Source: an uncultured Clostridia bacterium (GTDB lineage Bacteria > Bacillota > Clostridia > Christensenellales > Aristaeellaceae). Taken from it: 64,000 nucleotides of DNA. Location of the stretch: positions 1-64,000 of the forward strand of contig CANRLC010000005.1 of NCBI GenBank assembly GCA_947631405.1, read 5' to 3'. Positions 1 to 64,000 of the stretch are shown piece after piece. The notes beneath the pieces were generated by a model. That model was not told the DNA's origin. It ran no database searches and saw only the letters and a list, made by a program, of their open reading frames with translations. Position numbers and translations under genes: made by a program. Positions within the stretch are counted from its first letter, which is position 1. Every line of letters starts with the position of its first letter.

Positions 1-102
1 GGGAAGAGATGAAAACGCCCGAAAAGTGCTCCGTTGCAAGCGGATAGCGATCGCAATTCAACATATTCCAAACATCTTGAAGAACAAGGAAGGTGGCCTC
101 TC

Positions 103-1206
103 ATGAAAAGGATAAATGTTACAAGATCATCCATGCCATCTTTAGAAGAATATGAGGAAGAGATACGCCCTATTTTTGAAAGTCATCAGCTTACCAATAT
201 GGGACCAGTTTACAAGAAGTTTCAGAAACAGCTAATTGAATATTTGCAGGTTCCAGAGTTGTCGTTATTTGTAAATGGCCATATGGCGCTAGAAATGGCG
301 ATTGACGCATTGGGCTTGAAACAAGAGCAGGGCGAAGTTATTACAACCCCATTCACCTTTGTTTCGACGACACATGCTATATCGCGAAATCGTCTCAAAC
401 CTGTTTTTTGTGACATTCGACCCGATGATTATACGATAGACCCTGCAAAAATCGAACCGCTTATCACGGAGCACACCGTTGCGATCATCCCGGTACATGT
501 GTACGGGAATGTTTGCGATGTGGAAGCTATCCAGAAGATTGCTGAACAACATGGGATAAAGGTGATTTACGACGCGGCTCACGCATTTGGCGTGACGTAT
601 AAGGGAAAGGGCATTGGAAACTTTGGCGATGCGTCGATGTTCAGCTTTCATGCGACAAAGGTATTCAACACCATTGAGGGCGGCGCGATTGCGTTTCATG
701 ATAAAGCATATGGAATGCCGCTTCACGAGCTGAAAAACTTTGGAATTCACGATGAAGAGAATATTCCGGCCATCGGCGCAAACGCGAAGATGAACGAATT
801 CGCGGCAGCGATGGGAATCTGCAACCTGCGCAGAATGGACGAATGTTTGCGCAGACGGAAAGCGGCACATGACCGGTATTTTGAGCGGCTATCCGGAGTG
901 AAGGGAATCAAACTATGTGAGCCACAAAAGGAAGTGGTGCCCAATTATGCATATATGCCGGTTTGCTTTGATGAAACGGAGTTTGGAGCGACCAGAGACG
1001 AAGTATTCAGAAAACTGGCGGCACACGATATTTATGCGAGAAAGTATTTCTATCCGGCTGTCAACGAACTGAATTGTTATAAGTGCTATTCGGATCAGAA
1101 AACGCCGATTGCGCACAGAATCTCAACGCATGTTTTGACGCTTCCTATTTTTGAGGAGCTTAGCACAGACGAAGTGGACAGAATCTGCGATATCATCCTA
1201 CATTAA
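103..1206 (+). CDS. DegT/DnrJ/EryC1/StrS family aminotransferase
   Basis: PLP-dependent aminotransferase of 367 aa that would put an amino group on a nucleotide-linked keto-sugar. The N-terminal VTRSSMP and LTNMGP motifs resemble VioA/FdtB-type sugar aminotransferases. The PLP-contacting Asp lies in YDAAH (about D157) and the Schiff-base lysine in FHATK (about K186). The frame is open upstream to position 34, but ATG 103 has AAGGAAGGTGG at 86-95 and starts at the conserved region. The first about 100 bases may hold the 3' end of an upstream gene: one frame stops at 45-47, and another overlaps this start as ATGA; neither can be identified. First readable gene of the glycan cluster. The exact sugar substrate is unknown. 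Confidence 0.85.
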   Translation: MKRINVTRSSMPSLEEYEEEIRPIFESHQLTNMGPVYKKFQKQLIEYLQVPELSLFVNGHMALEMAIDALGLKQEQGEVITTPFTFVSTTHAISRNRLKPVFCDIRPDDYTIDPAKIEPLITEHTVAIIPVHVYGNVCDVEAIQKIAEQHGIKVIYDAAHAFGVTYKGKGIGNFGDASMFSFHATKVFNTIEGGAIAFHDKAYGMPLHELKNFGIHDEENIPAIGANAKMNEFAAAMGICNLRRMDECLRRRKAAHDRYFERLSGVKGIKLCEPQKEVVPNYAYMPVCFDETEFGATRDEVFRKLAAHDIYARKYFYPAVNELNCYKCYSDQKTPIAHRISTHVLTLPIFEELSTDEVDRICDIILH

Positions 1207-1249
1207 TTCAGATCTCTTTGCTGCAATCACAAGGATGTGAAGTAAATGT

Positions 1250-2095
1250 ATGCGTACCGAGTTTGTTTCGGCCAATGAATTCGATCACTTGACGGAAAGC
1301 CAAAAGATAAAGATCGCTCAGGCCATCGCTCACGATCGAACGGCAGTAGAAAGCGACAAACCGATTGTCGTGCGAAATACCTTTTATACAGTTTTTGGGA
1401 AGCGGGCGATTGATATTGTGGTGGCGCTTAGCGCGCTCATCGTTACGTTCCCAATCAACGCTTTTCTATTGGTTACAACGTACTTCGACGTTGGCCGCCC
1501 GGTTTTCTTTAAGCAAACGCGCATCGGGAAAGACGAAAAACGCTTTCAAATGGTTAAGTTTCGAAATATGACCAATGAAAGAGATGCAAACGGCGTACTG
1601 TTGCCCCCGGAACAGCGCGTGACGAAATGGGGCGCGTTGATCCGCAGATGTTCTCTGGATGAACTTCTAAATTTCTGGTGTATTCTCAAAGGAGACATGT
1701 CCATTATCGGGCCAAGGCCTTTGCCAGAAAAATACCTGGAAAGATTCAGCAAGCGTCATCGTCAGCGACATCTTGTCCGACCGGGGCTGGAATGCCCGTT
1801 TCACAGCGAGTCCATCCATGCGCTTGATTGGCAGACTCGCTTGGAAAATGACCTGTGGTATATCGAACACATGAGCTTTACCACAGACATCCGAATGTTT
1901 TTCTTGCTGGTGAAGAAGGCCTTCTCCCGGCAAGAGCGCGCGATGAGCGCCAACGGGCTTGTCGGTGAGCTGATGGGTTACGACACGAGCGGCAAGATCA
2001 TCGACTCCTATTGCATCCCCAGAAAATATCTGTCCTGTCTGGAGGACGAACTGAACGGAAACGCAAAAGTTTGTCACGGTTATGGTCAATTCTAA
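1250..2095 (+). CDS. Initiating sugar-phosphate transferase (bacterial sugar transferase family)
   Basis: A 281-aa member of the WcaJ/PglC-like family that moves a sugar-1-phosphate from its nucleotide carrier to undecaprenyl phosphate at the inner membrane face. One hydrophobic segment lies at about 52-76, followed by the cytoplasmic catalytic core with FKQTRIGK, VKFRNM, SLDELLNF and IIGPRP motifs. It has the short, single-anchor architecture, unlike the multi-spanning paralogue at 42976. A long C-terminal tail (about residues 215-281) has no obvious motif. AAGGATG precedes the ATG at a rather long spacing. It probably starts the lipid-linked unit later handled by the Wzx- and Wzy-like proteins of the same cluster. 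Confidence 0.85.
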   Translation: MRTEFVSANEFDHLTESQKIKIAQAIAHDRTAVESDKPIVVRNTFYTVFGKRAIDIVVALSALIVTFPINAFLLVTTYFDVGRPVFFKQTRIGKDEKRFQMVKFRNMTNERDANGVLLPPEQRVTKWGALIRRCSLDELLNFWCILKGDMSIIGPRPLPEKYLERFSKRHRQRHLVRPGLECPFHSESIHALDWQTRLENDLWYIEHMSFTTDIRMFFLLVKKAFSRQERAMSANGLVGELMGYDTSGKIIDSYCIPRKYLSCLEDELNGNAKVCHGYGQF

Positions 2096-2193
2096 GGGGA
2101 TGCTCGCCGATTCTTCGGCTAAGCCGGAACGGTGCGATGGATGCGCGCGGGCGCATGTTGACGATATGGCTGGACGAACGATGGAGAAAGAGT

Positions 2194-2964
2194 ATGCGTG
2201 ATTTTACATTAAATGTGCTGGCTGCAAACCCCGGAAGGACAGGGCTGTTCTTTGTTGGACAGGCGGGCTTCATTGCCCGCAGCGCAGGAGGACAGATTTT
2301 GGGCCTCGACTTGTATCTATCCGACTGTGTGGAGCGGGTCGAGCGCAGCAATGGTTATAAGCGTCTGCAGCCGAAACTGTTGGGTGCAGGTGATCTGACG
2401 TTCGACTTGCTCATTGCGACGCATCCGCATAGGGATCATTTTGATGTGGACAGCATTCCGTTGCTAATGGCGAACCGACGGACGCAGCTGTGCGCGTCAT
2501 TAAAATGTCGGCCGGATGTCGAGCGGATGGAGATCGAGGACGCACGGGTTCACTATGTGCGCCCTGGGGATCGGCATATCTGCGGCGATTTTGTTGTCGA
2601 TTTCATCCCCTGCGACCATGGCGCGGGCACGCCTGACGCCGTCGGTGCAGTGATCGCTGTGGACGGGAAGCGAATTTGCGCCGTCGGAGATACCTGCCTC
2701 CGGCACGATTGGATACAGGCATATCAAACAAAAGGGCCGTTTGACGTGCTGATTGCGCCAATCAATGGCACCTATGGAAACCTGAACGAACGGGAGTGCG
2801 CGCAATTGAGCGGCGCGCTACGACCGAAGCTTGTCATTCCCTGCCACTTTGGAATGTTCGCTTCTCATGGCGGAAATCCCGGATTATTCAAGTCGATCAT
2901 GGACGGTGAATACCCGGATTTGCGATACGAATTCATGTGCCCGGGCGAAGGGTTGTTTCTTTGA
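2194..2964 (+). CDS. MBL-fold hydrolase (UlaG-like)
   Basis: Metallo-beta-lactamase-fold protein of 256 aa. The metal signature HxHxDH is present as H77, H79, D81 and H82 (THPHRDHFD). Further likely metal ligands lie in CDHGAG, AVGDTC and IPCHFG. The overall pattern recalls the UlaG/lactonase branch. The frame runs upstream into the sugar transferase, but ATG 2194 has GGAG 7 bases before it and begins at the conserved fold. It sits between the sugar transferase and an ATP-grasp gene, so it may cleave a lactone, phosphodiester or acyl intermediate of the glycan precursor. The substrate cannot be deduced. Confidence 0.75.
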   Translation: MRDFTLNVLAANPGRTGLFFVGQAGFIARSAGGQILGLDLYLSDCVERVERSNGYKRLQPKLLGAGDLTFDLLIATHPHRDHFDVDSIPLLMANRRTQLCASLKCRPDVERMEIEDARVHYVRPGDRHICGDFVVDFIPCDHGAGTPDAVGAVIAVDGKRICAVGDTCLRHDWIQAYQTKGPFDVLIAPINGTYGNLNERECAQLSGALRPKLVIPCHFGMFASHGGNPGLFKSIMDGEYPDLRYEFMCPGEGLFL

Positions 2965-3003
2965 TGAAGCATACCGAAAGCGCAAAAAGGAGGTTTGCGA
3001 AAA

Positions 3004-4272
3004 ATGAATGAGGATTTGGCCGGGAAGAAGCTCTTGATTCTGGGCGGAAACCCGGAAACTTTGCCGTTGGTTGAGATTGCCAACGCGATGGGTGTGAAGA
3101 CGATCGTCACGAGCTTTCGGGAGAGCGATCCGGCAAAGAAAGCGGCGTGGAAAAGCTTCAACGTGGACGGTATGGACGTGCCGGGACTCATTGCTCTGGC
3201 CCATCAGGAGGCGGTGGATGGCGTCCTTGTGGGCGTGGCCGACGTCCTCGTCCCATCATATTGCAAGGTTTGCGCAGCGCTAGGACTGCCCAGTTATGCT
3301 ACAGAGGATATTGTAAACGTTTTTGCCTTTAAGGATACGTTCAAGGCGACATGTGAGCGCTACGGCGTACACGGAATTCCCGAATACTATCTGGATGCCG
3401 AGTTGAGGCCGGAAGATGTCGCCAAGATCGACTATCCCGTCGTGGTTAAGCCAGTCGACGGCTTCAGCGGAATTGGCATGTCAGTCGTCTACAACGAAAA
3501 TGAGCTGCGGCCCGCAGTTCAGAAGGCGCTGAACGCTTCCATCAAAAAGCGCTTCATTGTAGAAAAGTATATGCAATGTGACGATGTGGGCATTTACTAT
3601 ACGTTCAAGGACGGATACTGCAGTTTGTCGTGTATATATGATCGATTCACCACAGAAGAACAGCGCGGATTAAGCCGGGTATGCCTTGGCGGCATTTACC
3701 CATCAAAACATATTAATGATTATTATGAAAGGATGCATGACAATGCGATTCGAATGTTTAGGGATATAGGAGTTAAGGACGGCGTGCTAATGATCTCTGC
3801 TTTTTATGCAGATGGTGAGTTTTATGTTTACGACCCAGGTTTCCGACTTCAAGGAGAAGCGCCGCATCTGTTGCTCAAGGCTATACATGGATATGATCAA
3901 CGTGAGATGTTAATTCGTTTTGCGTTAACTGGCTCTATAGGCGAGATTGATTTGCAGAAAATAGATGATCCCCGGCTTAGCGGGAAGGCGGCAGCAACAC
4001 TGTGGATTCTGCTTCGGGAAGGGATAATCGGGGAAATAAAAGGCTTTGAAGAGATTGAAAAAGAGCCTTTCGTAAAAGCAAATGTACAGCGACTTCATGT
4101 GGGTGATCATGTCTTGCATGAGTGGATCGGAACGGAGAAACAGGTATTGACGCGCTTCTATGTTGTCTGCGAGGATAAGCCCCAGCTGATTAACACTTTG
4201 CGTAGATATGTCTCGTTGATTCGGGTTTTGGACACGGATGGAAAAGACATGGTTATTCCTAGCTTTGTATGA
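3004..4272 (+). CDS. ATP-grasp ligase
   Basis: A 422-aa ATP-grasp protein related to the carbamoyl-phosphate synthase/PurK group. The N-terminal preATP-grasp Rossmann-like half opens with KLLILGGNPETLPLV. The ATP-grasp half contains FKDTFKATCERYGV, YPVVVKPVDGFSGIGM and FIVEKYM, with the metal-binding part around VYDPGFRLQGE. Such enzymes form an acyl-phosphate and couple it to an amine or thiol. Start ATG 3004 has AAAGGAGG 10 bases upstream; a TTG lies in frame at 2995. The aminotransferase and MBL hydrolase nearby suggest it attaches an amino acid or other acid to an amino sugar, but this is inference. Confidence 0.75.
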   Translation: MNEDLAGKKLLILGGNPETLPLVEIANAMGVKTIVTSFRESDPAKKAAWKSFNVDGMDVPGLIALAHQEAVDGVLVGVADVLVPSYCKVCAALGLPSYATEDIVNVFAFKDTFKATCERYGVHGIPEYYLDAELRPEDVAKIDYPVVVKPVDGFSGIGMSVVYNENELRPAVQKALNASIKKRFIVEKYMQCDDVGIYYTFKDGYCSLSCIYDRFTTEEQRGLSRVCLGGIYPSKHINDYYERMHDNAIRMFRDIGVKDGVLMISAFYADGEFYVYDPGFRLQGEAPHLLLKAIHGYDQREMLIRFALTGSIGEIDLQKIDDPRLSGKAAATLWILLREGIIGEIKGFEEIEKEPFVKANVQRLHVGDHVLHEWIGTEKQVLTRFYVVCEDKPQLINTLRRYVSLIRVLDTDGKDMVIPSFV

Positions 4273-4395
4273 GCAGGGAAGTTCGTTAAGATCGTGCAGA
4301 TAGGGTGGTTTTAACTGTAGCTTCATAAAGCACATGGATAACGTGCTAACAGAGATTTGAAATAAGCATCAAATTCAAGTCTCACGGGGGAAACT

Positions 4396-5166
4396 ATGCA
4401 TAAACAGGTATTGAAGAATAAAGTCATCGTCATATCTGGAGGCACTAAGGGCGTAGGGAAGACGATGGCTGAAGAATGCGCGATGCGCGGTGCTCGGGTA
4501 GTTATTGGCGGCCGGGATGAGGCTGCTGCAAAGAATTCGCTGCGACTGATTCATTCTTATGGCAGCGATGGTATGTTTGTCCACACTGAACTCATCAATG
4601 TGGACGACTGTCGTAAATTGCTGGATGCAGCCTATGATCGTTATGGAAAGGTGGATGGGCTTTTCAATTACGCGGGAATAACGCCAATCTCGCCACTTGA
4701 CACCTGCTCGCAGGAGACGTTCGACGCGGTGATGGACGTCAATTTTCGCGCGGCATTCTTCTGTTGCCAACAGGCGATCAAGTACATGCGCATCAACGGA
4801 GGCGGCTCTATTGTGCTGACGGGTTCTGCGCACGCATGGGGCGGTCAGAAGGACAGGGCGGCCTACGCCTGTTCCAAGGGCGTGCTACGGATTCTGATGG
4901 AGCACATCGCACACAACTACGCGACGGAGCATATCCGCTGCAACTATCTGACGCTTGGGTGGACCCCGACGGAGGGCGAGGTCTCGCTGCGGAAATCTCA
5001 GGGGGAAAGCGAAAAAGAACTGCGCGCGCGGGCCGCGCACATTCTGCCGATGGGAAGGATGTGCGAGCGCACCGATTACATCGAGGCGATCGTCTATCTT
5101 CTCTCCGATGCGTCCTGTATGATGACGGGAAGCACCTTCCGTGTGACCGCTGGAGAGTACATCTGA
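4396..5166 (+). CDS. Short-chain dehydrogenase/reductase (SDR)
   Basis: Classical SDR of 256 aa, the usual family length. The cofactor motif is GGTKGVGK (15-22), followed by NYAGI (91-95) in place of the usual NNAG. The catalytic Ser-Tyr-Lys is visible as S144, Y157 and K161 (YACSK). The basic residue in GGRDEA after beta-2 makes NADP(H) plausible. It lies 123 bp downstream of the ATP-grasp gene. It could reduce or oxidise a sugar intermediate. Because no phosphonoacetaldehyde reductase or transaminase is visible near the PEP mutase genes, it is also a weak candidate for that step. Confidence 0.8.
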   Translation: MHKQVLKNKVIVISGGTKGVGKTMAEECAMRGARVVIGGRDEAAAKNSLRLIHSYGSDGMFVHTELINVDDCRKLLDAAYDRYGKVDGLFNYAGITPISPLDTCSQETFDAVMDVNFRAAFFCCQQAIKYMRINGGGSIVLTGSAHAWGGQKDRAAYACSKGVLRILMEHIAHNYATEHIRCNYLTLGWTPTEGEVSLRKSQGESEKELRARAAHILPMGRMCERTDYIEAIVYLLSDASCMMTGSTFRVTAGEYI

Positions 5167-5582
5167 GCGCGGTAGAGTTTGGGGAGGATAAATCCTTAAT
5201 CGAAAACTTGAAGGAAGTGTAAAAGGCGTTGGGCGGAAAATCTTCCGAAAATTCAAACGCATTTGCGGTAAAATGACATGCCTTCCTTTCTTGCTTATAG
5301 GACGCGGCTTGGCGCAGTTCGCCACAAGGATTTTATCCTCTGTGACGAAGACGTGAATGAGTCATCTGTCATCGCATTATGAAGCGCTTTGAAGATCAGA
5401 ATACGAAACTGTGCGTGCTGTTGTTTGAAATTGCCGCCGCCGGAAGAGCGGGGAAGCAAGCGGAGTCATATTGCTATCGCGATCCAAATCGACCCTATTC
5501 GAAGTATAAAGCAAAGCACTTTCGCAAGAACGCATAGCCCCCAGTACGCTTGCGAGAAATAACAAAGCGAGGGATGAGACAG
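5167..5582 (+). other. Gene-poor stretch in the glycan cluster
   Basis: About 415 bases separate the SDR and the next confident gene. One small open frame (5379-5537, 52 codons from ATG) has no convincing ribosome binding site and no recognisable motif, so it is not called. No strong hairpin terminator is seen, so the cluster may still be one transcript. A separate promoter is possible, but no convincing -35/-10 pair was identified. Confidence 0.4.
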
Positions 5583-7115
5583 ATGTCGCCAGAATATATC
5601 GTCGTCCAGGCGGGCGGCAGGGGAAGCAGGCTCGGCCGCCTCACCGAGAACAAGCCTAAAGCGCTTGTTCCAGTAGACAACCTTCCGATGCTGTTTCACC
5701 TGTTTCGTCAGTTTCCAGACAAGCGATTCATCATCGTCTCCGATTATCAATCGGACGTCATGCGAAAGTATTTGAACGCTTTCGCTGACGTCCGGTTTTT
5801 GGTCGTGGAGGTGCATGGCGCGCACGGAACATGCGCGGGGCTGCACAAAGCGTTGTCGAAGATTCCGGACGGCGAAGCGTTCATGTTGATTTGGTCTGAC
5901 CTGGTGTTGCCGCCCGACTTTGAATTGCCGAGGTCAAACGGGAACTATATCGGTCTGTCAAAGGGATTCCCTTGCCGGTGGCGCTATCAAAACGGGTGCT
6001 TTGAAGAGACAGAGTCGCGCGAGACGGGTGTGGCAGGCCTTTTCATATTTGAGGACAATCGCTTCTTGAAGGAAGTGCCGGAAGAAGGAGAGTTTGTCCG
6101 TTGGTTAAAGGGGCAAGAGCTTGCATTCAAACCTCTCTCGTTGGAACGGACGCACGAATACGGTCTGCTGTCCGTAGTCGAAAATGCAGAGGAAGCCGTT
6201 GCTGGGTATCGATGCCGCCCGTTTAACCGAATTGAGATCAGCGAGGACGGCAAGCGTCTTACGAAAATTGGCGTCGATGCGCAGGGACAGGCCTTAGCGG
6301 AGAGAGAGAAGCAATGGTATCAATTTGTCGAGGCAAAGGGGTATCCGCATATCCCGCGCATCTACGGCTACGAGCCGTTTGTCATGCAGCGAATCAAGGG
6401 CAAAAATATATTCGCTTACAATCTGAACAGATCGCAAAAAGAAGCGGTGCTGAAAAAGCTGATCGAGAGCCTGAGAACGCTCCACGGCTTGGGCGACGCC
6501 CCGACGGACTGGTTCAGCGTACACGACGCCTATATTGGCAAAACGTGGAGGCGGCTGGATAAAATCCGTGATCTTGTGCCGTTCGCGGATCGAGAATATA
6601 TCGTCGTCAACGGAAAGCGTTGTAGAAACGTATTTTACCATAAAGATCAGATTGAACGGATGTTTGAGCGCTGCGCTTGCGAGAAATTTGTGTTTCTTCA
6701 CGGAGACGCAACCTTCTCAAACCTGATCTTGAATGAGAAAATGGATCCAGTGTTGATTGATCCGCGAGGGTATTTTGGGTACACGACGTTTTACGGCGAT
6801 CCTTCCTACGATTGGGCGAAGCTGTATTATTCGATCGTGGGGAATTATGACCAGTTTAACCAAAAGCGCTTTCGCTTGAAAATCCAGCAGGAGAGCGTCG
6901 AACTATCCATTCAGTCAAACGGTTGGGAGGACATGGAGGCGCTGTTCTTCTCCCTTTTAGGTGGCGAAGTGGACAGAAGATATATTCGGTTGCTCCATGC
7001 GATCATTTGGCTATCGCTGACTACCTATGCGTGGGAAGACTACGACTCGATTTGCGGTGCGTTCTACAACGGTCTATATTACCTTGAAGACATTTTGGCT
7101 TTAGGAGAATGGTAA
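5583..7115 (+). CDS. Nucleotidyltransferase-phosphotransferase (APH-like kinase) fusion
   Basis: Two enzymes in one chain of 510 aa. Residues 1 to about 225 are a sugar nucleotidyltransferase domain with the glycine-rich loop VVQAGGRGSRLG and the KPKALVPV segment. The C-terminal half is an APH/choline-kinase-fold phosphotransferase: the catalytic HGDATFSN motif begins at about residue 373 and the metal-binding Asp is in LIDPRG at about 392. ATG 5583 has an AGCGAGGG site 11 bases upstream and directly precedes the conserved fold. The stop codon overlaps the next start (TAATG). With the SIS and HAD genes it looks like a kinase plus nucleotidyltransferase for sugar activation. The LicA/LicC pair of choline activation is the main alternative. 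Confidence 0.75.
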   Translation: MSPEYIVVQAGGRGSRLGRLTENKPKALVPVDNLPMLFHLFRQFPDKRFIIVSDYQSDVMRKYLNAFADVRFLVVEVHGAHGTCAGLHKALSKIPDGEAFMLIWSDLVLPPDFELPRSNGNYIGLSKGFPCRWRYQNGCFEETESRETGVAGLFIFEDNRFLKEVPEEGEFVRWLKGQELAFKPLSLERTHEYGLLSVVENAEEAVAGYRCRPFNRIEISEDGKRLTKIGVDAQGQALAEREKQWYQFVEAKGYPHIPRIYGYEPFVMQRIKGKNIFAYNLNRSQKEAVLKKLIESLRTLHGLGDAPTDWFSVHDAYIGKTWRRLDKIRDLVPFADREYIVVNGKRCRNVFYHKDQIERMFERCACEKFVFLHGDATFSNLILNEKMDPVLIDPRGYFGYTTFYGDPSYDWAKLYYSIVGNYDQFNQKRFRLKIQQESVELSIQSNGWEDMEALFFSLLGGEVDRRYIRLLHAIIWLSLTTYAWEDYDSICGAFYNGLYYLEDILALGEW

Positions 7116-7699
7116 TGGAGCAGTATTTTGAAAACACAGTCCGGATATTGAGCGATTCAATACACAGCATTGACGTCCGGGAATTTGGAGCGCTCGTTGA
7201 CGCTTGCGAGCTTACGCTGCGCGCAGGCGGGCGGATTGTCGCTTCGGGGCTGGGAAAAAATGTGCCTGTTTGTGAAAAGTTTGTGGGCGCAATGGTTTCG
7301 CTCGGGATGGAAGCCAATTTTATGCACACCAATTCCGCCGTCCACGGGGATTTGGGTATGGTGCGCAAAGGGGATCTCGTCATCGTTTTAAGCAAAAGCG
7401 GCACCACGGCGGAGACGGTATATCTGGTGAATCTGCTGCAGGAGCGCGGATGTGAAATCTGGCCGTTGACGTTTAACCGCGACTGCGCGATTGTGCGGGA
7501 AATCGGCCATTGTGTTGCGCTTTCCCTCGAGCACGAGGGAGACCCGTGGAACATATTGCCGAATCATTCTACAGTTCTGAATCTTGTGGTGTTACAGACG
7601 CTCGCTATGACGCTGGCGAAGAGAATGAACATCCGTTTGGAGGACTTTCGGGCAAATCATCCGGGCGGGGCGATCGGCGCCCGGTTGAAGGAAAGGTGA
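7115..7699 (+). CDS. SIS-domain sugar-phosphate isomerase (KdsD/GutQ/KpsF-like)
   Basis: Single SIS domain of 194 aa, lacking the CBS pair of full-length KdsD. The motifs GLGKNV, HGDLGM, LSKSGTTAE and C-terminal NHPGGAIGARL match the D-arabinose-5-phosphate isomerase group rather than GmhA. The likely reaction is ribulose-5-phosphate to arabinose-5-phosphate. ATG 7115 is preferred over 7109 because AGGAG (7103-7107) then lies 7 bases away, and the start overlaps the upstream stop, pointing to translational coupling. No KDO synthesis genes are visible, so the product probably feeds the fusion kinase next door. Confidence 0.75.
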   Translation: MEQYFENTVRILSDSIHSIDVREFGALVDACELTLRAGGRIVASGLGKNVPVCEKFVGAMVSLGMEANFMHTNSAVHGDLGMVRKGDLVIVLSKSGTTAETVYLVNLLQERGCEIWPLTFNRDCAIVREIGHCVALSLEHEGDPWNILPNHSTVLNLVVLQTLAMTLAKRMNIRLEDFRANHPGGAIGARLKER

Positions 7700-7704
7700 T
7701 TTCC

Positions 7705-8115
7705 ATGATTTTGACCGACGAGGGCCTGAATCTTGCGCTGTCGAGGCTGCCGCATACATGGATTCTCGATTTGGACGGCACACTTGTAAAGCACAACGGC
7801 TATAAGACGGATGGTGCGGATTCCTTTCTGGAAGGCGCAAAGGAATTCCTCATGAGCATCGATGAAAAAGATATGATCATTCTTCTGACTTCACGCGGGG
7901 AGGACGTTCGTGCGGAAACGGAAGCCTTCCTGCACGCGCATCAGATTCGGTTCGACGCAATCCTATATAACGTGCCCTACGGTGAGCGCATTGTGATCAA
8001 CGATGATAAGCCGTCTGGCCTTGGAACAGCGGTAGCGATACGGAAGGCGCGAGACGCTGCGCTGTATATTCAGGCGTCCATCGATGAAGCCCGCGCAATG
8101 CAAAGAGAGCTGTAG
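7705..8115 (+). CDS. HAD-like phosphatase of capsule-cluster type
   Basis: Small HAD-superfamily protein of 136 aa. Motif I is DLDGTL with the nucleophile at about D22 and general acid at about D24. Motif II is in LLTSR, and the acidic motif near the end is NDDKPSG. No large cap domain is present, as in other small glycan-cluster phosphatases. ATG 7705 is chosen because GAAAGGTG precedes it and the fold starts here; the longer open frame from 7510 overlaps the SIS gene. It would remove the phosphate left after kinase action, in the way GmhB does in heptose pathways. Confidence 0.75.
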   Translation: MILTDEGLNLALSRLPHTWILDLDGTLVKHNGYKTDGADSFLEGAKEFLMSIDEKDMIILLTSRGEDVRAETEAFLHAHQIRFDAILYNVPYGERIVINDDKPSGLGTAVAIRKARDAALYIQASIDEARAMQREL

Positions 8116-8157
8116 TCGGACTGGAAAAACGTCGGTGTAAGCGAGAGGACGTGTACG

Positions 8158-9144
8158 ATGAGCGATTACTTGAAATATAACGGACTTAAGAAAACCGTGC
8201 GCAACCGAATTAAGACATGGGGTGGCGCATGGTGGGGCGCGTGGATTTTTGCAAAGCTGCTGCGCCGGAACAAGCACACCCATTATGTGGTGGTTCCCCC
8301 CGGCATAGGCGATACGATATGCGCGCTGGCTTTTCTGCGGGCATATAGGGAGAAAGAGAAGCTCTCCCATGTCACGCTTGTGGGCGGCGCCAATACGACC
8401 AAGCAGCTTTGCGCCTTCTATGGCGATTTGGTTGATGACCTCATCATCCTGAGCAGGAACGCAGATTTAAGCCTGCTGTATTTCCCGGGAACCTACTTTG
8501 GACAATGGCTCTGCGCGTACAGTTGCCGGCCTAGAATTACAATCGCCCATTATCTCTGCAATATTCCGCAGCGAAACGTATGGGACAACTCATATTTCTG
8601 CCTGCAGGATTTCATCAAATGCATGTCCTATCAAATCGGCCCTGACGCACTGCCGGAACATCCGCATGTTCCACAGGTGGACGTGAGCAAACTCATACGC
8701 AGATACGGTGTTGAAAAGGACAAGACCGTCTTCCTCAATCCATACGCAAACGCGGTGAAATTGGATGTAAAGAACCTGTTTAAGCATATCGCGGAAGCGC
8801 TGATCGAGAGGGGCTATCGCGTTCTTACCCTTACAGCGCATGAAGCGCAGCATCCCGTTGAGGGCACGCAGGCGCTGCTTTGCGATCTAAGCGAAGCCTT
8901 TCGGCTGGCGGAGTATGGCGGAACCCTCATCGGGCTGCGGAGCGGCTTTTTAGACCTGATGGTTTTTGCAAAGTGCAGAATGATTCCAATCGACGACGAT
9001 GCTTATGGCAGAAAAGAGTTTTTTAAGCTAGAAAAGTGGGGCGTCAACAAGGACTGCCATACCGTTACATACAAAACAGAGGAGCAAGCGCTTGCAGAAA
9101 TCCTAGAAAAAATGGAGATATTCGCGGGAGGCGAGAGTTGTTGA
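8158..9144 (+). CDS. Glycosyltransferase family 9-like (heptosyltransferase-like) protein
   Basis: A 328-aa protein with a GT-B-like layout. The early VVVPPGIGDTICALAF motif is typical of ADP-heptose:LPS heptosyltransferase relatives. A second Rossmann-like half starts near VFLNPYANAVK, with a C-terminal donor-site region around GGTLIGLRSGF. AGAGGA lies about 10 bases before ATG. It sits straight after the nucleotidyltransferase-kinase, SIS and HAD genes, so it is the best candidate to use the sugar nucleotide they make. Gram-positive GT9-like proteins are poorly characterised; donor and acceptor are unknown. Confidence 0.65.
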   Translation: MSDYLKYNGLKKTVRNRIKTWGGAWWGAWIFAKLLRRNKHTHYVVVPPGIGDTICALAFLRAYREKEKLSHVTLVGGANTTKQLCAFYGDLVDDLIILSRNADLSLLYFPGTYFGQWLCAYSCRPRITIAHYLCNIPQRNVWDNSYFCLQDFIKCMSYQIGPDALPEHPHVPQVDVSKLIRRYGVEKDKTVFLNPYANAVKLDVKNLFKHIAEALIERGYRVLTLTAHEAQHPVEGTQALLCDLSEAFRLAEYGGTLIGLRSGFLDLMVFAKCRMIPIDDDAYGRKEFFKLEKWGVNKDCHTVTYKTEEQALAEILEKMEIFAGGESC

Positions 9145-10388
9145 TCTCAAAAAATCGCACGAGTGAAAAGCTATTCTACGCGCTTTTGATATTTCCTTAT
9201 TTTGTGCAAAGAAACTGGATATATTTTGGATCGTGGATTCAAGCCATGTTAGATATTCACCGAATTCTTACATTATGTGTTCTTATTATTCTCGTTATTG
9301 GAAAGCGCATAAAAATCAATAGCTATCTAGTAGGTGTATGTTTTTATATGGTGACTCTTCTAGTTTCAACAATAATAAATCATGGCCCGCTTATACGATG
9401 CATGAACTATATATGCAACATTGTTGCTCCTACATTGTTCGTCTATGTACTATTTCATAAAGACACGTTAATGTGTTTAGATGCGATGCTTTTTCCAATG
9501 GAGATTCTCATTTATGCAAATCTGTTGACAGTCCTTCTGTTTCCGAATGGAATGTATGTAACAGTAAACTATGCGGGACAACAAACGAGAAACAACTGGT
9601 TACTAGGTATGGACAACGGACAAGCCCCCCTCTTTTTGTGGGCAATAACGGTGTCCGTGCTTAGAACATATTTTATAACGGGAAAGACCAAACTGACACC
9701 GCGGAATTTATTCTTACTTGTTGCCATTCTGGCAACGGTGCTTATTTGTTGGCAAGCGACCATCATAGTCGGAATGACAATCATTGTGTTTGCACTGCTT
9801 TTTTCAGAGTATTTTGCCAAAGCAAAACTCTTAAATATTTGGACGTATTTTTTAATTGTTGCAATCGTTTTTGCTCTATTAGTAATTTTTCAAAGCGTAG
9901 GCGGTTTTTCTTATATTATTCAGACTATTCTTCGTAAAGATCTTACATTCTCAGGGAGGGTTATGATTTGGGGGAAGACAATAAAGGCCATCAGTCAACA
10001 TCCGTTGCTTGGCTATGGACGTCAAGACGATTATTTTATGTGGAAAAGTGTTGGCCATATTCACACACATAATATGTATCTTCAAACGCTTTATCAAGGG
10101 GGTATTTTACATTTTAGCGTATTTATTTTTGTGCATTTAGTAACCGCAAAAAAACTGTACAAAAATAATGAAAACGTTCTAAGCAATGCTTTGTCAATGA
10201 TTTTATTTTGTTTACTGATTATGTTCCAAGTAGAAGCTTATGCCTATTCATTTTGGATTGTTATATTTCAACTCTGCTATGAATCCGATTGGCTTATTCA
10301 CAAAAGAGCACAAATAGCAAACGCGGAAGGGATAAAAGTGCCGCGCAAGATTGTACTTCGATTGAAAAGTGGAGGAATCGGAGTATGA
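9138..10388 (+). CDS. Wzy-like O-antigen/polysaccharide polymerase
   Basis: Highly hydrophobic protein of about 416 aa with roughly ten membrane segments and a long loop containing RVMIWGKTIKAISQHPLLGYG, the usual sign of O-antigen polymerase/ligase (Wzy/WaaL) proteins. It would polymerise lipid-linked repeat units outside the membrane. The start is TTG 9138 or TTG 9141, with GGAGG at 9127-9131; it overlaps the end of the previous gene. The open frame extends upstream but only through that gene. Base composition is strikingly AT-rich compared with both flanks. The 3' end overlaps the flippase start as ATGA. Confidence 0.75.
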   Translation: MLISKNRTSEKLFYALLIFPYFVQRNWIYFGSWIQAMLDIHRILTLCVLIILVIGKRIKINSYLVGVCFYMVTLLVSTIINHGPLIRCMNYICNIVAPTLFVYVLFHKDTLMCLDAMLFPMEILIYANLLTVLLFPNGMYVTVNYAGQQTRNNWLLGMDNGQAPLFLWAITVSVLRTYFITGKTKLTPRNLFLLVAILATVLICWQATIIVGMTIIVFALLFSEYFAKAKLLNIWTYFLIVAIVFALLVIFQSVGGFSYIIQTILRKDLTFSGRVMIWGKTIKAISQHPLLGYGRQDDYFMWKSVGHIHTHNMYLQTLYQGGILHFSVFIFVHLVTAKKLYKNNENVLSNALSMILFCLLIMFQVEAYAYSFWIVIFQLCYESDWLIHKRAQIANAEGIKVPRKIVLRLKSGGIGV

Positions 10389-11833
10389 GTCGAGTTTCTT
10401 TCAAAAAGGCCGCGCTGATCAATGCTTCTTCTCGATACCTGAATATCATTATCTACATCGTCTTCAATGCGATTGCCTCGCGCTTGCTCACACCCGAAGA
10501 GTACGGTATATTCGCAGTGACGACCATTTTTACGACGTTTTTCAGCAAAATCTATGACAGCGGCTTTGGCGCTGCGATTATTCAGGATAAGGGCTTGCAA
10601 CGGAATGACGTCTGCTCAATCCACACCTTTATGTGCTATGTCGGCTTGGCGCTTGCGCTGGCGTTTGCCGCCTTGGGCGCGCCAATTTCAGCCATATATA
10701 AAAACAGCGCATATATTCGCATCTGCATGGTGCTTGCGGTGGGCATCTTCTTTAACACAGTGAGCATTGTTCCATACTCGTATCTGCTGAGAGAAAAGCG
10801 CTTTTTTCACACAGCGGCGTTGGATGTGGCGGGCGGTTTTTTCAGCTATGCGATAGCGTTAGTTCTAGTGTTCGCGGGCTTCAAGTATTACGCGCTGGCG
10901 GCGCAAGTGGTCATACAGGCGTTTATCAAGTTTACCTCGAGCAAGCTTTTGACGGGCATTTCTGCCCGAAGAAAAATTGATAAGCGGCCGCTGCGCAGGG
11001 TCTTGCCCTTTACGCTCTATGAGCTGGGATCGATGATCATCAACTACTTTGAGTTGAATCTGGATAATATCCTCGTCAGCCTGACGATGGGTAGTACGAT
11101 GCTGGGTTATTATAATAAATCGTATACGCTCAGCCGCTACCCGGTTTCCGCCGTGGCGGGTGCCGTGTCGCCCGTGCTGCATCCCGTACTGTCGGATTAC
11201 CAATCGAATCCAGAAGAAATGTACAGGAAGTACATCCGGTTTTTGCTATGCGTTTCAACGGTTGCGATTGCCGTGGCGTCGTGTTGTTTCGGCGCCGCTA
11301 GAGAGATCATTTTGATTCTGTACGGCGGGCAATGGGAGGCCTGCGTGCCCAGTTTCCGCTATCTGACGATGTGCATCTATCCCGTGTTCATGATGTCAGG
11401 AAATATTGGAATATACAAGAGTTTGGGGCGTACAGATCTTCTGTTTCGTGCGGTCGTCATCAACGCGGCCGTTACCACTCTTGCATCCCTTGTCGGCGTT
11501 TTGATGGGTTCGATAGAGACCGTGGCTCTCTGTGTTTGTATCGCAAACTGGTCGAATATGTTTATGACGCTGTTTATTTTGAACCGCTTCGGTTTCAAAA
11601 GCGCTTATCTGGAATTCTGGCGGCATTTTCTCCCGGATCTGATCGCGCTATTCGGAATACAACTGATCTACACGGCCGTTTTCCAGCGCTTTCTGTGGGG
11701 GTCAAACGTTCTCCTGCTCGCCTTTGAAAAATGCGCGGCGATCGGCGTCATGTATGCGGCGTATATGCTGATTTCAAAGCGATATGTCTATGTGCTTTCT
11801 CTGCTGAGCAGAAAAAGGCGTCGTGATTTATGA
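10385..11833 (+). CDS. Wzx-type polysaccharide flippase (MOP superfamily)
   Basis: A 482-aa multi-spanning protein with about 12-14 predicted membrane segments. The N-terminal pattern (ALINASSRYLNIIIYIV, SRLLTPEEYGIF) is that of oligosaccharide flippases and lipopolysaccharide exporters. It would turn lipid-linked repeats to the outer face for the Wzy-like polymerase. ATG 10385 is supported by GGAGG at 10371-10375 and overlaps the upstream stop. GC content returns to the cluster average here, marking the 3' border of the AT-rich polymerase gene. Confidence 0.85.
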   Translation: MSRVSFKKAALINASSRYLNIIIYIVFNAIASRLLTPEEYGIFAVTTIFTTFFSKIYDSGFGAAIIQDKGLQRNDVCSIHTFMCYVGLALALAFAALGAPISAIYKNSAYIRICMVLAVGIFFNTVSIVPYSYLLREKRFFHTAALDVAGGFFSYAIALVLVFAGFKYYALAAQVVIQAFIKFTSSKLLTGISARRKIDKRPLRRVLPFTLYELGSMIINYFELNLDNILVSLTMGSTMLGYYNKSYTLSRYPVSAVAGAVSPVLHPVLSDYQSNPEEMYRKYIRFLLCVSTVAIAVASCCFGAAREIILILYGGQWEACVPSFRYLTMCIYPVFMMSGNIGIYKSLGRTDLLFRAVVINAAVTTLASLVGVLMGSIETVALCVCIANWSNMFMTLFILNRFGFKSAYLEFWRHFLPDLIALFGIQLIYTAVFQRFLWGSNVLLLAFEKCAAIGVMYAAYMLISKRYVYVLSLLSRKRRRDL

Positions 11834-11928
11834 GCCTTCCAGCCGCTGCGCGGACTGCGAAAATAAGCTGAAACGATTGGATTTTATAGGTTCAGTCCCA
11901 TGACCAATGATGCAAAGGAGTCAAAAAG

Positions 11929-12783
11929 ATGGAAGACTTGCGAAAGCTGCAGCTCAAAGAACTGGAGATCCTAGAACGATTCAAAAAGATTTGTGCGGAA
12001 CATAACCTCATCTATTATCTTACCTTTGGTACGCTTCTTGGGGCAGTCAGGCACAAGGGATTTATCCCTTGGGATGATGATATTGATGTGATGATGCCGA
12101 TCCGCGATATGGAAAAGCTGGAGCAGATCTATCAGGAGGAGAAATGGCCGGGGCTTTTTTTGCAGACGCCCAATACGGAACCGCAGGCGGGCCTGACCTA
12201 TTACAAATTGCGCTTGGATGGAACAACTCTATTGGTAGATCGAATGATCGACAAAGATATTCACCATGGTATCGATATTGATATCTATCCATTGTATAAC
12301 GCGCCGGAAAATCGCATTTTGTGGATGTTCCAATATGGTGTGGCGTTGCTCTATATGCTGCTGCAAACGGAAGAGCCTCCAATAAACCATGGGAAAGCGA
12401 TACAATGGGCCTCCAATATGGTTCTTGCTGTGTGCAAAGGCAGATTGCGCAAAGCGGTTCGAGACTTTTGCTATCGGTATATGGCGAAGTACGAAGGGCG
12501 CCAAACGCCCTATAAAGCGATCCTGAGCTGCAATCCGCATTATGCAAAACCGCGATATCCAATTTCTGTATTCGGTACTACAGCGACCTTGCCTTTTGAA
12601 GGAAAAGATTTCAGCGTTCCGCAGGATTGCGATACATGGTTGAAACTGAAATATGGTAATTATCAAACGCTTCCACCACAAAATGAGCAGGGTAACAAAT
12701 TAGAACACATTCTGAAATTGGATCTCGAACATTCCTATCTTGATTATAGGGGTATCTATTATTTGCGGAAGGATACCGAGTAA
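11929..12783 (+). CDS. LicD-family phosphotransferase
   Basis: LicD/fukutin-like protein of 284 aa. The family core is visible: YYLTFGTLLGAVRH followed by IPWDDDIDVMMP, where the acidic cluster binds metal. LicD proteins transfer phosphocholine or similar groups from a CDP or CMP carrier to sugars. AAAGGAG lies about 8 bases before ATG. It directly precedes the radical SAM, cytidylyltransferase and PEP mutase genes, so it is the most likely transferase for a CMP-activated phosphonate. Choline or another polyol phosphate cannot be excluded. Confidence 0.85.
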   Translation: MEDLRKLQLKELEILERFKKICAEHNLIYYLTFGTLLGAVRHKGFIPWDDDIDVMMPIRDMEKLEQIYQEEKWPGLFLQTPNTEPQAGLTYYKLRLDGTTLLVDRMIDKDIHHGIDIDIYPLYNAPENRILWMFQYGVALLYMLLQTEEPPINHGKAIQWASNMVLAVCKGRLRKAVRDFCYRYMAKYEGRQTPYKAILSCNPHYAKPRYPISVFGTTATLPFEGKDFSVPQDCDTWLKLKYGNYQTLPPQNEQGNKLEHILKLDLEHSYLDYRGIYYLRKDTE

Positions 12784-12819
12784 CCCAATGCATACTAATC
12801 TTTATAGGAGGAAATCATC

Positions 12820-13851
12820 ATGACCGAACAAATGGGCAAGCAGGTGGACTTACAGGAGCGCGTGCGCCTGAAGACGGCGAGCCGCGACGAACTGTACAGC
12901 TTGACGCCGCCATTCCCCAAGTCGAATTTCCTGATGGAATTGTCCAACGCATGCAATCACGCGTGCATCTTCTGTGCGCATCAAAAGATGCAGCGCAAGG
13001 TGGGCAAGATCGATCAGAAGCTTGCGTTTGACATTCTGCAGCAGGCGTATGATCTGGGAACGCGCGAGGTGGGCTTTTACGCGACCGGAGAACCTTTCCT
13101 GGTGCCTGAGCTGCCGGAGTACATCCGCAAGGCGAAGGAGATCGGGTACAGCTATGTGTACCTGACCTCCAACGGCTCTTTGGCAACGCCGGAGCGTATA
13201 CGCGCGGTCATCGACGCCGGGCTGGACAGCCTCAAGTTCTCGATCAACGCGCCGGAACGGGAACTGTACAAATTTATCCATGGGCGAGACGACTTTGATA
13301 AGGTCATGGAGCATCTCAAATATCTCAACCAATATCGAAATGAAAGCGGCAAGGATTTCAAGATCTATGTTACCGGCATTCTCACCCGCTATACCGAGAA
13401 ATTGAAGGATGAGTATTTCAAAGTGTTTGACGGTCTGGCGGATCAGATCGTATTCAAGTATGTGTACAATCAGGGCGGTTATATGCCGGAGATCGAAACT
13501 TATCTGCGCTGCGAGAGCGATACCGCGCCGCGCAGACGGTGCAACCTGCCGTTTGACGCGATCTCTGTGACTTGGGAGGGCTATCTTTCTGTCGAGAACG
13601 CCGACTATGAGAACATGCTCGTCGTCGCAGATCTCAATAAGGTCTCGCTGAAGGACGGCTGGTACGGAGAAAAGATGACGGACATGCGCCGCAGATTCTT
13701 GGAAGACGATTTGGGCGGAACGCTCTGCGACGGCTGCGTGCATCGCTGCCTGCGCCCAGCCAAACCGCTGACGCCGGAGTGCTCGCAAATCAAGGAGTAT
13801 ACGTTCGACGATTCGCTCGTCCGGGAACGCGTTCAGAAGGCGAACCTTTGA
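12820..13851 (+). CDS. Radical SAM protein with SPASM-like C-terminus
   Basis: Radical SAM enzyme of 343 aa. The [4Fe-4S]/SAM motif CxxxCxxC is C45, C49 and C52 (CNHACIFC). A glycine-rich SAM contact, FYATGEPFLVPE, follows. C-terminal cysteines in RRRCNLPFD, LCDGCVHRCL and PECSQ resemble a SPASM or twitch cluster region. There is no N-terminal cobalamin domain, unlike Fom3. TAGGAGG precedes the ATG, and the next gene begins 12 bases after the stop. Position between LicD and the phosphonate genes suggests tailoring of the phosphonate or its carrier, but the reaction is unknown. Confidence 0.8.
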   Translation: MTEQMGKQVDLQERVRLKTASRDELYSLTPPFPKSNFLMELSNACNHACIFCAHQKMQRKVGKIDQKLAFDILQQAYDLGTREVGFYATGEPFLVPELPEYIRKAKEIGYSYVYLTSNGSLATPERIRAVIDAGLDSLKFSINAPERELYKFIHGRDDFDKVMEHLKYLNQYRNESGKDFKIYVTGILTRYTEKLKDEYFKVFDGLADQIVFKYVYNQGGYMPEIETYLRCESDTAPRRRCNLPFDAISVTWEGYLSVENADYENMLVVADLNKVSLKDGWYGEKMTDMRRRFLEDDLGGTLCDGCVHRCLRPAKPLTPECSQIKEYTFDDSLVRERVQKANL

Positions 13852-13863
13852 GGAGGCGAGATC

Positions 13864-14289
13864 ATGGCGCAGGAAAATCTGGTCTATGTGCCGATGGCGG
13901 CGGATATCGTCCACCCCGGGCATATCAACATCATCCGGATTGCGGCTCAGTACGGCAGAGTGATGGTCGGACTGTTTACCGATGAGGCGATCGCCTCGTA
14001 TAAACGTGTGCCATATATGCCCTATGAACAGCGTAAGGCCGTCATTGAGAACATCAAGGGCGTGAGCGAGGTTGTGCCGCAGCTGACGCGTGATTACGCA
14101 GATAATTTGAAAAAGTATAAGCCCAGATACATGGTGCATGGAACGGACTGGCGCGAAGGCCCACTGGCAGACGTGCGCGCCAAGGCGATCGCCCTGATAG
14201 CCGAGTGGGGCGGCGAGATCATCGAGCCGGAATACACGCAGGGCGTTTCGTCCTCGATGATCCAGCAAAAAATACGCGATAGAGGTTGA
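13864..14289 (+). CDS. Cytidylyltransferase-like protein (TagD family)
   Basis: A 141-aa nucleotidyltransferase of the HxGH type. The nucleotide-binding motif is HPGH in DIVHPGHINII, and the end carries SSSMIQQKI, corresponding to the ISSTxI signature of glycerol-3-phosphate cytidylyltransferases. It is clearly related along its length to the N-terminal domain of the next protein, so the two form a tandem pair. Substrate could be a phosphonate or a small phospho-alcohol that becomes CMP- or CDP-linked for LicD. Start follows GAGGCGAG directly. Confidence 0.8.
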   Translation: MAQENLVYVPMAADIVHPGHINIIRIAAQYGRVMVGLFTDEAIASYKRVPYMPYEQRKAVIENIKGVSEVVPQLTRDYADNLKKYKPRYMVHGTDWREGPLADVRAKAIALIAEWGGEIIEPEYTQGVSSSMIQQKIRDRG

Positions 14290-14293
14290 AGCA

Positions 14294-15601
14294 TTGAGTA
14301 ATCAAGAGAAGACCGTTTACACCTGCTTTTGCACGGACGTTATCCACGAAGGGCATTTGAACATCCTCCGCGAGGCGCAAAAGCTGGGGCGCGTGACGGT
14401 GGGCGTGCTGAGCGATGAAGCGGTCATCCGCTACAATCGCTTTTTTACGATTGACTTTGCGGAGCGCTTTAAGCTCGCACAGCGCTTGCCGGGTGTGGCC
14501 AACGTGGTCGTGCAGCGCGACATTCACTATGACGATGTGATCCGGAAGCTGAAACCGGATTATGTGGTGCATGGGGACAACTGGCTGACGGGGCCGATGC
14601 GAGCGATACGAGACAACGTCGAGAAGCTGGTCGGCGAGTACGGCGGTCAGGTCGTGGATATTCCCTATACATATAGCGAAGAAGTCAAGCGCATCGACGA
14701 CCGAAAGCGAGAGACGCTGGCAATGCCGGAGTATCGTCGGGGACGGCTGCGCAAGCTGATCCGCCTGTGTCCGATCGTCAAGACGCTGGAGGTGCATAGC
14801 GGTCTGACGGGGTTAATCGCAGAAAAGACCGTGGTGGAGCACAACGGCGAGCTGGATCAATTCGACGCGATGTGGATCAGCTCGCTATGCGATTCCACAG
14901 CAAAGGGAAAGCCGGACATTGAACTGGTAGACATGACATCGCGCTTTAGAACGATTGACGACGTGATGGAGGTCACCACCAAGCCCATCATCTTCGACGG
15001 AGATACAGGCGGGCTGATCGAGCATTTTGTGTATACGGTGCGCTCTCTAGAACGGATGGGTGTGTCGGCGGTCATCATCGAGGACAAGACGGGACTGAAG
15101 AAAAACTCGCTCTTCGGCACTGAGGTCGAGCAGACGCAGGACACCATCGAGCATTTCTGCCAGAAGATCCATGCCGGGAAAAAGGTGCAGCTCACGGACG
15201 ACTTCATGATTATCGCCCGCATCGAAAGCCTGATTCTGGAAAAGGGCATGGAAGATGCGCTGGAGCGTGCGAAGGCGTATGTCGAGGCGGGCGCGGATGC
15301 GATCATGATCCACAGCAGGCGCAAGGAGCCGACGGAGATTCTCGCGTTCTGCGACCGCTTTCGTCAGACGGACGCGCGGACGCCGATCGTCGTCGTTCCG
15401 TCGTCGTTCAATTCGGTGACGGAGGATGAACTGCGCCAGCATGGGGTCAACATCGTCATTTATGCCAATCAACTGACGCGAAGCGCTTTTCCGGCGATGC
15501 AACAGACAGCCAAGGACATTCTGCGCTATCATCGCGCACTCGAAGTGGACGACAGGCTGATGCCGATCAAGCAGATATTGACGTTGATCGACGAGCTTTA
15601 G
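14294..15601 (+). CDS. Cytidylyltransferase-PEP mutase fusion (Fom1-like)
   Basis: A 435-aa bifunctional protein. Residues 1 to about 130 are a cytidylyltransferase-like domain with HEGH (DVIHEGHLNIL). From about 155 to the end is phosphoenolpyruvate mutase of the isocitrate-lyase fold, with the catalytic loop EDKTGLKKNS at about 263-272 and an early D-x-D region FDGDTGG. The mutase makes the C-P bond by converting PEP to phosphonopyruvate. The same order occurs in Fom1 of Streptomyces fosfomycin synthesis, where the N-terminal domain loads CMP on hydroxyethylphosphonate. Start is TTG with AGAGG 8 bases upstream. Confidence 0.85.
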   Translation: MSNQEKTVYTCFCTDVIHEGHLNILREAQKLGRVTVGVLSDEAVIRYNRFFTIDFAERFKLAQRLPGVANVVVQRDIHYDDVIRKLKPDYVVHGDNWLTGPMRAIRDNVEKLVGEYGGQVVDIPYTYSEEVKRIDDRKRETLAMPEYRRGRLRKLIRLCPIVKTLEVHSGLTGLIAEKTVVEHNGELDQFDAMWISSLCDSTAKGKPDIELVDMTSRFRTIDDVMEVTTKPIIFDGDTGGLIEHFVYTVRSLERMGVSAVIIEDKTGLKKNSLFGTEVEQTQDTIEHFCQKIHAGKKVQLTDDFMIIARIESLILEKGMEDALERAKAYVEAGADAIMIHSRRKEPTEILAFCDRFRQTDARTPIVVVPSSFNSVTEDELRQHGVNIVIYANQLTRSAFPAMQQTAKDILRYHRALEVDDRLMPIKQILTLIDEL

Positions 15602-15610
15602 GAGAAAAGG

Positions 15611-16762
15611 ATGAACGTTAAAAACCTGCTGAAGATCATCGGCGCGGACTTCTACGCCGGAGTACCGGACAGCCAGCTACGCGCCCTGTGCGACTACTTG
15701 ATGTCAGCCTATGGCATCGACCCCAAACATCACGTCATCGCGGCGAACGAGGGCAACGCCGTCGGCTTGGCCGCGGGGTATCACCTTGCCACGGGCAAGG
15801 TGCCAGCCGCCTACATGCAGAATAGCGGCATCGGCAACGCGGTCAACCCGATCGCGTCTCTGATGAACGACAAGGTATACGGCATCCCGTGTGTGTTCAT
15901 CGTGGGTTGGCGCGGCGAGCCGGGCGTGCATGACGAACCGCAGCACGTCTTTCAGGGGGAGATCACGCTCAAACTGCTGGAGGACTTGGACATCCAGACG
16001 TTCGTCCTCAGCAAGGAGACGACAATAGAGGAGCTGCAAGCCGCGATGGACGGCTTCCACCCGCTGCTGGCGTCGGGCAAGCAGGTCGCCGTCGTCGTGC
16101 GCAAGGGCGCGCTGACGTTTGACGGCGAGGTCGCCTACCGCAATGAGTATGAAATGACCCGCGAGGAGGCGATCCGCCGCATTGCGCGCACAGCAGACGA
16201 GGATGTGATTGTCTCGACGACGGGCAAGGCGAGCCGCGAGCTGTTCGAGATCCGTGAGGGGAACGGCGAAGGACACGCGCACGACTTTTTGACGGTCGGC
16301 TCGATGGGGCATAGCTCGTCCATCGCGCTGGGGATCGCGGCGCAGCGACCGGGGCGGCGCCTCTGGGTGATTGACGGGGACGGCGCGGCGCTGATGCACA
16401 TGGGCGCGATGGCGGTGCTGGGCGCGAATCGGCCCGCGAACATGGTGCATATCATCATCAACAACATGGCGCACGAGACGGTGGGCGGGATGCCGACGAT
16501 CGCAGGGAAGATCGACCTGCCCGCGATCGCGACGGCCTGCGGCTATCCGCATGCGCTGCTTGTATCGACAGTTGTCGAACTAGACGCGGCGCTCGCGGCG
16601 GCAAAGTCAGCGAACGAACTGACGCTGATCGAGGTGCGGTGCGCGATCGGCGCGCGGACCGACTTGGGCCGCCCGACTACGACTCCGCAAGAGAATAAGC
16701 GGGCGCTGATGGAGGAACTGGGCGTGGGCGAGAATGCAAAAAACTGCTATGGGACTATGTGA
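15611..16762 (+). CDS. Phosphonopyruvate decarboxylase
   Basis: ThDP-dependent decarboxylase of 383 aa that pulls the unfavourable PEP mutase reaction forward by making phosphonoacetaldehyde. The N-terminal half holds ANEGNAVGLAAGYHL, with the ThDP-activating Glu. The C-terminal half holds the ThDP-binding motif GDGAALMHMGA ending near IINN. It starts 9 bases after the PEP mutase stop, so the two are co-translated. No transaminase (PhnW/AepZ) or dedicated reductase follows. The last about 10 residues read into a decayed glf fragment in another frame, so the original C-terminus may have been slightly shorter or different. Confidence 0.88.
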   Translation: MNVKNLLKIIGADFYAGVPDSQLRALCDYLMSAYGIDPKHHVIAANEGNAVGLAAGYHLATGKVPAAYMQNSGIGNAVNPIASLMNDKVYGIPCVFIVGWRGEPGVHDEPQHVFQGEITLKLLEDLDIQTFVLSKETTIEELQAAMDGFHPLLASGKQVAVVVRKGALTFDGEVAYRNEYEMTREEAIRRIARTADEDVIVSTTGKASRELFEIREGNGEGHAHDFLTVGSMGHSSSIALGIAAQRPGRRLWVIDGDGAALMHMGAMAVLGANRPANMVHIIINNMAHETVGGMPTIAGKIDLPAIATACGYPHALLVSTVVELDAALAAAKSANELTLIEVRCAIGARTDLGRPTTTPQENKRALMEELGVGENAKNCYGTM

Positions 16763-16932
16763 ACCGCGTTGCCGTGTTCAATCGCTTCACAAACAGCGCG
16801 GTGGTCAATTACAAGGGCGAACTGTACTCCAAACCCTTCAAAATGTGTACTCCCTCAATCCAATGTAGGGCGTAGCGCCTCCCGATGGCGGCATTGGCAC
16901 GCCAAACCAGAGAACAGCTTGGGAAAAATAAT
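16744..16932 (+). pseudogene. Remnant of UDP-galactopyranose mutase (glf)
   Basis: In the frame two bases off the decarboxylase, the sequence reads LWDYVNRVAVFNRFTNS followed by VVNYKGELYSKPF, which matches the conserved region after FHT in Gram-positive-type UDP-galactopyranose mutases (WDYVN, FNRFTNSP, YKGELYNLPFNM). It then decays: the expected MWGV is interrupted by TAG, and GVAPPDA, a 1-base shift and ALARQTREQLGK follow the expected spacing. No N-terminal FAD domain and no remaining C-terminal part exist, so this is an internal fragment left by deletion. Confidence 0.75.
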
Positions 16933-17413
16933 TCTTTGCATTGAGTCCATTTTTATACATTTTAATATAACATAAGTAATGCAATTTTTGCTTGTATGAA
17001 CAGACTTCGTGCCACTGTAATTTGTTTCTGTTTTTTATGAAGGTTGCTTTTTGCTTTGATCGGAGAGAAACTCAAAGCTGTAGGTTTGTCAAACCTCTTG
17101 GACAGAGAAGTTTGAGAGAAAGCCTCTGGGGGATGCTCGTCGAATAGGACGCATAGGGCGGCGGTGTGAATGGGGAAATTTGTGCTTTTCTCAGAGCTGT
17201 TGTATAATGTGAATGCGCTCCGAGAGCATCGCGAGGGCAGGATGGTCAAGAGGCGAAAAACGATATAAGAATTTGAAATATAAAAAATAGAGAGTCGGCA
17301 TATCAACTCCCTCGGGGTTCAGGAATAGTCCCCATATGCTGGCATTACCCCCGATCCACGATCAGTATATTCAATTTCACATGAATTGTCAAGTGGAGAA
17401 GAAGTTAAATCGC
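16933..17413. other. Non-coding stretch including the probable CRISPR leader
   Basis: No convincing gene. An antisense frame (16962-17306) has no motif and odd composition. The last 100-150 bases are AT-rich and lie directly 5' of the first repeat in repeat orientation, so they are the likely leader. No cas2 remnant was recognised. Confidence 0.5.
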
Positions 17414-17853
17414 GTCGCACCCCGCAAGGGACGCGTGGATTGAAATGAGGACGGCGTGCTGGAGGCCTACGAGATCATTGGTCGCACCCCGCGAGGGGTG
17501 CATGGGTTGAAATAACGCGGCGGAGCACCAGCACTTTGTGACCACCAAATCGCACCCCGCGAGGGGTGCGTGGGTTTGAAATGACATCACCGAGGGCGCG
17601 CGGGGGATCACCGATCTGGTCGCACCCCGCGAGGGGTGCGTGGGTTGAAATGCGTGAAAGACCGCCGGATAGATGATCTCGCTCATGTCGCACCCCGCAA
17701 GGGGCGTGTGGGTTGAAATTGCATTAGTACATCGCCGATGTATTTCTCGTTTTGGTCGCACCTCGCAAGGGGTGCGAGGGTTGAAATATGTCGCCAACCT
17801 CGCATTACGATAAAGAGCGGGTCGCACCCCGCAAGGGGTGCGTGGATTGAAAT
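17414..17853 (+). CRISPR. CRISPR array, type I-C-like repeats, 7 repeats and 6 spacers
   Basis: Seven repeats of 33 bp (one of 34) start at 17414, 17481, 17549, 17619, 17687, 17755 and 17821. They begin GTCGCACCCCGC and end TGGGTTGAAAT or TGGATTGAAAT, the usual form for type I-C systems. Spacers are 33-36 bp and all different. Repeats vary at several positions (GCAAGG/GCGAGG, GGATT/GGGTT), and repeat 3 has an extra T and starts with A. The terminal GAAAT places the leader to the left. A degenerate eighth repeat may begin at 17888, after a 34-base spacer-like gap. No cas gene is present in the window. Confidence 0.93.
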
Positions 17854-18050
17854 GTGCAGTCGTCGCAGACATAAGCCTTGTCGCCCTGTCGCGCCTTGCC
17901 CTGCGTTGGAGCCAAAAAAAGACGCCCGTTTTTCGAGCACCCGCCTGCCGAATTTGCGTTAGGAGATATGCGCGCGAATCCGGAGATGAATCTGAGAAGC
18001 ATCCATTTTCCTGTGCGCGATATGAATAGGCGTCGGCATCCGGATTCTTC

Positions 18051-18233
18051 TCATTTCGCCAACGCCTTCAATGCGGGCAAATTCTCCGCGATTACAGCGC
18101 GCATCTCCTCCATCACTTCCGTATCTTCCTGTTACTGCTTTTTCGCCAGAAAGAGCGTGTAGTCGAGAATTTCCCGCTGCACATTCTCCGGCAAATTCCG
18201 CGCCGCCTTATAGATTTTTTCGGATATAGTCAT
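18051..18233 (-). pseudogene. Disrupted third copy of DUF2281-like small protein
   Basis: Reverse-strand frame starting MTISEKIYKAARNLPENVQ, nearly identical to the intact 62-aa genes at 18604 and 19172. A TAA (18132-18134) replaces the Lys codon in the EKQKQEDAE segment, giving a 33-aa truncated product; downstream the frame continues recognisably to LPALKALAK and a stop. It follows and overlaps the end of the RHH-like gene at 18208, as in the intact pair. Probably a decayed duplicate. Confidence 0.7.
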
Positions 18234-18504
18234 TGTCAATCAAGATCTCCCTTAACTCTCCGGGCAAACTCCCTCTAGGCAAATACCCTTCGCCGGACGG
18301 ATACCCTTCGCCAGACGAATACCCTTCGCCGGACAAATAACCCTCGCGTTGCAGCTTTTCAATGAGTGCTTGGCGCACTACGGCCGTCTCGCTTATGCCC
18401 TGCTTTTTTGCAACCTTTGATACAGCCGTAGGAATACCGCTTTTATTTGTTACACGCAATAAATACTGGACAGTATTCTTTTTCTTCCATTCTACATTAG
18501 ACAA
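18208..18504 (-). CDS. RHH-like antitoxin-type protein with hexapeptide repeats (copy 1)
   Basis: A 98-aa protein. Residues about 5-55 (KKNTVQYLLRVTNKSG, then VAKKQGISETAVVRQALIEKLQ) resemble a ribbon-helix-helix or CopG/Arc-type DNA-binding region. The middle contains tandem SGEGYx hexapeptides encoded by an 18-bp repeat. Start is probably TTG 18504, with GGGAGGTG upstream. It overlaps the downstream DUF2281-like frame by 26 bases. Nearly identical to the gene at 18767. An antitoxin role is inferred only from size, pairing and the RHH-like pattern; no toxin is recognised. Confidence 0.6.
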   Translation of the reverse strand: MSNVEWKKKNTVQYLLRVTNKSGIPTAVSKVAKKQGISETAVVRQALIEKLQREGYLSGEGYSSGEGYPSGEGYLPRGSLPGELREILIDNDYIRKNL

Positions 18505-18603
18505 CTTACAGCACCTCCCGCCACAAGAACAATACCCAGTATGCTCTCTGATGGATTATGTTCTTCTCTCGCCCCATTCAAAAAACCATAGCCGCGCCTT
18601 GTT

Positions 18604-18792
18604 TCATTCGCACTTCGCTAACGCCTTGAACGCCGGCAGATTTTCCTCAACGATGGTGCGAATATCCTCCATCACTTCCGCATCTTCCTGCTTCTGCTTT
18701 TCCACCAGAAAGAGCGTGTAATCGAGAATTTCCCGCTGCACATTTTCCGGCAAATTCCGCGCCGCATTATAGATTTTCTCGGATATAGTCAT
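18604..18792 (-). CDS. DUF2281-like small protein (copy 2)
   Basis: A 62-aa protein, MTISEKIYNAARNLPEN at its start, then VQREILDYTLFLVEKQKQ and an acidic C-terminus. The LPENVQREILDYTLFL pattern matches DUF2281 and related antitoxin-like small proteins, which often sit beside toxins. GGGAGA is upstream of ATG, and the gene begins inside the 3' end of the RHH-like gene at 18767, so the two are coupled. Function is unproven. Confidence 0.6.
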   Translation of the reverse strand: MTISEKIYNAARNLPENVQREILDYTLFLVEKQKQEDAEVMEDIRTIVEENLPAFKALAKCE

Positions 18793-19072
18793 TGTCGATC
18801 AAGATCTCCCTTAACTCTCTGGGCAAACTCCCTCTAGGCAAATACCCTTCGCCGGACGGATACCCTTCGCCAGACAAATAACCCTCGCGTTGCAGCTTTT
18901 CAATGAGTGCTTGGCGCACTACGGCCGTCTCGCTTATGCCCTGCTTTTTTGCAGCCTTTGATACAGCCGTAGGAATACCGCTTTTATTTGTTACACGCAA
19001 TAAATACTGAACAGTATTCTTTTTCTTCCATTTGTCATTGTAAGCTTTCATTTTTTCCATATCTCTAGGCAT
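18767..19072 (-). CDS. RHH-like antitoxin-type protein with hexapeptide repeats (copy 2)
   Basis: A 101-aa near-duplicate of the protein at 18208, with an N-terminal extension (MPRDMEKMKAYNDK) and fewer SGEGYP-type hexapeptides. GGGAGG lies upstream of ATG 19072. The 26-base overlap with the following DUF2281-like gene is kept. Identity with copy 1 extends into the flanking non-coding DNA, showing a recent tandem duplication of about 560 bp rather than independent acquisition. Confidence 0.6.
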   Translation of the reverse strand: MPRDMEKMKAYNDKWKKKNTVQYLLRVTNKSGIPTAVSKAAKKQGISETAVVRQALIEKLQREGYLSGEGYPSGEGYLPRGSLPRELREILIDNDYIRENL

Positions 19073-19171
19073 ATTTGCGTACCTCCCGCCACAAGAACAA
19101 TATCCAGTATTCGCTCTGATGGATTATGTTCTTCTCTCGTCCCATTCAAAAAACCATAGCCGCGCCCTGTT

Positions 19172-19360
19172 TCATTTGCACTTCGCTAACGCCTTAAACG
19201 CCGGCAGATTTTCTTCAACAATGGCGCGAATATCCTCCATCACTTCCGCATCTTCCTGCTTCTGCTTTTCCGCCAGAAAGAGCGTGTAATCGAGAATTTC
19301 CTGCTGCACATCCTCCGGCAAAGCCCGCGCCGCATGATAGATTTTCTCGGAAATGGTCAT
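19172..19360 (-). CDS. DUF2281-like small protein (copy 3, first in the series)
   Basis: A 62-aa protein starting MTISEKIYHAARALPED, closely related to the copy at 18604 and to the disrupted copy at 18051. GGAGG lies about 12 bases before ATG 19360. Its upstream partner (19374-19600) is a diverged RHH-like frame. Probably the oldest member of the amplified series, since its partner is the most different. Confidence 0.6.
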   Translation of the reverse strand: MTISEKIYHAARALPEDVQQEILDYTLFLAEKQKQEDAEVMEDIRAIVEENLPAFKALAKCK

Positions 19361-19373
19361 TGTCGATCTAATC

Positions 19374-19600
19374 CTCCTTCTTTACGCCGGGCCAAAAGCC
19401 ATCTTCGCGGAGCCGCTTTTCAACTGCGCTAACAACATATTGATTCTTTGATACTCCTGCCTTTTCTGCGGCCTGATTCATTGCATTCAATAATCCCGAA
19501 TCTTTGCGCACTTTTACCGAAAAACGATCATATAGCTTTGCTTGACTTCGTTTATCTGCCGCATATTTTTTTCTAAATTCCTAGCCACTTCCGGACACCT
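19374..19600 (-). pseudogene. Diverged RHH-like partner, possibly frameshifted at an A7 run
   Basis: One reverse-strand frame reads KKYAADKRSQAKLYDRFSVK, VRKDSGLLNAMNQAAEK and AGVSKNQYVVSAVEKRLRED, ending GVKKED before the DUF2281-like start. This parallels the other RHH-like proteins. It has no in-frame start: a TAG lies just upstream. A neighbouring frame reading PEVARNLEK would join it if one A were added to the homopolymer at 19566-19572. Either a real decay mutation, a slippage-dependent gene or a sequencing error. Confidence 0.45.
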
Positions 19601-19760
19601 CCGCGCCTGCTGTCGGGCTGGATTATACTTGGTTTTCAGCAATTCGTTCACCGCGCATTCCCGCGGATTTTTGCAAACCGATAACCAGATCGACCGAATG
19701 GAGCGGGAAGAGACGCGCCGACCTCTTCGCAATCCAGAGCCATCGCCTCCGAGGCCTCAA

Positions 19761-19976
19761 TTACAGGCAGATCCCCTTTCTTTCCAGCGAAGCGATCCTT
19801 TTTTGGTATTTCGCGAATTTCGCCTTGGCGCTTTCGGGCGCATCCTCCCGAATGCCCTTGATTCCTCCGTGATGTATGCCGTCAAAGCCGGGCTGATCCT
19901 CTTCGGGATAATAGACGAGGTATTTTTCAAAATCGTACCAGCCGATCTCATCGAGCCAACCCATGGACACCGACAC
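19761..19976 (-). CDS. Small hypothetical protein
   Basis: About 71 aa from GTG 19976, with AAAGGAG about 10 bases upstream; ATG 19964 is an alternative. The sequence is compact and protein-like: MGWLDEIGWYDFEKYLVYY, then a GFDGIHHGG motif and a basic helical end (AKAKFAKYQKRIASLERK). No domain recognised. It lies among small genes between the antitoxin-like block and the his operon, all on the minus strand. Confidence 0.45.
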   Translation of the reverse strand: MSVSMGWLDEIGWYDFEKYLVYYPEEDQPGFDGIHHGGIKGIREDAPESAKAKFAKYQKRIASLERKGICL

Positions 19977-20043
19977 CGTAGCTTCACTCCTTTTGCTCCG
20001 TTTGCGCTTGGGGGATCTGGCGGAGCGCCGCGGTTCCCCGCGC

Positions 20044-20232
20044 TTACCTTGGATGATTCTTGCAAGCCAGACACATTTCGCTGCAACGCTCGACATCATA
20101 GGAATCGGCCTCTGCGCCGATGGTGTATTGCGGCGCCATGCCCTCCATCACCATGGAGATGTCAAAGCACTGAAAGCATGTGATCGCTTGCCCGGTCAGT
20201 GGACAGACGATCTTGCCTTCATCCGTCTGCAG
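20044..20232 (-). CDS. Putative small Cys-rich protein, start uncertain
   Basis: A reverse-strand frame of about 62 codons reads KIVCPLTGQAITCFQCFD and, near its end, VERCSEMCLACKNHPR. Paired cysteines (CFQC, CLAC) suggest a metal site. The only in-frame start before the conserved part is CTG 20232; a TGA precedes it by one codon, so this is either a CTG-initiated gene or a frameshifted one. It begins 4 bases after the gene at 20236 ends, so the two may be an operon. Confidence 0.35.
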   Translation of the reverse strand: MQTDEGKIVCPLTGQAITCFQCFDISMVMEGMAPQYTIGAEADSYDVERCSEMCLACKNHPR

Positions 20233-20235
20233 GAT

Positions 20236-20448
20236 TCATCGGCTCCACTTTTGTGGGTGGCCTTCATCGACATCGGCGTGCCACTCGCAGTGTAGGCATC
20301 TTTGGCGCTGGTCCTCGTTCCAGATCACCTTTTCGGCATAGTCCTTCAAAATGCGCGGATTGAGTAACCCGTCTGAAACGTCGACGATTTCAATACAAGT
20401 CGTCCCGTCAACCGGCCTGTCGAGAACAGGGCAATATACCGTCTTCAT
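20236..20448 (-). CDS. Small hypothetical protein with Cys pairs
   Basis: A 70-aa protein, MKTVYCPVLDRPVDGTTC at the start and RCLHCEWHADVD near the end. C6, C18 and the CLHC pair could bind a metal such as zinc. GGGGGTG lies upstream of ATG 20448. Similar in style to the next frame downstream, which also has Cys pairs. No family recognised. Confidence 0.45.
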   Translation of the reverse strand: MKTVYCPVLDRPVDGTTCIEIVDVSDGLLNPRILKDYAEKVIWNEDQRQRCLHCEWHADVDEGHPQKWSR

Positions 20449-20712
20449 TCAAACAAACACCCCCGCAGCCGCTCTTGCTTCAGGGCCATTTTTTGGGTTT
20501 GCCCTCTGTCGCTTCCGGCACGCGGCACCGGCAGCGATACGGATTCTTCGGCGCATCGACCTCGTCGCTTATTATACTTGACATTCATGGATTGCACAAG
20601 CGTTTTCGGCGCATCCCTTTTGGGACACGTCCTGTTGCCTCCCAACGCCGCCGCCCGCCGGTCTCGCCAAAACGCACAGAAACGCCCCGCGCGTTTTCTC
20701 CTTTTTTGCGCC

Positions 20713-20750
20713 TTGACTTTAGCACGCTAACGTGGTAATATCATAGCGTG
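20713..20750 (+). promoter_or_regulatory. Sigma-A promoter with candidate operator for the his operon
   Basis: TTGACT (20713-20718) and TAATAT (20736-20741) are 17 bp apart. Between them lies the palindrome TTAGC-AC-GCTAA (20719-20730), and CACGCTA (20723-20729) pairs with TAGCGTG (20744-20750) as a wider inverted repeat around the -10 box. The first gene of the operon encodes a TrpR-family protein, so autoregulation is likely. Confidence 0.75.
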
Positions 20751-20767
20751 TGAAATGGGGGGATCGT

Positions 20768-21091
20768 ATGGCGCTGGAGCACAACGAGCGCACGGACGCG
20801 CTCTTTCGCTCGTTCCTCGCGCTGCGCAGCGTGGAGGAGTGCTATCGCTACTTTGAGGATCTATGCACCAATCAGGAGGTGCGCGACCTCGGCCAGCGGC
20901 TGGAGATCGCGCGGCTGCTGCGCGAGGGCGGCTCGTATCAGCGCGCGGCGCAGGGCGCGGGCGTCAGCTCGGCGACGGTGGGGCGCGTGAAGCGCTGCCT
21001 CGCCTACGGCACGGGCGGCTACGCGATGGTGCTCTCCCGCATGGACGGCGGCGCGGACGAACAAGGCGGTGACGGCGATGCGCGCGGGTGA
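20768..21091 (+). CDS. yerC: TrpR-like regulator (YerC/YecD family)
   Basis: A 107-aa DNA-binding protein of the TrpR superfamily YerC branch. The segment NQEVRDLGQRLEIARLLREG followed by SYQRAAQGAGVSSATVGRVKR is the family helix-turn-helix. Start ATG 20768 has GGGGGGATCG directly upstream; a GTG in frame at 20750 is too close to the promoter. It leads the his operon, overlaps hisZ by 14 bases and lies behind a palindromic operator candidate, so it probably represses histidine synthesis. Confidence 0.85.
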   Translation: MALEHNERTDALFRSFLALRSVEECYRYFEDLCTNQEVRDLGQRLEIARLLREGGSYQRAAQGAGVSSATVGRVKRCLAYGTGGYAMVLSRMDGGADEQGGDGDARG

Positions 21092-22193
21092 ACTCAAGGC
21101 CGACGAGCGCGCCGCCATCGAGCTGCGCGCGCTCTACCAGAGCTACGGCTACGCGCCCTATAAGGTGGGCCGCTTCGAGGAATACGACCTGTACATGCGC
21201 AACCGGGCGTTTCTGCCCGACGAGCGCATCCTCGCCTTCAGCGACACGGACGGCAAGCTGATGGCGCTCAAGCCGGACGTGACGCTCTCCATCGTCAAGA
21301 ACGCGCGCGAGGAGGACGGCCCCGTCAAGGTCAGCTACGCGGAGCACGTCTACCGCGCGCCGCGCGGCGGCGGGGGATTTCGCGAGATCATGCAGGCGGG
21401 CGTGGAGTTTCTGGGCGACGTGGACGCCTACGCGATGGGCGAGATGCTGATGCTCGCGGCGCGCAGCCTGCAGACGATCAGCGAAAACTATCAGCTCGAC
21501 GTGTCGGACATGGGCGTGGTCTCCGGCGTGCTCGCGGGGGAGGACATCCCGGACGAGGCGCGCGCGGAGCTGCTCGCGCTCATCCGCGCGAAGAACGCGC
21601 ACGGGCTTTGCGAGGCGTGCCGCCGCATGGGCGTGAGCGAGGAGGGCGCGCGACTGCTGCGCGCGCTGGTGACCGAGTTTGGCCCCATCGGCGAGGCGCT
21701 GCCCCGCATCGAGCGCATCGGGCTGCCGCAGGCGTGCGACGGCGCGCTGGCTGACCTGCGCGCGCTCGCGGCGCTCACGCAGGTGTACGGCCTGTCGCCG
21801 CGGGTGTGCCTCGATTTTTCCGTCGTCAACGACATGGGTTATTACACGGGTCTCATCATGAACGGCTTTGTGGAGGGCGCGCCCAGCTGCGTGCTCTCCG
21901 GCGGGCGATACGATCCGCTGCTGCGGCGCATGGGCCGCAACGCGCAGGGCATCGGCTTCGCGGTATATCTGGATCAGATCGAGCGGCTGGCCGGGCGGCG
22001 CACGGGCTTCGACGTGGACGTGCTCATCACCTGCGACGGCGATACCGATCCGCTGCTGCTGGCGCGCACGGCGGAGGGGCTGGTCAAGGGCGGGCAGAGC
22101 GTGCGCGTGCAGCGCGGCGAGCCGGGCGGGCTGATCTACCGCAGGCGCATCCACATGGAGGGCGCGGCGGGCGACGGGGAGGGACGAGCGTGA
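21078..22193 (+). CDS. hisZ: ATP phosphoribosyltransferase regulatory subunit HisZ
   Basis: HisRS-like paralogue of 371 aa without the anticodon-binding domain. Class II core motifs are visible (KPDVTLSIVKNA, QAGVEFLG and SGGRYDPLLRRMG). It forms the octameric HisG-HisZ enzyme and senses histidine. It is directly followed by a short HisG, as expected. ATG 21078 has AAGGCGG 8 bases upstream; GTG 21069 is less likely. It overlaps yerC and, by GTGA, hisG. Confidence 0.88.
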   Translation: MRAGELKADERAAIELRALYQSYGYAPYKVGRFEEYDLYMRNRAFLPDERILAFSDTDGKLMALKPDVTLSIVKNAREEDGPVKVSYAEHVYRAPRGGGGFREIMQAGVEFLGDVDAYAMGEMLMLAARSLQTISENYQLDVSDMGVVSGVLAGEDIPDEARAELLALIRAKNAHGLCEACRRMGVSEEGARLLRALVTEFGPIGEALPRIERIGLPQACDGALADLRALAALTQVYGLSPRVCLDFSVVNDMGYYTGLIMNGFVEGAPSCVLSGGRYDPLLRRMGRNAQGIGFAVYLDQIERLAGRRTGFDVDVLITCDGDTDPLLLARTAEGLVKGGQSVRVQRGEPGGLIYRRRIHMEGAAGDGEGRA

Positions 22194-22837
22194 GCGGCAG
22201 GCTTCTCAATATCGCGCTGCCCAAGGGCAGGCTGGGCGAGCGGGCCTACGCGCTGCTCGCGCGCGCGGGCTATCCCTGCCCGGCCGTGCTGGAGGACAAC
22301 CGCCGCCTCACCTTTGAAAACGAGGAGGCGGGCGTGCGCTACTTCTGGGTCAAGCCCGCGGACGTCGCGGTCTACGTCGAGCACGGCGCGACCGATCTGG
22401 GCATCGCCGGAAAGGACATTCTGCTGGAGCACCGCCCGGACGTCTACGAGCTGCTCGACCTGCGCATGGGCCGCTGCCGCATGTGCGTGGCCGGCCCGGC
22501 GGACTTCATCGACCGGCCGGAGCGCACGCTGCGGGTGGCGACGAAATTCCCCAACATCGCCCGCGACTACTACGGCGCGCGCGGGCGGGACATCGAGCTG
22601 ATCACGCTGGGCGGCTCCATCGAATTGGCGCCCATCGTCGGCCTGAGCGACGTGATCGTGGACATCGTGGAGACGGGCGCGACGCTGCGGGAAAACGGGC
22701 TGGCCCCGCTGCGCGAGATCGCGCCGATCAGCGCGCGGCTGATCGCCAACAAGGCGAGCTTCAAGTTTTGCGGCGAGGCCGTGCAGGAATTGGCGCGGCG
22801 CGTCGAGCGGGCCGTGGAGGAAAACGAGGGCGCCTAA
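22190..22837 (+). CDS. hisG: ATP phosphoribosyltransferase catalytic subunit (short form)
   Basis: Short-form HisG of 215 aa, catalysing the first committed step of histidine synthesis (ATP + PRPP to PR-ATP). Motifs: ALPKGRLGE at the start, DLGIAGKD, ATKFPNIARDYY and the PRPP-binding VDIVETGATLREN. There is no C-terminal histidine-sensing domain, consistent with dependence on HisZ. GTG start overlaps the hisZ stop, with GGGGAGGGA upstream. Confidence 0.93.
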   Translation: MSGRLLNIALPKGRLGERAYALLARAGYPCPAVLEDNRRLTFENEEAGVRYFWVKPADVAVYVEHGATDLGIAGKDILLEHRPDVYELLDLRMGRCRMCVAGPADFIDRPERTLRVATKFPNIARDYYGARGRDIELITLGGSIELAPIVGLSDVIVDIVETGATLRENGLAPLREIAPISARLIANKASFKFCGEAVQELARRVERAVEENEGA

Positions 22838-22862
22838 AGCGCGCGGAAAACGGAGGACGGAT

Positions 22863-24146
22863 ATGAAAATCGAGAGGGTGACGGCGCTCTCGCGCGGAAG
22901 TCTGCGCGCGCTGGACGCCGCGCAGCGCGCGAACGTGGGCGAGCAGGTCGCCGCGATCATCGCGGATGTGTACGAGCGCGGGGACGAGGCGCTCATCGAC
23001 TATGCGCGCCGCTTTGACAAGGCGGAATTGACCGCGCTGGAGGTCTCGCCGGAGGAATTGGAGGAGGCCGAACGCGCGCTCTCCCCGGAACTTCGCCGCG
23101 CGATGGAGCGCGCCGCGCGCAACATCCGCGCGTTTCACAGTGCGCAGCTTCGCGAGGGCTTCCGCCTGAGCGGCGAGGACGGGACGTATCTGGGGCAGAA
23201 GATCACGCCGATCGAGCGGGTGGGGCTGTACATCCCCGGCGGCACGGCGAGCTACCCCTCCACCGTGTTCATGAACGCGATCCCAGCCAAGCTGGCGGGC
23301 TGCGCGCAGATCGTGATGGTCTCGCCGCCGAACGCCTCCGGGAAGATCGCCGCGTCCATCCTCGCCGCCGCGCGCATGGCGGGCGTCACGCGCGTGTTCA
23401 AGGCCGGCGGCGCGCAGGCGATCGCTGCGCTCGCCTACGGCACGCAGAGCGTCCCGCGCGTCGATAAGATCGTCGGTCCGGGCAACGCGTTCGTCGCCGA
23501 GGCGAAGCGGCAGGTCTTCGGGCGCGTGAGCATCGACATGATCGCAGGCCCCAGCGAGATTTTGATTGTCGCGGATGGGACGTGCGACCCCGCGTGGGTT
23601 GCGGCCGATCTGCTCAGCCAGGCGGAGCACGACAAGCTCGCCACCGCCGTGCTGGTCACCGACAGCATGCCGCTGGCCGAGGCGGTTTCCCGCGAGGTCG
23701 AGCGCCAGCTTCGCCTGCTGCCGCGCGAGGAGATCGCGCGCGCGTCCATCGAAAACAACGGGCGCATCCTCGTCACGGACGACTTGTCCTCCGCCGTGGA
23801 GGCGGCCAACGAGCTGGCCCCGGAGCATCTGGAGCTGTGCATGGACGACGCCGAGCGCTACCTGCCTCTGGTGCGCAACGCGGGTTCGGTGTTCATCGGC
23901 AAGCACTGCCCGGAGGCGCTGGGCGACTATCTGGCCGGGACGAACCACACGCTGCCCACCGGCGGCACCGCGCGCTTTTCCAGCCCCTTGGGCGTGGACG
24001 ACTTCGTCAAAAAGACGCAGTACACCTACTACACGCGGGAGGCGCTCGCGCGCGTCGCGGAGGATATCGCCGTCTTCGCGCGCGCGGAGGGGCTGGAGGC
24101 GCACGCGCGCTCGGCCCTCGCGCGCCTGCCGGAGGCGGAGCGATGA
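22863..24146 (+). CDS. hisD: Histidinol dehydrogenase
   Basis: A 427-aa zinc enzyme that oxidises L-histidinol to histidine in two NAD-dependent steps. Clear family motifs include YIPGGTASYPSTVFMNAIPA, KIVGPGNAFVAEAKR and AGPSEILIVAD, plus AEHDKLATAVL with a Zn ligand. Length is normal. ACGGAGGA precedes the ATG; the stop overlaps the hisC start as ATGA. Confidence 0.95.
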   Translation: MKIERVTALSRGSLRALDAAQRANVGEQVAAIIADVYERGDEALIDYARRFDKAELTALEVSPEELEEAERALSPELRRAMERAARNIRAFHSAQLREGFRLSGEDGTYLGQKITPIERVGLYIPGGTASYPSTVFMNAIPAKLAGCAQIVMVSPPNASGKIAASILAAARMAGVTRVFKAGGAQAIAALAYGTQSVPRVDKIVGPGNAFVAEAKRQVFGRVSIDMIAGPSEILIVADGTCDPAWVAADLLSQAEHDKLATAVLVTDSMPLAEAVSREVERQLRLLPREEIARASIENNGRILVTDDLSSAVEAANELAPEHLELCMDDAERYLPLVRNAGSVFIGKHCPEALGDYLAGTNHTLPTGGTARFSSPLGVDDFVKKTQYTYYTREALARVAEDIAVFARAEGLEAHARSALARLPEAER

Positions 24147-25237
24147 GCGGCCTGCTGCTCGCGCGCCACGACGCGCTGCCCGCCTATGCGCCCGGCGCGC
24201 GCGCCAACGACGGCGCGATCAGGCTCAACACGAACGAGTCGCCGTACCCGCCCTCGCCGGGCGTCGTGCGCGCGGCGCGGGACGCGGCGCGGGGCGTGAA
24301 CCTCTACAACGACCCGGACTGCGCGGCGCTGCACGCGGCGCTGGCGCGGGAAAACGGCGTGACGCCCGACTGCGTGCTCGCGGCGAACGGATCGGACGAG
24401 GCGCTCTACCTCGCCTTTCTCGCCTATGCGGACGAGGCACACCCGATCTGCCTGCCGGACGTGACCTACGGATACTACGCGCTCTTCGCGGCGCTGCATC
24501 ACATCCCGATTCGGCGCGTGCCGCTGCGCGAGGACTTCACCGTCGATTTGGCGGCGATGGCGCGGGAGCGCGGCATGATCGTGCTGGCCAACCCCAACGC
24601 GCCGACGGGGCTGGCAGTCTCGCCGCAGGAGATCGACGCGCTCTGCGCGAGCGACCCGGGGCGAATCGTGCTGATCGACGAGGCGTATGTGGACTTCGGC
24701 GCCGCAACCTGCGCCGGGCTGATCGCGCGGCGGGAAAACCTGCTCGTCGTGCGGACGTTCTCCAAGTCCCGCTCGATGGCGGGGGCGAGGCTGGGCTACG
24801 CGCTCGCGTGCCCGGCGCGCATCGCGGAGCTGGCGCGCATCCACAACGCGGCGGGGCTGTACAGCGTGAGCGCGATGGCGCAGGCGATGGGCATCGCCGC
24901 CTGCCAGGAGGACGACTACTACCGCGCGAACTGCGCGCGCATCGCCGCATCGCGCGAATACGCCGCGCGCGAGATGGAAGGGCTGGGCTTCCTCATGACG
25001 CGCTCGCTGGGCAACTTCCTCTTCGTGCGCCACCCGCGGCTGCCGGGCGACGCGCTGCGCGAGGGACTGGCCCGGCGCGGCGTGCTGGTGCGCGGGATAG
25101 ATGCGCCGAGGGCGCGGGACTACTGCCGCATCAGCGTTGGCACGCGGCGGCAGATGGAGACGATGATCGCGGCCGCGCGGGACTGCCTGCGCGCGGCGGA
25201 AGAACAGAGGGGAGAGGATGCGCATGCGCAGCGCTGA
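24143..25237 (+). CDS. hisC: Histidinol-phosphate aminotransferase
   Basis: Fold-type I PLP aminotransferase of 364 aa. The N-terminal IRLNTNESPYPPSP motif is typical of HisC; the PLP Asp region reads LANPNAPTG, the conserved Tyr lies in LIDEAYVDF, and the Schiff-base Lys in RTFSKS. It converts imidazole acetol phosphate to histidinol phosphate. It is translationally coupled to hisD and overlaps hisB by about 14 bases. Confidence 0.93.
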   Translation: MSGLLLARHDALPAYAPGARANDGAIRLNTNESPYPPSPGVVRAARDAARGVNLYNDPDCAALHAALARENGVTPDCVLAANGSDEALYLAFLAYADEAHPICLPDVTYGYYALFAALHHIPIRRVPLREDFTVDLAAMARERGMIVLANPNAPTGLAVSPQEIDALCASDPGRIVLIDEAYVDFGAATCAGLIARRENLLVVRTFSKSRSMAGARLGYALACPARIAELARIHNAAGLYSVSAMAQAMGIAACQEDDYYRANCARIAASREYAAREMEGLGFLMTRSLGNFLFVRHPRLPGDALREGLARRGVLVRGIDAPRARDYCRISVGTRRQMETMIAAARDCLRAAEEQRGEDAHAQR

Positions 25238-25814
25238 ATACGCGCGCAAGACCGCCGAGACGGACGTCTTCGTCCGGCTGACGCTGGAGGGCGAGGGAAG
25301 GGCGGAGATCGACACGGGCGTGGGGTTTCTCGACCACATGCTCACGCTCTTCGCCGCGCACGGGCGCTTTGATCTGACGCTCGCCTGCAAGGGCGACACG
25401 CGCGTGGACGACCACCACAGCGTGGAGGACGTGGGCATCGCGCTGGGCGCGGCGCTGAGCGCAGCGCTGGGCGACAAGCGCGGCGTGCGCCGCTACGGCG
25501 ACATCGCGCTGCCGATGGACGAGGCGCTCGTGCTCTGCGCGGTGGATCTGTCGGGCCGCGCGTGCCTGCGCTTTGCGGCGGACATCCCGTCGCAGAAGAT
25601 CGGCGCGTTTGACACGGAGCTGGTGCAAGAGTTCTTCCTCGCGCTCACGCGCACTGCGGGCGTCACGCTGCACCTGCGCCAACTCGACGGGGAAAACGCC
25701 CACCACATCGTCGAGGCGATGTTCAAGGCGTTCGGCCGGGCGCTCTCGCAGGCCGTCTCCATCGACGAGCGCGCGGCGGACGCCGTGCCCTCGACCAAGG
25801 GAACGCTCGCATGA
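25224..25814 (+). CDS. hisB: Imidazoleglycerol-phosphate dehydratase
   Basis: Monofunctional HisB dehydratase of about 196 aa. The paired metal-binding motifs are DHMLTLFAAHG and DDHHSVEDVGIALG in the first half, with HHIVEAMFKAFGRAL in the second half. It makes imidazole acetol phosphate. ATG 25224 is favoured over 25218 because GGGGAG (25209-25214) is then 9 bases away. The histidinol phosphatase activity is supplied by the separate hisK. Confidence 0.93.
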   Translation: MRSAEYARKTAETDVFVRLTLEGEGRAEIDTGVGFLDHMLTLFAAHGRFDLTLACKGDTRVDDHHSVEDVGIALGAALSAALGDKRGVRRYGDIALPMDEALVLCAVDLSGRACLRFAADIPSQKIGAFDTELVQEFFLALTRTAGVTLHLRQLDGENAHHIVEAMFKAFGRALSQAVSIDERAADAVPSTKGTLA

Positions 25815-26422
25815 TCGCGGTGATCGACTACGGGGTCGGGAACCTGTTTTCCCTGAAAAGCTCGCTGGCGGCGATCGGCGCGCAGGCCGAGACGACGGGC
25901 GACCCCGAGGCGCTCGCGCGCGCGGACAAGCTGGTGCTGCCGGGCGTGGGCGCGTTCGGCGACGCGCGGGAGAAGCTCGCGCAGACGGGGCTGGACGCGG
26001 CGATCCTTTCGCAGGCGGAACGCGGCAAGCCCATTCTGGGCATCTGTCTGGGCATGCAGCTGCTCTTTGACGGCAGCGAGGAGTTCGGCTTTCACGCGGG
26101 GCTGGGGCTGATCCCGGGCCGCGTGCGGGCGATGCGCCCCGTGGTGCCGCCGCAGCTCAAGGTGCCGCACATCGGCTGGAACGCGCTGCGCATTGTCCGG
26201 CCGCATCCGCTGCTGCAAAACACCCGCGAGGGCGACTGCGTCTACTTTGTACACAGCTACTACGCGACGGACTGCGAGCGGCACACGCTGGCGACCGCGG
26301 AATACGGCGCGGAATTGACCGCCGCCGTGGCGCGCGGCAACGTGATGGGCTGCCAGTTCCACCCGGAAAAGAGCGGGGACGTGGGGCTGGGCATCCTGCG
26401 CGCGTTTTGCGCGATAGGGTAG
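25811..26422 (+). CDS. hisH: Imidazole glycerol phosphate synthase glutaminase subunit
   Basis: Class I glutamine amidotransferase of 203 aa that feeds ammonia to HisF. The nucleophile is C79 in GICLGMQLLF, with His and Glu of the triad in GCQFHPEKSG. Length is normal. The start overlaps hisB by ATGA. hisF is two genes downstream, with hisA between, the common H-A-F order. Confidence 0.95.
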   Translation: MIAVIDYGVGNLFSLKSSLAAIGAQAETTGDPEALARADKLVLPGVGAFGDAREKLAQTGLDAAILSQAERGKPILGICLGMQLLFDGSEEFGFHAGLGLIPGRVRAMRPVVPPQLKVPHIGWNALRIVRPHPLLQNTREGDCVYFVHSYYATDCERHTLATAEYGAELTAAVARGNVMGCQFHPEKSGDVGLGILRAFCAIG

Positions 26423-26431
26423 GAGGAAAAT

Positions 26432-27145
26432 ATGGAGATCTATCCGGCCATCGATCTGTACGGCGGCAGGGCCGTGCGCCTGCTCCACGGCGACTACGCG
26501 CGCATGACCGTCTACCGCGAGCGCCCCGAGGACGCCGCGCGGGAATTCGCCGCGTGCGGCGCGCGCTGGGCACACGTCGTCGATCTGGAGGGCGCGCGTG
26601 ACGGCGGCACGCCCAACCTGCCCGCGCTCGAGCGCATCGCCGCGGCCGCGAACCTGCGTCTGGAGGTGGGCGGCGGCCTGCGCGACGAGGACGCCGTGCG
26701 CCGCGTGCTGGACGCCGGCGCGAGCCGCGCGATCCTCGGCACCGCCGCGCTTGACGACGCGGACTTTCTCTCGCGCATGCTCGCGCGCTACGGCGAGCGC
26801 ATCGCCGTCAGCGTGGACGTGCGGGGCGGCTTCGTCGCCACCCACGGCTGGACGCGCGACAGCGGCGTCTCCTGCGAGGACTTCTTTCGCACGCTTTCGC
26901 AGGCCGGGGTGTACACGGCGATCTGCACGGACATCGGGCGCGACGGCGCGCTGCAGGGGCCGAACCGCGCGCTCTACGCGTCGCTGTGCGGGCGCTACGG
27001 CGTGGACGTGATCGCCTCCGGCGGCGTCTCGTCTTTGGAGGACGTGGCCGCGCTGCGCGAGGCGGGCCTTGCGGGCGCGATCATCGGCAAGGCGTATTAC
27101 ACGGGCGCGATCGACCTTGCGCGGGCGATCGCGCTGGCGGCATGA
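26432..27145 (+). CDS. hisA: ProFAR isomerase HisA
   Basis: TIM-barrel isomerase of 237 aa. The catalytic Asp is D8 in YPAIDLYGG, and phosphate-binding loops appear as LEVGGGLR, GASRAILGT and VIASGGVSS. It carries out the Amadori rearrangement of ProFAR. GTAGGAGG is upstream. The stop overlaps the hisF ATG. Confidence 0.94.
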   Translation: MEIYPAIDLYGGRAVRLLHGDYARMTVYRERPEDAAREFAACGARWAHVVDLEGARDGGTPNLPALERIAAAANLRLEVGGGLRDEDAVRRVLDAGASRAILGTAALDDADFLSRMLARYGERIAVSVDVRGGFVATHGWTRDSGVSCEDFFRTLSQAGVYTAICTDIGRDGALQGPNRALYASLCGRYGVDVIASGGVSSLEDVAALREAGLAGAIIGKAYYTGAIDLARAIALAA

Positions 27146-27903
27146 TCGCCCGGCGCATCGTCCCGTGCCTCGACGTGCGGGACGGCAGGGTGGTCAAGGG
27201 CGTCAACTTTTCGGGCCTTTGCGACGTGTCCGACCCCGTGGAGCTGGCGCGGCGCTACGCGCAGGGCGGCGCGGACGAGCTGGTCTTCTACGACATCACC
27301 GCCTCCGTCGAGGGCCGCGCGCTCTTTACGGACATCCTGCGCGGCGTCGCCTCGACGATCTTTATCCCCCTGACGGTCGGCGGCGGCATACGGGAGCTTG
27401 CCGACTTTGAGCGCGCGCTCACCTGCGGCGCGGACAAGGTGAGCGTCAACTCCGGCGCGATCGAGCGGCCTGCGCTCATCGGCGAGGCGGCGCGCCGCTA
27501 CGGCAGCCAGTGCGTGGTGCTCTCCGTGGACGCGAAGCGCGTGGACGGGCGCTACTGCGTGTTCGCCAAGGGCGGGCGCGTGGACACGGGCATCGACCTG
27601 CTCGAGTGGGTGCGCCGGGGCGTGGGCGACGGCGCGGGCGAGCTGGTCGTCAATTCCATCGACACCGACGGCGTGAAGCGGGGCTTCGACCTGCCGATGC
27701 TGCGCGCCGTGTGCGAGGTCTCGCCCGTGCCCGTGATCGCCTCCGGCGGCGCGGGCTGCGCGCAGGACTTTGTGGAGCTGTTTCGCGCCTTGCCCGGCGT
27801 GACCGCGGGGCTGGCCGCGTCCATCTTCCACTACGGCGAGGTCGAGATCGCCCAGCTGAAACAAACGCTCGCCGACAGCGGCGTGAGCGTGCGCATCGTG
27901 TGA
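27142..27903 (+). CDS. hisF: Imidazole glycerol phosphate synthase cyclase subunit
   Basis: TIM-barrel cyclase of 253 aa with catalytic aspartates in PCLDVRDG (D11) and NSIDTDG. The HisF-typical VVKGVNF and TVGGGIRE are present. With HisH it makes IGP and AICAR. It overlaps hisA (ATGA), so the stoichiometry of these genes is probably set by translational coupling. Confidence 0.95.
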
Positions 27904-27932
27904 CGGGCATTGACCCGGGAAAGGGAAAACCC

Positions 27933-28580
27933 ATGGAGACCAAATCGCTTCGCTTTGACGCGCGCGGGCTGATTCCGGCGATCGTCGCCGACGCCGAAAC
28001 CGGGCGCGTGCTGACGCTCGCCTACATGAACGAGGAGAGCCTGCGCATCACGCGCGAAAAGGGCCTTACCTGCTTTTACTCCCGCTCGCGCGACTGCCTT
28101 TGGCTCAAGGGCGAGACGAGCGGCAACTTCCAGCACGTCGTCTCGGTGACGGCGGACTGCGACGGCGATGCGCTGCTCGTGCTCGTCCGCCCGGACGGCC
28201 CGGCCTGCCACACGGGGGAGACGAGCTGCTTTTTTAACAAGCTGTTTGACGGCCCCGAGCCGCCCGCCTTCTCCTACGAGGCGCTCATGGACATGCTGCG
28301 CGGCCGCCGCGACGATCCCAAGGAAGGCTCCTACACGAGCTATCTCTTCCAAAAGGGCATCGATAAGATCCTCAAAAAGGTCGGCGAGGAATCGACGGAG
28401 GTCATCCTCGCGGCGAAGGAGGGCGACCGCGCGAACACCGTCTACGAGATCGGCGACCTGCTCTACCATGTGCTGGTGCTGATGGTGGAGATGGGCATCT
28501 CGCTGGAGGACATCCGCCGGGAGATGGCCTCGCGCCATGTGATCGACCACAAGGTAAAGCAGGAGAAGATGGTCAAATGA
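27933..28580 (+). CDS. hisI: Bifunctional PR-AMP cyclohydrolase / PR-ATP pyrophosphatase
   Basis: HisIE fusion of 215 aa. The N-terminal half is the cyclohydrolase with metal-binding [10 protein letters not shown] and [12 protein letters not shown]. The C-terminal half, from about residue 120, is the pyrophosphatase with the helical [25 protein letters not shown] and [14 protein letters not shown] motifs. It carries out steps 2 and 3 of the pathway. It overlaps hisK by 4 bases. Confidence 0.95.
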
Positions 28581-29389
28581 CGCTGCAAAGCCTGCACATG
28601 CACACCCGCTACGACGACGGCCGCGACGCGCCGCGCGCGATGATCGAGGCGGCGCTGGAGGCGGGACTGTGCGGCGCGGGCGTGTCGCTGCACAGCCCGC
28701 TGCCCTTTGCAAACGACTGGGCGGCGCGCGAGGAGGACGTGTCGCGCTTTCTTCTCGAGATGCGCGCGCTGCGCGAGGAGTACGCGGGGCGCATCCCGGT
28801 CTACGCGGGATTGGAGTGGGACGCGCTCTCCCCGGCGGCGTTTGCGGGGTTTGACTATGTGATCGGCTCGGTACATCACCTGACGGCGGGCGGGACGACC
28901 TATTCGCTGGACGAGAGCGCGGATGCGCTGGCGCGGTGCGTGTGCGAGGGCTTCTCGGACGACGAGGACGCGGCGGCGCGCGCGTACTTTGAGCGCGTCG
29001 GCGAGGCGGCCCGGACGCCGGGCGTCGCCATCGTCGGCCACCTCGACCTGATCGCAAAGTTCAGCGAGACGTCGCCGCTGTTTTGCGCGCCGTCCGCCGC
29101 GTATCAGCGCGCGGCGCTGGAGGCGGCGGAGATCGCGTGCTCGGCGGACAGGCTGGTGGAGGTCAACACCGGGGCGATCAGCCGCGGCCTGCGAACGACC
29201 CCCTACCCGGACGAGACGCTGCTGCGCGCGCTCGCGCGCATGGGCGCGCGAATCGTGCTGACCACGGACGCGCACCGCGCGCAGGACGTCGCCTTCGGCC
29301 TCGCGGACGCGGCGGCGCTCGCGCGCGCCTGCGGGTTTACGCAGCACTGGATTTTGGCGGACGGGGCGTTTGTCCCCGCGCGCTTGTGA
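28577..29389 (+). CDS. hisK: Histidinol-phosphatase, PHP family
   Basis: A 270-aa PHP-fold phosphatase. The first metal motif is HMHTRYDDG (HxH); further ligands lie in [27 protein letters not shown] and LTTDAHRA. It removes phosphate from histidinol phosphate and closes the pathway in this operon. The stop TGA is already part of a strong hairpin (29387-29415). Confidence 0.9.
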
Positions 29390-29415
29390 CGGGCGGCGGG
29401 AATAGCCGCCCGTCA
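29387..29415 (+). terminator. Hairpin at the end of the his operon (copy 1 of a duplicated stem)
   Basis: TGACGGGCGGC pairs perfectly with GCCGCCCGTCA around a 7-base loop. No T run follows directly, since the repeat element at 29414-29547 begins here. Confidence 0.6.
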
Positions 29416-29547
29416 GCTTGTCGAAAAACCCATATCCAGCAACAAAATCCTTTGGGGTTCGATTCAAAAACCATGCAATTATCGGAAGGGTTGGAGCGCC
29501 TTTTCTCCCCCTCCGGGGAGGAAAAAAAGGCCTACCTTGACAGACTG
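29414..29547 (+). repeat. Small MITE-like repeat element between duplicated hairpins (copy 1)
   Basis: A 134-bp element starting CAGCTTGTC and ending TTGACAGACTG, imperfect inverted ends. Inside is TTTTCTCCCCCTCCGGGG followed by a purine-rich arm and AAAAGG, able to fold. The right half is shared with 41469-41563. It is flanked on both sides by the same GC-rich stem. Confidence 0.6.
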
Positions 29548-29576
29548 ACGGGCGGCATGTTTCGCCGCCCGTTTTT
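29547..29576 (+). terminator. Rho-independent terminator of the his operon (copy 2 of the stem)
   Basis: ACGGGCGGC (29548-29556) pairs with GCCGCCCGT (29564-29572) and is followed by a T run. The stem is identical to the hairpin at 29387, with a different loop. Confidence 0.8.
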
Positions 29577-29653
29577 CGCGCAAAAGAACGGCCCGCGCGG
29601 CGCGCGATCCCGCGCCGTGGGGCCGTTTGTTTGCGGAAAGAGATGCTCTTTCG

Positions 29654-30538
29654 TCAGAGCAGCGCGCTCATCAGCGGCACGGTCGCCAGAGAGAGCAGCG
29701 TCGAGTAGGCGATGGCGCGCGCGGCGAAGGGGGCGTCGCCGCCGTACAGCTCGGCCTGCATGCCCGTCATCGTCGCGGCGGGCATCGAGGTGAGCAAAAA
29801 CAGCGTCCCGGACACGGCCCCGGCGATGGGGAAGGGCCTGAGCAGGAGATAGACCAGCAGCGGCAGCACGACGAGCCGCAGCGCCGCGCTGATGTGGTAG
29901 TCCTTGTCGCGGAACTCGCCAAGGCGCAGGCCGTACACGCGCGTGCCGATGAGCAGCATCGACAGCGGCGTGGTCAGCGAGGCGATCAGCGAGAGCGCCT
30001 GCGCGGGGATGTCCGGCAGGGTGACGCCCAGACAGAAGAGCGCAAAGCCGATGGCCGCCGAGACGATGTTGGGGTGCAGCAGCACGCGGCGCGCCGTGAT
30101 CGGCCCGCTGGCGCTGAAGAGGCTCACGCCCAGCGTCCACGCGACGACAACGTAGGCGATGTTGTAGGCGACGGCGTAGATCATCCAGTCCGGGTTCACG
30201 GCGAGGATGATCGGGTAGCCCATGAAGCCGCAGTTGGAAAAGGCGGCCATGTTCGCCAGCACGGCGCGCTTGTTCCTGGGGCGGCTCGCGTAAAAGCGCT
30301 CCGCGAGCAGCAGCGCGCCCGCGATCAGCGCGAGGGAGAGCGCGAGCGTCAGCAGAAAATTTTGAAGCACGTCAGCGGAAAACGGGCGCTGCATGTTGAC
30401 GATCGTCGTGCAGGGCAGCGTCACGTTGACCACGAGCTGCGTCGTGCAGCGGATGCCCTCGTCGGTGAAGAAGCCCAGCCTGCGGCAGAGCGCGCCCACC
30501 AGCACGAGCGAAAAGAGGATGACGACCTGCGTGAACAT
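29654..30538 (-). CDS. AEC-family permease (auxin efflux carrier type)
   Basis: A 294-aa membrane protein with about ten hydrophobic segments. The N-terminal VGALCRRLGFFTDEG and the central NCGFMGYPIILA motif are typical of the AEC family, which exports organic acids or malonate-like anions. The substrate is unknown. It is transcribed toward the his operon, downstream of the CofE-like gene with an 18-base gap, so the two may be an operon. Confidence 0.85.
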   Translation of the reverse strand: MFTQVVILFSLVLVGALCRRLGFFTDEGIRCTTQLVVNVTLPCTTIVNMQRPFSADVLQNFLLTLALSLALIAGALLLAERFYASRPRNKRAVLANMAAFSNCGFMGYPIILAVNPDWMIYAVAYNIAYVVVAWTLGVSLFSASGPITARRVLLHPNIVSAAIGFALFCLGVTLPDIPAQALSLIASLTTPLSMLLIGTRVYGLRLGEFRDKDYHISAALRLVVLPLLVYLLLRPFPIAGAVSGTLFLLTSMPAATMTGMQAELYGGDAPFAARAIAYSTLLSLATVPLMSALL

Positions 30539-30556
30539 GGCTTTCTCCTAGACGGT

Positions 30557-31300
30557 TCAGTCGGCCAGCGGGCGGATGAGGATGAAGGGCGTCAGCTCGT
30601 CCCCCTGACCGGAGGGATTGTCGCCCATCGCGTCCTGAATCTGATCGTCGGTCAGCGGGAAGTGCGTGCCCTTGCCCAGCTGGTTCTGGTCAAAGTCGTT
30701 GGCGTCCATCACGACCGTCGGCACGCCGGTCGCCTCGTAGAGCGCGTCGCACAATTCGACCGGGTTTTCGGGGTTGATGACGCCCATCGTGTGGTAGACT
30801 TCAAAGGAGGAGTCCGGGTAGAAGCCGTCGATGCCCGCGACGCCGTGGCCGCAGATCCTGTAAAACAGCCCCTTTACGCCGAAGGGACGCGTCACCGCCG
30901 ACACGAGCGCCGCCAGCAGCACGCGCGGCAGCCCGCAGATCTCGATGACGAGCTGCATCTTGTAGGGCTGGTGCATGCCGATGCCGGTGGAGTTGTGCCC
31001 GGCGAACGGCGCGAGCAGCTTGGCGAAGAAGCCGGGGTGCGTGTCCTCCAGCGTGCGCACGTTGTTGGTACACATGCCCATCACCTTCGCCGTGAAGGAG
31101 AGGCAGTCGCCCGGCTGGTAGAGCGGCAGCACATAGCGGCGCACCAGCTCCGCCTGATCCTCGCCCGGCTCCACGAAGTGCGTCTGTATCGCGTAGCGCT
31201 GGTAGCGCCTGCCGTCGCGGCCCGTGCGGATGCCGCGATCGTAATACACCACGCCGTCCTGTTCCCGGCGCGCGTTCTCCTGATTGCGTGAAGCGCCCAT
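30557..31300 (-). CDS. F420-0:glutamate ligase-like (CofE-like) protein
   Basis: A 247-aa protein resembling the CofE family: VMGMCTNNVRTLED, FAGHNSTGIGMHQPY and the acidic VVMDANDFDQN region that would bind GTP/metal. No other F420 genes are visible, so the family name should not be read as proof of F420 synthesis. Related proteins in Clostridia may act on other substrates. AAGATGGG lies near the start; the long spacing from serS leaves room for divergent promoters. Confidence 0.6.
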   Translation of the reverse strand: MGASRNQENARREQDGVVYYDRGIRTGRDGRRYQRYAIQTHFVEPGEDQAELVRRYVLPLYQPGDCLSFTAKVMGMCTNNVRTLEDTHPGFFAKLLAPFAGHNSTGIGMHQPYKMQLVIEICGLPRVLLAALVSAVTRPFGVKGLFYRICGHGVAGIDGFYPDSSFEVYHTMGVINPENPVELCDALYEATGVPTVVMDANDFDQNQLGKGTHFPLTDDQIQDAMGDNPSGQGDELTPFILIRPLAD

Positions 31301-31469
31301 CTTGTGCCTCCTCGTCTTTTCGCCTTAGTTTGCCCGCCCGCGCGGGTTTTATATCGGCGCGCGAAACGCCGCGCGTCCGCGCAACATTGTACACGAACGC
31401 GCGCGGAATGTCAATTTGGCGGCGCGGGCGCGCGAAACCGGCGCGCGGGCACAAAAACGCCGCTTTGGG

Positions 31470-31498
31470 TTGCAAAACGGCGCGCTTTGGGCTATAAT
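31470..31498 (+). promoter_or_regulatory. Sigma-A promoter of serS
   Basis: TTGCAA (31470-31475) and a perfect TATAAT (31493-31498) with a 17-bp spacer. The leader to the serS ATG is only about 40 bases, too short for a T-box. Confidence 0.8.
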
Positions 31499-31543
31499 CG
31501 CACAGGGAAAGAAATCCACCGCGCCAGAAAGGGAGCTTTAAGC

Positions 31544-32824
31544 ATGATCGACATCAACCTGCTGCGCAAGACGCCCGACGTCGTGCGCGAGAATATCCGC
31601 AAGAAATTTCAGGACGAGAAGCTCGTGCTCGTGGACGAGGTCATCGAGCTGGACAAGCAAAACCGCGAGGCCATGCAGCGCGCCGATTCGCTGCGCAACC
31701 AGCGCAAGGTGCTCTCCAAGGAGATCGGCGGCCTGATGAAGCAGGGCAAGCGCGAGGAGGCCGAGCAGGCCAAGGCGCAGGTCGCCGCCCTCGCCGAGGA
31801 GCTGACCCAGCTCGAGGCGAAGGAAGAGGAATACGCCGCCGAGATCAAGAAGCGCATGCAGGTCATCCCGCAGATCATCGACCCGAGCGTGCCCATCGGC
31901 CGGGACGACAGCGAGAACGTCGAGGTGGAGCGCTTCGGCGAGCCGGTCGTGCCGGACTTTGAGATCCCCTACCATGTGGACATCATGGAGCGCCTCTCCG
32001 GCATCGACATCGACGCCGCCCGCCGCACGTCCGGCAACGGGTTTTATTACCTCAAGGGCGACATCGCGCGGCTGCATAGCGCGTGCCTGTCCTACGCGCG
32101 CGATTTCATGATTGACCGGGGCTTCACCTACTGCATCCCGCCGTACATGATTCGCTCCAACGTCGTCACGGGCGTGATGAGCTTCGCCGAGATGGAAAAC
32201 ATGATGTACAAGATCGAGGGCGAGGATCTCTACCTGATCGGCACCTCCGAGCACTCGATGATCGGCAAGTTCATCGACACCATCCTCACCGAGGACGAGC
32301 TGCCTCAGACGCTCACCAGCTATTCGCCCTGCTTCCGCAAGGAGGTCGGCGCGCACGGCATCGAGGAGCGCGGCGTCTACCGCATCCACCAGTTCGAGAA
32401 GCAGGAGATGATCGTCGTCTGCAAGCCGGAGGATTCGATGATGTGGTACGACCGCCTCTGGCAGAATACCGTCGATTACTTCCGCTCGCTGGACATCCCG
32501 GTGCGCACGCTCGAGTGCTGCTCCGGCGATCTGGCCGACCTCAAGGTCAAGAGCTGCGACGTGGAGGCGTGGAGTCCGCGCCAGCAGAAGTACTTCGAGG
32601 TGGGCAGCTGCTCCACCCTCGGCGACGCGCAGGCGCGCCGTCTGGGCATCCGCGTGAAGGCCAAGGACGGCAGCAAGTACTTCGCCCACACGCTCAACAA
32701 CACCTGCGTCGCGCCGCCGCGCATGCTCATCGCGTTCCTCGAAAACAATCTGAATGCCGACGGCACCGTGCGCATCCCCGAGCCGCTGCGCCCCTACATG
32801 GGCGGCAAGCGCGTCATCGGTTGA
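31544..32824 (+). CDS. serS: Seryl-tRNA synthetase, archaeal/eukaryal-like motif variant
   Basis: A 426-aa class II synthetase charging tRNA-Ser. Residues 1 to about 110 form the coiled-coil arm; the catalytic domain follows. Motif 2 reads YSPCFRKEVGAHG with RIHQFEKQEM, and motif 3 region ends NTCVAPPRMLIAFLENN. The serine-site segment is GTSEHSMIG rather than the PTAEVP form of B. subtilis and E. coli, closer to archaeal or eukaryal cytosolic enzymes. AAAGGGAG precedes ATG 31544; the frame is open further upstream but includes the promoter. Confidence 0.92.
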   Translation: MIDINLLRKTPDVVRENIRKKFQDEKLVLVDEVIELDKQNREAMQRADSLRNQRKVLSKEIGGLMKQGKREEAEQAKAQVAALAEELTQLEAKEEEYAAEIKKRMQVIPQIIDPSVPIGRDDSENVEVERFGEPVVPDFEIPYHVDIMERLSGIDIDAARRTSGNGFYYLKGDIARLHSACLSYARDFMIDRGFTYCIPPYMIRSNVVTGVMSFAEMENMMYKIEGEDLYLIGTSEHSMIGKFIDTILTEDELPQTLTSYSPCFRKEVGAHGIEERGVYRIHQFEKQEMIVVCKPEDSMMWYDRLWQNTVDYFRSLDIPVRTLECCSGDLADLKVKSCDVEAWSPRQQKYFEVGSCSTLGDAQARRLGIRVKAKDGSKYFAHTLNNTCVAPPRMLIAFLENNLNADGTVRIPEPLRPYMGGKRVIG

Positions 32825-32844
32825 GGCCAAAGCAAAAACGCGGA

Positions 32845-32864
32845 GCGGCGGCGCAGGCCGCCGC
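32845..32864 (+). terminator. Hairpin downstream of serS
   Basis: GCGGCGGC and GCCGCCGC form a perfect stem with a GCAG loop 20 bases after the serS stop. No T run follows, so it is a weak terminator candidate. Confidence 0.4.
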
Positions 32865-32921
32865 TTCGTCACTCCCGCGCAAAATAAACGGCGGCCCCGC
32901 CGCCCGAACGGAGGCGTCCCC

Positions 32922-33839
32922 ATGCTCATCTGCGACACCCACTGCGACACGCTCTACATGCGGGCCTTGGAGCCTGACAAGACCCCGTGCGTGACGATGG
33001 AAAACCTGCGCCGCGGCGGCGTCAGCCTGCAGACGTGTACGCTCTACGCCGGGCCGAACGGCGTCTCCGGCCACCCGTATGAAAACGCCATGGCCGAGTA
33101 CGCGGCGTTTTGCCGCCTGCGCGATGAGGAGGGCTGGACGCTCGCCCGCTCTCCGCTGGAGGCGAAGGACGGCGAGACGCGCGTGCTGCTGAGCATAGAG
33201 GGCGGCGAGATCTTTGAAGGATCGGCCGAGCGCGTGCGCGAGTTTGCGGCGCTCGGCGTGCGCATGGCCGCGCTGACGTGGAACAACGAGAACGAGCTGG
33301 CGTACCCGGCCAAGGGCGGCTCAACGGAGCGCATCAAGCCGGCGGGCTGGGAGCTGCTGCGCGAGATGGCGCGCCTGCGCATCGCGGCGGACACCAGCCA
33401 CCTGAACGAGGCGGGCTTCTGGGATCTGGTCGACCGGCACACCCAACCGCCGATGGCGTCGCACTCCTGCTGCAGGGCGCTGTGCGACCATTTCCGCAAC
33501 CTCACCGACGCGCAGATCAAGGCGATGGCTCAGCGCGGCGGGTGGATCGGCGTCAACTTCTACCCGCAGTTCCTCACGGGCAGCGCGCATGCGAGCGTCG
33601 CCGACATTGCCGACCACATCGACCACATCTGCCAGCTTGGCGCGGCGAAAAACGTCGGCTTCGGCAGCGACTTTGACGGCATCGAGTGTACGCCCAGCGA
33701 TTGCCAAAGCCCGGCGCAGGTGCCTAACATCCTTTCCGAGCTGCGCCGCCGCGGCTACGGCGAGGAGGCGCTCGCCGACATCGCGGGCGGCAACTTCCTG
33801 CGCTACTACCAGCGTCTGGGCGACGAGGCGCAGGGGTGA
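32922..33839 (+). CDS. Membrane dipeptidase family M19 peptidase
   Basis: A 305-aa zinc dipeptidase-fold protein. The metal ligands appear as DTHCDT near the start, the bridging Glu in SIEGGEIFEG, and histidines in ADTSHLN and ASHSCCRAL, then GFGSDFDG. No signal peptide is seen, so it probably acts in the cytoplasm on dipeptides. ACGGAGGCG lies before ATG 32922. Confidence 0.88.
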   Translation: MLICDTHCDTLYMRALEPDKTPCVTMENLRRGGVSLQTCTLYAGPNGVSGHPYENAMAEYAAFCRLRDEEGWTLARSPLEAKDGETRVLLSIEGGEIFEGSAERVREFAALGVRMAALTWNNENELAYPAKGGSTERIKPAGWELLREMARLRIAADTSHLNEAGFWDLVDRHTQPPMASHSCCRALCDHFRNLTDAQIKAMAQRGGWIGVNFYPQFLTGSAHASVADIADHIDHICQLGAAKNVGFGSDFDGIECTPSDCQSPAQVPNILSELRRRGYGEEALADIAGGNFLRYYQRLGDEAQG

Positions 33840-33990
33840 TTTGGGCAAATGATAAGGAACGGGACTGTCAAGCCAAGTCAGCCCTACGAGAAAAAAGGTG
33901 CGAGAAGGCATTGCCAACTCGCATCTTTTGTTGTAAATTGGAACTGCCAAATCAATACAACGAGAACATGATACCGAAAAAGAGCGGAGA

Positions 33991-34629
33991 ATGCAAGTCG
34001 TCATGCCGTTGGATTTGGGACTGAGAATACCGGAAGGAGATCCGCTGGGCCTGTTCATCCAGATCACGGAGGAGATGGATTACAGGGAACTGGAAGCGGC
34101 ATACGAACGCCGGAAAACGGCGGGAGAGGCCACAACGAAACAGCTCTTTCAACTGGTGATTTTCGGATACCTGAGCGGCTATTATACGTTGAGAAAGCTG
34201 AGAGACGCATGCAGGTATGATCTGAGGATGATCTACCTGCTGCATGGGAAACGAGTCCCTAGCCACGCGAGGTTTGGAGACTTTATCCGGAGGCGGCTTT
34301 CCGGCGAGGTGATGGAGAATCTGTTTGATCAGCTCGTCATGAAGCTGCTGGAGATGAAAGAAATCTCACGGGAGAATCTGTTTGTGGACGGCACGAAAAT
34401 AGAGGCCAACGCAAACCGATACAGCTTTATGCGGGCAAAAACGGTGACGAAGAACGAAGAGAAGATGCAGGCGCAGATTCAGAAGAAACTGATGGATCTG
34501 CAGACACAATACAACTGTTTTGACACGCCGCCCACACTGAAGGATATGCTGGAACATCTGAGCGATCTGTGGAGAGAGACGGGCAGGGAGCGCGCAGACG
34601 GGAATCAGAGCGGAAAACATGCCCTATGA
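33991..34629 (+). pseudogene. IS1182-type transposase, N-terminal part
   Basis: A 212-aa frame with the family N-terminal pattern: DYRELEAAYERRKTAGEAT, then RDACRYDLRMIYLLHGKRVP and SRENLFVDGTKIEANANRY. The DG(T)K(I/L)EA segment carries the first acidic residue of the DDE site. The frame ends shortly after, where the rest of the core should follow. It overlaps the C-terminal frame by 11 bases, consistent with an internal deletion that fused the two ends out of frame. Confidence 0.7.
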
Positions 34630-35083
34630 TGCGCAGACAGACAGCTTTACCTGCCCCGCCGGAAAGCGACTGACCTGTACGGGAACGCGCCATTCCAAGA
34701 GCAAATCCGGGTATGAATCCGAAATATCCGTTTATTCGTGCTCGGACTGTTGGGAATGTCCGCTGAAACACCACTGCACCAAATCCAAGACGAGCAGAAA
34801 GATCTATCGTTCCAAGCAGTTTTGGGCACTCAGGGAACAGGCTCATGAGCGCATTGTATCTGAAAAAGGCGTTCTCCTCAGGCTAAACCGTTCGATCCAA
34901 TCCGAAGGGACATTCGGCATTTTGAAACAGGACGGGGGATTCAGGCGCTTCCTGAGGCGCGGCGGAGAACATGTTTATACCGAAGTCTTGCTGTATGCTT
35001 TTGCGTTCAACATGGCCAAACTGCATGCGAAAATCCAGAATCATCTGATTGGCGTTATGATTCATAAACTCACGGCCTCGTGA
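34619..35083 (+). pseudogene. IS1182-type transposase, C-terminal part
   Basis: A 154-aa frame starting MPYDAQTDSFTCPAGKRL, with the zinc-ribbon-like CSDCWECPLKHHC region and the final QSEGTFGILKQDGGFRRF segment that holds the last catalytic Glu. It is the normal end of the family protein. The middle of the transposase, about 100-150 residues, is absent. Not functional alone. Confidence 0.7.
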
Positions 35084-35403
35084 TCCCCGAAAAACTGAAT
35101 CATTCTCCCGGCGAGTTCCGCCTCCGCGAAGCTCAAAAAAGCGACGAGGCTTTTTAAGGTTAGCCGAAATCGCATGGATTTACTGCGTTTTCGCGTGTTT
35201 CTTATGTTTGCATAGTTTTGGGGCTGCCACACTAACCTTTTCGTTGGCTTGACAGCCTCTTCTTTATTGCTCCCCCGTAAAACCCACGCGCTCTTCCCGC
35301 TTTTCACAGGAGCACTGAACTGTTAAAATAAAAATGCGAAAGCACGCAAAAAGCGCCCCTTTTTTACGTCTAATCAACAGATCGGCAGAAAGGAGGCTCT
35401 GAA
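35084..35403. other. IS right end and leader of the ECF sigma gene
   Basis: Includes the IS 3' end to about 35249 and then about 150 bases of mixed composition. A TAAAAT at 35324 could be a -10 box but has no convincing -35. AAAGGAGG lies just before the next start. No gene seen. Confidence 0.4.
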
Positions 35404-35919
35404 ATGGACACGGACAAAGACCCGGCTGGCGACCGGGAGGAACGGGTGAGCCGCCTCATCGGAGACTATAAAATGGAGCTGCTGCGCCTGTGCTTCATCT
35501 ATTTGGGCGACGTCTCCCTTGCGGAGGACGCGGTGCAGGAGACGTTCATCAAGGCGTACAAAGGGATTCGAGCCTTTCGCGGGGAGAGCAAAGAGCGGAC
35601 GTGGCTCTACCGCATCGCGATCAACGTCTGCAAGGACATGAGGCGCAAACCGTGGTTCCGCATGATTCGCCGGGAGGTGAATCTGGACGACCTTCAAGTC
35701 GTCGCCCAGCCGCAGGAGGTGCCGCCGTCCGCGTTGCTCGGCGCGATCTTGCATCTGCCGCGCAAGGACAGGGAGATCATCCTGATGTACTACTACGAGG
35801 ACATGAAGCTCGCCGAGATCGCCGCGGCGATCGGCGTGTCGTCCGCGACGGTCTGCAGGCGTTTGGACAGGGCGAGACGCCTGCTCAAGGATCTGTTGGA
35901 AGGGCAGGGACTTTTATGA
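35404..35919 (+). CDS. ECF-type RNA polymerase sigma factor
   Basis: A 171-aa sigma-70 family protein of the extracytoplasmic function type. Region 2 is visible around LGDVSLAEDAVQETFIKAYK and RTWLYRIAINVCKDMRR; region 4 holds the helix-turn-helix LAEIAAAIGVSSATVCRRLDR. AAAGGAGG lies before ATG 35404. It overlaps a membrane-anchored gene by ATGA, the usual sigma/anti-sigma arrangement. It directs RNA polymerase to an unknown, probably small regulon. Confidence 0.88.
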   Translation: MDTDKDPAGDREERVSRLIGDYKMELLRLCFIYLGDVSLAEDAVQETFIKAYKGIRAFRGESKERTWLYRIAINVCKDMRRKPWFRMIRREVNLDDLQVVAQPQEVPPSALLGAILHLPRKDREIILMYYYEDMKLAEIAAAIGVSSATVCRRLDRARRLLKDLLEGQGLL

Positions 35920-36722
35920 GAAAGAACAAAGCCTTGCAAAAGAACGATTCTTTGGAATGCGACGCCGCGCTGAAGAGGATCACACGCCGGGAGCTGGACG
36001 CGGCGTTTTCGTTTCTTGAAGATAGCCCCTTTTTGGAGGAGGACATCCTCGCGCGCGCCAAAGGGGAGCAGGCGACGAGGAGGAGGTTCCCCGCCGCGTT
36101 TGTGCTGGCGCTCGTCTCCGTTCTGGCGGCGGTCGCCGCGCTGGCCGTGGTTCTGGTCATCGTGACCCTCGGCGAAATCGGGATGGATGCGCTGATTGAC
36201 CGCGAATATTTGGTCGCCGCATCGTCGGCCGATCAGCAGCAATACCAGATCAGAGGAAACGTCGTCAAAAGCAATATCGTCGCAGAGGGTCAGGCGGAGG
36301 GCGCGCAAGGCGACGCGATTCTTGACGACGTCGCCTTTGAAGACCTCCCGGGCATTCTGGGCTTTGATCCCCCTTATCCCCATTGGCTGCCCGATGGCTG
36401 GACGCCTGAAGAATTCAGCGCTACGGTGTCGCGGTTTTTGTCGAATGTCGATATGCTCTATCACCATCCCGAACAACAGATCCTGCTTCGGTACACGATC
36501 ATGCGCTATTCCGATGTCGAAGCGGCCTCGCTGGGCATCGAGCAGGATAAAACCGGCGTCACTCGCCGGTGGGGCGACGCGTCGGTATACCTGACGACGA
36601 ATTACGACAGCCGGATCGCCGTTTGGATGGACGGCAGCGTCTGTTACACGCTTTCCGGCCCGCTCTCCGAGGAGCAGATGCGCGCGATCTTTGAATCGAT
36701 CAGAACGGACGAAGCGCCATAA
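35916..36722 (+). CDS. Membrane-anchored anti-sigma-like protein with DUF4367-like domain
   Basis: A 268-aa protein. Residues 1-60 are cytoplasmic and charged, one membrane helix lies at about 62-85, and the rest is outside. The extracellular part carries a WLPDGW motif followed by QQILLRYTIMRYSD and a final SEEQMRAIFESI, as in DUF4367 proteins. It is translationally coupled to the ECF sigma gene and probably holds it at the membrane until an envelope signal arrives. No zinc-binding HxxxCxxC motif is seen. Confidence 0.65.
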   Translation: MRKNKALQKNDSLECDAALKRITRRELDAAFSFLEDSPFLEEDILARAKGEQATRRRFPAAFVLALVSVLAAVAALAVVLVIVTLGEIGMDALIDREYLVAASSADQQQYQIRGNVVKSNIVAEGQAEGAQGDAILDDVAFEDLPGILGFDPPYPHWLPDGWTPEEFSATVSRFLSNVDMLYHHPEQQILLRYTIMRYSDVEAASLGIEQDKTGVTRRWGDASVYLTTNYDSRIAVWMDGSVCYTLSGPLSEEQMRAIFESIRTDEAP

Positions 36723-36815
36723 AGACGGGCCGTGATGCGGTTCCCGAAGCCCTTTTCGGCGAGTGGCGGGGAAAAAAGATCAATCCCCGCCTTGGCGGGC
36801 TAGGGCAGATCAATG

Positions 36816-36849
36816 AAGCTGCTTTGCAATCGCGCAAGGCAGCTTTTTT
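36816..36849 (+). terminator. Rho-independent terminator
   Basis: AAGCTGCTTTGC pairs with GCAAGGCAGCTT (one wobble pair), followed by T6. It ends the ECF sigma operon. Confidence 0.8.
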
Positions 36850-36863
36850 GCGATGCCTCTTCT

Positions 36864-36990
36864 AAACCGAACCCCCGCACCCAGTGCTAATAGGGAGAGA
36901 AAGGAGGCGAAAGGCAGAGAGGCGAGGGAAGCGCCAAACCGACCCCCGCACCCAGCGCTAATAGAGAGAGAAAGGAGGCGAAAGACGGAG
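36864..36990 (+). repeat. Two direct repeats of about 55 bp
   Basis: AAACCGA(A)CCCCCGCACCCAG begins both copies (about 36864-36919 and 36936-36990), each continuing through GCTAATAG and GAGAGAAAGGAGGCGAAAG. A few point differences separate them. Open frames on both strands across this block are repeat translations and are not called. The rest to 37139 holds the leader of the next gene. Confidence 0.65.
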
Positions 36991-37139
36991 ATGGGAAGGA
37001 ACGCCCGCCCCGAGTTTGACGCGGCTTGCGGCGCGCATAGGGACAAGCTGCGCGCGGCACGGGAGAGAGAATTAAAGGGGGCCGGAGTTGACTTCCATTC
37101 ATTGGTGTGAGATAACTAAAAAGAAATGGAGGAGATGGC

Positions 37140-37448
37140 GTGAATCAAAAACAAAAGCAACTATTAGGAGCAGTGCCTTCTTCGGATGTACTCGAAAAGT
37201 TTTCATTTATGTATAGAAAGTGTGCTATGCACCCGGCCCCACTTACATGCTGGTTAGCCGTTCCGGAATTTGTGTCCGAACTCGAAAAACTCAATTCAAA
37301 AAAGATTAGCATCACAAATGAAACGATTTTACCAATCATGCAGGAAGTGTATCCCATAGTGAAGGACAGCGAAAGCATGAATCGGAATTGGAAAAGCAGC
37401 CTCAAAAGCGGTATTAACCAAGTTTTGAGGGCTGTCAATCCGAATTAG
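37140..37448 (+). CDS. Hypothetical protein
   Basis: A 102-aa protein from GTG 37140, with ATGGAGGAG about 9 bases upstream. It starts MNQKQKQLLGAVPSSDVLEK and has no membrane segment or recognised motif; the C-terminal half looks helical and basic. It is clearly more AT-rich than its surroundings, suggesting recent acquisition. Confidence 0.5.
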   Translation: MNQKQKQLLGAVPSSDVLEKFSFMYRKCAMHPAPLTCWLAVPEFVSELEKLNSKKISITNETILPIMQEVYPIVKDSESMNRNWKSSLKSGINQVLRAVNPN

Positions 37449-37589
37449 TAGTATCAATTCCGCACTTGTTCAAGTGCCGCGCATGGCTAAAAGGATTTGC
37501 CATACTGTTCTCAAATCAAACGATCGAACCATTCTGTCATTGGGGTATTGCGGGCGAGCATAAGCGGAATAACGCAACTTTTTACGATC

Positions 37590-37875
37590 AGCCCGCCTGG
37601 GATCGCTTCGCTTCCGGGCTGCTTTCAGAAATCGCTTCGCGATTGGGGTACGTTGGGGCTACCGATCCGGGGAACTCACATAGTCGTGAGCTTCGCTCAC
37701 TTCTTGTGATTCCCCGCGTTCCACCTGCCTGCATCCGCCACTGGCGGCGGCAGGCTTCAGCGCCAAATCCTGTCTGGGGACATTGTCCCCAGACCCCATC
37801 CTGTGCCTTGCGGCACATAAAGATTCTATCTGAGAAAAGTATTAGTTTCGGGCATCGCCCGGTTTTAAGAAGGAG
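37590..37875 (+). repeat. Chain of short perfect hairpins (non-coding)
   Basis: Successive inverted repeats include AATCGC/GCGATT, GTGAGC/GCTCAC inside a GGGGAA...TTCCCC outer stem, GCCTGC/GCAGGC with an inner CCGCCA/TGGCGG, GTCTGGGGAC/GTCCCCAGAC, GTGCC/GGCAC and GGGC/GCCC. Loops are mostly 3-4 bases. No believable gene covers 37449-37883. Confidence 0.6.
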
Positions 37876-37883
37876 GAAAGGAA

Positions 37884-38246
37884 ATGGAAGACTTGGAATT
37901 TGTGGCGCAGCTTGGGGCGGCGTATGAGCGGCTTCTGAGATTGCGCAGCGACGCGCATTACACCGTCAACAAGCCGCAGATGGAGAAGCTGGTCAAGTGC
38001 ATCGGCTTTTTCGACGAGCTGGCGAAGGAAACCGGCGGCGAGGTTTTGGAGCCTGCGCTCGATCCGCGAGAGGAAAGCGGCGACGTCATCGCGCGGTTCC
38101 CCATCGTCGATCTTCACGGGGACAGGGTTTCGAGGTTCGCGGAGATCTTCGGGTATTGTTCCGCCGTCGGCATCGACCCGACGGACGACAACCGCGTGGA
38201 AATCTCCTGTACGATCCCAGACGTGTTTGTCCCGCTCGCGAACTGA
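37884..38246 (+). CDS. Hypothetical protein
   Basis: A 120-aa soluble protein starting MEDLEFVAQLGAAYERLLRL, with a strong AAGAAGGAGGAAAG site. The first 50 residues look helical; the rest is acidic with FPIVDLHGDRVSRF and ends in a short beta-like region. No family recognised. It is followed after 88 bases by a small membrane protein. Confidence 0.55.
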   Translation: MEDLEFVAQLGAAYERLLRLRSDAHYTVNKPQMEKLVKCIGFFDELAKETGGEVLEPALDPREESGDVIARFPIVDLHGDRVSRFAEIFGYCSAVGIDPTDDNRVEISCTIPDVFVPLAN

Positions 38247-38334
38247 CGGCCCGCCCCTCTATGCGCGCGCTTTCTCATCCGTGCATAAGCGCGCGGATGA
38301 AAGGCGCAAAGATAACGGACGGCAGGTGACGTTC

Positions 38335-38814
38335 ATGGATATTGTTTGGGCGTTTCTCTTTCTCTATTTCTTCTTCAGGCTGTGGTGCGACCATCGCAGG
38401 GACGTTTTGATGATGAAGGAGCGCGGCGAATATCGATCGTTTTTCGATAAGCTTTGCGATCCGGATGAACGAAACGCGATGATTCTTACGGTCATCGCGC
38501 TCGGCGTATGGATTTTCGGATTCTATTTGACCTCGACGCGAAGCAGCGCGCTGCGCATCGTTGGCCTGTGCATCGCATTCTTCCCCTTTGTCGCGCCGCT
38601 CGTCGCGTTCGCGGTCGCATCCCTCTATGAACGGTGGCTCGTCTCCAGAAACCGCCCCAATTCAGATGCAGAGCATACGCCGGAACAACTGGACGACCCG
38701 AAGGACGCGCCGAGCGGCGGCGACAAGAGTTGCGCGACGCCCGCCCCGGAGCGGAAATACCGCAGGATACAGGCCATGCAGCGGGATGAAAACGACGAGC
38801 GCCAGACCTTTTGA
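38335..38814 (+). CDS. Hypothetical small membrane protein
   Basis: A 159-aa protein starting at ATG 38335 with GGCAGGTGA 6 bases upstream; the frame is open further 5' without a good site. It has an N-terminal hydrophobic segment (about 3-17) and two more at about 50-68 and 75-97, then a polar tail rich in Asp, Pro and Lys. No family recognised. A strong bidirectional hairpin follows. Confidence 0.5.
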   Translation: MDIVWAFLFLYFFFRLWCDHRRDVLMMKERGEYRSFFDKLCDPDERNAMILTVIALGVWIFGFYLTSTRSSALRIVGLCIAFFPFVAPLVAFAVASLYERWLVSRNRPNSDAEHTPEQLDDPKDAPSGGDKSCATPAPERKYRRIQAMQRDENDERQTF

Positions 38815-38825
38815 AGAACGCAAAG

Positions 38826-38873
38826 AAAAGGGGCGGCCAAGCTAGCGAAAAGGTTCGCGTGGCCGCCCCTTTA
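38826..38873. terminator. Bidirectional terminator
   Basis: AAAAGGGGCGGCCA and TGGCCGCCCCTTT form a long stem between two converging genes, with A and T runs on the two sides, so it can work for both strands. Confidence 0.8.
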
Positions 38874-38908
38874 CAATGCGCTCTCCGCCCGCTGCAACGC
38901 CGGCTCCT

Positions 38909-41431
38909 TTACGCCCGCTCCATCTCCCGGCTCAAATACCGCCCCGTGGCGCTCTCCTCGCATGCGCAGATCTCCTGCGGCGTGCCTGCGGCGACGATGC
39001 GTCCGCCCTCGTCGCCGCCGCCCGGCCCCATGTCCACCACATAATCGGCGTTTTGAATGACGTCGAGGTCGTGCTCGATCACGATCACCGTCGCGCCGCT
39101 GTCCGTCAGGCGGCGGAAGACGCGCAGCAGCGTCTCGACGTCCAGCGGGTGCAATCCGATGGTCGGCTCGTCGAAGACGAAGACCGATCCGCTCTGGCCG
39201 CGCCCCATCTCGCTGGCGAGCTTGAGCCGCTGCGCCTCGCCGCCGGAGAGGCTGGGCGTCTCCTCGCCGAGGGTCAGGTAGCCCAGCCCCAGATCGCGGA
39301 GCACCTGCAACCGCCGCACGACCAGCGGCAGATCGGCGCAGGCGTCCATCGCCTCGTCGATGCTCATGTCCATCAGCTCCGGCAGGCTGCGCGCCGGGCC
39401 GCCGCGCTTGGACGCCCTGCGGATCAGCCCCGCATCGCGGCCGTAGCGCGAGCCGCCGCAGTCGGGGCAGGGGATGTCCACGTCCGGCAGGAACTGCACG
39501 TCGAGGCTGATGATGCCCGTGCCGTCGCAGGTCGGGCAGCGCAGCGCGCCCGTGTTGTAGGAGAAGTCCCCGGCCTTGCAGCCGCGAGCGCGCGCGTCCG
39601 GCGTGCGCGCGTAGACCTTGCGCAGCTCGTCGTGTACGTCGGCATAGGTGGCGACCGTCGAGCGGACGTTGATCCCGATGGGCGTCGCGTCGATCAGCTT
39701 CACCTGCGTGACGCCCTCCGCGGAAATCGCCGTCACATGCTCCGGCAGCCTGCCGCCGCCAACGAGCGCCTCGAGCGCGGGCACGAGGCTCTCCAGCACC
39801 ATCGTCGTTTTGCCGGAGCCGGATACCCCGGTCACGGCGATCAGCCGCCCGCGGGGCAGCTCGACCGCGAGCGGCCTCACCGTGTGGATCGCCTTCGTCT
39901 CCATCCGGATGCGCCCGAGCGCGAACATCTCCTCCCGCGGGACGCGCTCGCCCACGCGGATGACCGACGCGCCCGTCAAAAAGCCGCCGATGCGCGAGGC
40001 GGGGTCGCGCACGACGTCGTCAAGCGGCCCCTGCGCGATGATCGTGCCGCCGCCCGCGCCCGCCTGCGGCCCCAGCTCGATCAGGTAATCCGCCTCGCGC
40101 AGGATGTGCGTGTCGTGATCGACGAGCACGACCGTGTTGCCGTCGCCCATCAGGTCGCGCATCACGCCGCGCAGGCCCTCGATGTTCGACGGGTGCAGGC
40201 CGATGGACGGCTCGTCCAGCACATAGAGCACGCCCGTCGTGCGGTTGCGCACCGCGCGGGCGAGCTGCATGCGCTGGCGCTCCCCGGTGGATAGCGTGGA
40301 CGCGGCGCGGTCGAGCGTGAGATAGGACAGGCCCAGCTCCGTCAGCCGCAGCGCGGCGTCGTGGAAGGACTCGCAGATGCTGCGCGCCATCGGGCGCATC
40401 GCCTCGGGCAGAGAGCCGGGCACGCCGTCCACCCAGCGCGTCAGCTCCGCGAGGGAGAGCTTGCACACGTCCGCCAGCGAGACGCCCCGCAGCCTCGGCG
40501 CGCGCGCGGCGTCGCTCAGGCGCGTGCCGCCGCAGTCGGGGCAGACGCCCTGCCGCAGGAACTTTTCCACGCGCTTCATGCCCTTTTCGTCCTTGACCTT
40601 GGAGAGCGCGTTTTCCACGGTGTAGGTGGCGTTAAAGTAGGTGAAGTCCATATCCCCGGCCGCGCCGCTGGTCTTGTTCTGGTAGATGATGCGCTTCTTG
40701 ACCGCCGGGCCGTGGAAGACGATGTCGCGCTCCTCGGGGGTCAGCTCGCAAAAGGGCACGTCGGTGCGCACGCCCATCTCGCGGGCGATGTCCTTCATCA
40801 GCGACCACATCAGCGTCTGCCACGGGGCGACCGCGCCCTCGTCGATGGAGAGCGACTCGTCCGGCACGAGCATGCTCTCGTCCACGGTGCGCACGACGCC
40901 GGTGCCCTCGCAGCGCTTGCACGCCCCTTGGCTGTTGAAGGCCAGCTCCTCCGCGCCGGGCGCGAAGAAGGTTTCGCCGCACTCGGGGCAGGTGAGCGGC
41001 AGCCCCGCCGCGACGTCCAGCGTCGGCGGGACATAGTGCCCGTTCGGGCAGCGGTGGCTGGCCAGCCGCGAGAACAGCAGCCGCAGGCTGTTGAGCAGCT
41101 CGGTGCCCGTGCCGAACGTGCTGCGGATGCCCGGCACGCCGGGGCGCTGGCGCAGCGCGAGCGCCGCCGGGACGTAGAGCACCTCGTCCACCTGCGCGCG
41201 CTCGGCCTGCGTCATGCGCCTGCGCGTATAGGTGGACAGCGACTCCAGATACCGCCGCGACCCCTCGGCGTAGAGGATGCCGAGCGCCAGCGAGGATTTG
41301 CCGGAGCCGGAGACGCCCGCGATGGCGACGACCTTGTGCAGCGGGACGTCCACGTCGATGTTCTTGAGATTGTGTACCCGACCGCCCCGAACCTCGATCC
41401 TGTCCGGGACGGCGTAGCGCCGCTCGCTCAT
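38909..41431 (-). CDS. UvrA-like ABC ATPase (UvrA paralogue)
   Basis: An 840-aa protein with two UvrA-type ABC cassettes: Walker A GVSGSGKSSL near residue 40 and GVSGSGKTTM in the second half, and signature motifs TLSTGERQRMQLARAV and SLSGGEAQRLKLASEM. Zinc motifs (CPECGE, CPTCDGTG and CPDCGG) are present. It is about 100 residues shorter than housekeeping UvrA, and no uvrB or uvrC is nearby. This suggests the UvrA2 or drug-tolerance type rather than the excision-repair subunit. The start is near the well-conserved RIEVRGGRVHNLKNID. Confidence 0.8.
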   Translation of the reverse strand: MSERRYAVPDRIEVRGGRVHNLKNIDVDVPLHKVVAIAGVSGSGKSSLALGILYAEGSRRYLESLSTYTRRRMTQAERAQVDEVLYVPAALALRQRPGVPGIRSTFGTGTELLNSLRLLFSRLASHRCPNGHYVPPTLDVAAGLPLTCPECGETFFAPGAEELAFNSQGACKRCEGTGVVRTVDESMLVPDESLSIDEGAVAPWQTLMWSLMKDIAREMGVRTDVPFCELTPEERDIVFHGPAVKKRIIYQNKTSGAAGDMDFTYFNATYTVENALSKVKDEKGMKRVEKFLRQGVCPDCGGTRLSDAARAPRLRGVSLADVCKLSLAELTRWVDGVPGSLPEAMRPMARSICESFHDAALRLTELGLSYLTLDRAASTLSTGERQRMQLARAVRNRTTGVLYVLDEPSIGLHPSNIEGLRGVMRDLMGDGNTVVLVDHDTHILREADYLIELGPQAGAGGGTIIAQGPLDDVVRDPASRIGGFLTGASVIRVGERVPREEMFALGRIRMETKAIHTVRPLAVELPRGRLIAVTGVSGSGKTTMVLESLVPALEALVGGGRLPEHVTAISAEGVTQVKLIDATPIGINVRSTVATYADVHDELRKVYARTPDARARGCKAGDFSYNTGALRCPTCDGTGIISLDVQFLPDVDIPCPDCGGSRYGRDAGLIRRASKRGGPARSLPELMDMSIDEAMDACADLPLVVRRLQVLRDLGLGYLTLGEETPSLSGGEAQRLKLASEMGRGQSGSVFVFDEPTIGLHPLDVETLLRVFRRLTDSGATVIVIEHDLDVIQNADYVVDMGPGGGDEGGRIVAAGTPQEICACEESATGRYLSREMERA

Positions 41432-41468
41432 AGCCTTACCTCCCGCGCGCCGGTTTGCGGGGCGCGCA

Positions 41469-41563
41469 CAGCTTGCTTAAAACCTGTTTCCCACATCAAA
41501 ATCCATAAAGGATCGTCTTTTCTCCCCCTCTGGGGGGGGAGAAAAGGCTTCTTTGACAGACTG
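41469..41563 (+). repeat. Small MITE-like repeat element between duplicated hairpins (copy 2)
   Basis: A 95-bp element starting CAGCTTGC and ending TTGACAGACTG. The core CTTTTCTCCCCC pairs with GGGGGGAGAAAAG. It shares the right half with 29414-29547. The flanks are GCGCGCC-GGTTTGCGG-GGCGCGC on the left and the same stem with one loop change on the right. Confidence 0.6.
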
Positions 41564-41742
41564 CGCGCCGGTTTGCGCGGCGCGCTCCTTCTATTATAGC
41601 GAGCCGGGCGGGGAAATCAAGCGGTCTGCGCAAGTTCCCTAAGGCGTAACCGCGGCAAAAGCGTCTCCTTCGGGGCAGGAGTTTTTCCCCGGCGCGTGGA
41701 ATTGTAGACCCAGCGCAAAGCGCGCGAAAGGAGGAACGCCCC

Positions 41743-42867
41743 ATGAGCGAAACGCAATTTGCGCCCAAGCTGGGCTTCGGCCTGATGCGGCTGCCCAAGC
41801 GCGGGCTGCTGACGGACGTCGGGCAATTCAAGGAGATGGTCGATCTCTTCTTGGCGGCGGGCTTTACCTATTTTGACACCGCCTACGTCTACCCCGGCTC
41901 GGAGGAGGCGACGCGCAAGGCGCTGGTGGAGCGCCACCCGCGCGAAAAATACACGCTGGCGACCAAGCTCAACGCGATGATCGCGCCGAGCGAGAAGGCG
42001 GCGAAAAAGCAGCTGGAGACAAGCCTTGCGCGCACCGGGGCCGGGTATTTTGACTATTACCTGCTCCACGCGCTGATGCAGAACAACGTGAAAAAGTACG
42101 ACCGCCTGCGCCTGTGGGAGTTCGCGCAGGAACAGAAGGCCAAGGGCGTCATCCGCCGCGCGGGCTTCTCCTTCCACGCCGGGCCGGAGCTGCTTGACGA
42201 CCTGCTCACCCGCCACCCGGAGGCGGACTTCGTGCAGCTGCAAATCAACTACGCGGACTGGGAAAACCCGTCCGTGACCTCTCGCGCCAATTACGAGGTC
42301 GCGCGGCGGCACGGCAAGCCCGTCGTCGTCATGGAGCCGGTCAAGGGCGGCGCGCTCGCCTCGCCGCCCAAGGAGGTCGAGGCGCTCCTCAAGGCCGAGC
42401 GGCCGGAAATGTCCTGCGCGTCGTGGGCCATCCGCTTCGCGGCGTCGCTGCCGGGCGTGCTCTGCGTGCTTTCCGGCATGTCCAGCGTCGCGCAGATGCA
42501 GGATAACCTCTCCTACATGCGCGATTTTAAGCCCCTCGGCGAGCGCGAGCAGGAGATCATCCGGCAGGCGCAGCGGCTGATGGGGCGCTCTGCGACCATC
42601 CCGTGTACGGCCTGCCGCTACTGCGTGGAGGGCTGCCCCAAGGGGATCCCCATCCCGGAGATCTTCGCGGCGATGAACCGCCGCCTCGGCAACGGCCAGA
42701 TGGAGGAGGCCGCCGAGGCGTATGCGCGCGCTGCGGGCGAGGGACATCGCGCCTGCGACTGCATCGGCTGCGGCCAGTGCGAGCGCGCCTGCCCGCAGCA
42801 TCTGCCCGTCACAAAGCATCTTGCGCAGGGCGCGAAGATGTTTGGCGATCCCCCGCGCGGCGCGTGA
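41743..42867 (+). CDS. Aldo/keto reductase with C-terminal ferredoxin domain
   Basis: A 374-aa protein. Residues 1 to about 270 are an AKR barrel with FDTAYVYPGSEE, LATKLNA and YYLLHAL motifs that hold the catalytic Asp, Tyr, Lys and His. The C-terminus has a bacterial ferredoxin-like pair, CTACRYCVEGCP and CIGCGQCERACP, for two [4Fe-4S] clusters. This architecture is common in anaerobes and probably couples NAD(P)H to ferredoxin. AAAGGAGG precedes ATG. It stands alone. Confidence 0.88.
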   Translation: MSETQFAPKLGFGLMRLPKRGLLTDVGQFKEMVDLFLAAGFTYFDTAYVYPGSEEATRKALVERHPREKYTLATKLNAMIAPSEKAAKKQLETSLARTGAGYFDYYLLHALMQNNVKKYDRLRLWEFAQEQKAKGVIRRAGFSFHAGPELLDDLLTRHPEADFVQLQINYADWENPSVTSRANYEVARRHGKPVVVMEPVKGGALASPPKEVEALLKAERPEMSCASWAIRFAASLPGVLCVLSGMSSVAQMQDNLSYMRDFKPLGEREQEIIRQAQRLMGRSATIPCTACRYCVEGCPKGIPIPEIFAAMNRRLGNGQMEEAAEAYARAAGEGHRACDCIGCGQCERACPQHLPVTKHLAQGAKMFGDPPRGA

Positions 42868-42885
42868 GGGCGGAGCGACTTTCAG

Positions 42886-42914
42886 TTGACAGAACGCGCC
42901 GTCCATTGTACAAT
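42886..42914 (+). promoter_or_regulatory. Sigma-A promoter of the second polysaccharide locus
   Basis: TTGACA (42886-42891) and TACAAT (42909-42914), 17-bp spacer, about 60 bases before the first start. Confidence 0.8.
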
Positions 42915-42975
42915 GACAATGATAAGCATTTTTGCAGACGGCATCTTGTGATACGCCTTGGGCGAAGGAGCGCGC

Positions 42976-44406
42976 ATGATCCGCAGAAACCAGCGACAAC
43001 TCAATCGCCTGAACGCGCTGACGGACGGCGCGCTCGTTCTGTTGGCGTACCTTTTTGCGGTGCTGCTGTGGCTGGGCGTCGTCAAGGGAGACGCGAACAT
43101 GGCGGGCGACCTGCGCGGCGTGCGCGGGCTTTCAAAGCTGGCGTACCCCATCTGGGCGGTGCTGGTCATGGCGTGCTTCGGCATCTACCGCACCACGCGC
43201 GTGAGCCGCTTGGGGCGCGAGCTGCGCGGCGTCGTCGCGGGCAACGCCATCGCGCTGATCGCCGCCGCCGCCGTGCTGTACCTGTTCCGGCTGCAGGAGT
43301 TTTCCCGCGGCGTGCTGGGGCTGTTTTACCTCTTCTCCTGCGCGCTGCTGATCGCCAAGCGTCTGGCGCTGCGGCTGCTGCTGCGCCGTATGCGCGCCAA
43401 GGGCTACAACCTGAAGCACGTTCTGCTCGTGGGCGGCGGCTCGCTCGCCGACCGATACGAAAAGACCGTCGCCGAGATGGACGAATTGGGCATCCGCGTC
43501 GCCGAGCGCGTCCGCTCGCTCGACGGGCTGACCGCGATCCTCGAGGCGCGGCTGCACGGCTCGGACATCGACGAGGTCATCCTCGCGCTGGAGCCGGACG
43601 AGGTCGGCTGCCTGATGGACGCGCTGCGCGCGTGCGAAAAGTGCGGCACCAAGGCGAGCATCGTGCCCTTCTACAACGACGTGCTGCCCGCCCGCCCGAT
43701 GATCGACGTCATGGGGCAGATGCGCCTCATCCAGATGAGCACGACCCCGCTGGACGAGCCGCTCAACGCGATCGTCAAGCGGGGGATGGACATTATCGTC
43801 AGCCTCGCGGGGCTGATCGTGCTCAGCCCTCTCTTGCTGGTCATCGCCGTCGCCATCAAGGCGACCAGCCCCGGCCCGGTGCTCTTTCGGCAGGAGCGCG
43901 TCGGCCGCTACAAGAAGCCGTTCATGATGCTCAAGTTCCGCAGCATGCGCGTCAACGACGCGTCCGACACGACGTGGACGAGCGCGCAGGACGACCGGCG
44001 CACGCCGCTGGGCAGCTTCCTGCGCAAGACGAGCCTGGACGAGCTGCCGCAGCTCGTCAACGTGCTGCGGGGCGAGATGAGCCTCGTCGGCCCGCGGCCG
44101 GAGATCCCGTTCTTCGTGGAGCAGTTCCGCGAGACGGTGCCGCAGTACATGATGAAATGTCAGGTGCGCCCGGGCATCACGGGCTGGGCGCAGGTGAACG
44201 GGCTGCGCGGCGACACGAGCATCCCGCTGCGGGTCGAGCACGACCTGTGGTACATTGACCATTGGAGCCTGTCGCTGGACATCGCGATCATCGCGCGCAC
44301 GCTGCTGGGCGGCATGATCAACGACGAACAGATGCGCCCCGCGCCGCCCGCGCAGGACGGCGGCGAGACGGAGAAGGCCCCTGACGACACGCGGAGGGCG
44401 AGCTGA
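42976..44406 (+). CDS. Undecaprenyl-phosphate sugar-1-phosphate transferase (multi-spanning)
   Basis: A 476-aa initiating transferase of the WbaP/EpsE-like type. Four N-terminal membrane segments precede a CoA-binding-like domain (about 135-250), then a fifth segment and the catalytic domain with RQERVGRY, LKFRSM, SLDELPQL, SLVGPRP and RPGITGWAQV motifs. ATG 42976 has GAAGGAG 5 bases upstream; a TTG lies at 42958. It starts a separate polysaccharide from the single-anchor enzyme at 1250. Confidence 0.9.
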   Translation: MIRRNQRQLNRLNALTDGALVLLAYLFAVLLWLGVVKGDANMAGDLRGVRGLSKLAYPIWAVLVMACFGIYRTTRVSRLGRELRGVVAGNAIALIAAAAVLYLFRLQEFSRGVLGLFYLFSCALLIAKRLALRLLLRRMRAKGYNLKHVLLVGGGSLADRYEKTVAEMDELGIRVAERVRSLDGLTAILEARLHGSDIDEVILALEPDEVGCLMDALRACEKCGTKASIVPFYNDVLPARPMIDVMGQMRLIQMSTTPLDEPLNAIVKRGMDIIVSLAGLIVLSPLLLVIAVAIKATSPGPVLFRQERVGRYKKPFMMLKFRSMRVNDASDTTWTSAQDDRRTPLGSFLRKTSLDELPQLVNVLRGEMSLVGPRPEIPFFVEQFRETVPQYMMKCQVRPGITGWAQVNGLRGDTSIPLRVEHDLWYIDHWSLSLDIAIIARTLLGGMINDEQMRPAPPAQDGGETEKAPDDTRRAS

Positions 44407-44407
44407 G

Positions 44408-45295
44408 ATGAGCGTTTCCGTCATCATCCCGACGATGAACGCCGGGGACGCGCTGGGCCGCCTGCTGGACGCGCTGGACGCGCAGACGCAAAAGCCCGAC
44501 GAGATTCTGATCGTCGATTCGGAATCGACGGACGGCGCGCCGCAGCGCGCGGCGGAGCGATCGCGCGTGCGCCTCGAGACGGTCAAGCGTGCGTCGTTTG
44601 ACCACGGCGGCACGCGCGACTGGGCGCTTCGGCGCACGTCGGGCGAATTCGTGATCTTCATGACGCAGGACGCGCTCCCGGCCGACGTACACAGCGTCGA
44701 GCGGCTGCTCGCGCCGTTTGCGGACGCGCGCGTTGCGATGGCCGGCGGGCGGCAGATCGCGCGGGAGGACGCGCGGCCCGCGGAAAAGCTGATGCGCGAA
44801 AACAGCTACCCGAAGGAGAGTCGCGTCTGGGACGCGAGCGACATCCCGCGCATGGGCATGCGCGCATACCTGATCTCCGACGTGTTCGCGGCGTACCGCC
44901 GCTCGGCGTATCTGCAAGCGGGCGGCTTCGACCACCCGATCATGACCGACGAGGACGTGCTGATGGCTGAGCGCCTGCTGCACGCGGGCTTTTCGCTGTG
45001 CTACCGCGGCGACGCGGCGGTGGTGCATTCGCACAACTTGTCCTGCGCGCAGCAGTTTTGGCGCAATTACCGCATCGGGCGCGTGTTCAGGCGCTACGCG
45101 TCGCGGCTGGAGAGCGCCAGCGAGATGGGCGAGGGCGTGAAGCTCTTTCGCGCGATCGCCGGGCGGTTGCTCGCCGACGGGCATCCGCTCGCCTGCGCGC
45201 GCTTTGCGGGTGACTGCGCGGCGCGGCTTCTGGGCAACCGGCTGGGGCGGCTGGCCGAGGCGCGCGCGATGCGCAGGGCGGGGAGCGGAACATGA
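44408..45295 (+). CDS. Glycosyltransferase family 2, rhamnosyltransferase-like
   Basis: A GT-A protein of 295 aa. It opens with VIIPTMNAGDALGRLL and LIVDSESTDGA; the metal site is in FMTQDALP. The FDHGGTRDWAL segment is typical of dTDP-rhamnosyl transferases. With rfbA-C-B-D a few genes downstream, L-rhamnose is the probable donor sugar. It begins right after the initiating transferase and overlaps the next GT by ATGA. Confidence 0.85.
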   Translation: MSVSVIIPTMNAGDALGRLLDALDAQTQKPDEILIVDSESTDGAPQRAAERSRVRLETVKRASFDHGGTRDWALRRTSGEFVIFMTQDALPADVHSVERLLAPFADARVAMAGGRQIAREDARPAEKLMRENSYPKESRVWDASDIPRMGMRAYLISDVFAAYRRSAYLQAGGFDHPIMTDEDVLMAERLLHAGFSLCYRGDAAVVHSHNLSCAQQFWRNYRIGRVFRRYASRLESASEMGEGVKLFRAIAGRLLADGHPLACARFAGDCAARLLGNRLGRLAEARAMRRAGSGT

Positions 45296-46221
45296 GCGAG
45301 ACGCGGGCGGAGATCCTGCTGGCGACGCACAACGGCGAGGCGTACCTGCGCGAGCAGGTGGATTCCATCCTCGCTCAGTGCGACGGACGCTGGCATTTGA
45401 CGCTTTCGGACGACGGCTCGACGGACGGCACGCAGGCGATCCTCGACGAGTACGCGGCGCGCTTCCCGGACAGGATCGCCCGCTACCGCGCGCCGCGCCG
45501 CTTCGGCAACGCACGCGACCACTTCTTCCACCTGATGGAGCAGTGCGACGCGCCCTATGTATTTCTCTGCGATCAGGACGACGTGTGGTATCCGGACAAG
45601 GTGGGCAGGATGCTGGGCGCGCTGCTTGACGCCGAACGGGCGCGCGGCGCGGACACGCCGACGCTGGTCTTTTCCGATCAGGTTCCGACGGACGCGCTTT
45701 TGCGCCCGCTGGCGCCCTCGCTGATGCGGATGCAGGAGCAGTACACGGAGGAGATCGACTACCGCGCGCTGCTGCTGCAAAACGTGGTGACGGGCGGCGC
45801 CTGCGCGCTCAACCGCGCGCTCGCGCGTCTGGCGCTGCGCTGCACTGACGCGTCGCAGGTCGTCATGCACGACTGGTGGCTGGGCGTCGTGGCCGCGCGC
45901 TTTGGGCAGGCCGTCTATCTGGACGAGCCGACGGGCTGCTACCGCCAGCACGGCGGCAACAGCGTGGGCGCGAAGGACACGGCCAGCGCGGCCTACGCGG
46001 CGCGCGCGCTGGGAAGGATCGGCGAGATGCGCCGGGCGATAGCGGGCAAGAAGCGGCAGGCGGCGGAGTTTGCGCGGACGTATGAAGCGGCGCTGACCCG
46101 GGAGGATCGCGCGTTTCTGTCGGCGTTCGCGCGGCCGCGCAGCGGGCCGATGTTTTACATCAGAAACCGGGCGCTGATCCACGGCCGCTTCCGTCTGGCC
46201 GGGATGATGGCGCTGGGGTGA
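45292..46221 (+). CDS. Glycosyltransferase family 2
   Basis: A GT-A protein of 309 aa with ILLATHNGEAYLREQVDSIL at the start, DDGSTDGT and the metal-binding FLCDQDDVWYPDK. It resembles the RgpA/RgpB-neighbour and WfdR-type rhamnose or hexose transferases. It is coupled to the previous GT. Linkage and donor cannot be told from the sequence. Confidence 0.85.
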   Translation: MSETRAEILLATHNGEAYLREQVDSILAQCDGRWHLTLSDDGSTDGTQAILDEYAARFPDRIARYRAPRRFGNARDHFFHLMEQCDAPYVFLCDQDDVWYPDKVGRMLGALLDAERARGADTPTLVFSDQVPTDALLRPLAPSLMRMQEQYTEEIDYRALLLQNVVTGGACALNRALARLALRCTDASQVVMHDWWLGVVAARFGQAVYLDEPTGCYRQHGGNSVGAKDTASAAYAARALGRIGEMRRAIAGKKRQAAEFARTYEAALTREDRAFLSAFARPRSGPMFYIRNRALIHGRFRLAGMMALG

Positions 46222-46234
46222 GGGGGCTTCTTCG

Positions 46235-47689
46235 GTGGACTGGCAGAAATCAAAGCGCTTTTTGCTGACGCTGGCGGCGGCCTATTGGGCGCTCGCCGCG
46301 CTGGTGTATTTTGTCGCGGGCGATCAGTTCCATCGCCTGACCGTGACGAGCGACGCGCTCGCGCCGTCGTCCGCGGTGGGCGAGATCGTGGACGGCATGG
46401 AGCTTCGCCAGCGGGTGACGCTGATCGCGGACAGCGTGCAGAGCGTGGACGTGATGGCGGCGACCTACGGCCGGGCCAACGCGGGCACGATGCGCCTGCG
46501 GCTCGTCGATCAGCAGGGAGAGACGGTCGCCGCGGCGAGCTGCGACGTGTCGTCGCTGAAGGAGAGCCAGTACGTCGGCGTGCCGTTTGATTCGGCGATC
46601 GAGCACCGGAAGGGCGAGGCGCTCACGCTGGTGATCGACACGCAGGGCTGCCTGCCGGGCGCGTCGGTGTCGCTCTACACGGGCAATCAGGCGACGACGG
46701 GGCGATTTGACATCGTGCAGAACATCGCCGAGGAAGACCGCTATACGCTCGACGGCGCGCCGGGCGTCGGCAAGCTGTGCGTGCGGCTGAGCGGCGTCGA
46801 TACGCTGGCGTTTTACCGCGTCTACTGGGTGATCGTGGCGGCGGCGTTTGCGCTGGCGGCGGCGCTCGGCCGGTATTGGTGGCGGCAGGCGATGCGCGGG
46901 GAAAACAACCCGCTCGTGTCGCTCTGCACGCTGCGCACGCGGTACAGCTTTCTCTTGCGCCAGCTCGTCTCGCGCGATTTCAAGACGAAGTATAAGCGCT
47001 CCGCGCTGGGCATGCTCTGGAGCTTTCTCAACCCGCTGCTCACGATGGCGGTGCAGTACGTCGTCTTCTCGACGCTCTTTCGCAGCTCGACGCCCAATTA
47101 CGCGGTCTATCTGCTGACGGGCATCGTCTTTTTCAGCTTCTTTAACGAGGCGGCGTCGATGGGCATGACCTCGATCACGGGCAACGCGGCGCTGATCAAA
47201 AAGGTCTACATGCCCAAGTACATCTATCCCGTGTCGCGCCTCGTCTCCTCGCTTATCAACTTCGGATTGTCGCTGGTGCCGCTGCTGCTCGTCGTGCTGC
47301 TCACCGGGCTTCCGCTGCGGCCGTCGCTGCTGCTGCTCGCCTTCGACGTCCTGTGCCTGATGGGCTTCGTGATGGGCATGGTGCTGCTGCTGACCACGGC
47401 GATGACCTTCTTTCAGGACACGCAGTTCCTCTGGGGCGTGGTCAGCATGATGTGGATGTACTTGACGCCGATCTTCTACATGGAGACGATCATCCCGCAG
47501 AAGCTGCTGGTGTTCTACCACATGAATCCGATGTATCAATACATCACGTTCGCGCGCATCTGCATCATCGACGGCGTGTCGCCCGCGCCGACGGCGTACC
47601 TGTGGTGCATCGTGTCCTCTCTGACGGTGCTGCTGCTGGGCATCGCGGCGTTCAAGCGGCATCAGGATCAATTCGTGCTGTATCTGTGA
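46235..47689 (+). CDS. ABC-2 polysaccharide export permease with N-terminal ectodomain
   Basis: A 484-aa Wzm-type permease with an unusual front. Residues 10-30 are a membrane helix, about 35-180 a polar, probably beta-rich extracellular region, and about 190-212 a second helix. The ABC-2 permease core then starts at DFKTKYKRSALGMLWSFLNP, with six further segments. Ordinary Wzm/TagG permeases have about 260 aa. GTG 46235 has GAGGGGG upstream. It pairs with the ATPase gene that follows and exports a finished chain, unlike the Wzx/Wzy route of region 1. Confidence 0.82.
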   Translation: MDWQKSKRFLLTLAAAYWALAALVYFVAGDQFHRLTVTSDALAPSSAVGEIVDGMELRQRVTLIADSVQSVDVMAATYGRANAGTMRLRLVDQQGETVAAASCDVSSLKESQYVGVPFDSAIEHRKGEALTLVIDTQGCLPGASVSLYTGNQATTGRFDIVQNIAEEDRYTLDGAPGVGKLCVRLSGVDTLAFYRVYWVIVAAAFALAAALGRYWWRQAMRGENNPLVSLCTLRTRYSFLLRQLVSRDFKTKYKRSALGMLWSFLNPLLTMAVQYVVFSTLFRSSTPNYAVYLLTGIVFFSFFNEAASMGMTSITGNAALIKKVYMPKYIYPVSRLVSSLINFGLSLVPLLLVVLLTGLPLRPSLLLLAFDVLCLMGFVMGMVLLLTTAMTFFQDTQFLWGVVSMMWMYLTPIFYMETIIPQKLLVFYHMNPMYQYITFARICIIDGVSPAPTAYLWCIVSSLTVLLLGIAAFKRHQDQFVLYL

Positions 47690-47699
47690 GGGATGACGG

Positions 47700-48425
47700 A
47701 TGGAGAAAATGATCGAGGTCAGGGACGTGTCCATGCGCTTTCGCATGGCGAACGACCGCATCTCCAGCATCAAGGAATATGTGGTCGCGCGCCTGAAGGG
47801 CAAGCTGCAATACAGCGAATTTGAGGCGCTTTCCCATGTGAGCTTCGACGTGGGCCGCGGCGAGGTCGTCGGGCTGGTCGGGCACAACGGCGCGGGCAAG
47901 AGCACGCTGCTCAAGGTGATCTCCGGCATCCTGAAGCCCACCGGGGGCAGCGTCGCCGTGCATGGCAACGTGGTGCCGATGCTCGAGCTGGGCAGCGGCT
48001 TTGACATGGACATGACGGGCCGGGAAAACATCTTCCTCAACGGCGCGATCCTCGGCTATTCGGAGAACTTCCTGCGCGCGAAATACGACGAGATCATCGC
48101 CTTCTCGGAGATCGGGCAATTCATCGACGTGCCGCTGCGCAACTACTCCTCCGGCATGATCGCGCGCCTCGCGTTCTCGATCGCGACGGTGGTGGAGCCG
48201 GAGATCCTGATCGTGGACGAGGTGCTCTCCGTGGGCGACGCCGATTTTCAGGAGAAGAGCAAGCGCCGCATGATGGAGCTGATGGGCGGGGGAACGACGG
48301 TGCTCTTCGTGAGCCACAGCATGCAGCAGATTCGGGAGATGTGCGGCCGGGCCGTGTGGCTGGAGCACGGGCAGATGCGCCTGTGCGGCGACGCGGGCGC
48401 CGTATGCGACGCGTACAGGGGCTAG
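47700..48425 (+). CDS. ABC polysaccharide exporter ATPase (Wzt/TagH-like)
   Basis: A 241-aa ATPase. Walker A is GHNGAGKSTLLK, signature YSSGMIARLAFSIA (the Wzt/TagH-type YSSGM form) and Walker B ILIVDEVLSVGD. There is no C-terminal carbohydrate-binding domain like that of O9a Wzt. It drives the permease encoded 10 bases upstream. Chain recognition may involve the permease ectodomain instead, but that is inference. Confidence 0.88.
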   Translation: MEKMIEVRDVSMRFRMANDRISSIKEYVVARLKGKLQYSEFEALSHVSFDVGRGEVVGLVGHNGAGKSTLLKVISGILKPTGGSVAVHGNVVPMLELGSGFDMDMTGRENIFLNGAILGYSENFLRAKYDEIIAFSEIGQFIDVPLRNYSSGMIARLAFSIATVVEPEILIVDEVLSVGDADFQEKSKRRMMELMGGGTTVLFVSHSMQQIREMCGRAVWLEHGQMRLCGDAGAVCDAYRG

Positions 48426-48541
48426 GCACCCCGCCGCGCCTCGCTTGACAACGCGCGGCTTTTGGATTAACATGAAAGCGATCGAATAGACGCTATTTCA
48501 AAAGTTTTCCACATTCCATTTCCAAAAGAGAGGCGATACCT

Positions 48542-49429
48542 GTGAAGGGCATCATCCTTGCCGGCGGCGCCGGAACGCGGCTGTATCCGCTGACCATGGT
48601 CACGAGCAAGCAGCTTCTGCCGGTCTACGACAAGCCGATGATCTACTACCCGCTCAGCACGCTGATGCTGGCGGGGATTCGGGACATCCTCATCATCTCC
48701 ACGCCGGAGGACACGCCCCGCTTTGAGCATCTGCTCGGCGACGGCCGGCAGTTCGGGCTTCATCTGTCCTACAAGGTGCAGCCCTCGCCGGACGGGCTGG
48801 CGCAGGCGTTCCTGCTGGGCGAGGAATTCATCGGCGACGACGCGTGCGCGATGGTGCTGGGCGACAACATCTTCTACGGCAACGGCTTCGGGCGCATCCT
48901 GCGCGCGGCGGCGGCGAGCGCGCAAAACGACGCGCGCGCGACCGTGTTCGGCTACTACGTCACCGATCCGGAGCGCTTCGGCATCGTCGAGTTCGACGAG
49001 GCGGGCCGCGTGATCTCCGTGGAGGAGAAGCCCAAGCAGCCCAAGAGCAACTACGCGATCACGGGACTCTACTTCTATCCCAAGGGCGTCAGCACCATGG
49101 CCCACGAGGTGAGGCCCTCCGCGCGCGGCGAATTGGAGATCACCACGCTCAACGACATGTATCTGCGGCAGGGCCTGCTCAACGTGCAGCTGCTCGGGCG
49201 CGGCTTCGCGTGGCTGGACACCGGGACGATGGACAGCCTCGTGGACGCGGCGGACTTCGTGCGCATGATCGAGCAGCGGCAGGGCGTCAAGATCTCCGCG
49301 CCGGAGGAGATCGCCTATAAGAACGGATGGATCGACCGCGACGCGCTGCTTGGTTCCGCGCAGCGCTACGGCAAAAGCCCCTATGGGGCGCACCTCAAGG
49401 CGGTCGCAGATGGGAAGGTGCGTTACTGA
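48542..49429 (+). CDS. rfbA: Glucose-1-phosphate thymidylyltransferase
   Basis: A 295-aa RmlA making dTDP-glucose. The N-terminal [11 protein letters not shown] loop and the [19 protein letters not shown] segment are diagnostic. GTG 48542 follows an AGAGAGGCG site. It opens the rmlA-C-B-D block and overlaps rfbC (TGATG). A gap of 116 bases separates it from the exporter genes; no terminator is seen there, so it may share their transcript. Confidence 0.95.
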
Positions 49430-49989
49430 TGAAACGAATCGACACCAAGCTGCCCGGCGTGTGCATTCTGGAGCCGGTCGTCCACGGCGATCACCGCGGG
49501 TATTTCATGGAGACCTACAATCAGGGGACGCTGCGCGAGCTGGGCATCGACGCCGTGTTCGTGCAGGACAACCAGTCCTTTTCCGCCCGGCGCGGCGTCG
49601 TGCGCGGCATCCACTTCCAGAACGCGCCGATGGCGCAGGCCAAGCTGGTGCGTGCGAACCGCGGCGCGGTGCTCGACGTGGCGGTCGACCTGCGGCGCGG
49701 CAGCCCGACGTACCGCGAGTGGGTGGCGGTGGAGCTGACCGAGGAAAACCGCCGCATGCTCTTCATCCCGCGCGGCTTCGGGCACGGCTTTGTGACGCTC
49801 ACCGACGCCGTCGAGTTCTGCTACAAGGTGGATAACCTGTACAGCCCCGAGTGCGACCGCGGCATCCGCTTTAACGATCCGACCATCGGCGTCGATTGGG
49901 GCGTGGCGGAACCCATCCTGTCGAATAAGGACACCACCTCGCCGCTGCTCGATCAGAGCGACTGCAATTTCGTGTACGGCGAGATCTGA
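49429..49989 (+). CDS. rfbC: dTDP-4-dehydrorhamnose 3,5-epimerase
   Basis: A 186-aa cupin-fold RmlC. The catalytic His lies in VVRGIHFQ, and DHRGYFMETY and IPRGFGHGFVTL are conserved. It acts after RfbB. The upstream open frame overlaps rfbA, but ATG 49429 starts at the conserved N-terminus and overlaps the rfbA stop. Confidence 0.94.
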   Translation: MKRIDTKLPGVCILEPVVHGDHRGYFMETYNQGTLRELGIDAVFVQDNQSFSARRGVVRGIHFQNAPMAQAKLVRANRGAVLDVAVDLRRGSPTYREWVAVELTEENRRMLFIPRGFGHGFVTLTDAVEFCYKVDNLYSPECDRGIRFNDPTIGVDWGVAEPILSNKDTTSPLLDQSDCNFVYGEI

Positions 49990-50012
49990 CAAGACAAAAA
50001 AGGAGAAAGCGT

Positions 50013-51032
50013 ATGACGATCATCGTGACGGGCGGCGCGGGCTTTATCGGCTCCAACTTCATCTTCTACATGATGGACGCCCACCCGGACTGGCGCATCG
50101 TGTGTCTGGATAAGCTGACCTACGCGGGCAACCTCTCCACGCTGAAGAGCGTGATGGACAAGCCGAACTTCCGCTTCGTCCGCGCGGACATCTGCGACCG
50201 CGACGCGGTGTATCGGCTCTTTGAGGAGGAGCACCCCGACGTCGTCGTCAACTTCGCGGCGGAGAGCCACGTCGATCGCTCCATCGAGGATCCCGGCGTG
50301 TTTTTGCAGACGAACATCCTCGGCACGGCGACCCTGATGGACGCCTGCCGCAAATACGGCATCGGGCGCTTCCATCAGGTGTCCACCGACGAGGTCTACG
50401 GCGATCTGCCGCTCGACCGCCCCGATCTGTTCTTCACCGAGCAGACGCACCTGCACACGTCCAGCCCCTATTCCAGCTCCAAGGCGGGCGCCGATCTGCT
50501 CGCGCTGGCGTATCACCGCACGTTCGGCCTGCCCGTGACGATCTCCCGCTGCTCCAACAACTACGGGCCGTATCAATTCCCCGAGAAGCTCATCCCCCTG
50601 ATGATCGCCAACTGTCTTGCGGACAAGCCGCTGCCCGTGTACGGCGAGGGCCTCAACGTGCGCGACTGGCTCTACGTCGAGGATCACTGCAAGGCCATCG
50701 ACCTGATCGTGCGCAACGGCCGCGTGGGCGAGGTCTACAACGTCGGCGGGCACAACGAGATGCGCAACATCGACATCGTGAAGCTGATCTGCCGTCAGCT
50801 GGGCAAGCCGGAGAGCCTCATCACCCATGTGACCGACCGCAAGGGCCACGATATGCGCTACGCGATCGACCCGACGAAGATCCACGAGGAGCTGGGCTGG
50901 CTGCCTGAGACGAAATTCGAGGAAGGCATCAAAAAGACCATAAAGTGGTATCTCGACAACCGCGCGTGGTGGGAGACCATCATCAGCGGCGAATATCAGC
51001 ACTATTACGAGAAGATGTACGCAAACCGCTGA
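50013..51032 (+). CDS. rfbB: dTDP-glucose 4,6-dehydratase
   Basis: A 339-aa extended SDR. Cofactor motif GGAGFIGSNF; catalytic Tyr-Lys in YSSSKAG with Thr in STDEVYGDL. It makes dTDP-4-keto-6-deoxyglucose, which may also supply region 1 if its aminotransferase is of the VioA type. AAAGGAG precedes the ATG. Confidence 0.95.
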   Translation: MTIIVTGGAGFIGSNFIFYMMDAHPDWRIVCLDKLTYAGNLSTLKSVMDKPNFRFVRADICDRDAVYRLFEEEHPDVVVNFAAESHVDRSIEDPGVFLQTNILGTATLMDACRKYGIGRFHQVSTDEVYGDLPLDRPDLFFTEQTHLHTSSPYSSSKAGADLLALAYHRTFGLPVTISRCSNNYGPYQFPEKLIPLMIANCLADKPLPVYGEGLNVRDWLYVEDHCKAIDLIVRNGRVGEVYNVGGHNEMRNIDIVKLICRQLGKPESLITHVTDRKGHDMRYAIDPTKIHEELGWLPETKFEEGIKKTIKWYLDNRAWWETIISGEYQHYYEKMYANR

Positions 51033-51049
51033 GGCGGCGAGAGGGACGC

Positions 51050-51973
51050 ATGAAGATCATGGTGACGGGCGTCGCGGGCCAGCTGGGCCACGACGTGGTG
51101 AACGAGCTGGCCTCGCGCGGACACGAGACCGTGGGAACGGATCTCGCGGCGGCGTATGCGGGCCTCGCGGACGGCTCCGCGGTCACGCGCGCGCCCTACG
51201 TTTCGCTGGACATCACCAACCGGGACGCGACGCTGCGCGCCGTGCGCGACGCGCGGCCCGACGCGGTCATCCACTGCGCGGGGTGGACCGCCGTGGACGC
51301 GGCGGAGGACGAGTGCAACCGCGCGCGTGTGTTCGCCGTGAACGCGGACGGCACGCGTCACATCGCGCAGGCTTGCGCCGAAAACGGCTGCAAGTGCCTG
51401 TACATCAGCACGGATTATGTGTTTGACGGCACGGGCGAGACGCCTTGGACGCCGGACTGCCGCCAGTTCGGCCCGACGAGCGTGTACGGCGCGTCGAAGC
51501 TGGCGGGCGAGATGGCGGTGGAGGAGCTGGTGCAGCGCCGCTTCATCGTGCGCATCGCGTGGGCGTTCGGGCTGAACGGGCAGAATTTCATCAAGACGAT
51601 GCTGCGGCTGGGCGCGACGCTCGGGCAGGTGTGCGTGGTGCGCGACCAGATCGGCACGCCGACGTACACCCTCGACCTCGCGCCGCTGCTCGCGGACATG
51701 ATCGAGAGCGAGCGCTACGGCGTCTACCACGCGACCAACGAGGGCGGCTTCATCAGCTGGGCCGAGTTCGCGCAGGCGATCTTTGAGGAGGCGGGCATGT
51801 CCACGAGCGTCATCCCGGTGACGACGGCGGAGTACGGCCTCTCCAAGGCGGTCAGGCCGCTGAACAGCCGCCTCGACAAGCGCAAGCTGGCCCAATGCGG
51901 CTTTACGCCTTTGCCCGACTGGCGCGACGCGCTGCGCCGCTACCTGAAGGCGCTGGGCGCGCAGAAGGCGTGA
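51050..51973 (+). CDS. rfbD: dTDP-4-dehydrorhamnose reductase
   Basis: A 307-aa SDR completing dTDP-L-rhamnose. Motifs GVAGQLGHD, CAGWTAVDAAE, STDYVFDG and catalytic YGASKLAGE are present. ATG 51050 has GAGAGGG upstream; the upstream open frame runs into rfbB and is ignored. Last gene of the block; the next promoter starts 17 bases after the stop. Confidence 0.94.
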   Translation: MKIMVTGVAGQLGHDVVNELASRGHETVGTDLAAAYAGLADGSAVTRAPYVSLDITNRDATLRAVRDARPDAVIHCAGWTAVDAAEDECNRARVFAVNADGTRHIAQACAENGCKCLYISTDYVFDGTGETPWTPDCRQFGPTSVYGASKLAGEMAVEELVQRRFIVRIAWAFGLNGQNFIKTMLRLGATLGQVCVVRDQIGTPTYTLDLAPLLADMIESERYGVYHATNEGGFISWAEFAQAIFEEAGMSTSVIPVTTAEYGLSKAVRPLNSRLDKRKLAQCGFTPLPDWRDALRRYLKALGAQKA

Positions 51974-51989
51974 GTCGCCCAAATCGGTC

Positions 51990-52018
51990 TTGACAGCCGC
52001 GGCGGCGCGGCATATAAT
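51990..52018 (+). promoter_or_regulatory. Sigma-A promoter of the cysE-cysS operon
   Basis: TTGACA (51990-51995) and TATAAT (52013-52018), both perfect, with a 17-bp spacer, just upstream of the T-box leader. Confidence 0.88.
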
Positions 52019-52024
52019 GTCTTT

Positions 52025-52258
52025 TACAGGCGATGAACGGAAAAGTATCCCCGCCAAAGCCCGGCAGAGAGGGCGCGCCGCCGGCTGAAAGCGCGTCCGG
52101 GAACGGGCGGGGAGAAGTGCATCCGCAAGCCCCGAGGCCGACCGCGCGGCGCAGGCCCCGGCATGGACGCCGTGTTAAGGCGGAGAGAGAAGCGCTCATG
52201 CGCTTAATCAGAGTGGAACCGCGGCCCCGCCGTCTCTGGAGGAGACGGCGGGGTTTTT
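52025..52258 (+). promoter_or_regulatory. T-box riboswitch, probable cysteine specificity
   Basis: The conserved T-box TGGAACCGCG is at 52214-52223, followed by a strong terminator stem (52225-52236 with 52242-52253) and T5. Upstream, an AGAGAGG element fits Stem I, and GGAGAAGTGCATCC fits the specifier loop, with TGC (52118-52120) as a Cys codon. Both downstream genes serve cysteine metabolism. Uncharged tRNA-Cys would favour the antiterminator and readthrough. Confidence 0.9.
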
Positions 52259-52285
52259 GGGCCTTCGGCCCGAAGGAGGGAGCGC

Positions 52286-52946
52286 ATGTTTCATCACCTG
52301 CGCGCGGACGTGAACGCCGTATTGGAGCGCGACCCCGCGGCCAAGTCGCGCTGGGAGGTGCTGCTGTGTTATCCGTCGGTCAAGGCGATGGCCTATCACC
52401 GGATGGCGCACCGCCTCTACGACGCGGGCCATACGACCCTCGCGCGCTGGCTTTCCCAGCACAGCCGTCACGTCACGGGCATCGAGATTCACCCCGGCGC
52501 GCGCATCGGCCGCGGCTTCTTCATCGACCACGGCGACGGCGTGGTCATCGGCGAGACGACCGTCATCGGCGAGGACGTCACGATCTATCAGGGCGTGACG
52601 CTCGGCGGCACGGGCAAGGACGTCGGCAAGCGCCACCCGACCATCGGCGACCGCGTGACCATCGGCGCGGGCGCGAAGGTGCTGGGGCCGTTCACCGTCG
52701 GCTCGGGCAGCAAGATCGGCGCGGGCGCGGTCGTCCTCAAGGAGGTGCCGCCCAACTGCACCGTCGTGGGCAACCCCGGCCGCGTCGTGCGCCGCAAGGG
52801 CGAGAGCGGCGGCGTCGATCTCGACCACGTCCACCTGCCCGACCCGGTCAAGACGCACATCGACGCGCTCGAGCGGCGCGTGGAGGAACTGGAGACCCAG
52901 TTGCACGCGCTGCTGGGCACGGAGCAAGTCAGAGAGGAGTACGATC

Positions 52947-52960
<14 letters not shown>
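52286..52960 (+). CDS. cysE: Serine O-acetyltransferase
   Basis: A 224-aa CysE/EpsC-type enzyme that makes O-acetylserine for cysteine synthesis. The left-handed beta-helix is visible as hexapeptide repeats from about residue 70, with [17 protein letters not shown] and [14 protein letters not shown]. The C-terminus ends in a short helical tail. GAAGGAGGG precedes the ATG. It overlaps cysS by 14 bases. Confidence 0.95.
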
Positions 52961-54347
<1,387 letters not shown>

Positions 54348-54367
54348 CCGAAACCCAATAGACCATG

Positions 54368-54399
54368 GGCGAGACGGGCTAAACCGCCTCGCCTTTTTT
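54368..54399 (+). terminator. Rho-independent terminator of cysE-cysS
   Basis: GGCGAG (54368-54373) and CTCGCC (54388-54393) with an inner CGG/CCG pair, followed by T6. Confidence 0.85.
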
Positions 54400-54430
54400 A
54401 TTTTTGCCGTATTTTCTATTCCTAGATTAG

Positions 54431-54600
54431 TTGCGGCCTCGTGCGCGCAAGAAGGAAGCCCCGCAACCTAGTTCGGAAGTGGAGGCGGCCACCGGCCGCT
54501 CGGAGGTGGAGGCGGCTACCGGCCGCCCACGGCCTCGTGCGCAAAAGTTGGAAGTCCCGCAACCTAGTTCGGAGATGGAAGCGGCCACCGGCCGCCCGCA
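54431..54600 (+). repeat. Nested direct repeats ahead of spoIIGA
   Basis: Two units begin TTGCGGCCTCGTGCGC or CACGGCCTCGTGCGC and pass through CCCGCAACCTAGTTCGGA to GCGGCCACCGGCCGC. Inside the first unit, a 27-bp block (TCGGARGTGGAGGCGG...) is doubled. GTTGCGG and CCGCAAC form inverted arms. The open frame across it (54431-54676) is a repeat translation with no start site. Confidence 0.6.
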
Positions 54601-54602
54601 CA

Positions 54603-54677
54603 TGTCGAATGACGACGAGCTTTCCTCTTTTTTCGCGCGCGGAAACGACAGGGAAAAACGGGCGGACGCGCTATAAT
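54603..54677 (+). promoter_or_regulatory. Candidate Spo0A-controlled promoter of spoIIGA
   Basis: TGTCGAA at 54603-54609 matches the core 0A box. An imperfect reversed box (AACGACA, 54644-54650) lies 21 bases before TATAAT (54672-54677), and no good -35 is present. The pattern resembles the B. subtilis spoIIG promoter, which is sigma-A and Spo0A dependent with a long spacer. Confidence 0.5.
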
Positions 54678-54704
54678 TTCCCCCAGAAGGAGGCGGGAAG
54701 CACG

Positions 54705-55463
54705 CTGCTTGATCTCGTGATGGACGTGCTGACGCTCGCGATCGCGCTCCTGCTCGGCGGCCGGCGCGTGTACCCGGCCCGCGTCCTGCTCGGCGCGGCG
54801 GTGGGAACGCTGCTCGCGGCGCCGGCCAGACGCTCGGGCCTGCCGCAAGGGCTGATCGCGCTGCTGTGGCTGCCCATCGCTGGAGCGATGGCGCTCGCCG
54901 CCGGGGCCGACCCGAAAAGGCCCTTGCGCGCGGCGCTGCTCACGCTCGCCTCCGGCGCGCTGTTGGGCGGCCTCACGCTCGCGCTCAGCGGCGCGACGGG
55001 ATCGCTCGCCGCGGGCTACGCGCTCGGCCCGGCGATCGCGCTCGCCGCCGCGCTCGCGGCGGCAAGGGGCCGCGCGCGCAGGGCCGGGGCCTATGCGGGC
55101 CGGGCCAGACTGACGCTTCGCTACCGGGGCCGCACGGCGGCGTTCGACGCGATGGTGGATAGCGGCAATAGCCTGCGCGACTACCTGACCCGCCGCCCGG
55201 TGATCGTGCTGCCGGAGGCGACGGCGAGAAAGCGACTGGAATTGGGCGGCGCGGCGCTTCGCCCGATCTTCGCGGACACCGCCGGCGGCCGGCAGATGAT
55301 GTGGTGCTTTTTGCCGGAGGAGGCCGCGCTGCGCATGGGCGGCGAGAAAACGCCGCTGCGCGCGGCGGTGGCGCTCTCGCCGGGGCTTGCGCCCGACGCG
55401 CCCGCGCTGCTGCCGCAGGCGCTGCTCGGGGCCGATACCGAACCGGGTTCACGGACTGCATAG
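54705..55463 (+). CDS. spoIIGA: Sporulation sigma-E factor-processing peptidase SpoIIGA
   Basis: About 252 aa. The first half is five hydrophobic segments; the second is an aspartic-protease-like domain with the catalytic motif [11 protein letters not shown] and the pairing of [15 protein letters not shown] typical of SpoIIGA. It sits directly before sigE, as in all spore formers, and cleaves pro-sigma-E at the septum. The strong AGAAGGAGG (54685-54693) points to CTG 54705 (or ACG 54702) as the start; GTG 54717 and ATG 54720 are too far away and would cut into the first segment. Confidence 0.82.
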
Positions 55464-55474
55464 AGGGGGATTGC

Positions 55475-56200
55475 ATGATGGAAAGGCCGAAACAGGGAAG
55501 GGACGTCCGCTTCACGGGCAGGCCCGCGCTGACGCTCATCCGGCCGGAGGGCACGGTCGCCTATATCGGCGGGAGCGAATCGCTGCCCCCGCCGCTCACG
55601 CGCGAGGAGGAACAGGCGCTCTTCGAGCGGCTGGGCGAGGAGCCGGAGGCCGTGCGCAAGACGCTCATCGAGCACAACCTGCGTCTGGTCGTCTACATCG
55701 CCCGCAAGTTTGAAAACACCGGCGTCGGCCTCGAGGATCTGATCTCCATCGGCGCCATCGGGCTGATCAAGGCCGTCAACACGTTCGACCCGCAAAAGAA
55801 GATCAAGCTGGCGACCTATGCCTCGCGCTGCATCGAAAACGAGATCCTCATGTTCCTGCGCCGCACCAGCCGCCAGAAGCTGGAGGTCTCGCTGGACGAA
55901 CCGCTCAACACCGACTGGGACGGCAACGAGCTGCTCCTCTCGGACATCCTCGGCACGGAGGGCGACCTCGTCTACCGATCCATCGAGGAGACCGTCGAGC
56001 GCCAGATGCTCTCCGCCGCGCTCTCGCGCCTGTCCATGCGCGAAAAGGAGATCATGCGCCTGCGCTTCGGGCTGGGCGGCGGCGTGGAGAAGACGCAAAA
56101 GGAGGTCGCCGACCTGATGGGCATCAGCCAGAGCTACATTTCAAGGCTTGAAAAGCGCATCCTGCAGCGCCTGCAAAAGGATATGGCGCAGATGGGGTAA
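55475..56200 (+). CDS. sigE: RNA polymerase sporulation sigma factor SigE
   Basis: A 241-aa sigma-70 factor for the mother cell. [17 protein letters not shown] near residue 30 marks the end of the pro-sequence and start of region 1-2. Core motifs [33 protein letters not shown] and [12 protein letters not shown] match SigE throughout. The pro-sequence (about 25 residues) is polar and Arg-rich. ATG 55475 has GAGGGGGA upstream. The gene follows spoIIGA by 11 bases. Confidence 0.95.
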
Positions 56201-56256
56201 ACAGACGCCGGGGGAAGGAACGGCGAACGGGGAAGGAAGCCGCAACCGAACGCTTC

Positions 56257-56285
56257 AGGGGACGCCGAACGCTAACGGCGTCCCT
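56257..56285 (+). terminator. Hairpin terminator after sigE
   Basis: AGGGGACGCCG and CGGCGTCCCT pair around an 8-base loop; an A/T-rich run (CAAATATT) follows. Confidence 0.65.
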
Positions 56286-56323
56286 CAAATATTGCCCCAA
56301 AGCCGCTCCCGCGCCGCCGCTTC

Positions 56324-56352
56324 TTGACAGAAAGAGGGGCCTGCGGTACAAT
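56324..56352 (+). promoter_or_regulatory. Sigma-A promoter of the M50-scpA-scpB operon
   Basis: TTGACA (56324-56329) and TACAAT (56347-56352), 17-bp spacer, about 46 bases before the CTG start. Confidence 0.82.
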
Positions 56353-56397
56353 AATCCTGCCGCGCCGCGGCAAACGAAGGATGGGAGGGGAGCCGCG

Positions 56398-57174
56398 CTG
56401 AATACGATTTCCGGCTTTTTCGCCGAGCCGCTCGCCTTCCTCGATCAGGCCGTCTTCCGCGTGGCGGCCGTGCTCATCGGGCTGTGCTGCCACGAGTGGG
56501 GGCACGCGTTCGTCGCCTACCGCTGCGGGGATGACACCGCGAAGCGCGCGGGCAGGCTGACGCTCAACCCGCTGCGCCACCTCGATCCTCTGGGCGCGAT
56601 CCTCATGTTCTTCGCGGGCTTCGGCTGGGCCAAGCCCGTTCCCGTGAATCCCTACCGCTTCCGCGGCGACCGCACGCGCTGCGACCTCGCCGTGTCGCTG
56701 GCGGGCATCACCGTCAACCTGATCCTGTTCATCGCCTTCACGCTGATCACCTGCGCCGGGAGCCTCTTTTTGTGGAAGCACGACGTGGTGGAGCTTTACG
56801 GCCTGTCCACGCTGGTCAGCTACCGCTATAACATCGTGTGGGCCGTCATCTCCGGCGCGGCGGCGAAGGAGCTTGCGGACTTCATCGCCGTGCCGCTGCT
56901 CGCGCCCGTCGTGCGCCTGAGCGCGTATACGGCGCTGGTCAACCTCAACCTCGCCGTGTTTAACCTTTTGCCCGTGCCGCCGCTGGACGGCTATCATGTG
57001 GTCAACGACCTCATCTTCAAGGGCCGCTTTCAGCTCTCCGAGCGCGCGTTCCGCGTGTGCATGCTCGTCGTGCTCGTGCTGGCCGCACAGGGGCTGCTCG
57101 GGCGCATCGTGCAGGCGGTCGTCTATCCCGCGCAGGCGCTGCTGCTCTGGCCGGTCGCGCGCATCTGGGGGTAA
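56398..57174 (+). CDS. Site-2 protease family (M50) membrane metalloprotease
   Basis: About 258 aa with the zinc motif HEWGH in [14 protein letters not shown] and the third ligand in VPPLDGYHV; several hydrophobic segments surround them. It resembles the short YwhC-like M50 group. The protein-like frame begins at CTG 56398 (then [19 protein letters not shown]), 5 bases after GGGAGGGGAG; the in-frame GTG at 56461 lacks a ribosome binding site. It may cleave a membrane-bound regulator, but the target is unknown. scpA follows after 2 bases. Confidence 0.8.
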
Positions 57175-57176
57175 GC

Positions 57177-57992
57177 ATGGCGCTGTACGTTTCGCTCAAG
57201 CAGTTTGAAGGCCCGCTCGACCTGCTCCTGCACCTGATCTCCCGCGCGAAGCTGGACATCAAGGACATCTTCGTCTCCGAGATCACCGAGCAGTATCTCG
57301 CCTCGATGAGCAGCGTGGACGAACTGGATATGGACTCCGCCAGCGAGTTCCTCACGATGGCCGCGACGCTGCTGGAGATCAAGTCCCGCGCGCTGCTGCC
57401 GCGCCCGCCGGAGCCGACGGAGGAGGGCGAGGAGACGCCGGAACAGGCGCTCATCAGACGGCTGGAGGAATACAAGCTCTACAAGGAGAGCGCCGGGCGC
57501 ATGAAGGAGTTTGAGCGCGCGGCGATGCGCGCGTTCGTGAAGCTCCCGGAGGAATACCCGCTGCCGCCGCAGCCCGTCGAGCTGACGGGCCTGTCGCTGG
57601 AGGGCCTCGTGCGCGCGCTGGAGCGCATCCTCGCCCGGCAAGCCGTCTCCGACGAGCCGGGCCGCGCGATGCGCCAGATCACGCGCGACCGCTACACCGT
57701 GGAGCAGTGCGTGTTCAACCTCACCGCGCGGCTGCGCAAGGGGCCGGTGCTCTTCACCCAGATGCTCTCCGAGCGCGTGACGCGCGACGAGATCGTGACG
57801 TATTTCATGGCGATGCTCGAGCTGATTCGGCTCGGCAGGCTGCACGCGAGGCAGGAGCGGGTGTTTGACGACATCCTGCTGCTGCCCGGCAGGGAGGACG
57901 ACGATGGAGACGACGCCGAACGAGGCGATCAAGACGCAGGAGACGGCGCTGACGCCGGCGGAGCCGACGGCGGAAGCGCCGCAGACGCCTGA
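57177..57992 (+). CDS. scpA: Segregation and condensation protein A
   Basis: A 271-aa kleisin that joins the heads of the SMC dimer. The N-terminal FEGPLDLLLHLISRAKLDI and EFLTMAATLLEIKSRALLP are typical; the C-terminal winged-helix part is near VTRDEIVTYFMAMLELIRLGRL. After residue about 240 it runs into an Asp-, Gly- and Ala-rich tail that overlaps scpB by 89 bases, so the tail is shaped by the scpB start. Frame upstream of ATG 57177 belongs to the M50 gene. Confidence 0.92.
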   Translation: MALYVSLKQFEGPLDLLLHLISRAKLDIKDIFVSEITEQYLASMSSVDELDMDSASEFLTMAATLLEIKSRALLPRPPEPTEEGEETPEQALIRRLEEYKLYKESAGRMKEFERAAMRAFVKLPEEYPLPPQPVELTGLSLEGLVRALERILARQAVSDEPGRAMRQITRDRYTVEQCVFNLTARLRKGPVLFTQMLSERVTRDEIVTYFMAMLELIRLGRLHARQERVFDDILLLPGREDDDGDDAERGDQDAGDGADAGGADGGSAADA

Positions 57993-58698
57993 GACGGAGC
58001 CGGCGCAAGGCGACGCCGCGCCCGACGCGCTGGACGAAAAGGAGCGGCTGGGCGTGGTGGAGGCCATCCTCTTCGTGGCGGGCGACGCGGTGGAAAAGCA
58101 GGCGCTCTGCCGCGCGATGGACGTGACGGAGGAGGCGCTTGAGGACATCCTCGACGCGCTGGAGAGCGGCTACGATTTCGACCGGCGCGGGCTGCGGCTG
58201 CTGCGCTTCGGCGCGCATGTGCAGCTGGCAACCCGGCCCGACTACGCGCCGTATGTGGAGCGGCTGCTCCAGCCCGTGCAGAAGCAGACGCTCTCGCAGG
58301 CGGTGATGGAGACGCTCGCGGTGATCGCCTACCGCCAGCCCGTGACCAAGGGCGAGATCGAGCAGGTGCGCGGCGTCAAGTGCGATTACTCGGTGCAGAT
58401 GCTCGTCACGCGCGGGCTGATCGAGGAGATCGGCCGCAAGGAGACGCTGGGGCGGCCCATCCTCTACGGGACGACGGACGCGTTTTTGCGCCACTTTGGC
58501 ATCGGCTCGCTGAGCGAGCTGCCGCAGATCGACTTTTCCCGGCTGGCCGGAAAGCTGGCCGCGTCGGATGAAGGCGAAGCGGGCGAGCGCGCAGCGGAGG
58601 ACGGCGCGCCGGGCGGGGACGAGGCGGAGCTGCCGCCGCCCATGACGGACGCGCTTCTAGACGAAGAAGACGGCGCGGCGGACGCGCCAGGGGAATGA
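57904..58698 (+). CDS. scpB: Segregation and condensation protein B
   Basis: A 264-aa partner of ScpA with two winged-helix domains: EAILFVAGDAVEKQALCRA and LSQAVMETLAVIAYRQPVTKGEIEQVRG. ATG 57904 has GGGAGG 6 bases upstream and lies inside scpA. The first 45 residues are a low-complexity Thr/Pro/Glu stretch before the fold, and the last 50 are again acidic and disordered, both longer than usual. Confidence 0.92.
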   Translation: METTPNEAIKTQETALTPAEPTAEAPQTPETEPAQGDAAPDALDEKERLGVVEAILFVAGDAVEKQALCRAMDVTEEALEDILDALESGYDFDRRGLRLLRFGAHVQLATRPDYAPYVERLLQPVQKQTLSQAVMETLAVIAYRQPVTKGEIEQVRGVKCDYSVQMLVTRGLIEEIGRKETLGRPILYGTTDAFLRHFGIGSLSELPQIDFSRLAGKLAASDEGEAGERAAEDGAPGGDEAELPPPMTDALLDEEDGAADAPGE

Positions 58699-58753
58699 AT
58701 GTGTCCCGCAATCGGGCGGGATGACATAAAACAAGACAAAAGGAGACGAGACG

Positions 58754-59197
58754 ATGAAAAAGTTTGTGGAGGATTTCAAGGCCTTCGTCATGCGCGGCAA
58801 CGTGATGGACATGGCCGTCGGCGTCATCATCGGCGGCGCGTTCGGCAAGATCATCACGTCGCTGGTGGACGACATGTTCATGCCGCTGCTGGGTATCATC
58901 ACGGGCGGCGTCAACTTCTCCGGCCTCTTCTACGCGCTGGACGGGCAGGCCTATCCGTCCATCGAGGCCGCCGCCGAGGCGGGCGTGGGCACGCTCAACT
59001 ACGGCGCGTTCATCCAGAACATCATCGACTTCCTGCTCGTTGCGCTGTGCATGTTCCTGATGATCCGTCTGGTCGGCAAGCTGCACAGGAAGCAGGAGGA
59101 GGCCCCGGCCAAGCCGGCGCGCATCTGCCCGTTCTGCAAGATGGAGATCGCGGACGACGCCACGCGCTGCCCGCACTGCACCTCCGAGCTGAAGTAA
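58754..59197 (+). CDS. mscL: Large-conductance mechanosensitive channel with zinc-ribbon tail
   Basis: A 147-aa MscL. The N-terminal MKKFVEDFKAFVMRGNVMD and the first pore helix AVGVIIGGAFGKI are diagnostic, with the second helix at about 95-118. Instead of the usual charged helical C-terminus, it ends in CPFCKMEIADDATRCPHC, a zinc-ribbon of two CxxC knuckles. It opens under membrane tension to release solutes. AAAAGGAGA precedes the ATG. A terminator follows. Confidence 0.93.
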   Translation: MKKFVEDFKAFVMRGNVMDMAVGVIIGGAFGKIITSLVDDMFMPLLGIITGGVNFSGLFYALDGQAYPSIEAAAEAGVGTLNYGAFIQNIIDFLLVALCMFLMIRLVGKLHRKQEEAPAKPARICPFCKMEIADDATRCPHCTSELK

Positions 59198-59209
59198 AAA
59201 GAGCGCTTT

Positions 59210-59238
59210 GCCGCCCTCTCGCATGGGAGGGCGGCTTT
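59210..59238 (+). terminator. Terminator after mscL
   Basis: GCCGCCCTC pairs with GAGGGCGGC, followed by TTT. Confidence 0.7.
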
Positions 59239-59284
59239 GCATACCCGCCGCGCGGCGCTCATACGCTTCGCGGGAGGGATGCCC

Positions 59285-60157
59285 ATGCGACTGGTTGCCA
59301 TTGGCGGCGATATGCGGATGAACGGCGCGGTGCTCGCGGCGCGGCGCGCCGGATGGGAGGCCGAGTGGCTGCGGCGCGCGCAGGACGCGCCGCAAAGGGG
59401 CGCGCGGGCGGACGCGGCGCTGCTGCCGTGGCCCGCCAGCTTCAGGGAGGGGCGGCTCGTCGGCGCGCCGCCGGGCGAGGCGATGACGCCGGAGGAGGCG
59501 CGCTCGCTCGTGCCGCCCTGCGCGCTGCTCGTGTGCGGTTCGGGTGTGCCGCGGGACGCCTTCCCGCAGGCTGCCGCGCGCTTTGACCCGGGGAGCGACG
59601 AAGCGTTCCTGCGGCAAAACGCGCGGCTGACGGCGGAGGGCGCGATCGCCTCGGCGCTGCGCCCCGGCACGCGCGCGCTGCTGGGCAGCGCCTGCCTCGT
59701 CACGGGCTACGGGCGCATCGGGCAGGAGCTGACCGCGCGCCTGTGCGCGATGGGCGCGTTCGTGATCGTCTGCGCGCGCAGCGAGGTTCAAATGCGCGCG
59801 GCGCACGCGGCGGGCGCGCATCCCGTGCCGATGACCGCTCTGGAGAGCGCGGCGGCGCAGGCCGATCTGATCTTCAACACCGTCCCCGCGCGGGTGCTCG
59901 GCGCGGGCGCGCTGCGCGCGATCCGCAGGGACGCGCTGCTGCTCGAGCTGGCGAGCGCGCCCTACGGCGCGGACGTCGAGGAGGCGGTGCGCCTCGGCGT
60001 GGACATGCGCGTGGAGAGCGGCGTGCCGGGCCGCTACGCGCCCAATGAGGCGGGCGCGGCGCTCTTTGAGGCGGCGGCGCGCGCGCTTGACAGGCGGGCG
60101 GACGCCGGGGACGATGCCCAACGCGGCGCGCAGGGGCGCGCGGAAACGGAGGCTTGA
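59285..60157 (+). CDS. dpaA: Dipicolinate synthase subunit A
   Basis: A 290-aa SpoVFA. The start RLVAIGGDMRM and the NAD(P)-binding LVTGYGRIGQELTARL in the middle are typical. With DpaB it converts dihydrodipicolinate to dipicolinic acid for spore core dehydration. ATG 59285 lies 8 bases after GGGAGGG; the ATG at 59279 is too close. The C-terminal 20 residues are low complexity. The stop is 2 bases from the dpaB start. Confidence 0.88.
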   Translation: MRLVAIGGDMRMNGAVLAARRAGWEAEWLRRAQDAPQRGARADAALLPWPASFREGRLVGAPPGEAMTPEEARSLVPPCALLVCGSGVPRDAFPQAAARFDPGSDEAFLRQNARLTAEGAIASALRPGTRALLGSACLVTGYGRIGQELTARLCAMGAFVIVCARSEVQMRAAHAAGAHPVPMTALESAAAQADLIFNTVPARVLGAGALRAIRRDALLLELASAPYGADVEEAVRLGVDMRVESGVPGRYAPNEAGAALFEAAARALDRRADAGDDAQRGAQGRAETEA

Positions 60158-60159
60158 CG

Positions 60160-60726
60160 ATGGAGACGGTGGGATTCGCGATGACGGGGTCGTTCTGCAC
60201 GTTCGCGCAGGCGATGCCGCAGATGAAACTGCTGTGCGAGGCGGGGTATCGGGTCATCCCGATCATGTCGAATAGCGCGTATGAGACGGACACGCGCTTT
60301 GGCCGGGCGGCGGACTGGGTCGCGCAGGCCGAGGAGGCGACGGGCGAACGGGTCATCCACACGATCGCGCAGGCGGAGCCGATCGGCCCCAAGAAGCTGC
60401 TCGATTTGCTGATCGTCGCGCCCTGTACGGGCAACACGCTGGGCAAGCTCGCCGCGGGCGTCTACGATACCGCGCCGACGCTCGCGGTCAAGAGCCACCG
60501 GCGCAACGGGCGGCCCGTGCTCATCGCCGTCTCCACGAACGACGCGCTCTCCGGCTCCGCGGCGAGCCTCGGCGCGCTGCTCGCGCGCGAAGGGTTCTTC
60601 TTCGTCCCCTTCGGGCAGGACGACCCGGCGCAAAAGCCCGCGAGCTGCGTGGCCGACTTTGGCAGGCTGCTCCCCGCCGCACGCGAGGCGCTCGCGGGCA
60701 GGCAGATGCAGCCGATGCTTTTTTAG
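60160..60726 (+). CDS. dpaB: Dipicolinate synthase subunit B
   Basis: A 188-aa flavoprotein-fold SpoVFB. TGSFCTFAQAMPQM at the start and LLIVAPCTGNTLGKLAAGVYD in the middle match the family. ATG 60160 has GGAGG 7 bases upstream. Expressed in the mother cell together with dpaA in other spore formers; no sigma-K promoter could be pointed out here. Confidence 0.92.
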   Translation: METVGFAMTGSFCTFAQAMPQMKLLCEAGYRVIPIMSNSAYETDTRFGRAADWVAQAEEATGERVIHTIAQAEPIGPKKLLDLLIVAPCTGNTLGKLAAGVYDTAPTLAVKSHRRNGRPVLIAVSTNDALSGSAASLGALLAREGFFFVPFGQDDPAQKPASCVADFGRLLPAAREALAGRQMQPMLF

Positions 60727-60762
60727 CGCGCTGGGAAGAAAAGGCGGCGGTGATTCGTTTTC

Positions 60763-60791
60763 TTTACAAGGGACGCCGTTTTGATTATAAT
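60763..60791 (+). promoter_or_regulatory. Sigma-A promoter
   Basis: TTTACA (60763-60768) and TATAAT (60786-60791), 17-bp spacer, 19 bases before the next start. Confidence 0.75.
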
Positions 60792-60810
60792 AGACGCAAG
60801 AGGTGATCGC

Positions 60811-61989
60811 ATGAAGAGGCTGCTCGCGGCGCTTGCGGCGCTGCTGCTCGCGCCCGCGCTGGCGCTGGGCGAGACCCCGGCGCTGAGCGTGGGCATGAGC
60901 GAACTGACAAGCGGCGAGAGCCGCGTGGCGATCTTCTACGCGCAGGCTTCGCCGGACGCCGGCGAGGCGGCGCTCGACGCCGCGGCGAAGATCAACGCGC
61001 TGATCGAGGAGCGCTTTTTGCAGACCCGCGCAGCCGCAGCGTTCGCGCAGGCGAGCGGGCGCGGCAGCGCGGCGATCCTGCAGGAGGAGAGCGTTTACCA
61101 AAACGAGGAGATCGCGTCGATCGGCCTGCTCTGGCAGGGCCGCCAGAGCGACGGCGCGGACGGCTGCTCGGCCCACGCGCTGAACGTGTCGCTCACCACG
61201 GGCGAGGAACTGACCTTCGGCGATCTCTTTGAGGATGCGGACGCGGCGGCGCGGGCGATGGAGGAGATCGTCAGCCGCGACGTGCTGCCGGAGACGTCCG
61301 AATACATGGCCTTTGCGGAGCTTGCGCCGCTGCCGCGCGACTGCTTCTGGTTTGACGAGAGCGGCCTCACCGTCGGCTATCCCGCCGAGCGCTACCGCGC
61401 CCTGAGCGGCCGCGCGGGGACGATCCATTTCGCGTGGTACGAGATCGCGGACTTCATCGCGGAGGATAGCCCCGTCTACGCGCTCTCGCGCCCGCAGGCC
61501 CCCGACGCGCTGGCCGTGCGCGCGGCGCTGGAGGAGGGCGGCTTCGGCGTTGGCCCCGGCACGACCTTGGGCATGCCGCTGGGCGAGGCGCTCGCGGGCC
61601 TGACGCTGCTGCGCGAGCCGGACTTTGCGCGCGACGAGGCGGCGGGCGGCGCGGTGCGGCTGTATCTGTTTGAGGAGAGCGCGCTGCGCGGCTACGCGCT
61701 GGAGACGCTGCGCTACGTCGATACGGCGGAGGCGGACACGCCCGTCAGCGGCGTGCGCGCCTCTCGCATCAGCTGGCACGGGCTGACCACGGGCGTCACC
61801 ACGCGCGAGGAGATCGTCTATCTGCTGGGCGAGCCGGACGAGACGCTCGCCTACGGCGAGGACGCCGCGCGCGACGCGATGCTTCCCCCGGGCGAGAGCC
61901 TGATCTACCGGGGCGGCGGCGCGAAGCTCTGCGCGCATGTGGGCGAGGACGGCGTGCTGGCGATGCTCGCCATTCGCGCGGACAACTAG
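60811..61989 (+). CDS. Secreted protein with DUF3298-like domain
   Basis: A 392-aa protein with a clean signal peptide (MKRLLAALAALLLAPALALG). Residues about 115-220 contain HALNVSLTTGEELTFGDLFED and the later FAWYEIADFI, as in the DUF3298/RsiV-type lysozyme-binding fold. The C-terminal third (about 240-392) has a region around TTREEIVYLLGEPDETL that resembles proteins with a copper-amine-like or SmpA-type repeat, not firmly assigned. It probably acts outside the membrane. Single gene with its own promoter and terminator. Confidence 0.65.
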   Translation: MKRLLAALAALLLAPALALGETPALSVGMSELTSGESRVAIFYAQASPDAGEAALDAAAKINALIEERFLQTRAAAAFAQASGRGSAAILQEESVYQNEEIASIGLLWQGRQSDGADGCSAHALNVSLTTGEELTFGDLFEDADAAARAMEEIVSRDVLPETSEYMAFAELAPLPRDCFWFDESGLTVGYPAERYRALSGRAGTIHFAWYEIADFIAEDSPVYALSRPQAPDALAVRAALEEGGFGVGPGTTLGMPLGEALAGLTLLREPDFARDEAAGGAVRLYLFEESALRGYALETLRYVDTAEADTPVSGVRASRISWHGLTTGVTTREEIVYLLGEPDETLAYGEDAARDAMLPPGESLIYRGGGAKLCAHVGEDGVLAMLAIRADN

Positions 61990-61990
61990 C

Positions 61991-62019
61991 TTGTCTGGAA
62001 AGCAAAAATGTGGTATACT
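61991..62019 (+). promoter_or_regulatory. Sigma-A-like promoter of ftsK/spoIIIE
   Basis: TTGTCT (61991-61996) and TATACT (62014-62019), 17-bp spacer. The hairpin at 62022-62055 lies right behind it. Confidence 0.5.
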
Positions 62020-62021
62020 TC

Positions 62022-62055
62022 AATCTGCCTGAGCGCGCTCAGGCGGATTGTTTTT
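62022..62055 (+). terminator. Rho-independent terminator
   Basis: AATCTGCCTGAGC pairs with GCTCAGGCGGATT (one wobble) and is followed by GT5. It ends the DUF3298-like gene. Confidence 0.8.
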
Positions 62056-62115
62056 GAAAGCGCATGCGCGCGGGCGCAGGGTTTGCGCCGCGCGGCGGGA
62101 TAAGGAGGACGGCGG

Positions 62116-64000
62116 ATGGCCAAAAAGGCGTCGCCCAAGGGCGGAAAAAAGAAGCGGACGGTCAGCGGCAAGCGCGGCACGCCCACGCACAAGAGGCGCG
62201 CGGGCGGCACGGATTCACGGGGCGTCGCGGGCATCGTGGTCACCTGCGTGGGCATCCTCGCGTTTGTCGGGCAGTTCATCTCCTCCGGCGGCGGGCTTGT
62301 CAAGGCGTGCAACGATCTGGTGCGCGGGCTGGGCGGCGTGCTCTGCCTGCTGCTGCCGATCGTCGTGTGCTGGGCGGGACTGGTGCTGGTGTTTTCCCGC
62401 GAGCGGAAGATGAGCGCGCGCACGATGGTGTGCGGCGCGCTGCTGTTCCTGTTCGTGGAGGCGCTCTTGCAGCTCTTTCAGGTCAACGCGATCAACGCCT
62501 CGCTGCTCGCCGACGGCGGCGCGGTGGGCTACGGCGCGTTCCTCAGGCGCTCGTATGTCTACGCCACGCAGGACTGGAGCCGCGGCGGCGGTCTGATCGG
62601 CGCGCTGCTGGCATGGCCGCTCGTGCAGGCGCTGGACATCTGGGGCGCGGTGATCGTGCTGCTCTTTGCGGGCGTGATCGTGCTGATGGTGCTCACGGGC
62701 GTCTCCACGGGCAAGGCGGGCATGGCGCTCTCCGGCTGGCTGGACGATTTGCGCTCGGAGATCAGTGAGCGGCGCGAGGAGCGCCGCGCGCTGCGCGCCG
62801 CGCAGGAGGACGAGGAACTGGAGCGCGAGGCGGAGCTGGCCGAGCAGCGCAGGCAGAAGCGCGCCGAGCGCGAGCAGGCCCGCCGCGAGGCGGAAGAGGC
62901 GCCCGCGCCGGAGCCGCCGCACACCGCCCCCGCCCAGCAGAGCGCCAAGCGGACGAAGAAGGCGGAGCCTGCCCCGGCGGCAAAGGGCGCGCCGAGCGCC
63001 CGTGCGCCGCGCGAAAGCGGCGAGCTTTACATCGAGCGGGACGAGGAATTCCAGCGCGCGGGCATCGACGAGCGAACGGAGGAGCGCGCCTCCCGCCGCC
63101 GCGGCCAGTTCACTCTCGAAGAGGCGGAGCAGGCGTTCCTGCACGGCATGGAGGGGGCGCGCTATTCCGGCTACGGCGATGCGCCGCAGCCGCCCGCACC
63201 GGAGGAAGCGCCCGAGGAGGGCGAGCCGCAGACGAACGACGATTCTGACAATTCTTACGACGCGCCTGAGATGGAGGAGACGCCCGCAGGAGACGAACCG
63301 CCGAAGGAGGACGAGTCCTACGACGCGCCCGCGCAAGCGCAGCCCACGGCCCCCGCGCCGCGCGCGATGCGCCCGGCCCCGGCGGAAGGCGCGCAGGAGA
63401 CGGGGGAGACGATCACGCAGCTTCGCGGCAACCGCATGGACGGCACGCCCATCGTCATGCCCGCCAAGGACGAGCACGAGGCCCCCAAGCCCGCGCCGGT
63501 CTACAACTATCCGCCGCTCGAGCTGCTCAACCGCTCGAAGTCGGTGCAGGACGTGAACCAGCGCGCCAAGGACGAGGCGGGCGCGGCCAAGCTGCTGGAG
63601 ACGCTGGAGAGCTTCGGCGTGCAGGCGCGGCTGACGCATGTGACGCACGGCCCGGCGATCACGCGCTACGAGGTGCAGCCCGCGCCGGGCGTCAAGGTCT
63701 CGCGCATCGTGGGGCTGGTGGACGACATCGCGCTGAACATGGCCTCCGACGGCGTGCGCATTGAGGCGCCCATCCCCGGCAAGCCCGCCGTGGGCATCGA
63801 GATCCCGAACGAGCGCATCGAGACGGTCTCCCTGCGCGACGTGCTGGAGAGCGGCGAGATGGCGCGCGAGAAGTCGCCGACCGCCGTGGCGCTGGGCAAG
63901 GGCATCTCCGGCGCGCCCGTGATCGCCGACATGGCGAAGATGCCCCATGTGCTGATCGCCGGTGCGACGGGTTCGGGCAAGTCCGTGTGCATCAACACGA
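62116..64000 (+). CDS. ftsK: DNA translocase FtsK/SpoIIIE, 5' part
   Basis: Runs off the right edge; 628 codons are visible. A basic N-terminus (MAKKASPKGGKKKRT) leads into four membrane segments (about 38-195), then a long low-complexity linker rich in Ala, Glu and Pro (about 215-470). The motor starts at YNYPPLELLN; the Walker A loop GATGSGKSVCINT is at the very edge. It pumps DNA during division and, in spore formers, into the forespore. AAGGAGG precedes ATG 62116. The Walker B and gamma domains lie outside the window. Confidence 0.93.
   Translation, partial: MAKKASPKGGKKKRTVSGKRGTPTHKRRAGGTDSRGVAGIVVTCVGILAFVGQFISSGGGLVKACNDLVRGLGGVLCLLLPIVVCWAGLVLVFSRERKMSARTMVCGALLFLFVEALLQLFQVNAINASLLADGGAVGYGAFLRRSYVYATQDWSRGGGLIGALLAWPLVQALDIWGAVIVLLFAGVIVLMVLTGVSTGKAGMALSGWLDDLRSEISERREERRALRAAQEDEELEREAELAEQRRQKRAEREQARREAEEAPAPEPPHTAPAQQSAKRTKKAEPAPAAKGAPSARAPRESGELYIERDEEFQRAGIDERTEERASRRRGQFTLEEAEQAFLHGMEGARYSGYGDAPQPPAPEEAPEEGEPQTNDDSDNSYDAPEMEETPAGDEPPKEDESYDAPAQAQPTAPAPRAMRPAPAEGAQETGETITQLRGNRMDGTPIVMPAKDEHEAPKPAPVYNYPPLELLNRSKSVQDVNQRAKDEAGAAKLLETLESFGVQARLTHVTHGPAITRYEVQPAPGVKVSRIVGLVDDIALNMASDGVRIEAPIPGKPAVGIEIPNERIETVSLRDVLESGEMAREKSPTAVALGKGISGAPVIADMAKMPHVLIAGATGSGKSVCINT

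Follow-up and report, generated by a model that had tools for sequence, protein, structure and literature searches.

Which sugar is activated by a cassette of three adjoining genes in a surface-polysaccharide locus of an uncultured Clostridia bacterium of the family Aristaeellaceae (assembly GCA_947631405.1)? In the 64,000-nucleotide stretch of contig CANRLC010000005.1 analyzed here (the window), the trio and a GT9-like glycosyltransferase gene span positions 5583 to 9144 on the forward strand, in the order nucleotidyltransferase (NTase)-kinase fusion, isomerase, phosphatase, transferase. The original prediction, made from the DNA alone, read these genes as a heptose-style pathway rebuilt for a pentose; all four are present and the coordinates it gave are exact, but their order differs from its wording. 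We consider it likely that the trio is a cytosolic route to nucleotide-activated D-arabinose destined for the surface polysaccharide.

A Conserved Three-Gene Unit

Relatives of the fusion number 408 in the genome collection, and the best 80 of these, which were fetched, belong mainly to the Bacillota, with some from Treponema, Bacteroides, and Mailhella. Cultured strains that carry the fusion include Brevibacillus fulvus DSM 25523, Paenibacillus oralis KCOM 3021, and Robertmurraya massiliosenegalensis JC6. Of 85 fusion loci, 76 contain the isomerase, 73 contain the phosphatase, and 52 have all three genes contiguous and in the window's order. Neighboring genes are themselves fused in nine of the 85 loci, eight times as NTase-kinase-SIS and once as SIS-HAD. 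Because of the 408 fusion relatives, the conserved neighbors, and these gene fusions, the trio is a real conserved unit that is far from a chance arrangement. Within the class, the fusion, the HAD phosphatase, and the cassette-type SIS isomerase co-occur in the same 5 of 341 genomes; searching these 341 genomes for the cassette-type SIS gave five matches of roughly 1e-85 or stronger, after which the best was 1.7e-34.

Enzymes of the Cassette

The small SIS protein (7115..7699, forward strand, 194 aa), whose gene start overlaps the stop codon of the fusion by one base, is an aldose-ketose isomerase of the KpsF/KdsD type without CBS domains, and on sequence grounds most likely interconverts ribulose-5-phosphate and D-arabinose-5-phosphate (A5P). 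It matches the KpsF/GutQ model TIGR00393 at 1.4e-33 and the KdsD model at 1.1e-27; its score of 116.6 bits against the TIGR00393 cut-off of 203.7 reflects a match of the SIS half alone, the C-terminal CBS domains being absent. The kpsF/KdsD/GutQ models are matched by all 58 aligned sequences (the window protein and 57 relatives) and a GmhA model by none of them, and most of the protein's length can be aligned with arabinose-5-phosphate isomerases of solved structure. Residues K48, H77, E141, and H182 are invariant and E100 is at least 90% conserved in the 58 homologs; together, in the order K48, H77, E100, E141, H182, we take them to be the equivalents of the KdsD catalytic residues K59, H88, E111, E152, and H193. 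The model matches and the retained KdsD residues bear out the original assignment of a KdsD-like isomerase of the arabinose-5-phosphate type. The segment following E141 reads EGDxWNIxPNN as against EACPLGLAPT in KdsD-type enzymes, so the ketose substrate of the SIS protein could have shifted.

The fusion (5583..7115, forward strand, 510 aa) is a bifunctional NTP-sugar nucleotidyltransferase-kinase comprising an NTase domain at approximately residues 1–200 (Pfam NTP_transf_3, 1.5e-10) and an APH-fold kinase domain at approximately residues 210–505 (Pfam APH, 1.5e-12). A kinase fused to a nucleotidyltransferase had been described, and the fusion is indeed present, but it is the NTase domain that is N-terminal and the kinase that is C-terminal. 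The AlphaFold2 (AF2) model has a pLDDT of 93.3, and the motifs GGxGxR..PK, D106, HGDxTFxN, and DPRGYFG are invariant across 70 homologs, in which the pyrophosphorylase signature is preserved along with the catalytic motifs of the kinase. The Foldseek matches listed for the fusion concern the NTase domain only, with MurU as its best match in the PDB. The kinase domain matches APH only, with no match to the choline-kinase family in Pfam and none to kinases of the HldE (PfkB) or HddA (GHMP) type. An APH fold had been regarded as an oddity in this setting, a concern that we do not share: AmgK, the partner of MurU, has an APH fold and phosphorylates its sugar at the anomeric carbon, which shows that such a fold is compatible with a sugar C1 kinase, and NahK and methylthioribose kinase are likewise APH-fold anomeric sugar kinases.

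The third gene (7705..8115, forward strand, 136 aa) encodes a small capless HAD phosphatase, predicted to be an arabinose-1,5-bisphosphate 5-phosphatase. Its matches to family models are weak and it has no Foldseek match below 0.001; matches to PNKP were taken as fold-level only. The AF2 model is nonetheless confident (pLDDT 94.4), and D22xD24G25, T62, R64, D100, and K102 are invariant in 48–52 homologs.

Downstream of the trio lies a remote GT9-like glycosyltransferase linked to the cassette (8158..9144, forward strand, 328 aa), a predicted arabinosyltransferase. The protein has no match in Pfam, NCBIfam, or the PDB, and none of 14 members of its family matches Pfam Glyco_transf_9 at E values up to 0.1. 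The original description as GT9-like is vindicated at the level of profile-profile comparison, in which hhalign relates the family to GT9 with a probability of 95.7 and an E value of 8.9e-9 over 237 columns, unrelated controls reaching at most 0.6. The family is present in four of the five cassette genomes versus none of the 336 others of the class, and has no relative in 50,697 phage records and no PHROG match. This cassette-restricted family offers a specific candidate for a hitherto undescribed family of arabinosyltransferases. The same polysaccharide locus also contains, outside the trio, a LicD-family phosphotransferase (11929..12783, forward strand; Pfam LicD, 3e-39).

Relation to Phage DNA Arabinosylation

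The DNA of phage RB69 contains arabinose, and in 2018 its versions of the trio proteins were proposed to make UDP-arabinose, at which time diverged bacterial homologs with a C-terminal SIS domain were noticed in Butyrivibrio (PMC6024577). The original remark that no such described pathway was known must therefore give way to this phage counterpart, which was still called uncharacterized in 2026 (PMC13390438). Our literature searches found no published account of the bacterial version as a glycan pathway.

Relatives of the fusion occur in 355 phage records, 339 of which contain at least 80% of it, and relatives of the SIS isomerase in 271. Phages RB69 (ORF055c, ORF053_052c, p051) and HY126 encode, in order, an A5P isomerase, an NTase-kinase fusion, and a HAD protein of divergent sequence; at the corresponding place T4, whose DNA is glucosylated, lacks such a trio and carries a beta-glucosyltransferase instead. 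Window and phage fusions both belong to phrog_4098, which the window fusion matches at 1.2e-60 over residues 6–505 and by hhalign at 99.9% over 466 columns, and the isomerases of both belong to phrog_5670 (arabinose 5-phosphate isomerase), with a match of 1e-28 for the window protein. Over its full length the fusion is 27–28% identical to its phage homologs, rising to 34% in cyanophage S-SRM01, and the SIS protein is about 27–33% identical to phage isomerases. Phage branches are very long in the NTase-kinase tree, making their position in it unreliable.

The HAD protein of HY126 has been deposited as PDB 9iqw under the depositors' title "D-arabinose 1,5-diphosphate phosphatase AfhF", and that of RB69 is 99% identical to it. 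The window phosphatase is more distant, with 24% identity to AfhF, a match of 3.6e-7 to phrog_1238, a weak Foldseek match to 9iqw, and no significant hhalign signal against the single AfhF sequence. In S-SRM01, however, all three genes of the trio are contiguous, and the HAD adjoining the NTase-kinase is 52% identical to that of the window.

Evidence for a Probable Arabinose-5-Phosphate Substrate

Three lines of evidence point to arabinose-5-phosphate, of which the phage link is the strongest. The second comes from a plasmid of Planktothrix agardhii, which encodes the fusion (40.6% identical) and the HAD phosphatase without the small SIS protein, and has in the same gene cluster a full-length KpsF scoring above the curated cut-off. 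The third is that some Bacillota lacking an isomerase in the cassette have one elsewhere in the genome: in one (G726) a cassette-type SIS lies on another contig, and in another (G727) the isomerase found elsewhere is a more distant KpsF-type enzyme. No KpsF-type SIS was found in the genomes of two sister loci (L023 and L048) in which fusion and HAD are present.

An isomerase of this family would also be expected of a Kdo pathway, which we reject: KdsA (Kdo-8-phosphate synthase) is absent from both the Planktothrix plasmid and phage HY126, and one genome (G734) has the cassette plus a complete kdsB-kdsA-kdsD-kdsC operon apart from it. The window's own genome has a match to the KdsA model of 107 bits against a cut-off of 314, which was not taken as KdsA. 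G726 contains, in addition to its cassette, a separate heptose-type locus with GmhA-like, HddA-like, and NTase-HAD genes. With both of these loci assigned by reading the sequence, the cassette appears to be neither a Kdo nor a heptose system. Among the organisms carrying the cassette, we found none whose glycan structure is known.

Proposed Pathway and Alternatives

In the scheme that follows, the substrate, the order of the steps, the ring form, the nucleotide, and the acceptor are inferred. The SIS protein would convert D-ribulose-5-phosphate to A5P, the APH domain would phosphorylate A5P at C1 to give D-arabinose-1,5-bisphosphate, and the HAD phosphatase would remove the 5-phosphate. The resulting D-arabinose-1-phosphate would be joined to a nucleotide by the NTase domain to form NDP-arabinose, from which the GT9-like protein would transfer arabinose to the surface polysaccharide. 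Since A5P has its 5-hydroxyl blocked and can close only to a furanose ring, NDP-D-arabinofuranose is the probable product. This route through the 1,5-bisphosphate and the 1-phosphate is well supported and not unprecedented: the original idea of heptose-style logic applied to a pentose, with entry at A5P and a 1,5-bisphosphate intermediate, is strengthened by the phage trio, the title of 9iqw, and the Planktothrix KpsF.

The main competitor, which we regard as unlikely, retains the sugar and alters the order of the steps. The HAD phosphatase would act first, releasing free D-arabinose from A5P, the APH domain would phosphorylate it at C1, and the NTase domain would produce NDP-D-arabinopyranose. 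Trypanosomatids offer a parallel in that free D-arabinose is converted to GDP-D-Arap by a kinase-pyrophosphorylase, a D-Ara-5-P phosphatase having been postulated (PMC11301363), but the depositors of the phage phosphatase named the 1,5-diphosphate as its substrate, and the free arabinose formed along the way would not be trapped. We give still less credence to another aldopentose or a modified pentose (such as NDP-ribose or NDP-xylose), made by a shifted isomerase and further tailoring. The motif after E141 that departs from KdsD and the two nucleotide-sugar epimerases beside the S-SRM01 trio would fit such a product; against it, the KpsF of Planktothrix is canonical and bacterial cassettes do not often have an epimerase close by, a GDP_Man_Dehyd/Epimerase-type cluster being near the cassette in 9 of the 85 loci.

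A true heptose pathway, in which recruited enzymes would lead from sedoheptulose-7-phosphate to NDP-heptose, shares the three-step logic and the remote GT9-like transferase, and the NTase domain weakly resembles the heptose enzyme HddC. It is nevertheless very improbable, and was rejected on the absence of any GmhA match among the 58 SIS homologs and on the separate heptose-type locus of G726, which has a cassette-type SIS as well; moreover, the phage relatives accompany arabinose rather than heptose. Least credible of all is LicCA-like activation of choline, ethanolamine, or another non-sugar with an isomerase unrelated to the substrate of the fusion, as the weak resemblance of the NTase domain to LicC (PDB 1jyk) and the LicD gene in the locus are outweighed by the lack of a Pfam choline-kinase match, by the presence of LicD in just 10 of the 85 loci, and by the recurrent NTase-kinase-SIS fusions, which place the isomerase in the same pathway as the fusion.

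Returning to the route from A5P to NDP-arabinose, it is most likely one that is otherwise known only from arabinose-decorating phages and that is widespread but unrecognized in gut bacteria. In its most extended form, our proposal is that NDP-D-arabinofuranose is made directly in the cytosol of gut Bacillota and of members of several other phyla, C1 phosphorylation of A5P locking the furanose, and that a dedicated, undescribed GT9-like family serves to place it in surface glycans, with T4-like arabinosylating phages using a divergent version; this full scheme is plausible, though we stop short of calling it probable. If true, pentofuranose glycans could be built without PRPP, lipid-linked epimerization, or a mutase. 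If widespread, a pathway to NDP-arabinose in the cytosol would extend the known routes by one and predict arabinose in many uncharacterized capsules of gut bacteria, and the trio would supply an enzyme set for the in vitro synthesis of NDP-D-arabinose. The pathway would also bear on the origin of the sugar donor in arabinosylating phages, the synthesis of which was called uncharacterized in 2026 (PMC13390438).

Comparison with Known Systems

A parallel in overall logic is the ADP-/GDP-heptose pathway (GmhA, HldE or HddA/HddC, GmhB, GT9), which like the cassette combines an isomerase, a C1 kinase, a phosphatase, and a nucleotidyltransferase with a GT9 transferase, to which that of the window is remotely related. 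The isomerase of the cassette, however, is of the KpsF type and not the GmhA type, the kinase is APH and not PfkB or GHMP, and the NTase and HAD families differ. With KdsD, KpsF, and GutQ, which catalyze the first step toward Kdo, the SIS protein has its family and catalytic residues in common, but it lacks CBS domains and is coupled to sugar activation instead of KdsA.

In MurNAc recycling, AmgK and MurU pair an anomeric APH-fold kinase with a MobA-like NTase, as does the fusion. These are separate proteins that act on an N-acetylated hexose, without an isomerase or a phosphatase. The arabino/fuco-kinase-pyrophosphorylase of trypanosomatids has domains unrelated to those of the cassette. It is a single polypeptide yielding NDP-D-arabinose, but it starts from free D-arabinose and its product is a pyranose (PMC11301363).

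D-Arabinofuranose in bacterial glycans has so far been explained by epimerization of lipid-linked ribose, and the decaprenyl- and undecaprenyl-linked pentofuranose routes (DprE1/E2 and three-component systems) are also routes to arabinofuranose glycans (PMC11127046). They start at PRPP and epimerize the sugar on a lipid carrier, whereas the cassette is soluble and NDP-linked. Soluble nucleotide activation starting at A5P is absent from the prokaryotic D-arabinose routes listed in a 2024 paper (PMC11301363).

The phage module of RB69 and HY126 has the same three functions as the window trio. It differs in having the order isomerase, NTase-kinase, HAD, as opposed to an isomerase that follows the fusion and is sometimes joined to it in bacteria, in residing in a DNA-modification locus instead of a polysaccharide locus, and, with the exception of S-SRM01, in the divergent type of its HAD. 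The GT9-like transferase of the window, lacking phage relatives, is likewise unlike the phage arabinosyltransferases. Given that the known bacterial arabinofuranose routes are lipid-linked, that the isomerase and the kinase do not fit a heptose pathway, and that two of the three enzymes match the phage module, we regard the cassette as the counterpart, in bacterial glycan synthesis, of the module with which phages arabinosylate their DNA.

Genomic context of the cassette

The polysaccharide locus carries a phosphonate module (window 13864-16762) comprising a protein resembling cytidylyltransferases, a fusion of a cytidylyltransferase with PEP mutase, and a phosphonopyruvate decarboxylase, with matches to the models TIGR02320 (7e-126) and TIGR03297 (2e-141). 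The module is accompanied by a LicD gene (11929-12783), and the glycan produced by the locus is probably decorated with phosphonate. PEP mutase and the cassette, the gene trio predicted to supply nucleotide-activated D-arabinose, also occur together in the related loci L069 and L080.

Immediately past the polysaccharide locus is a CRISPR-like array (17408-17854) of seven GTCGCACCCCGCGAGGGGTGCGTGGGTTGAAAT-like repeats of ∼33 nt each, spaced 66-70 nt apart and fairly degenerate (78-100%). Between this array and the next operon are long direct repeats (18301-19365) made up of three copies of a 300-nt unit (61-100% alike) and two of a 198-nt unit.

A conserved family of 120-260 aa proteins (e.g., L025:9442-9963) is encoded near the cassette in 28 of the 85 loci, frequently adjoining the GT9-like glycosyltransferase gene; a Pfam scan of one example returned no match.

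Variation among related loci

L023 and L048 contain sister fusion genes (nucleotidyltransferase-kinase), each with a HAD protein and a GT-family protein. No KpsF-type isomerase was found in either genome and the neighboring genes encode radical SAM-SPASM and Sel1-repeat proteins, suggesting that these loci draw on another substrate source. Genome G726 (L026/L113) has a cassette-type isomerase located apart from its nucleotidyltransferase-kinase, and also a heptose-type locus which, as read from sequence only, comprises GmhA-like, HddA-like and nucleotidyltransferase-HAD fusion genes.

Predicted arabinose-activation genes and KpsF both lie inside a plasmid gene cluster of Planktothrix agardhii NIES-204 (L008 and L111; AP017992.1, about 40-71 kb) together with genes for an amidinotransferase, sulfotransferases, TauD dioxygenases, a P450, a carbamoyltransferase and glycosyltransferases, and the product is possibly an arabinosylated natural product.

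In Synechococcus phage S-SRM01 (L145; NC_070963.1, 191.6-202 kb), the cluster that holds the trio also includes several glycosyltransferases along with two nucleotide-sugar epimerases, and this phage may therefore put the sugar to a different use than the T4-like phages do.

Follow-up and report, generated by a model that had tools for sequence, protein, structure and literature searches.

The window, as we call the whole 64,000-nucleotide stretch analysed here, starts within a glycan cluster, its first base being the first base of the contig. Five consecutive, closely spaced genes in this cluster encode a LicD-family protein, a radical SAM protein (rSAM), a stand-alone cytidylyltransferase (CyT1), a cytidylyltransferase-like domain fused to PEP mutase (CyT′-PEPM) and phosphonopyruvate decarboxylase (Ppd), with gaps of 36, 12, 4 and 9 bases in that order (Table 1). 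An earlier reading from the letters alone (the sequence-only reading) had described the same five genes, and open reading frames were found at exactly its coordinates. The Wzx/Wzy setting it described also stands, with flippase (PF13440) and polymerase (PF04932) genes immediately upstream, and its inventory of the cluster gains one gene, a PF12804-APH nucleotidyltransferase/kinase fusion. CyT′-PEPM begins with a TTG start codon, scores 418.9 bits against the TIGR02320 cut-off of 319.55, and carries the PEP mutase motif EDKX5NS as EDKTGLKKNS.

Table 1. Genes of the glycan cluster discussed in the text, with window positions.
Feature	Position	Strand	Profile matches and remarks
DegT aminotransferase (34-1206, sugar type), bacterial sugar transferase, metallo-beta-lactamase-fold protein, ATP-grasp protein	34..4272	+	start of the same glycan cluster
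Short-chain dehydrogenase (SDR), possible aldehyde reductase	4396..5166	+	PF13561
PF12804 (NTP_transf_3) + APH fusion, LicC + LicA-like	5550..7115	+	PF12804, PF01636
Wzy-type polymerase	9100..10388 (in ORF 9036-10388; start approximate)	+	PF04932 Wzy_C 3.3e-14
Wzx-type flippase	10380..11833 (in ORF 10289-11833; start approximate)	+	PF13440 3.2e-60
LicD-family phosphotransferase, candidate transferase of a phosphonyl or other CDP-linked group	11929..12783	+	PF04991 3e-39
rSAM, 343 aa, SPASM-like C-terminal region	12820..13851	+	PF04055 1.3e-20, SPASM (PF13186) 1.1e-4
CyT1, stand-alone Fom1-type cytidylyltransferase, HPGH + QGVSSS	13864..14289	+	PF01467 1.4e-13
CyT′-PEPM, remodelled cytidylyltransferase-like domain + PEP mutase	14294..15601	+	PF01467 6.3e-12; PF13714 2e-56; TIGR02320
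Ppd, phosphonopyruvate decarboxylase	15611..16762	+	TIGR03297 471.3 bits (cut-off 312.5)

The PEPM, Ppd and CyT1 assignments bear out the proposal of phosphonate synthesis with CMP activation by a Fom1-type enzyme, and raise the question of which cytidylyltransferase loads the CMP. The sequence-only reading gave this role to the PEPM-fused domain, an assignment that the comparison with Fom1 does not support: the fused domain keeps HxGH (as HEGH) but lacks the second motif, G-[IV]-S-S-[ST], whereas CyT1 is an intact and closer Fom1 relative. Loss of key residues from both cytidylyltransferase domains, which that reading regarded as fatal to the idea, was found for CyT′ only. Identity to the Fom1 cytidylyltransferase (CyTase) domain is 52% for CyT1 (50-54% across six CyT1 proteins) and 40% for CyT′, and the best PDB match of CyT1 is the Fom1 CyTase structure 5x3d, at 3.6e-48 (1e-31 when CyT′ is compared with it). 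The same division runs through the PEPM loci that we surveyed. In a first set, SS[ST] occurred in none of 85 fused domains, all of which have HxGH, and GVSSS occurred in all five stand-alone CyT1 proteins. In a wider set of 99 (100 PEPM loci less L139, which has no CyT domain), G-[IV]-S-S-[ST] was missing from 98, including that of the window, and HxGH was retained in 97, the exceptions being L130 and the stop-split domain of L004, which had been scored with HxGH in the first count. These counts over-represent close relatives, since the loci with names are the 80 best-scoring out of 589, and two entries (L003 and L033, 23,405 bases each) are apparently one contig. L145, L146 and L147, which lie outside the 99, have fused domains that likewise lack the motif, and it is present in the CyT1 proteins of L106, L145 and L147 as GISSS, GVSST and GISSS, respectively.

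From these motifs, CyT1 appears equipped for CMP activation and is the probable CMP-loading enzyme of the pathway, and fused CyT′ is probably not. If CyT′ is not expected to perform the loading, the presence of another nucleotidyltransferase (a separate PF12804, a fused PF12804 or CyT1) in 80 of the 98 altered-domain loci is readily understood. Near-universal retention of HxGH nevertheless argues against simple decay, and the replacement loop (approximately YTxNExVK[RK][ID]) is itself conserved in the main group of fused domains. Moreover, no other nucleotidyltransferase was found in 18 of the 98 loci, four of which are 19 kb long (L057, L060, L085 and L088), which together with HxGH retention suggests that CyT′ might remain catalytic with a different loop. 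We nevertheless think it improbable that CyT′ is the functional cytidylyltransferase, its nucleotide loop remodelled, and that CyT1 serves another substrate, such as a sugar or polyol phosphate, given the closer kinship of CyT1 to Fom1 and the 80 loci with a second nucleotidyltransferase. In addition, the only fused domain whose motif is close to intact (GVSIT, in L135) has an ADH beside it, as in Fom1-type synthesis of hydroxyethylphosphonate (HEP), although PF12804 genes also lie near. CyT′ may act in regulation, in nucleotide binding, as a partner subunit or through altered catalysis.

The rSAM/CyT1/CyT′-PEPM/Ppd cassette is rare. It occurs in nine genomes (that of the window, L016, L017, L025, L063, L106, L145, L146 and L147), several of them MAGs or incomplete, and two of the cassettes are partial, that of L017 (3.7 kb) having a cut rSAM and that of L146 (3 kb) a cut CyT1 and no Ppd. 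In all nine loci, rSAM lies at most two genes from CyT1, including in clusters whose glycan genes are otherwise different. L063 (Eubacterium sp. MSJ-21) and L145 encode the two as one polypeptide, of 490 and 475 aa respectively, and in L146 the frame stays open from rSAM into CyT1 up to the end of the contig, giving fusions in three of nine loci and in two divergent lineages (66.6% identity between the rSAM portions of L063 and L145). The rSAM and CyT1 trees are mostly unresolved and do not distinguish a single origin of the L063 and L145/L146 fusions from separate ones. Relative to the window, L106 shows 74% identity in rSAM and 71% in CyT1, as compared with 58% in the PEPM domain and 51% in Ppd, and its cluster also shares the SDR (75%), DegT (55%) and ATP-grasp (66%) proteins. 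L145 shows no such difference between the pair and the adjoining genes (rSAM 70%, CyT1 66%, PEPM domain 69%, Ppd 67%), so that the argument from co-conservation comes only from L106. It is on the fusions that the likelihoods we assign to the different readings rest.

The rSAM, on which the sequence-only reading said little, is the most unusual part of the locus. Its core motif is CNHACIFC, and Pfam assigns it Radical_SAM (PF04055) and SPASM (PF13186) only, with no cobalamin-binding (B12) domain. Scored against the usual SPASM auxiliary-cluster cysteine motif, the cassette rSAMs lack the full cysteine set: the position of the Cys-Cys pair reads Glu-Asn (ENAD for CC) in all nine, as compared with Cys first in eight of eight comparison rows and Cys-Cys in seven of them. 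The best PDB sequence match, BtrN (1.8e-9), covers the core and a weak C-terminal stretch, and this low similarity, like the Glu-Asn substitution, sets the cassette protein apart from BtrN and other SPASM/twitch enzymes. A search of viral contigs returned no relative, and the 57 plasmid records that matched were all below 60% identity (23-26% among the ten matches listed). An AlphaFold model built from four sequences had a mean pLDDT of 49 and was discarded.

By family assignment, and with high confidence, PEPM would convert PEP to phosphonopyruvate and Ppd would convert phosphonopyruvate to phosphonoacetaldehyde. The earlier remark that no transaminase is visible holds for the aminoethylphosphonate (AEP) type: none was found among the window cluster ORFs scanned, the best that the genome assembly (94% complete) offers is a partial match of 33%, and searches of the nine cassette genomes gave no close homologue. 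The AEP-transaminase profile matches 71 of 100 PEPM loci and none of the six cassette loci among these, and an AEP-transaminase query matched four loci, as distinct from whole genomes, at 63-77%. Nor does the cassette contain a dedicated phosphonoacetaldehyde reductase. Related clusters carry an Fe-ADH or an AEP transaminase; among five cassette genomes, the Fe-ADH has a 51% homologue only in G457, on another contig; G000, G458 and G460 give partial matches of 27-35%, and G459 gives none. The SDR was considered as the aldehyde reductase of the cassette and rejected as a core gene, since of ten genomes searched only G000 and G623 gave a match at E <= 1e-40. The substrate of CyT1 would be a two-carbon, non-AEP phosphonate, most likely HEP or a relative.

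A CMP-activated phosphonate on a glycan is not new, as it matches the Pnt (phosphonyl tailoring) pathway, the general idea of which was published in 2019 with PntC of Treponema denticola and Atopobium rimae (PMC6697681). Both combine Ppd with a PEPM to which nucleotidyltransferase domains are often joined, and both have CMP activation, phosphotransferases of LicD type or glycosyltransferases, and a glycan setting (PMC6697681). The present locus differs in that an AEP transaminase was not found, that the activating enzyme is apparently a stand-alone PF01467 protein of Fom1 type and not a PF12804 PntC, and that a radical SAM protein is coupled to this enzyme. The locus may still encode ordinary Pnt decoration, in which plain HEP, or AEP from an unrecognised transaminase, is loaded with CMP by CyT1 or CyT′ and transferred by LicD, with rSAM acting only on the glycan or another target. 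Beyond the precedent of the Pnt pathway itself (PMC6697681), this explanation draws on HEP being a substrate of the Fom1 CyTase (PMC6697681, PMC8158854) and on the Fe-ADH or AEP transaminase of related clusters. We regard it as unlikely, because rSAM and CyT1 are fused in three loci and at most two genes apart in all nine despite differing glycan genes, and because no close AEP transaminase was found in the nine cassette genomes.

In fosfomycin synthesis by Streptomyces, Fom3 acts on HEP-CMP made with Fom1 (PMC8158854). The window shares with that system the CyTase-PEPM order and a radical SAM enzyme beside a cytidylyltransferase, and differs in its glycan cluster, in a fused domain without the SS[ST] motif, and in an rSAM with a SPASM-like C terminus and no B12 domain found, Fom3 being a class B radical SAM methyltransferase. 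The partnership of rSAM with CyT1, deduced from fusion and co-occurrence, only suggests that rSAM acts on a CMP-phosphonate like Fom3. We infer the whole chemistry of the pathway from sequence, and see roughly an even chance that it is a variant of Pnt, with CyT1 producing a non-AEP CMP-phosphonate and rSAM modifying this compound or its immediate precursor. Stand-alone CyT1, and not the PEPM-fused domain, would couple the phosphonate to CMP, a strong inference, and rSAM would most likely alter the phosphonate while it is bound to CMP, or the compound immediately before it, by B12-independent chemistry, with CMP as a handle as it is for Fom3. With less certainty, LicD may place the phosphonyl group on a unit of the glycan, and Wzx/Wzy may then export and polymerise the units that bear it.

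LicD was proposed by the sequence-only reading as the natural acceptor enzyme, a role to which its distribution lends little, since it was found beside the cassette in only two of nine loci, those of the window and L106. Among the other seven, its absence, like that of other genes, means little for L017 and L146, which are short contigs, L025, in which rSAM is at the contig start, and L145, in which the contig ends near the cassette. Among 85 loci, LicD-type profiles matched 18 and CDP-glycerol-transferase-type profiles 22, which indicates that neither is the general transferase. LicD as phosphonyl transferase is therefore plausible but weak. The cluster also resembles the Lic phosphocholine pathway (LicA, LicC and LicD) in having a LicD-family protein and a nucleotidyltransferase-kinase fusion, and departs from it in that LicD adjoins the phosphonate genes and is separated from the fusion by about 4.8 kb, and that the kinase domain matches the general APH family (PF01636), with no match to the choline kinase family (PF01633). 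PF12804-APH, which has only weak matches among solved structures, might supply LicD with a different CDP-linked group. It is divergent and the only PF12804 protein found in the window, whose first 20 kb give no match to the PntC profile; the L016 locus also has a PntC-like PF12804 gene directly upstream.

Two separate decorations would follow if LicD and PF12804-APH attached a phosphocholine-like or other CDP-linked group and another transferase carried the phosphonate to a lipid, another glycan or a secreted small molecule. In favour of this, the window has the PF12804-APH fusion, a PF12804+Choline_kinase protein lies near the L147 cassette, LicD was not found in seven of the nine loci, and the pairing of rSAM with a Fom1-type CyTase is reminiscent of a small-molecule pathway. 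We nonetheless consider two decorations doubtful at best: LicD of L106 starts five bases after Ppd in a 19-kb stretch in which no relative of PF12804-APH was found, LicD of the window directly precedes rSAM, and the kinase domain matches the general APH family, not that of choline kinases.

What appears to be new is the pairing, within clusters of this kind, of a radical enzyme and an activating enzyme of fosfomycin type. We found no description of this pairing in the titles and abstract openings of the open-licence literature, and the text of PMC11546328, consulted for Fom1-related context, contains no "radical SAM". Returning to the Pnt variant, we tentatively extend it to a two-part, sometimes one-protein, Bacillota machine in which a Fom1-type CyTase would load CMP and rSAM would rebuild the phosphonate by B12-independent radical chemistry into an undescribed surface-glycan phosphonate, the PEPM-fused CyTase-like domain of the clade having been repurposed and no longer loading CMP. 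If so, a CMP handle for radical chemistry on phosphonates would not be peculiar to fosfomycin producers and would also be used by Bacillota in decorating surface glycans, where a surface phosphonate and a radical SAM reaction, both new, would await discovery. The motif survey also calls for caution: if PF01467 domains fused to PEPM are scored as activating enzymes, their function may be overstated. Because rSAM and CyTase are naturally fused, the question can be addressed directly with one or two purified proteins.

The five consecutive genes on which the sequence-only reading had built a CMP-phosphonate decoration system were borne out at their positions (table), all on the same strand and separated by gaps of 36, 12, 4 and 9 bases. 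They encode LicD; a radical SAM protein (rSAM; Radical_SAM with a SPASM-like end); a stand-alone cytidylyltransferase (CyT1; PF01467); a cytidylyltransferase-like domain (CyT'; PF01467) fused to PEP mutase (CyT'-PEPM), the mutase scoring above the TIGR02320 cut-off and containing EDKTGLKKNS; and phosphonopyruvate decarboxylase (Ppd), above the cut-off for TIGR03297. On their 5′-side lie Wzx, Wzy, a nucleotidyltransferase-APH fusion, a SIS protein, an SDR, an ATP-grasp protein, a sugar transferase and a DegT aminotransferase. Because the window begins at base 1 of the contig, the cluster may be cut. Genes of the glycan cluster range from 36 to 56% GC, apart from Ppd at 63%, and the window as a whole has 61%, which suggests that the cluster may have been acquired horizontally. 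A CRISPR-like array lies close on its 3′-side and is followed by repeated blocks. The interpretation placed on these genes was supported in part. Rice et al. 2019 (PMC6697681) report nucleotidyltransferase fusions in about 60% of PEP mutases (with PF01467 in 23.6%), propose that CMP-phosphonates serve to tailor surface glycans and name LicD-like phosphotransferases in the neighbourhoods studied, so that CMP-phosphonate decoration next to LicD is of a described kind. What appears to be new is the rSAM-CyT1 partnership and a remodelled fused CyT' domain, in an overall reading to which we give even chances.

Coordinates of features in the window and compared loci
Locus	Positions	Feature	Detail
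Window	11929-12783 (+)	LicD	
Window	12820-13851 (+)	rSAM	
Window	13864-14289 (+)	CyT1	
Window	14294-15601 (+)	CyT'-PEPM	
Window	15611-16762 (+)	Ppd	
Window	1-16762	Glycan cluster	
Window	17408-17854	CRISPR-like array	7 imperfect repeats, ~32 bases by eye, spacing 66-70 bases
Window	up to about 19365	Repeated blocks	200-300 bases each
Window	34-5166	Genes shared with L106	DegT 55%, ATP-grasp 66%, SDR 75%
L106	14510-17713	Genes shared with window	
L107	9681-10451	Distant rSAM relative	38% identity
L110	10039-10734	Distant rSAM relative	32% identity
L106	12276-12902	APS-kinase-like gene	
L145	11156-11722	APS-kinase-like gene	
L146	54-617	APS-kinase-like gene	

The two cytidylyltransferases of the window differ (35-36% identity). 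CyT1 is 52% identical to the Fom1 cytidylyltransferase (PDB 5x3d, 3.6e-48) and the fused CyT' 40% (1e-31). Across 85 loci, all 85 fused domains had HxGH and none had G-[IV]-S-S-[ST], the motif that binds nucleotide in the superfamily; each of the five stand-alone CyT1 proteins seen there carries GVSSS. In a wider set of 100 loci, 99 with the domain, the motif was absent from 98, the sole exception reading GVSIT in a locus (L135) that also contains Fe-ADH. In the main group, the loop that takes the motif's place shows conservation of its own, and we therefore regard CyT' as remodelled, not dead. A further nucleotidyltransferase accompanies 80 of the 98 motif-less domains (separate PF12804, 70; fused PF12804, 4; CyT1, 5; both PF12804 and CyT1, 1). 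Of the 18 loci in which no second enzyme was found, 14 are stretches below 15 kb; its absence from the other four (L057, L060, L085 and L088), each 19 kb, speaks against simple takeover of the CyT' role. Separately, L043, L044, L049 and L050 (also L076) encode, besides CyT'-PEPM, 744-770-residue proteins with CyT'-like and iron-ADH parts (BLAST) and without PEP mutase, whose N-side part resembles, by eye, a PF12804 nucleotidyltransferase.

rSAM and CyT1 belong together. They share a single open frame in L063 (490 residues; a named strain, not a MAG) and L145 (475 residues), and in L146 rSAM reads on into CyT1 up to the contig end; the L063 and L145 proteins share 66.6% identity over their rSAM parts, and trees are compatible with one origin of the fusion or with two. 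L106 has CyT1 and CyT'-PEPM in reversed order, and its identities to the window (rSAM 74%, CyT1 71%, PEP mutase domain 58%, Ppd 51%) make the pair look like a unit of its own, a pattern that fails in L145 (70%, 66%, 69% and 67%). The window rSAM has a CX3CX2C core, with no B12 domain found by Pfam. All nine cassette rSAM proteins have Glu-Asn at a site where Cys occurs in 8/8 comparison radical SAM proteins, as a Cys-Cys pair in seven of them, so the auxiliary cluster probably differs. Fosfomycin synthesis is a precedent in which a radical SAM enzyme likewise stands alongside a Fom1-type cytidylyltransferase. There, HEP-CMP (HEP, hydroxyethylphosphonate), the product of Fom1, Fom2 and FomC, is methylated by Fom3 (PMC8158854). 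By analogy with Fom3, rSAM would act on a CMP-phosphonate or its immediate precursor. Genes directly adjoining the distant rSAM relatives in L107 and L110 look by eye like CMP-nonulosonate synthetases, a possible sign that such rSAM proteins are linked more widely to CMP-activated groups.

In a scan of named genomes (best 80 of 589 loci), BLAST placed an aminoethylphosphonate (AEP) transaminase in 56 loci, a PF12804 protein of the PntC-like cluster in 55 and both in 45; the one transaminase-cluster member scanned exceeded the TIGR03301 cut-off. Four named loci (L016, L017, L025 and L063) have window-type rSAM and CyT1 instead. Samples around these four gave further cassettes in G623 (L106; 2/299 genomes, seed included), G865 and G981 (L145, L146; 3/300) and G1070 (L147; 2/63), making nine cassette genomes with the window's own. 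L017 and L146 are short contigs, and Ppd was not seen in the latter. The cassette is rare, since a sample of 398 genomes from the same phylum as the window yielded, apart from the window's own genome, three rSAM matches, all of them weak (26-29% identity). A search of the nine genomes turned up no close AEP transaminase: at E <= 1e-5, G865 lacked any match, and the rest had only partial ones (23-39% identity). Elsewhere, a 393-408-residue protein, possibly another branch of phosphonate synthesis, occupies the transaminase's usual place directly 5′ of CyT'-PEPM in L003/L033, L040, L057, L071 and L094, and another position in L092; the L003 copy matches saccharopine dehydrogenase NADP-binding below cut-off, and the L040 copy has no NCBIfam match. 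Three of the nine loci carry an APS-kinase-like gene close to the cassette (about 93% identity between L145 and L146, 47% between L145 and L106); nothing matching it was found in the window, L016, L017, L025, L063 or L147. Searches of eight further genomes gave no match to the window SDR at E <= 1e-40.

A LicD profile matches 18 of 85 loci and, of the nine cassette loci, only the window and L106. LicD lies 5 bases after Ppd in L106. The window's PF12804-APH protein, which has no relative in the L106 stretch, might supply LicD with another donor, and in L147 a PF12804-choline kinase protein lies near the cassette. Transfer of the phosphonate by LicD is thus plausible rather than established.
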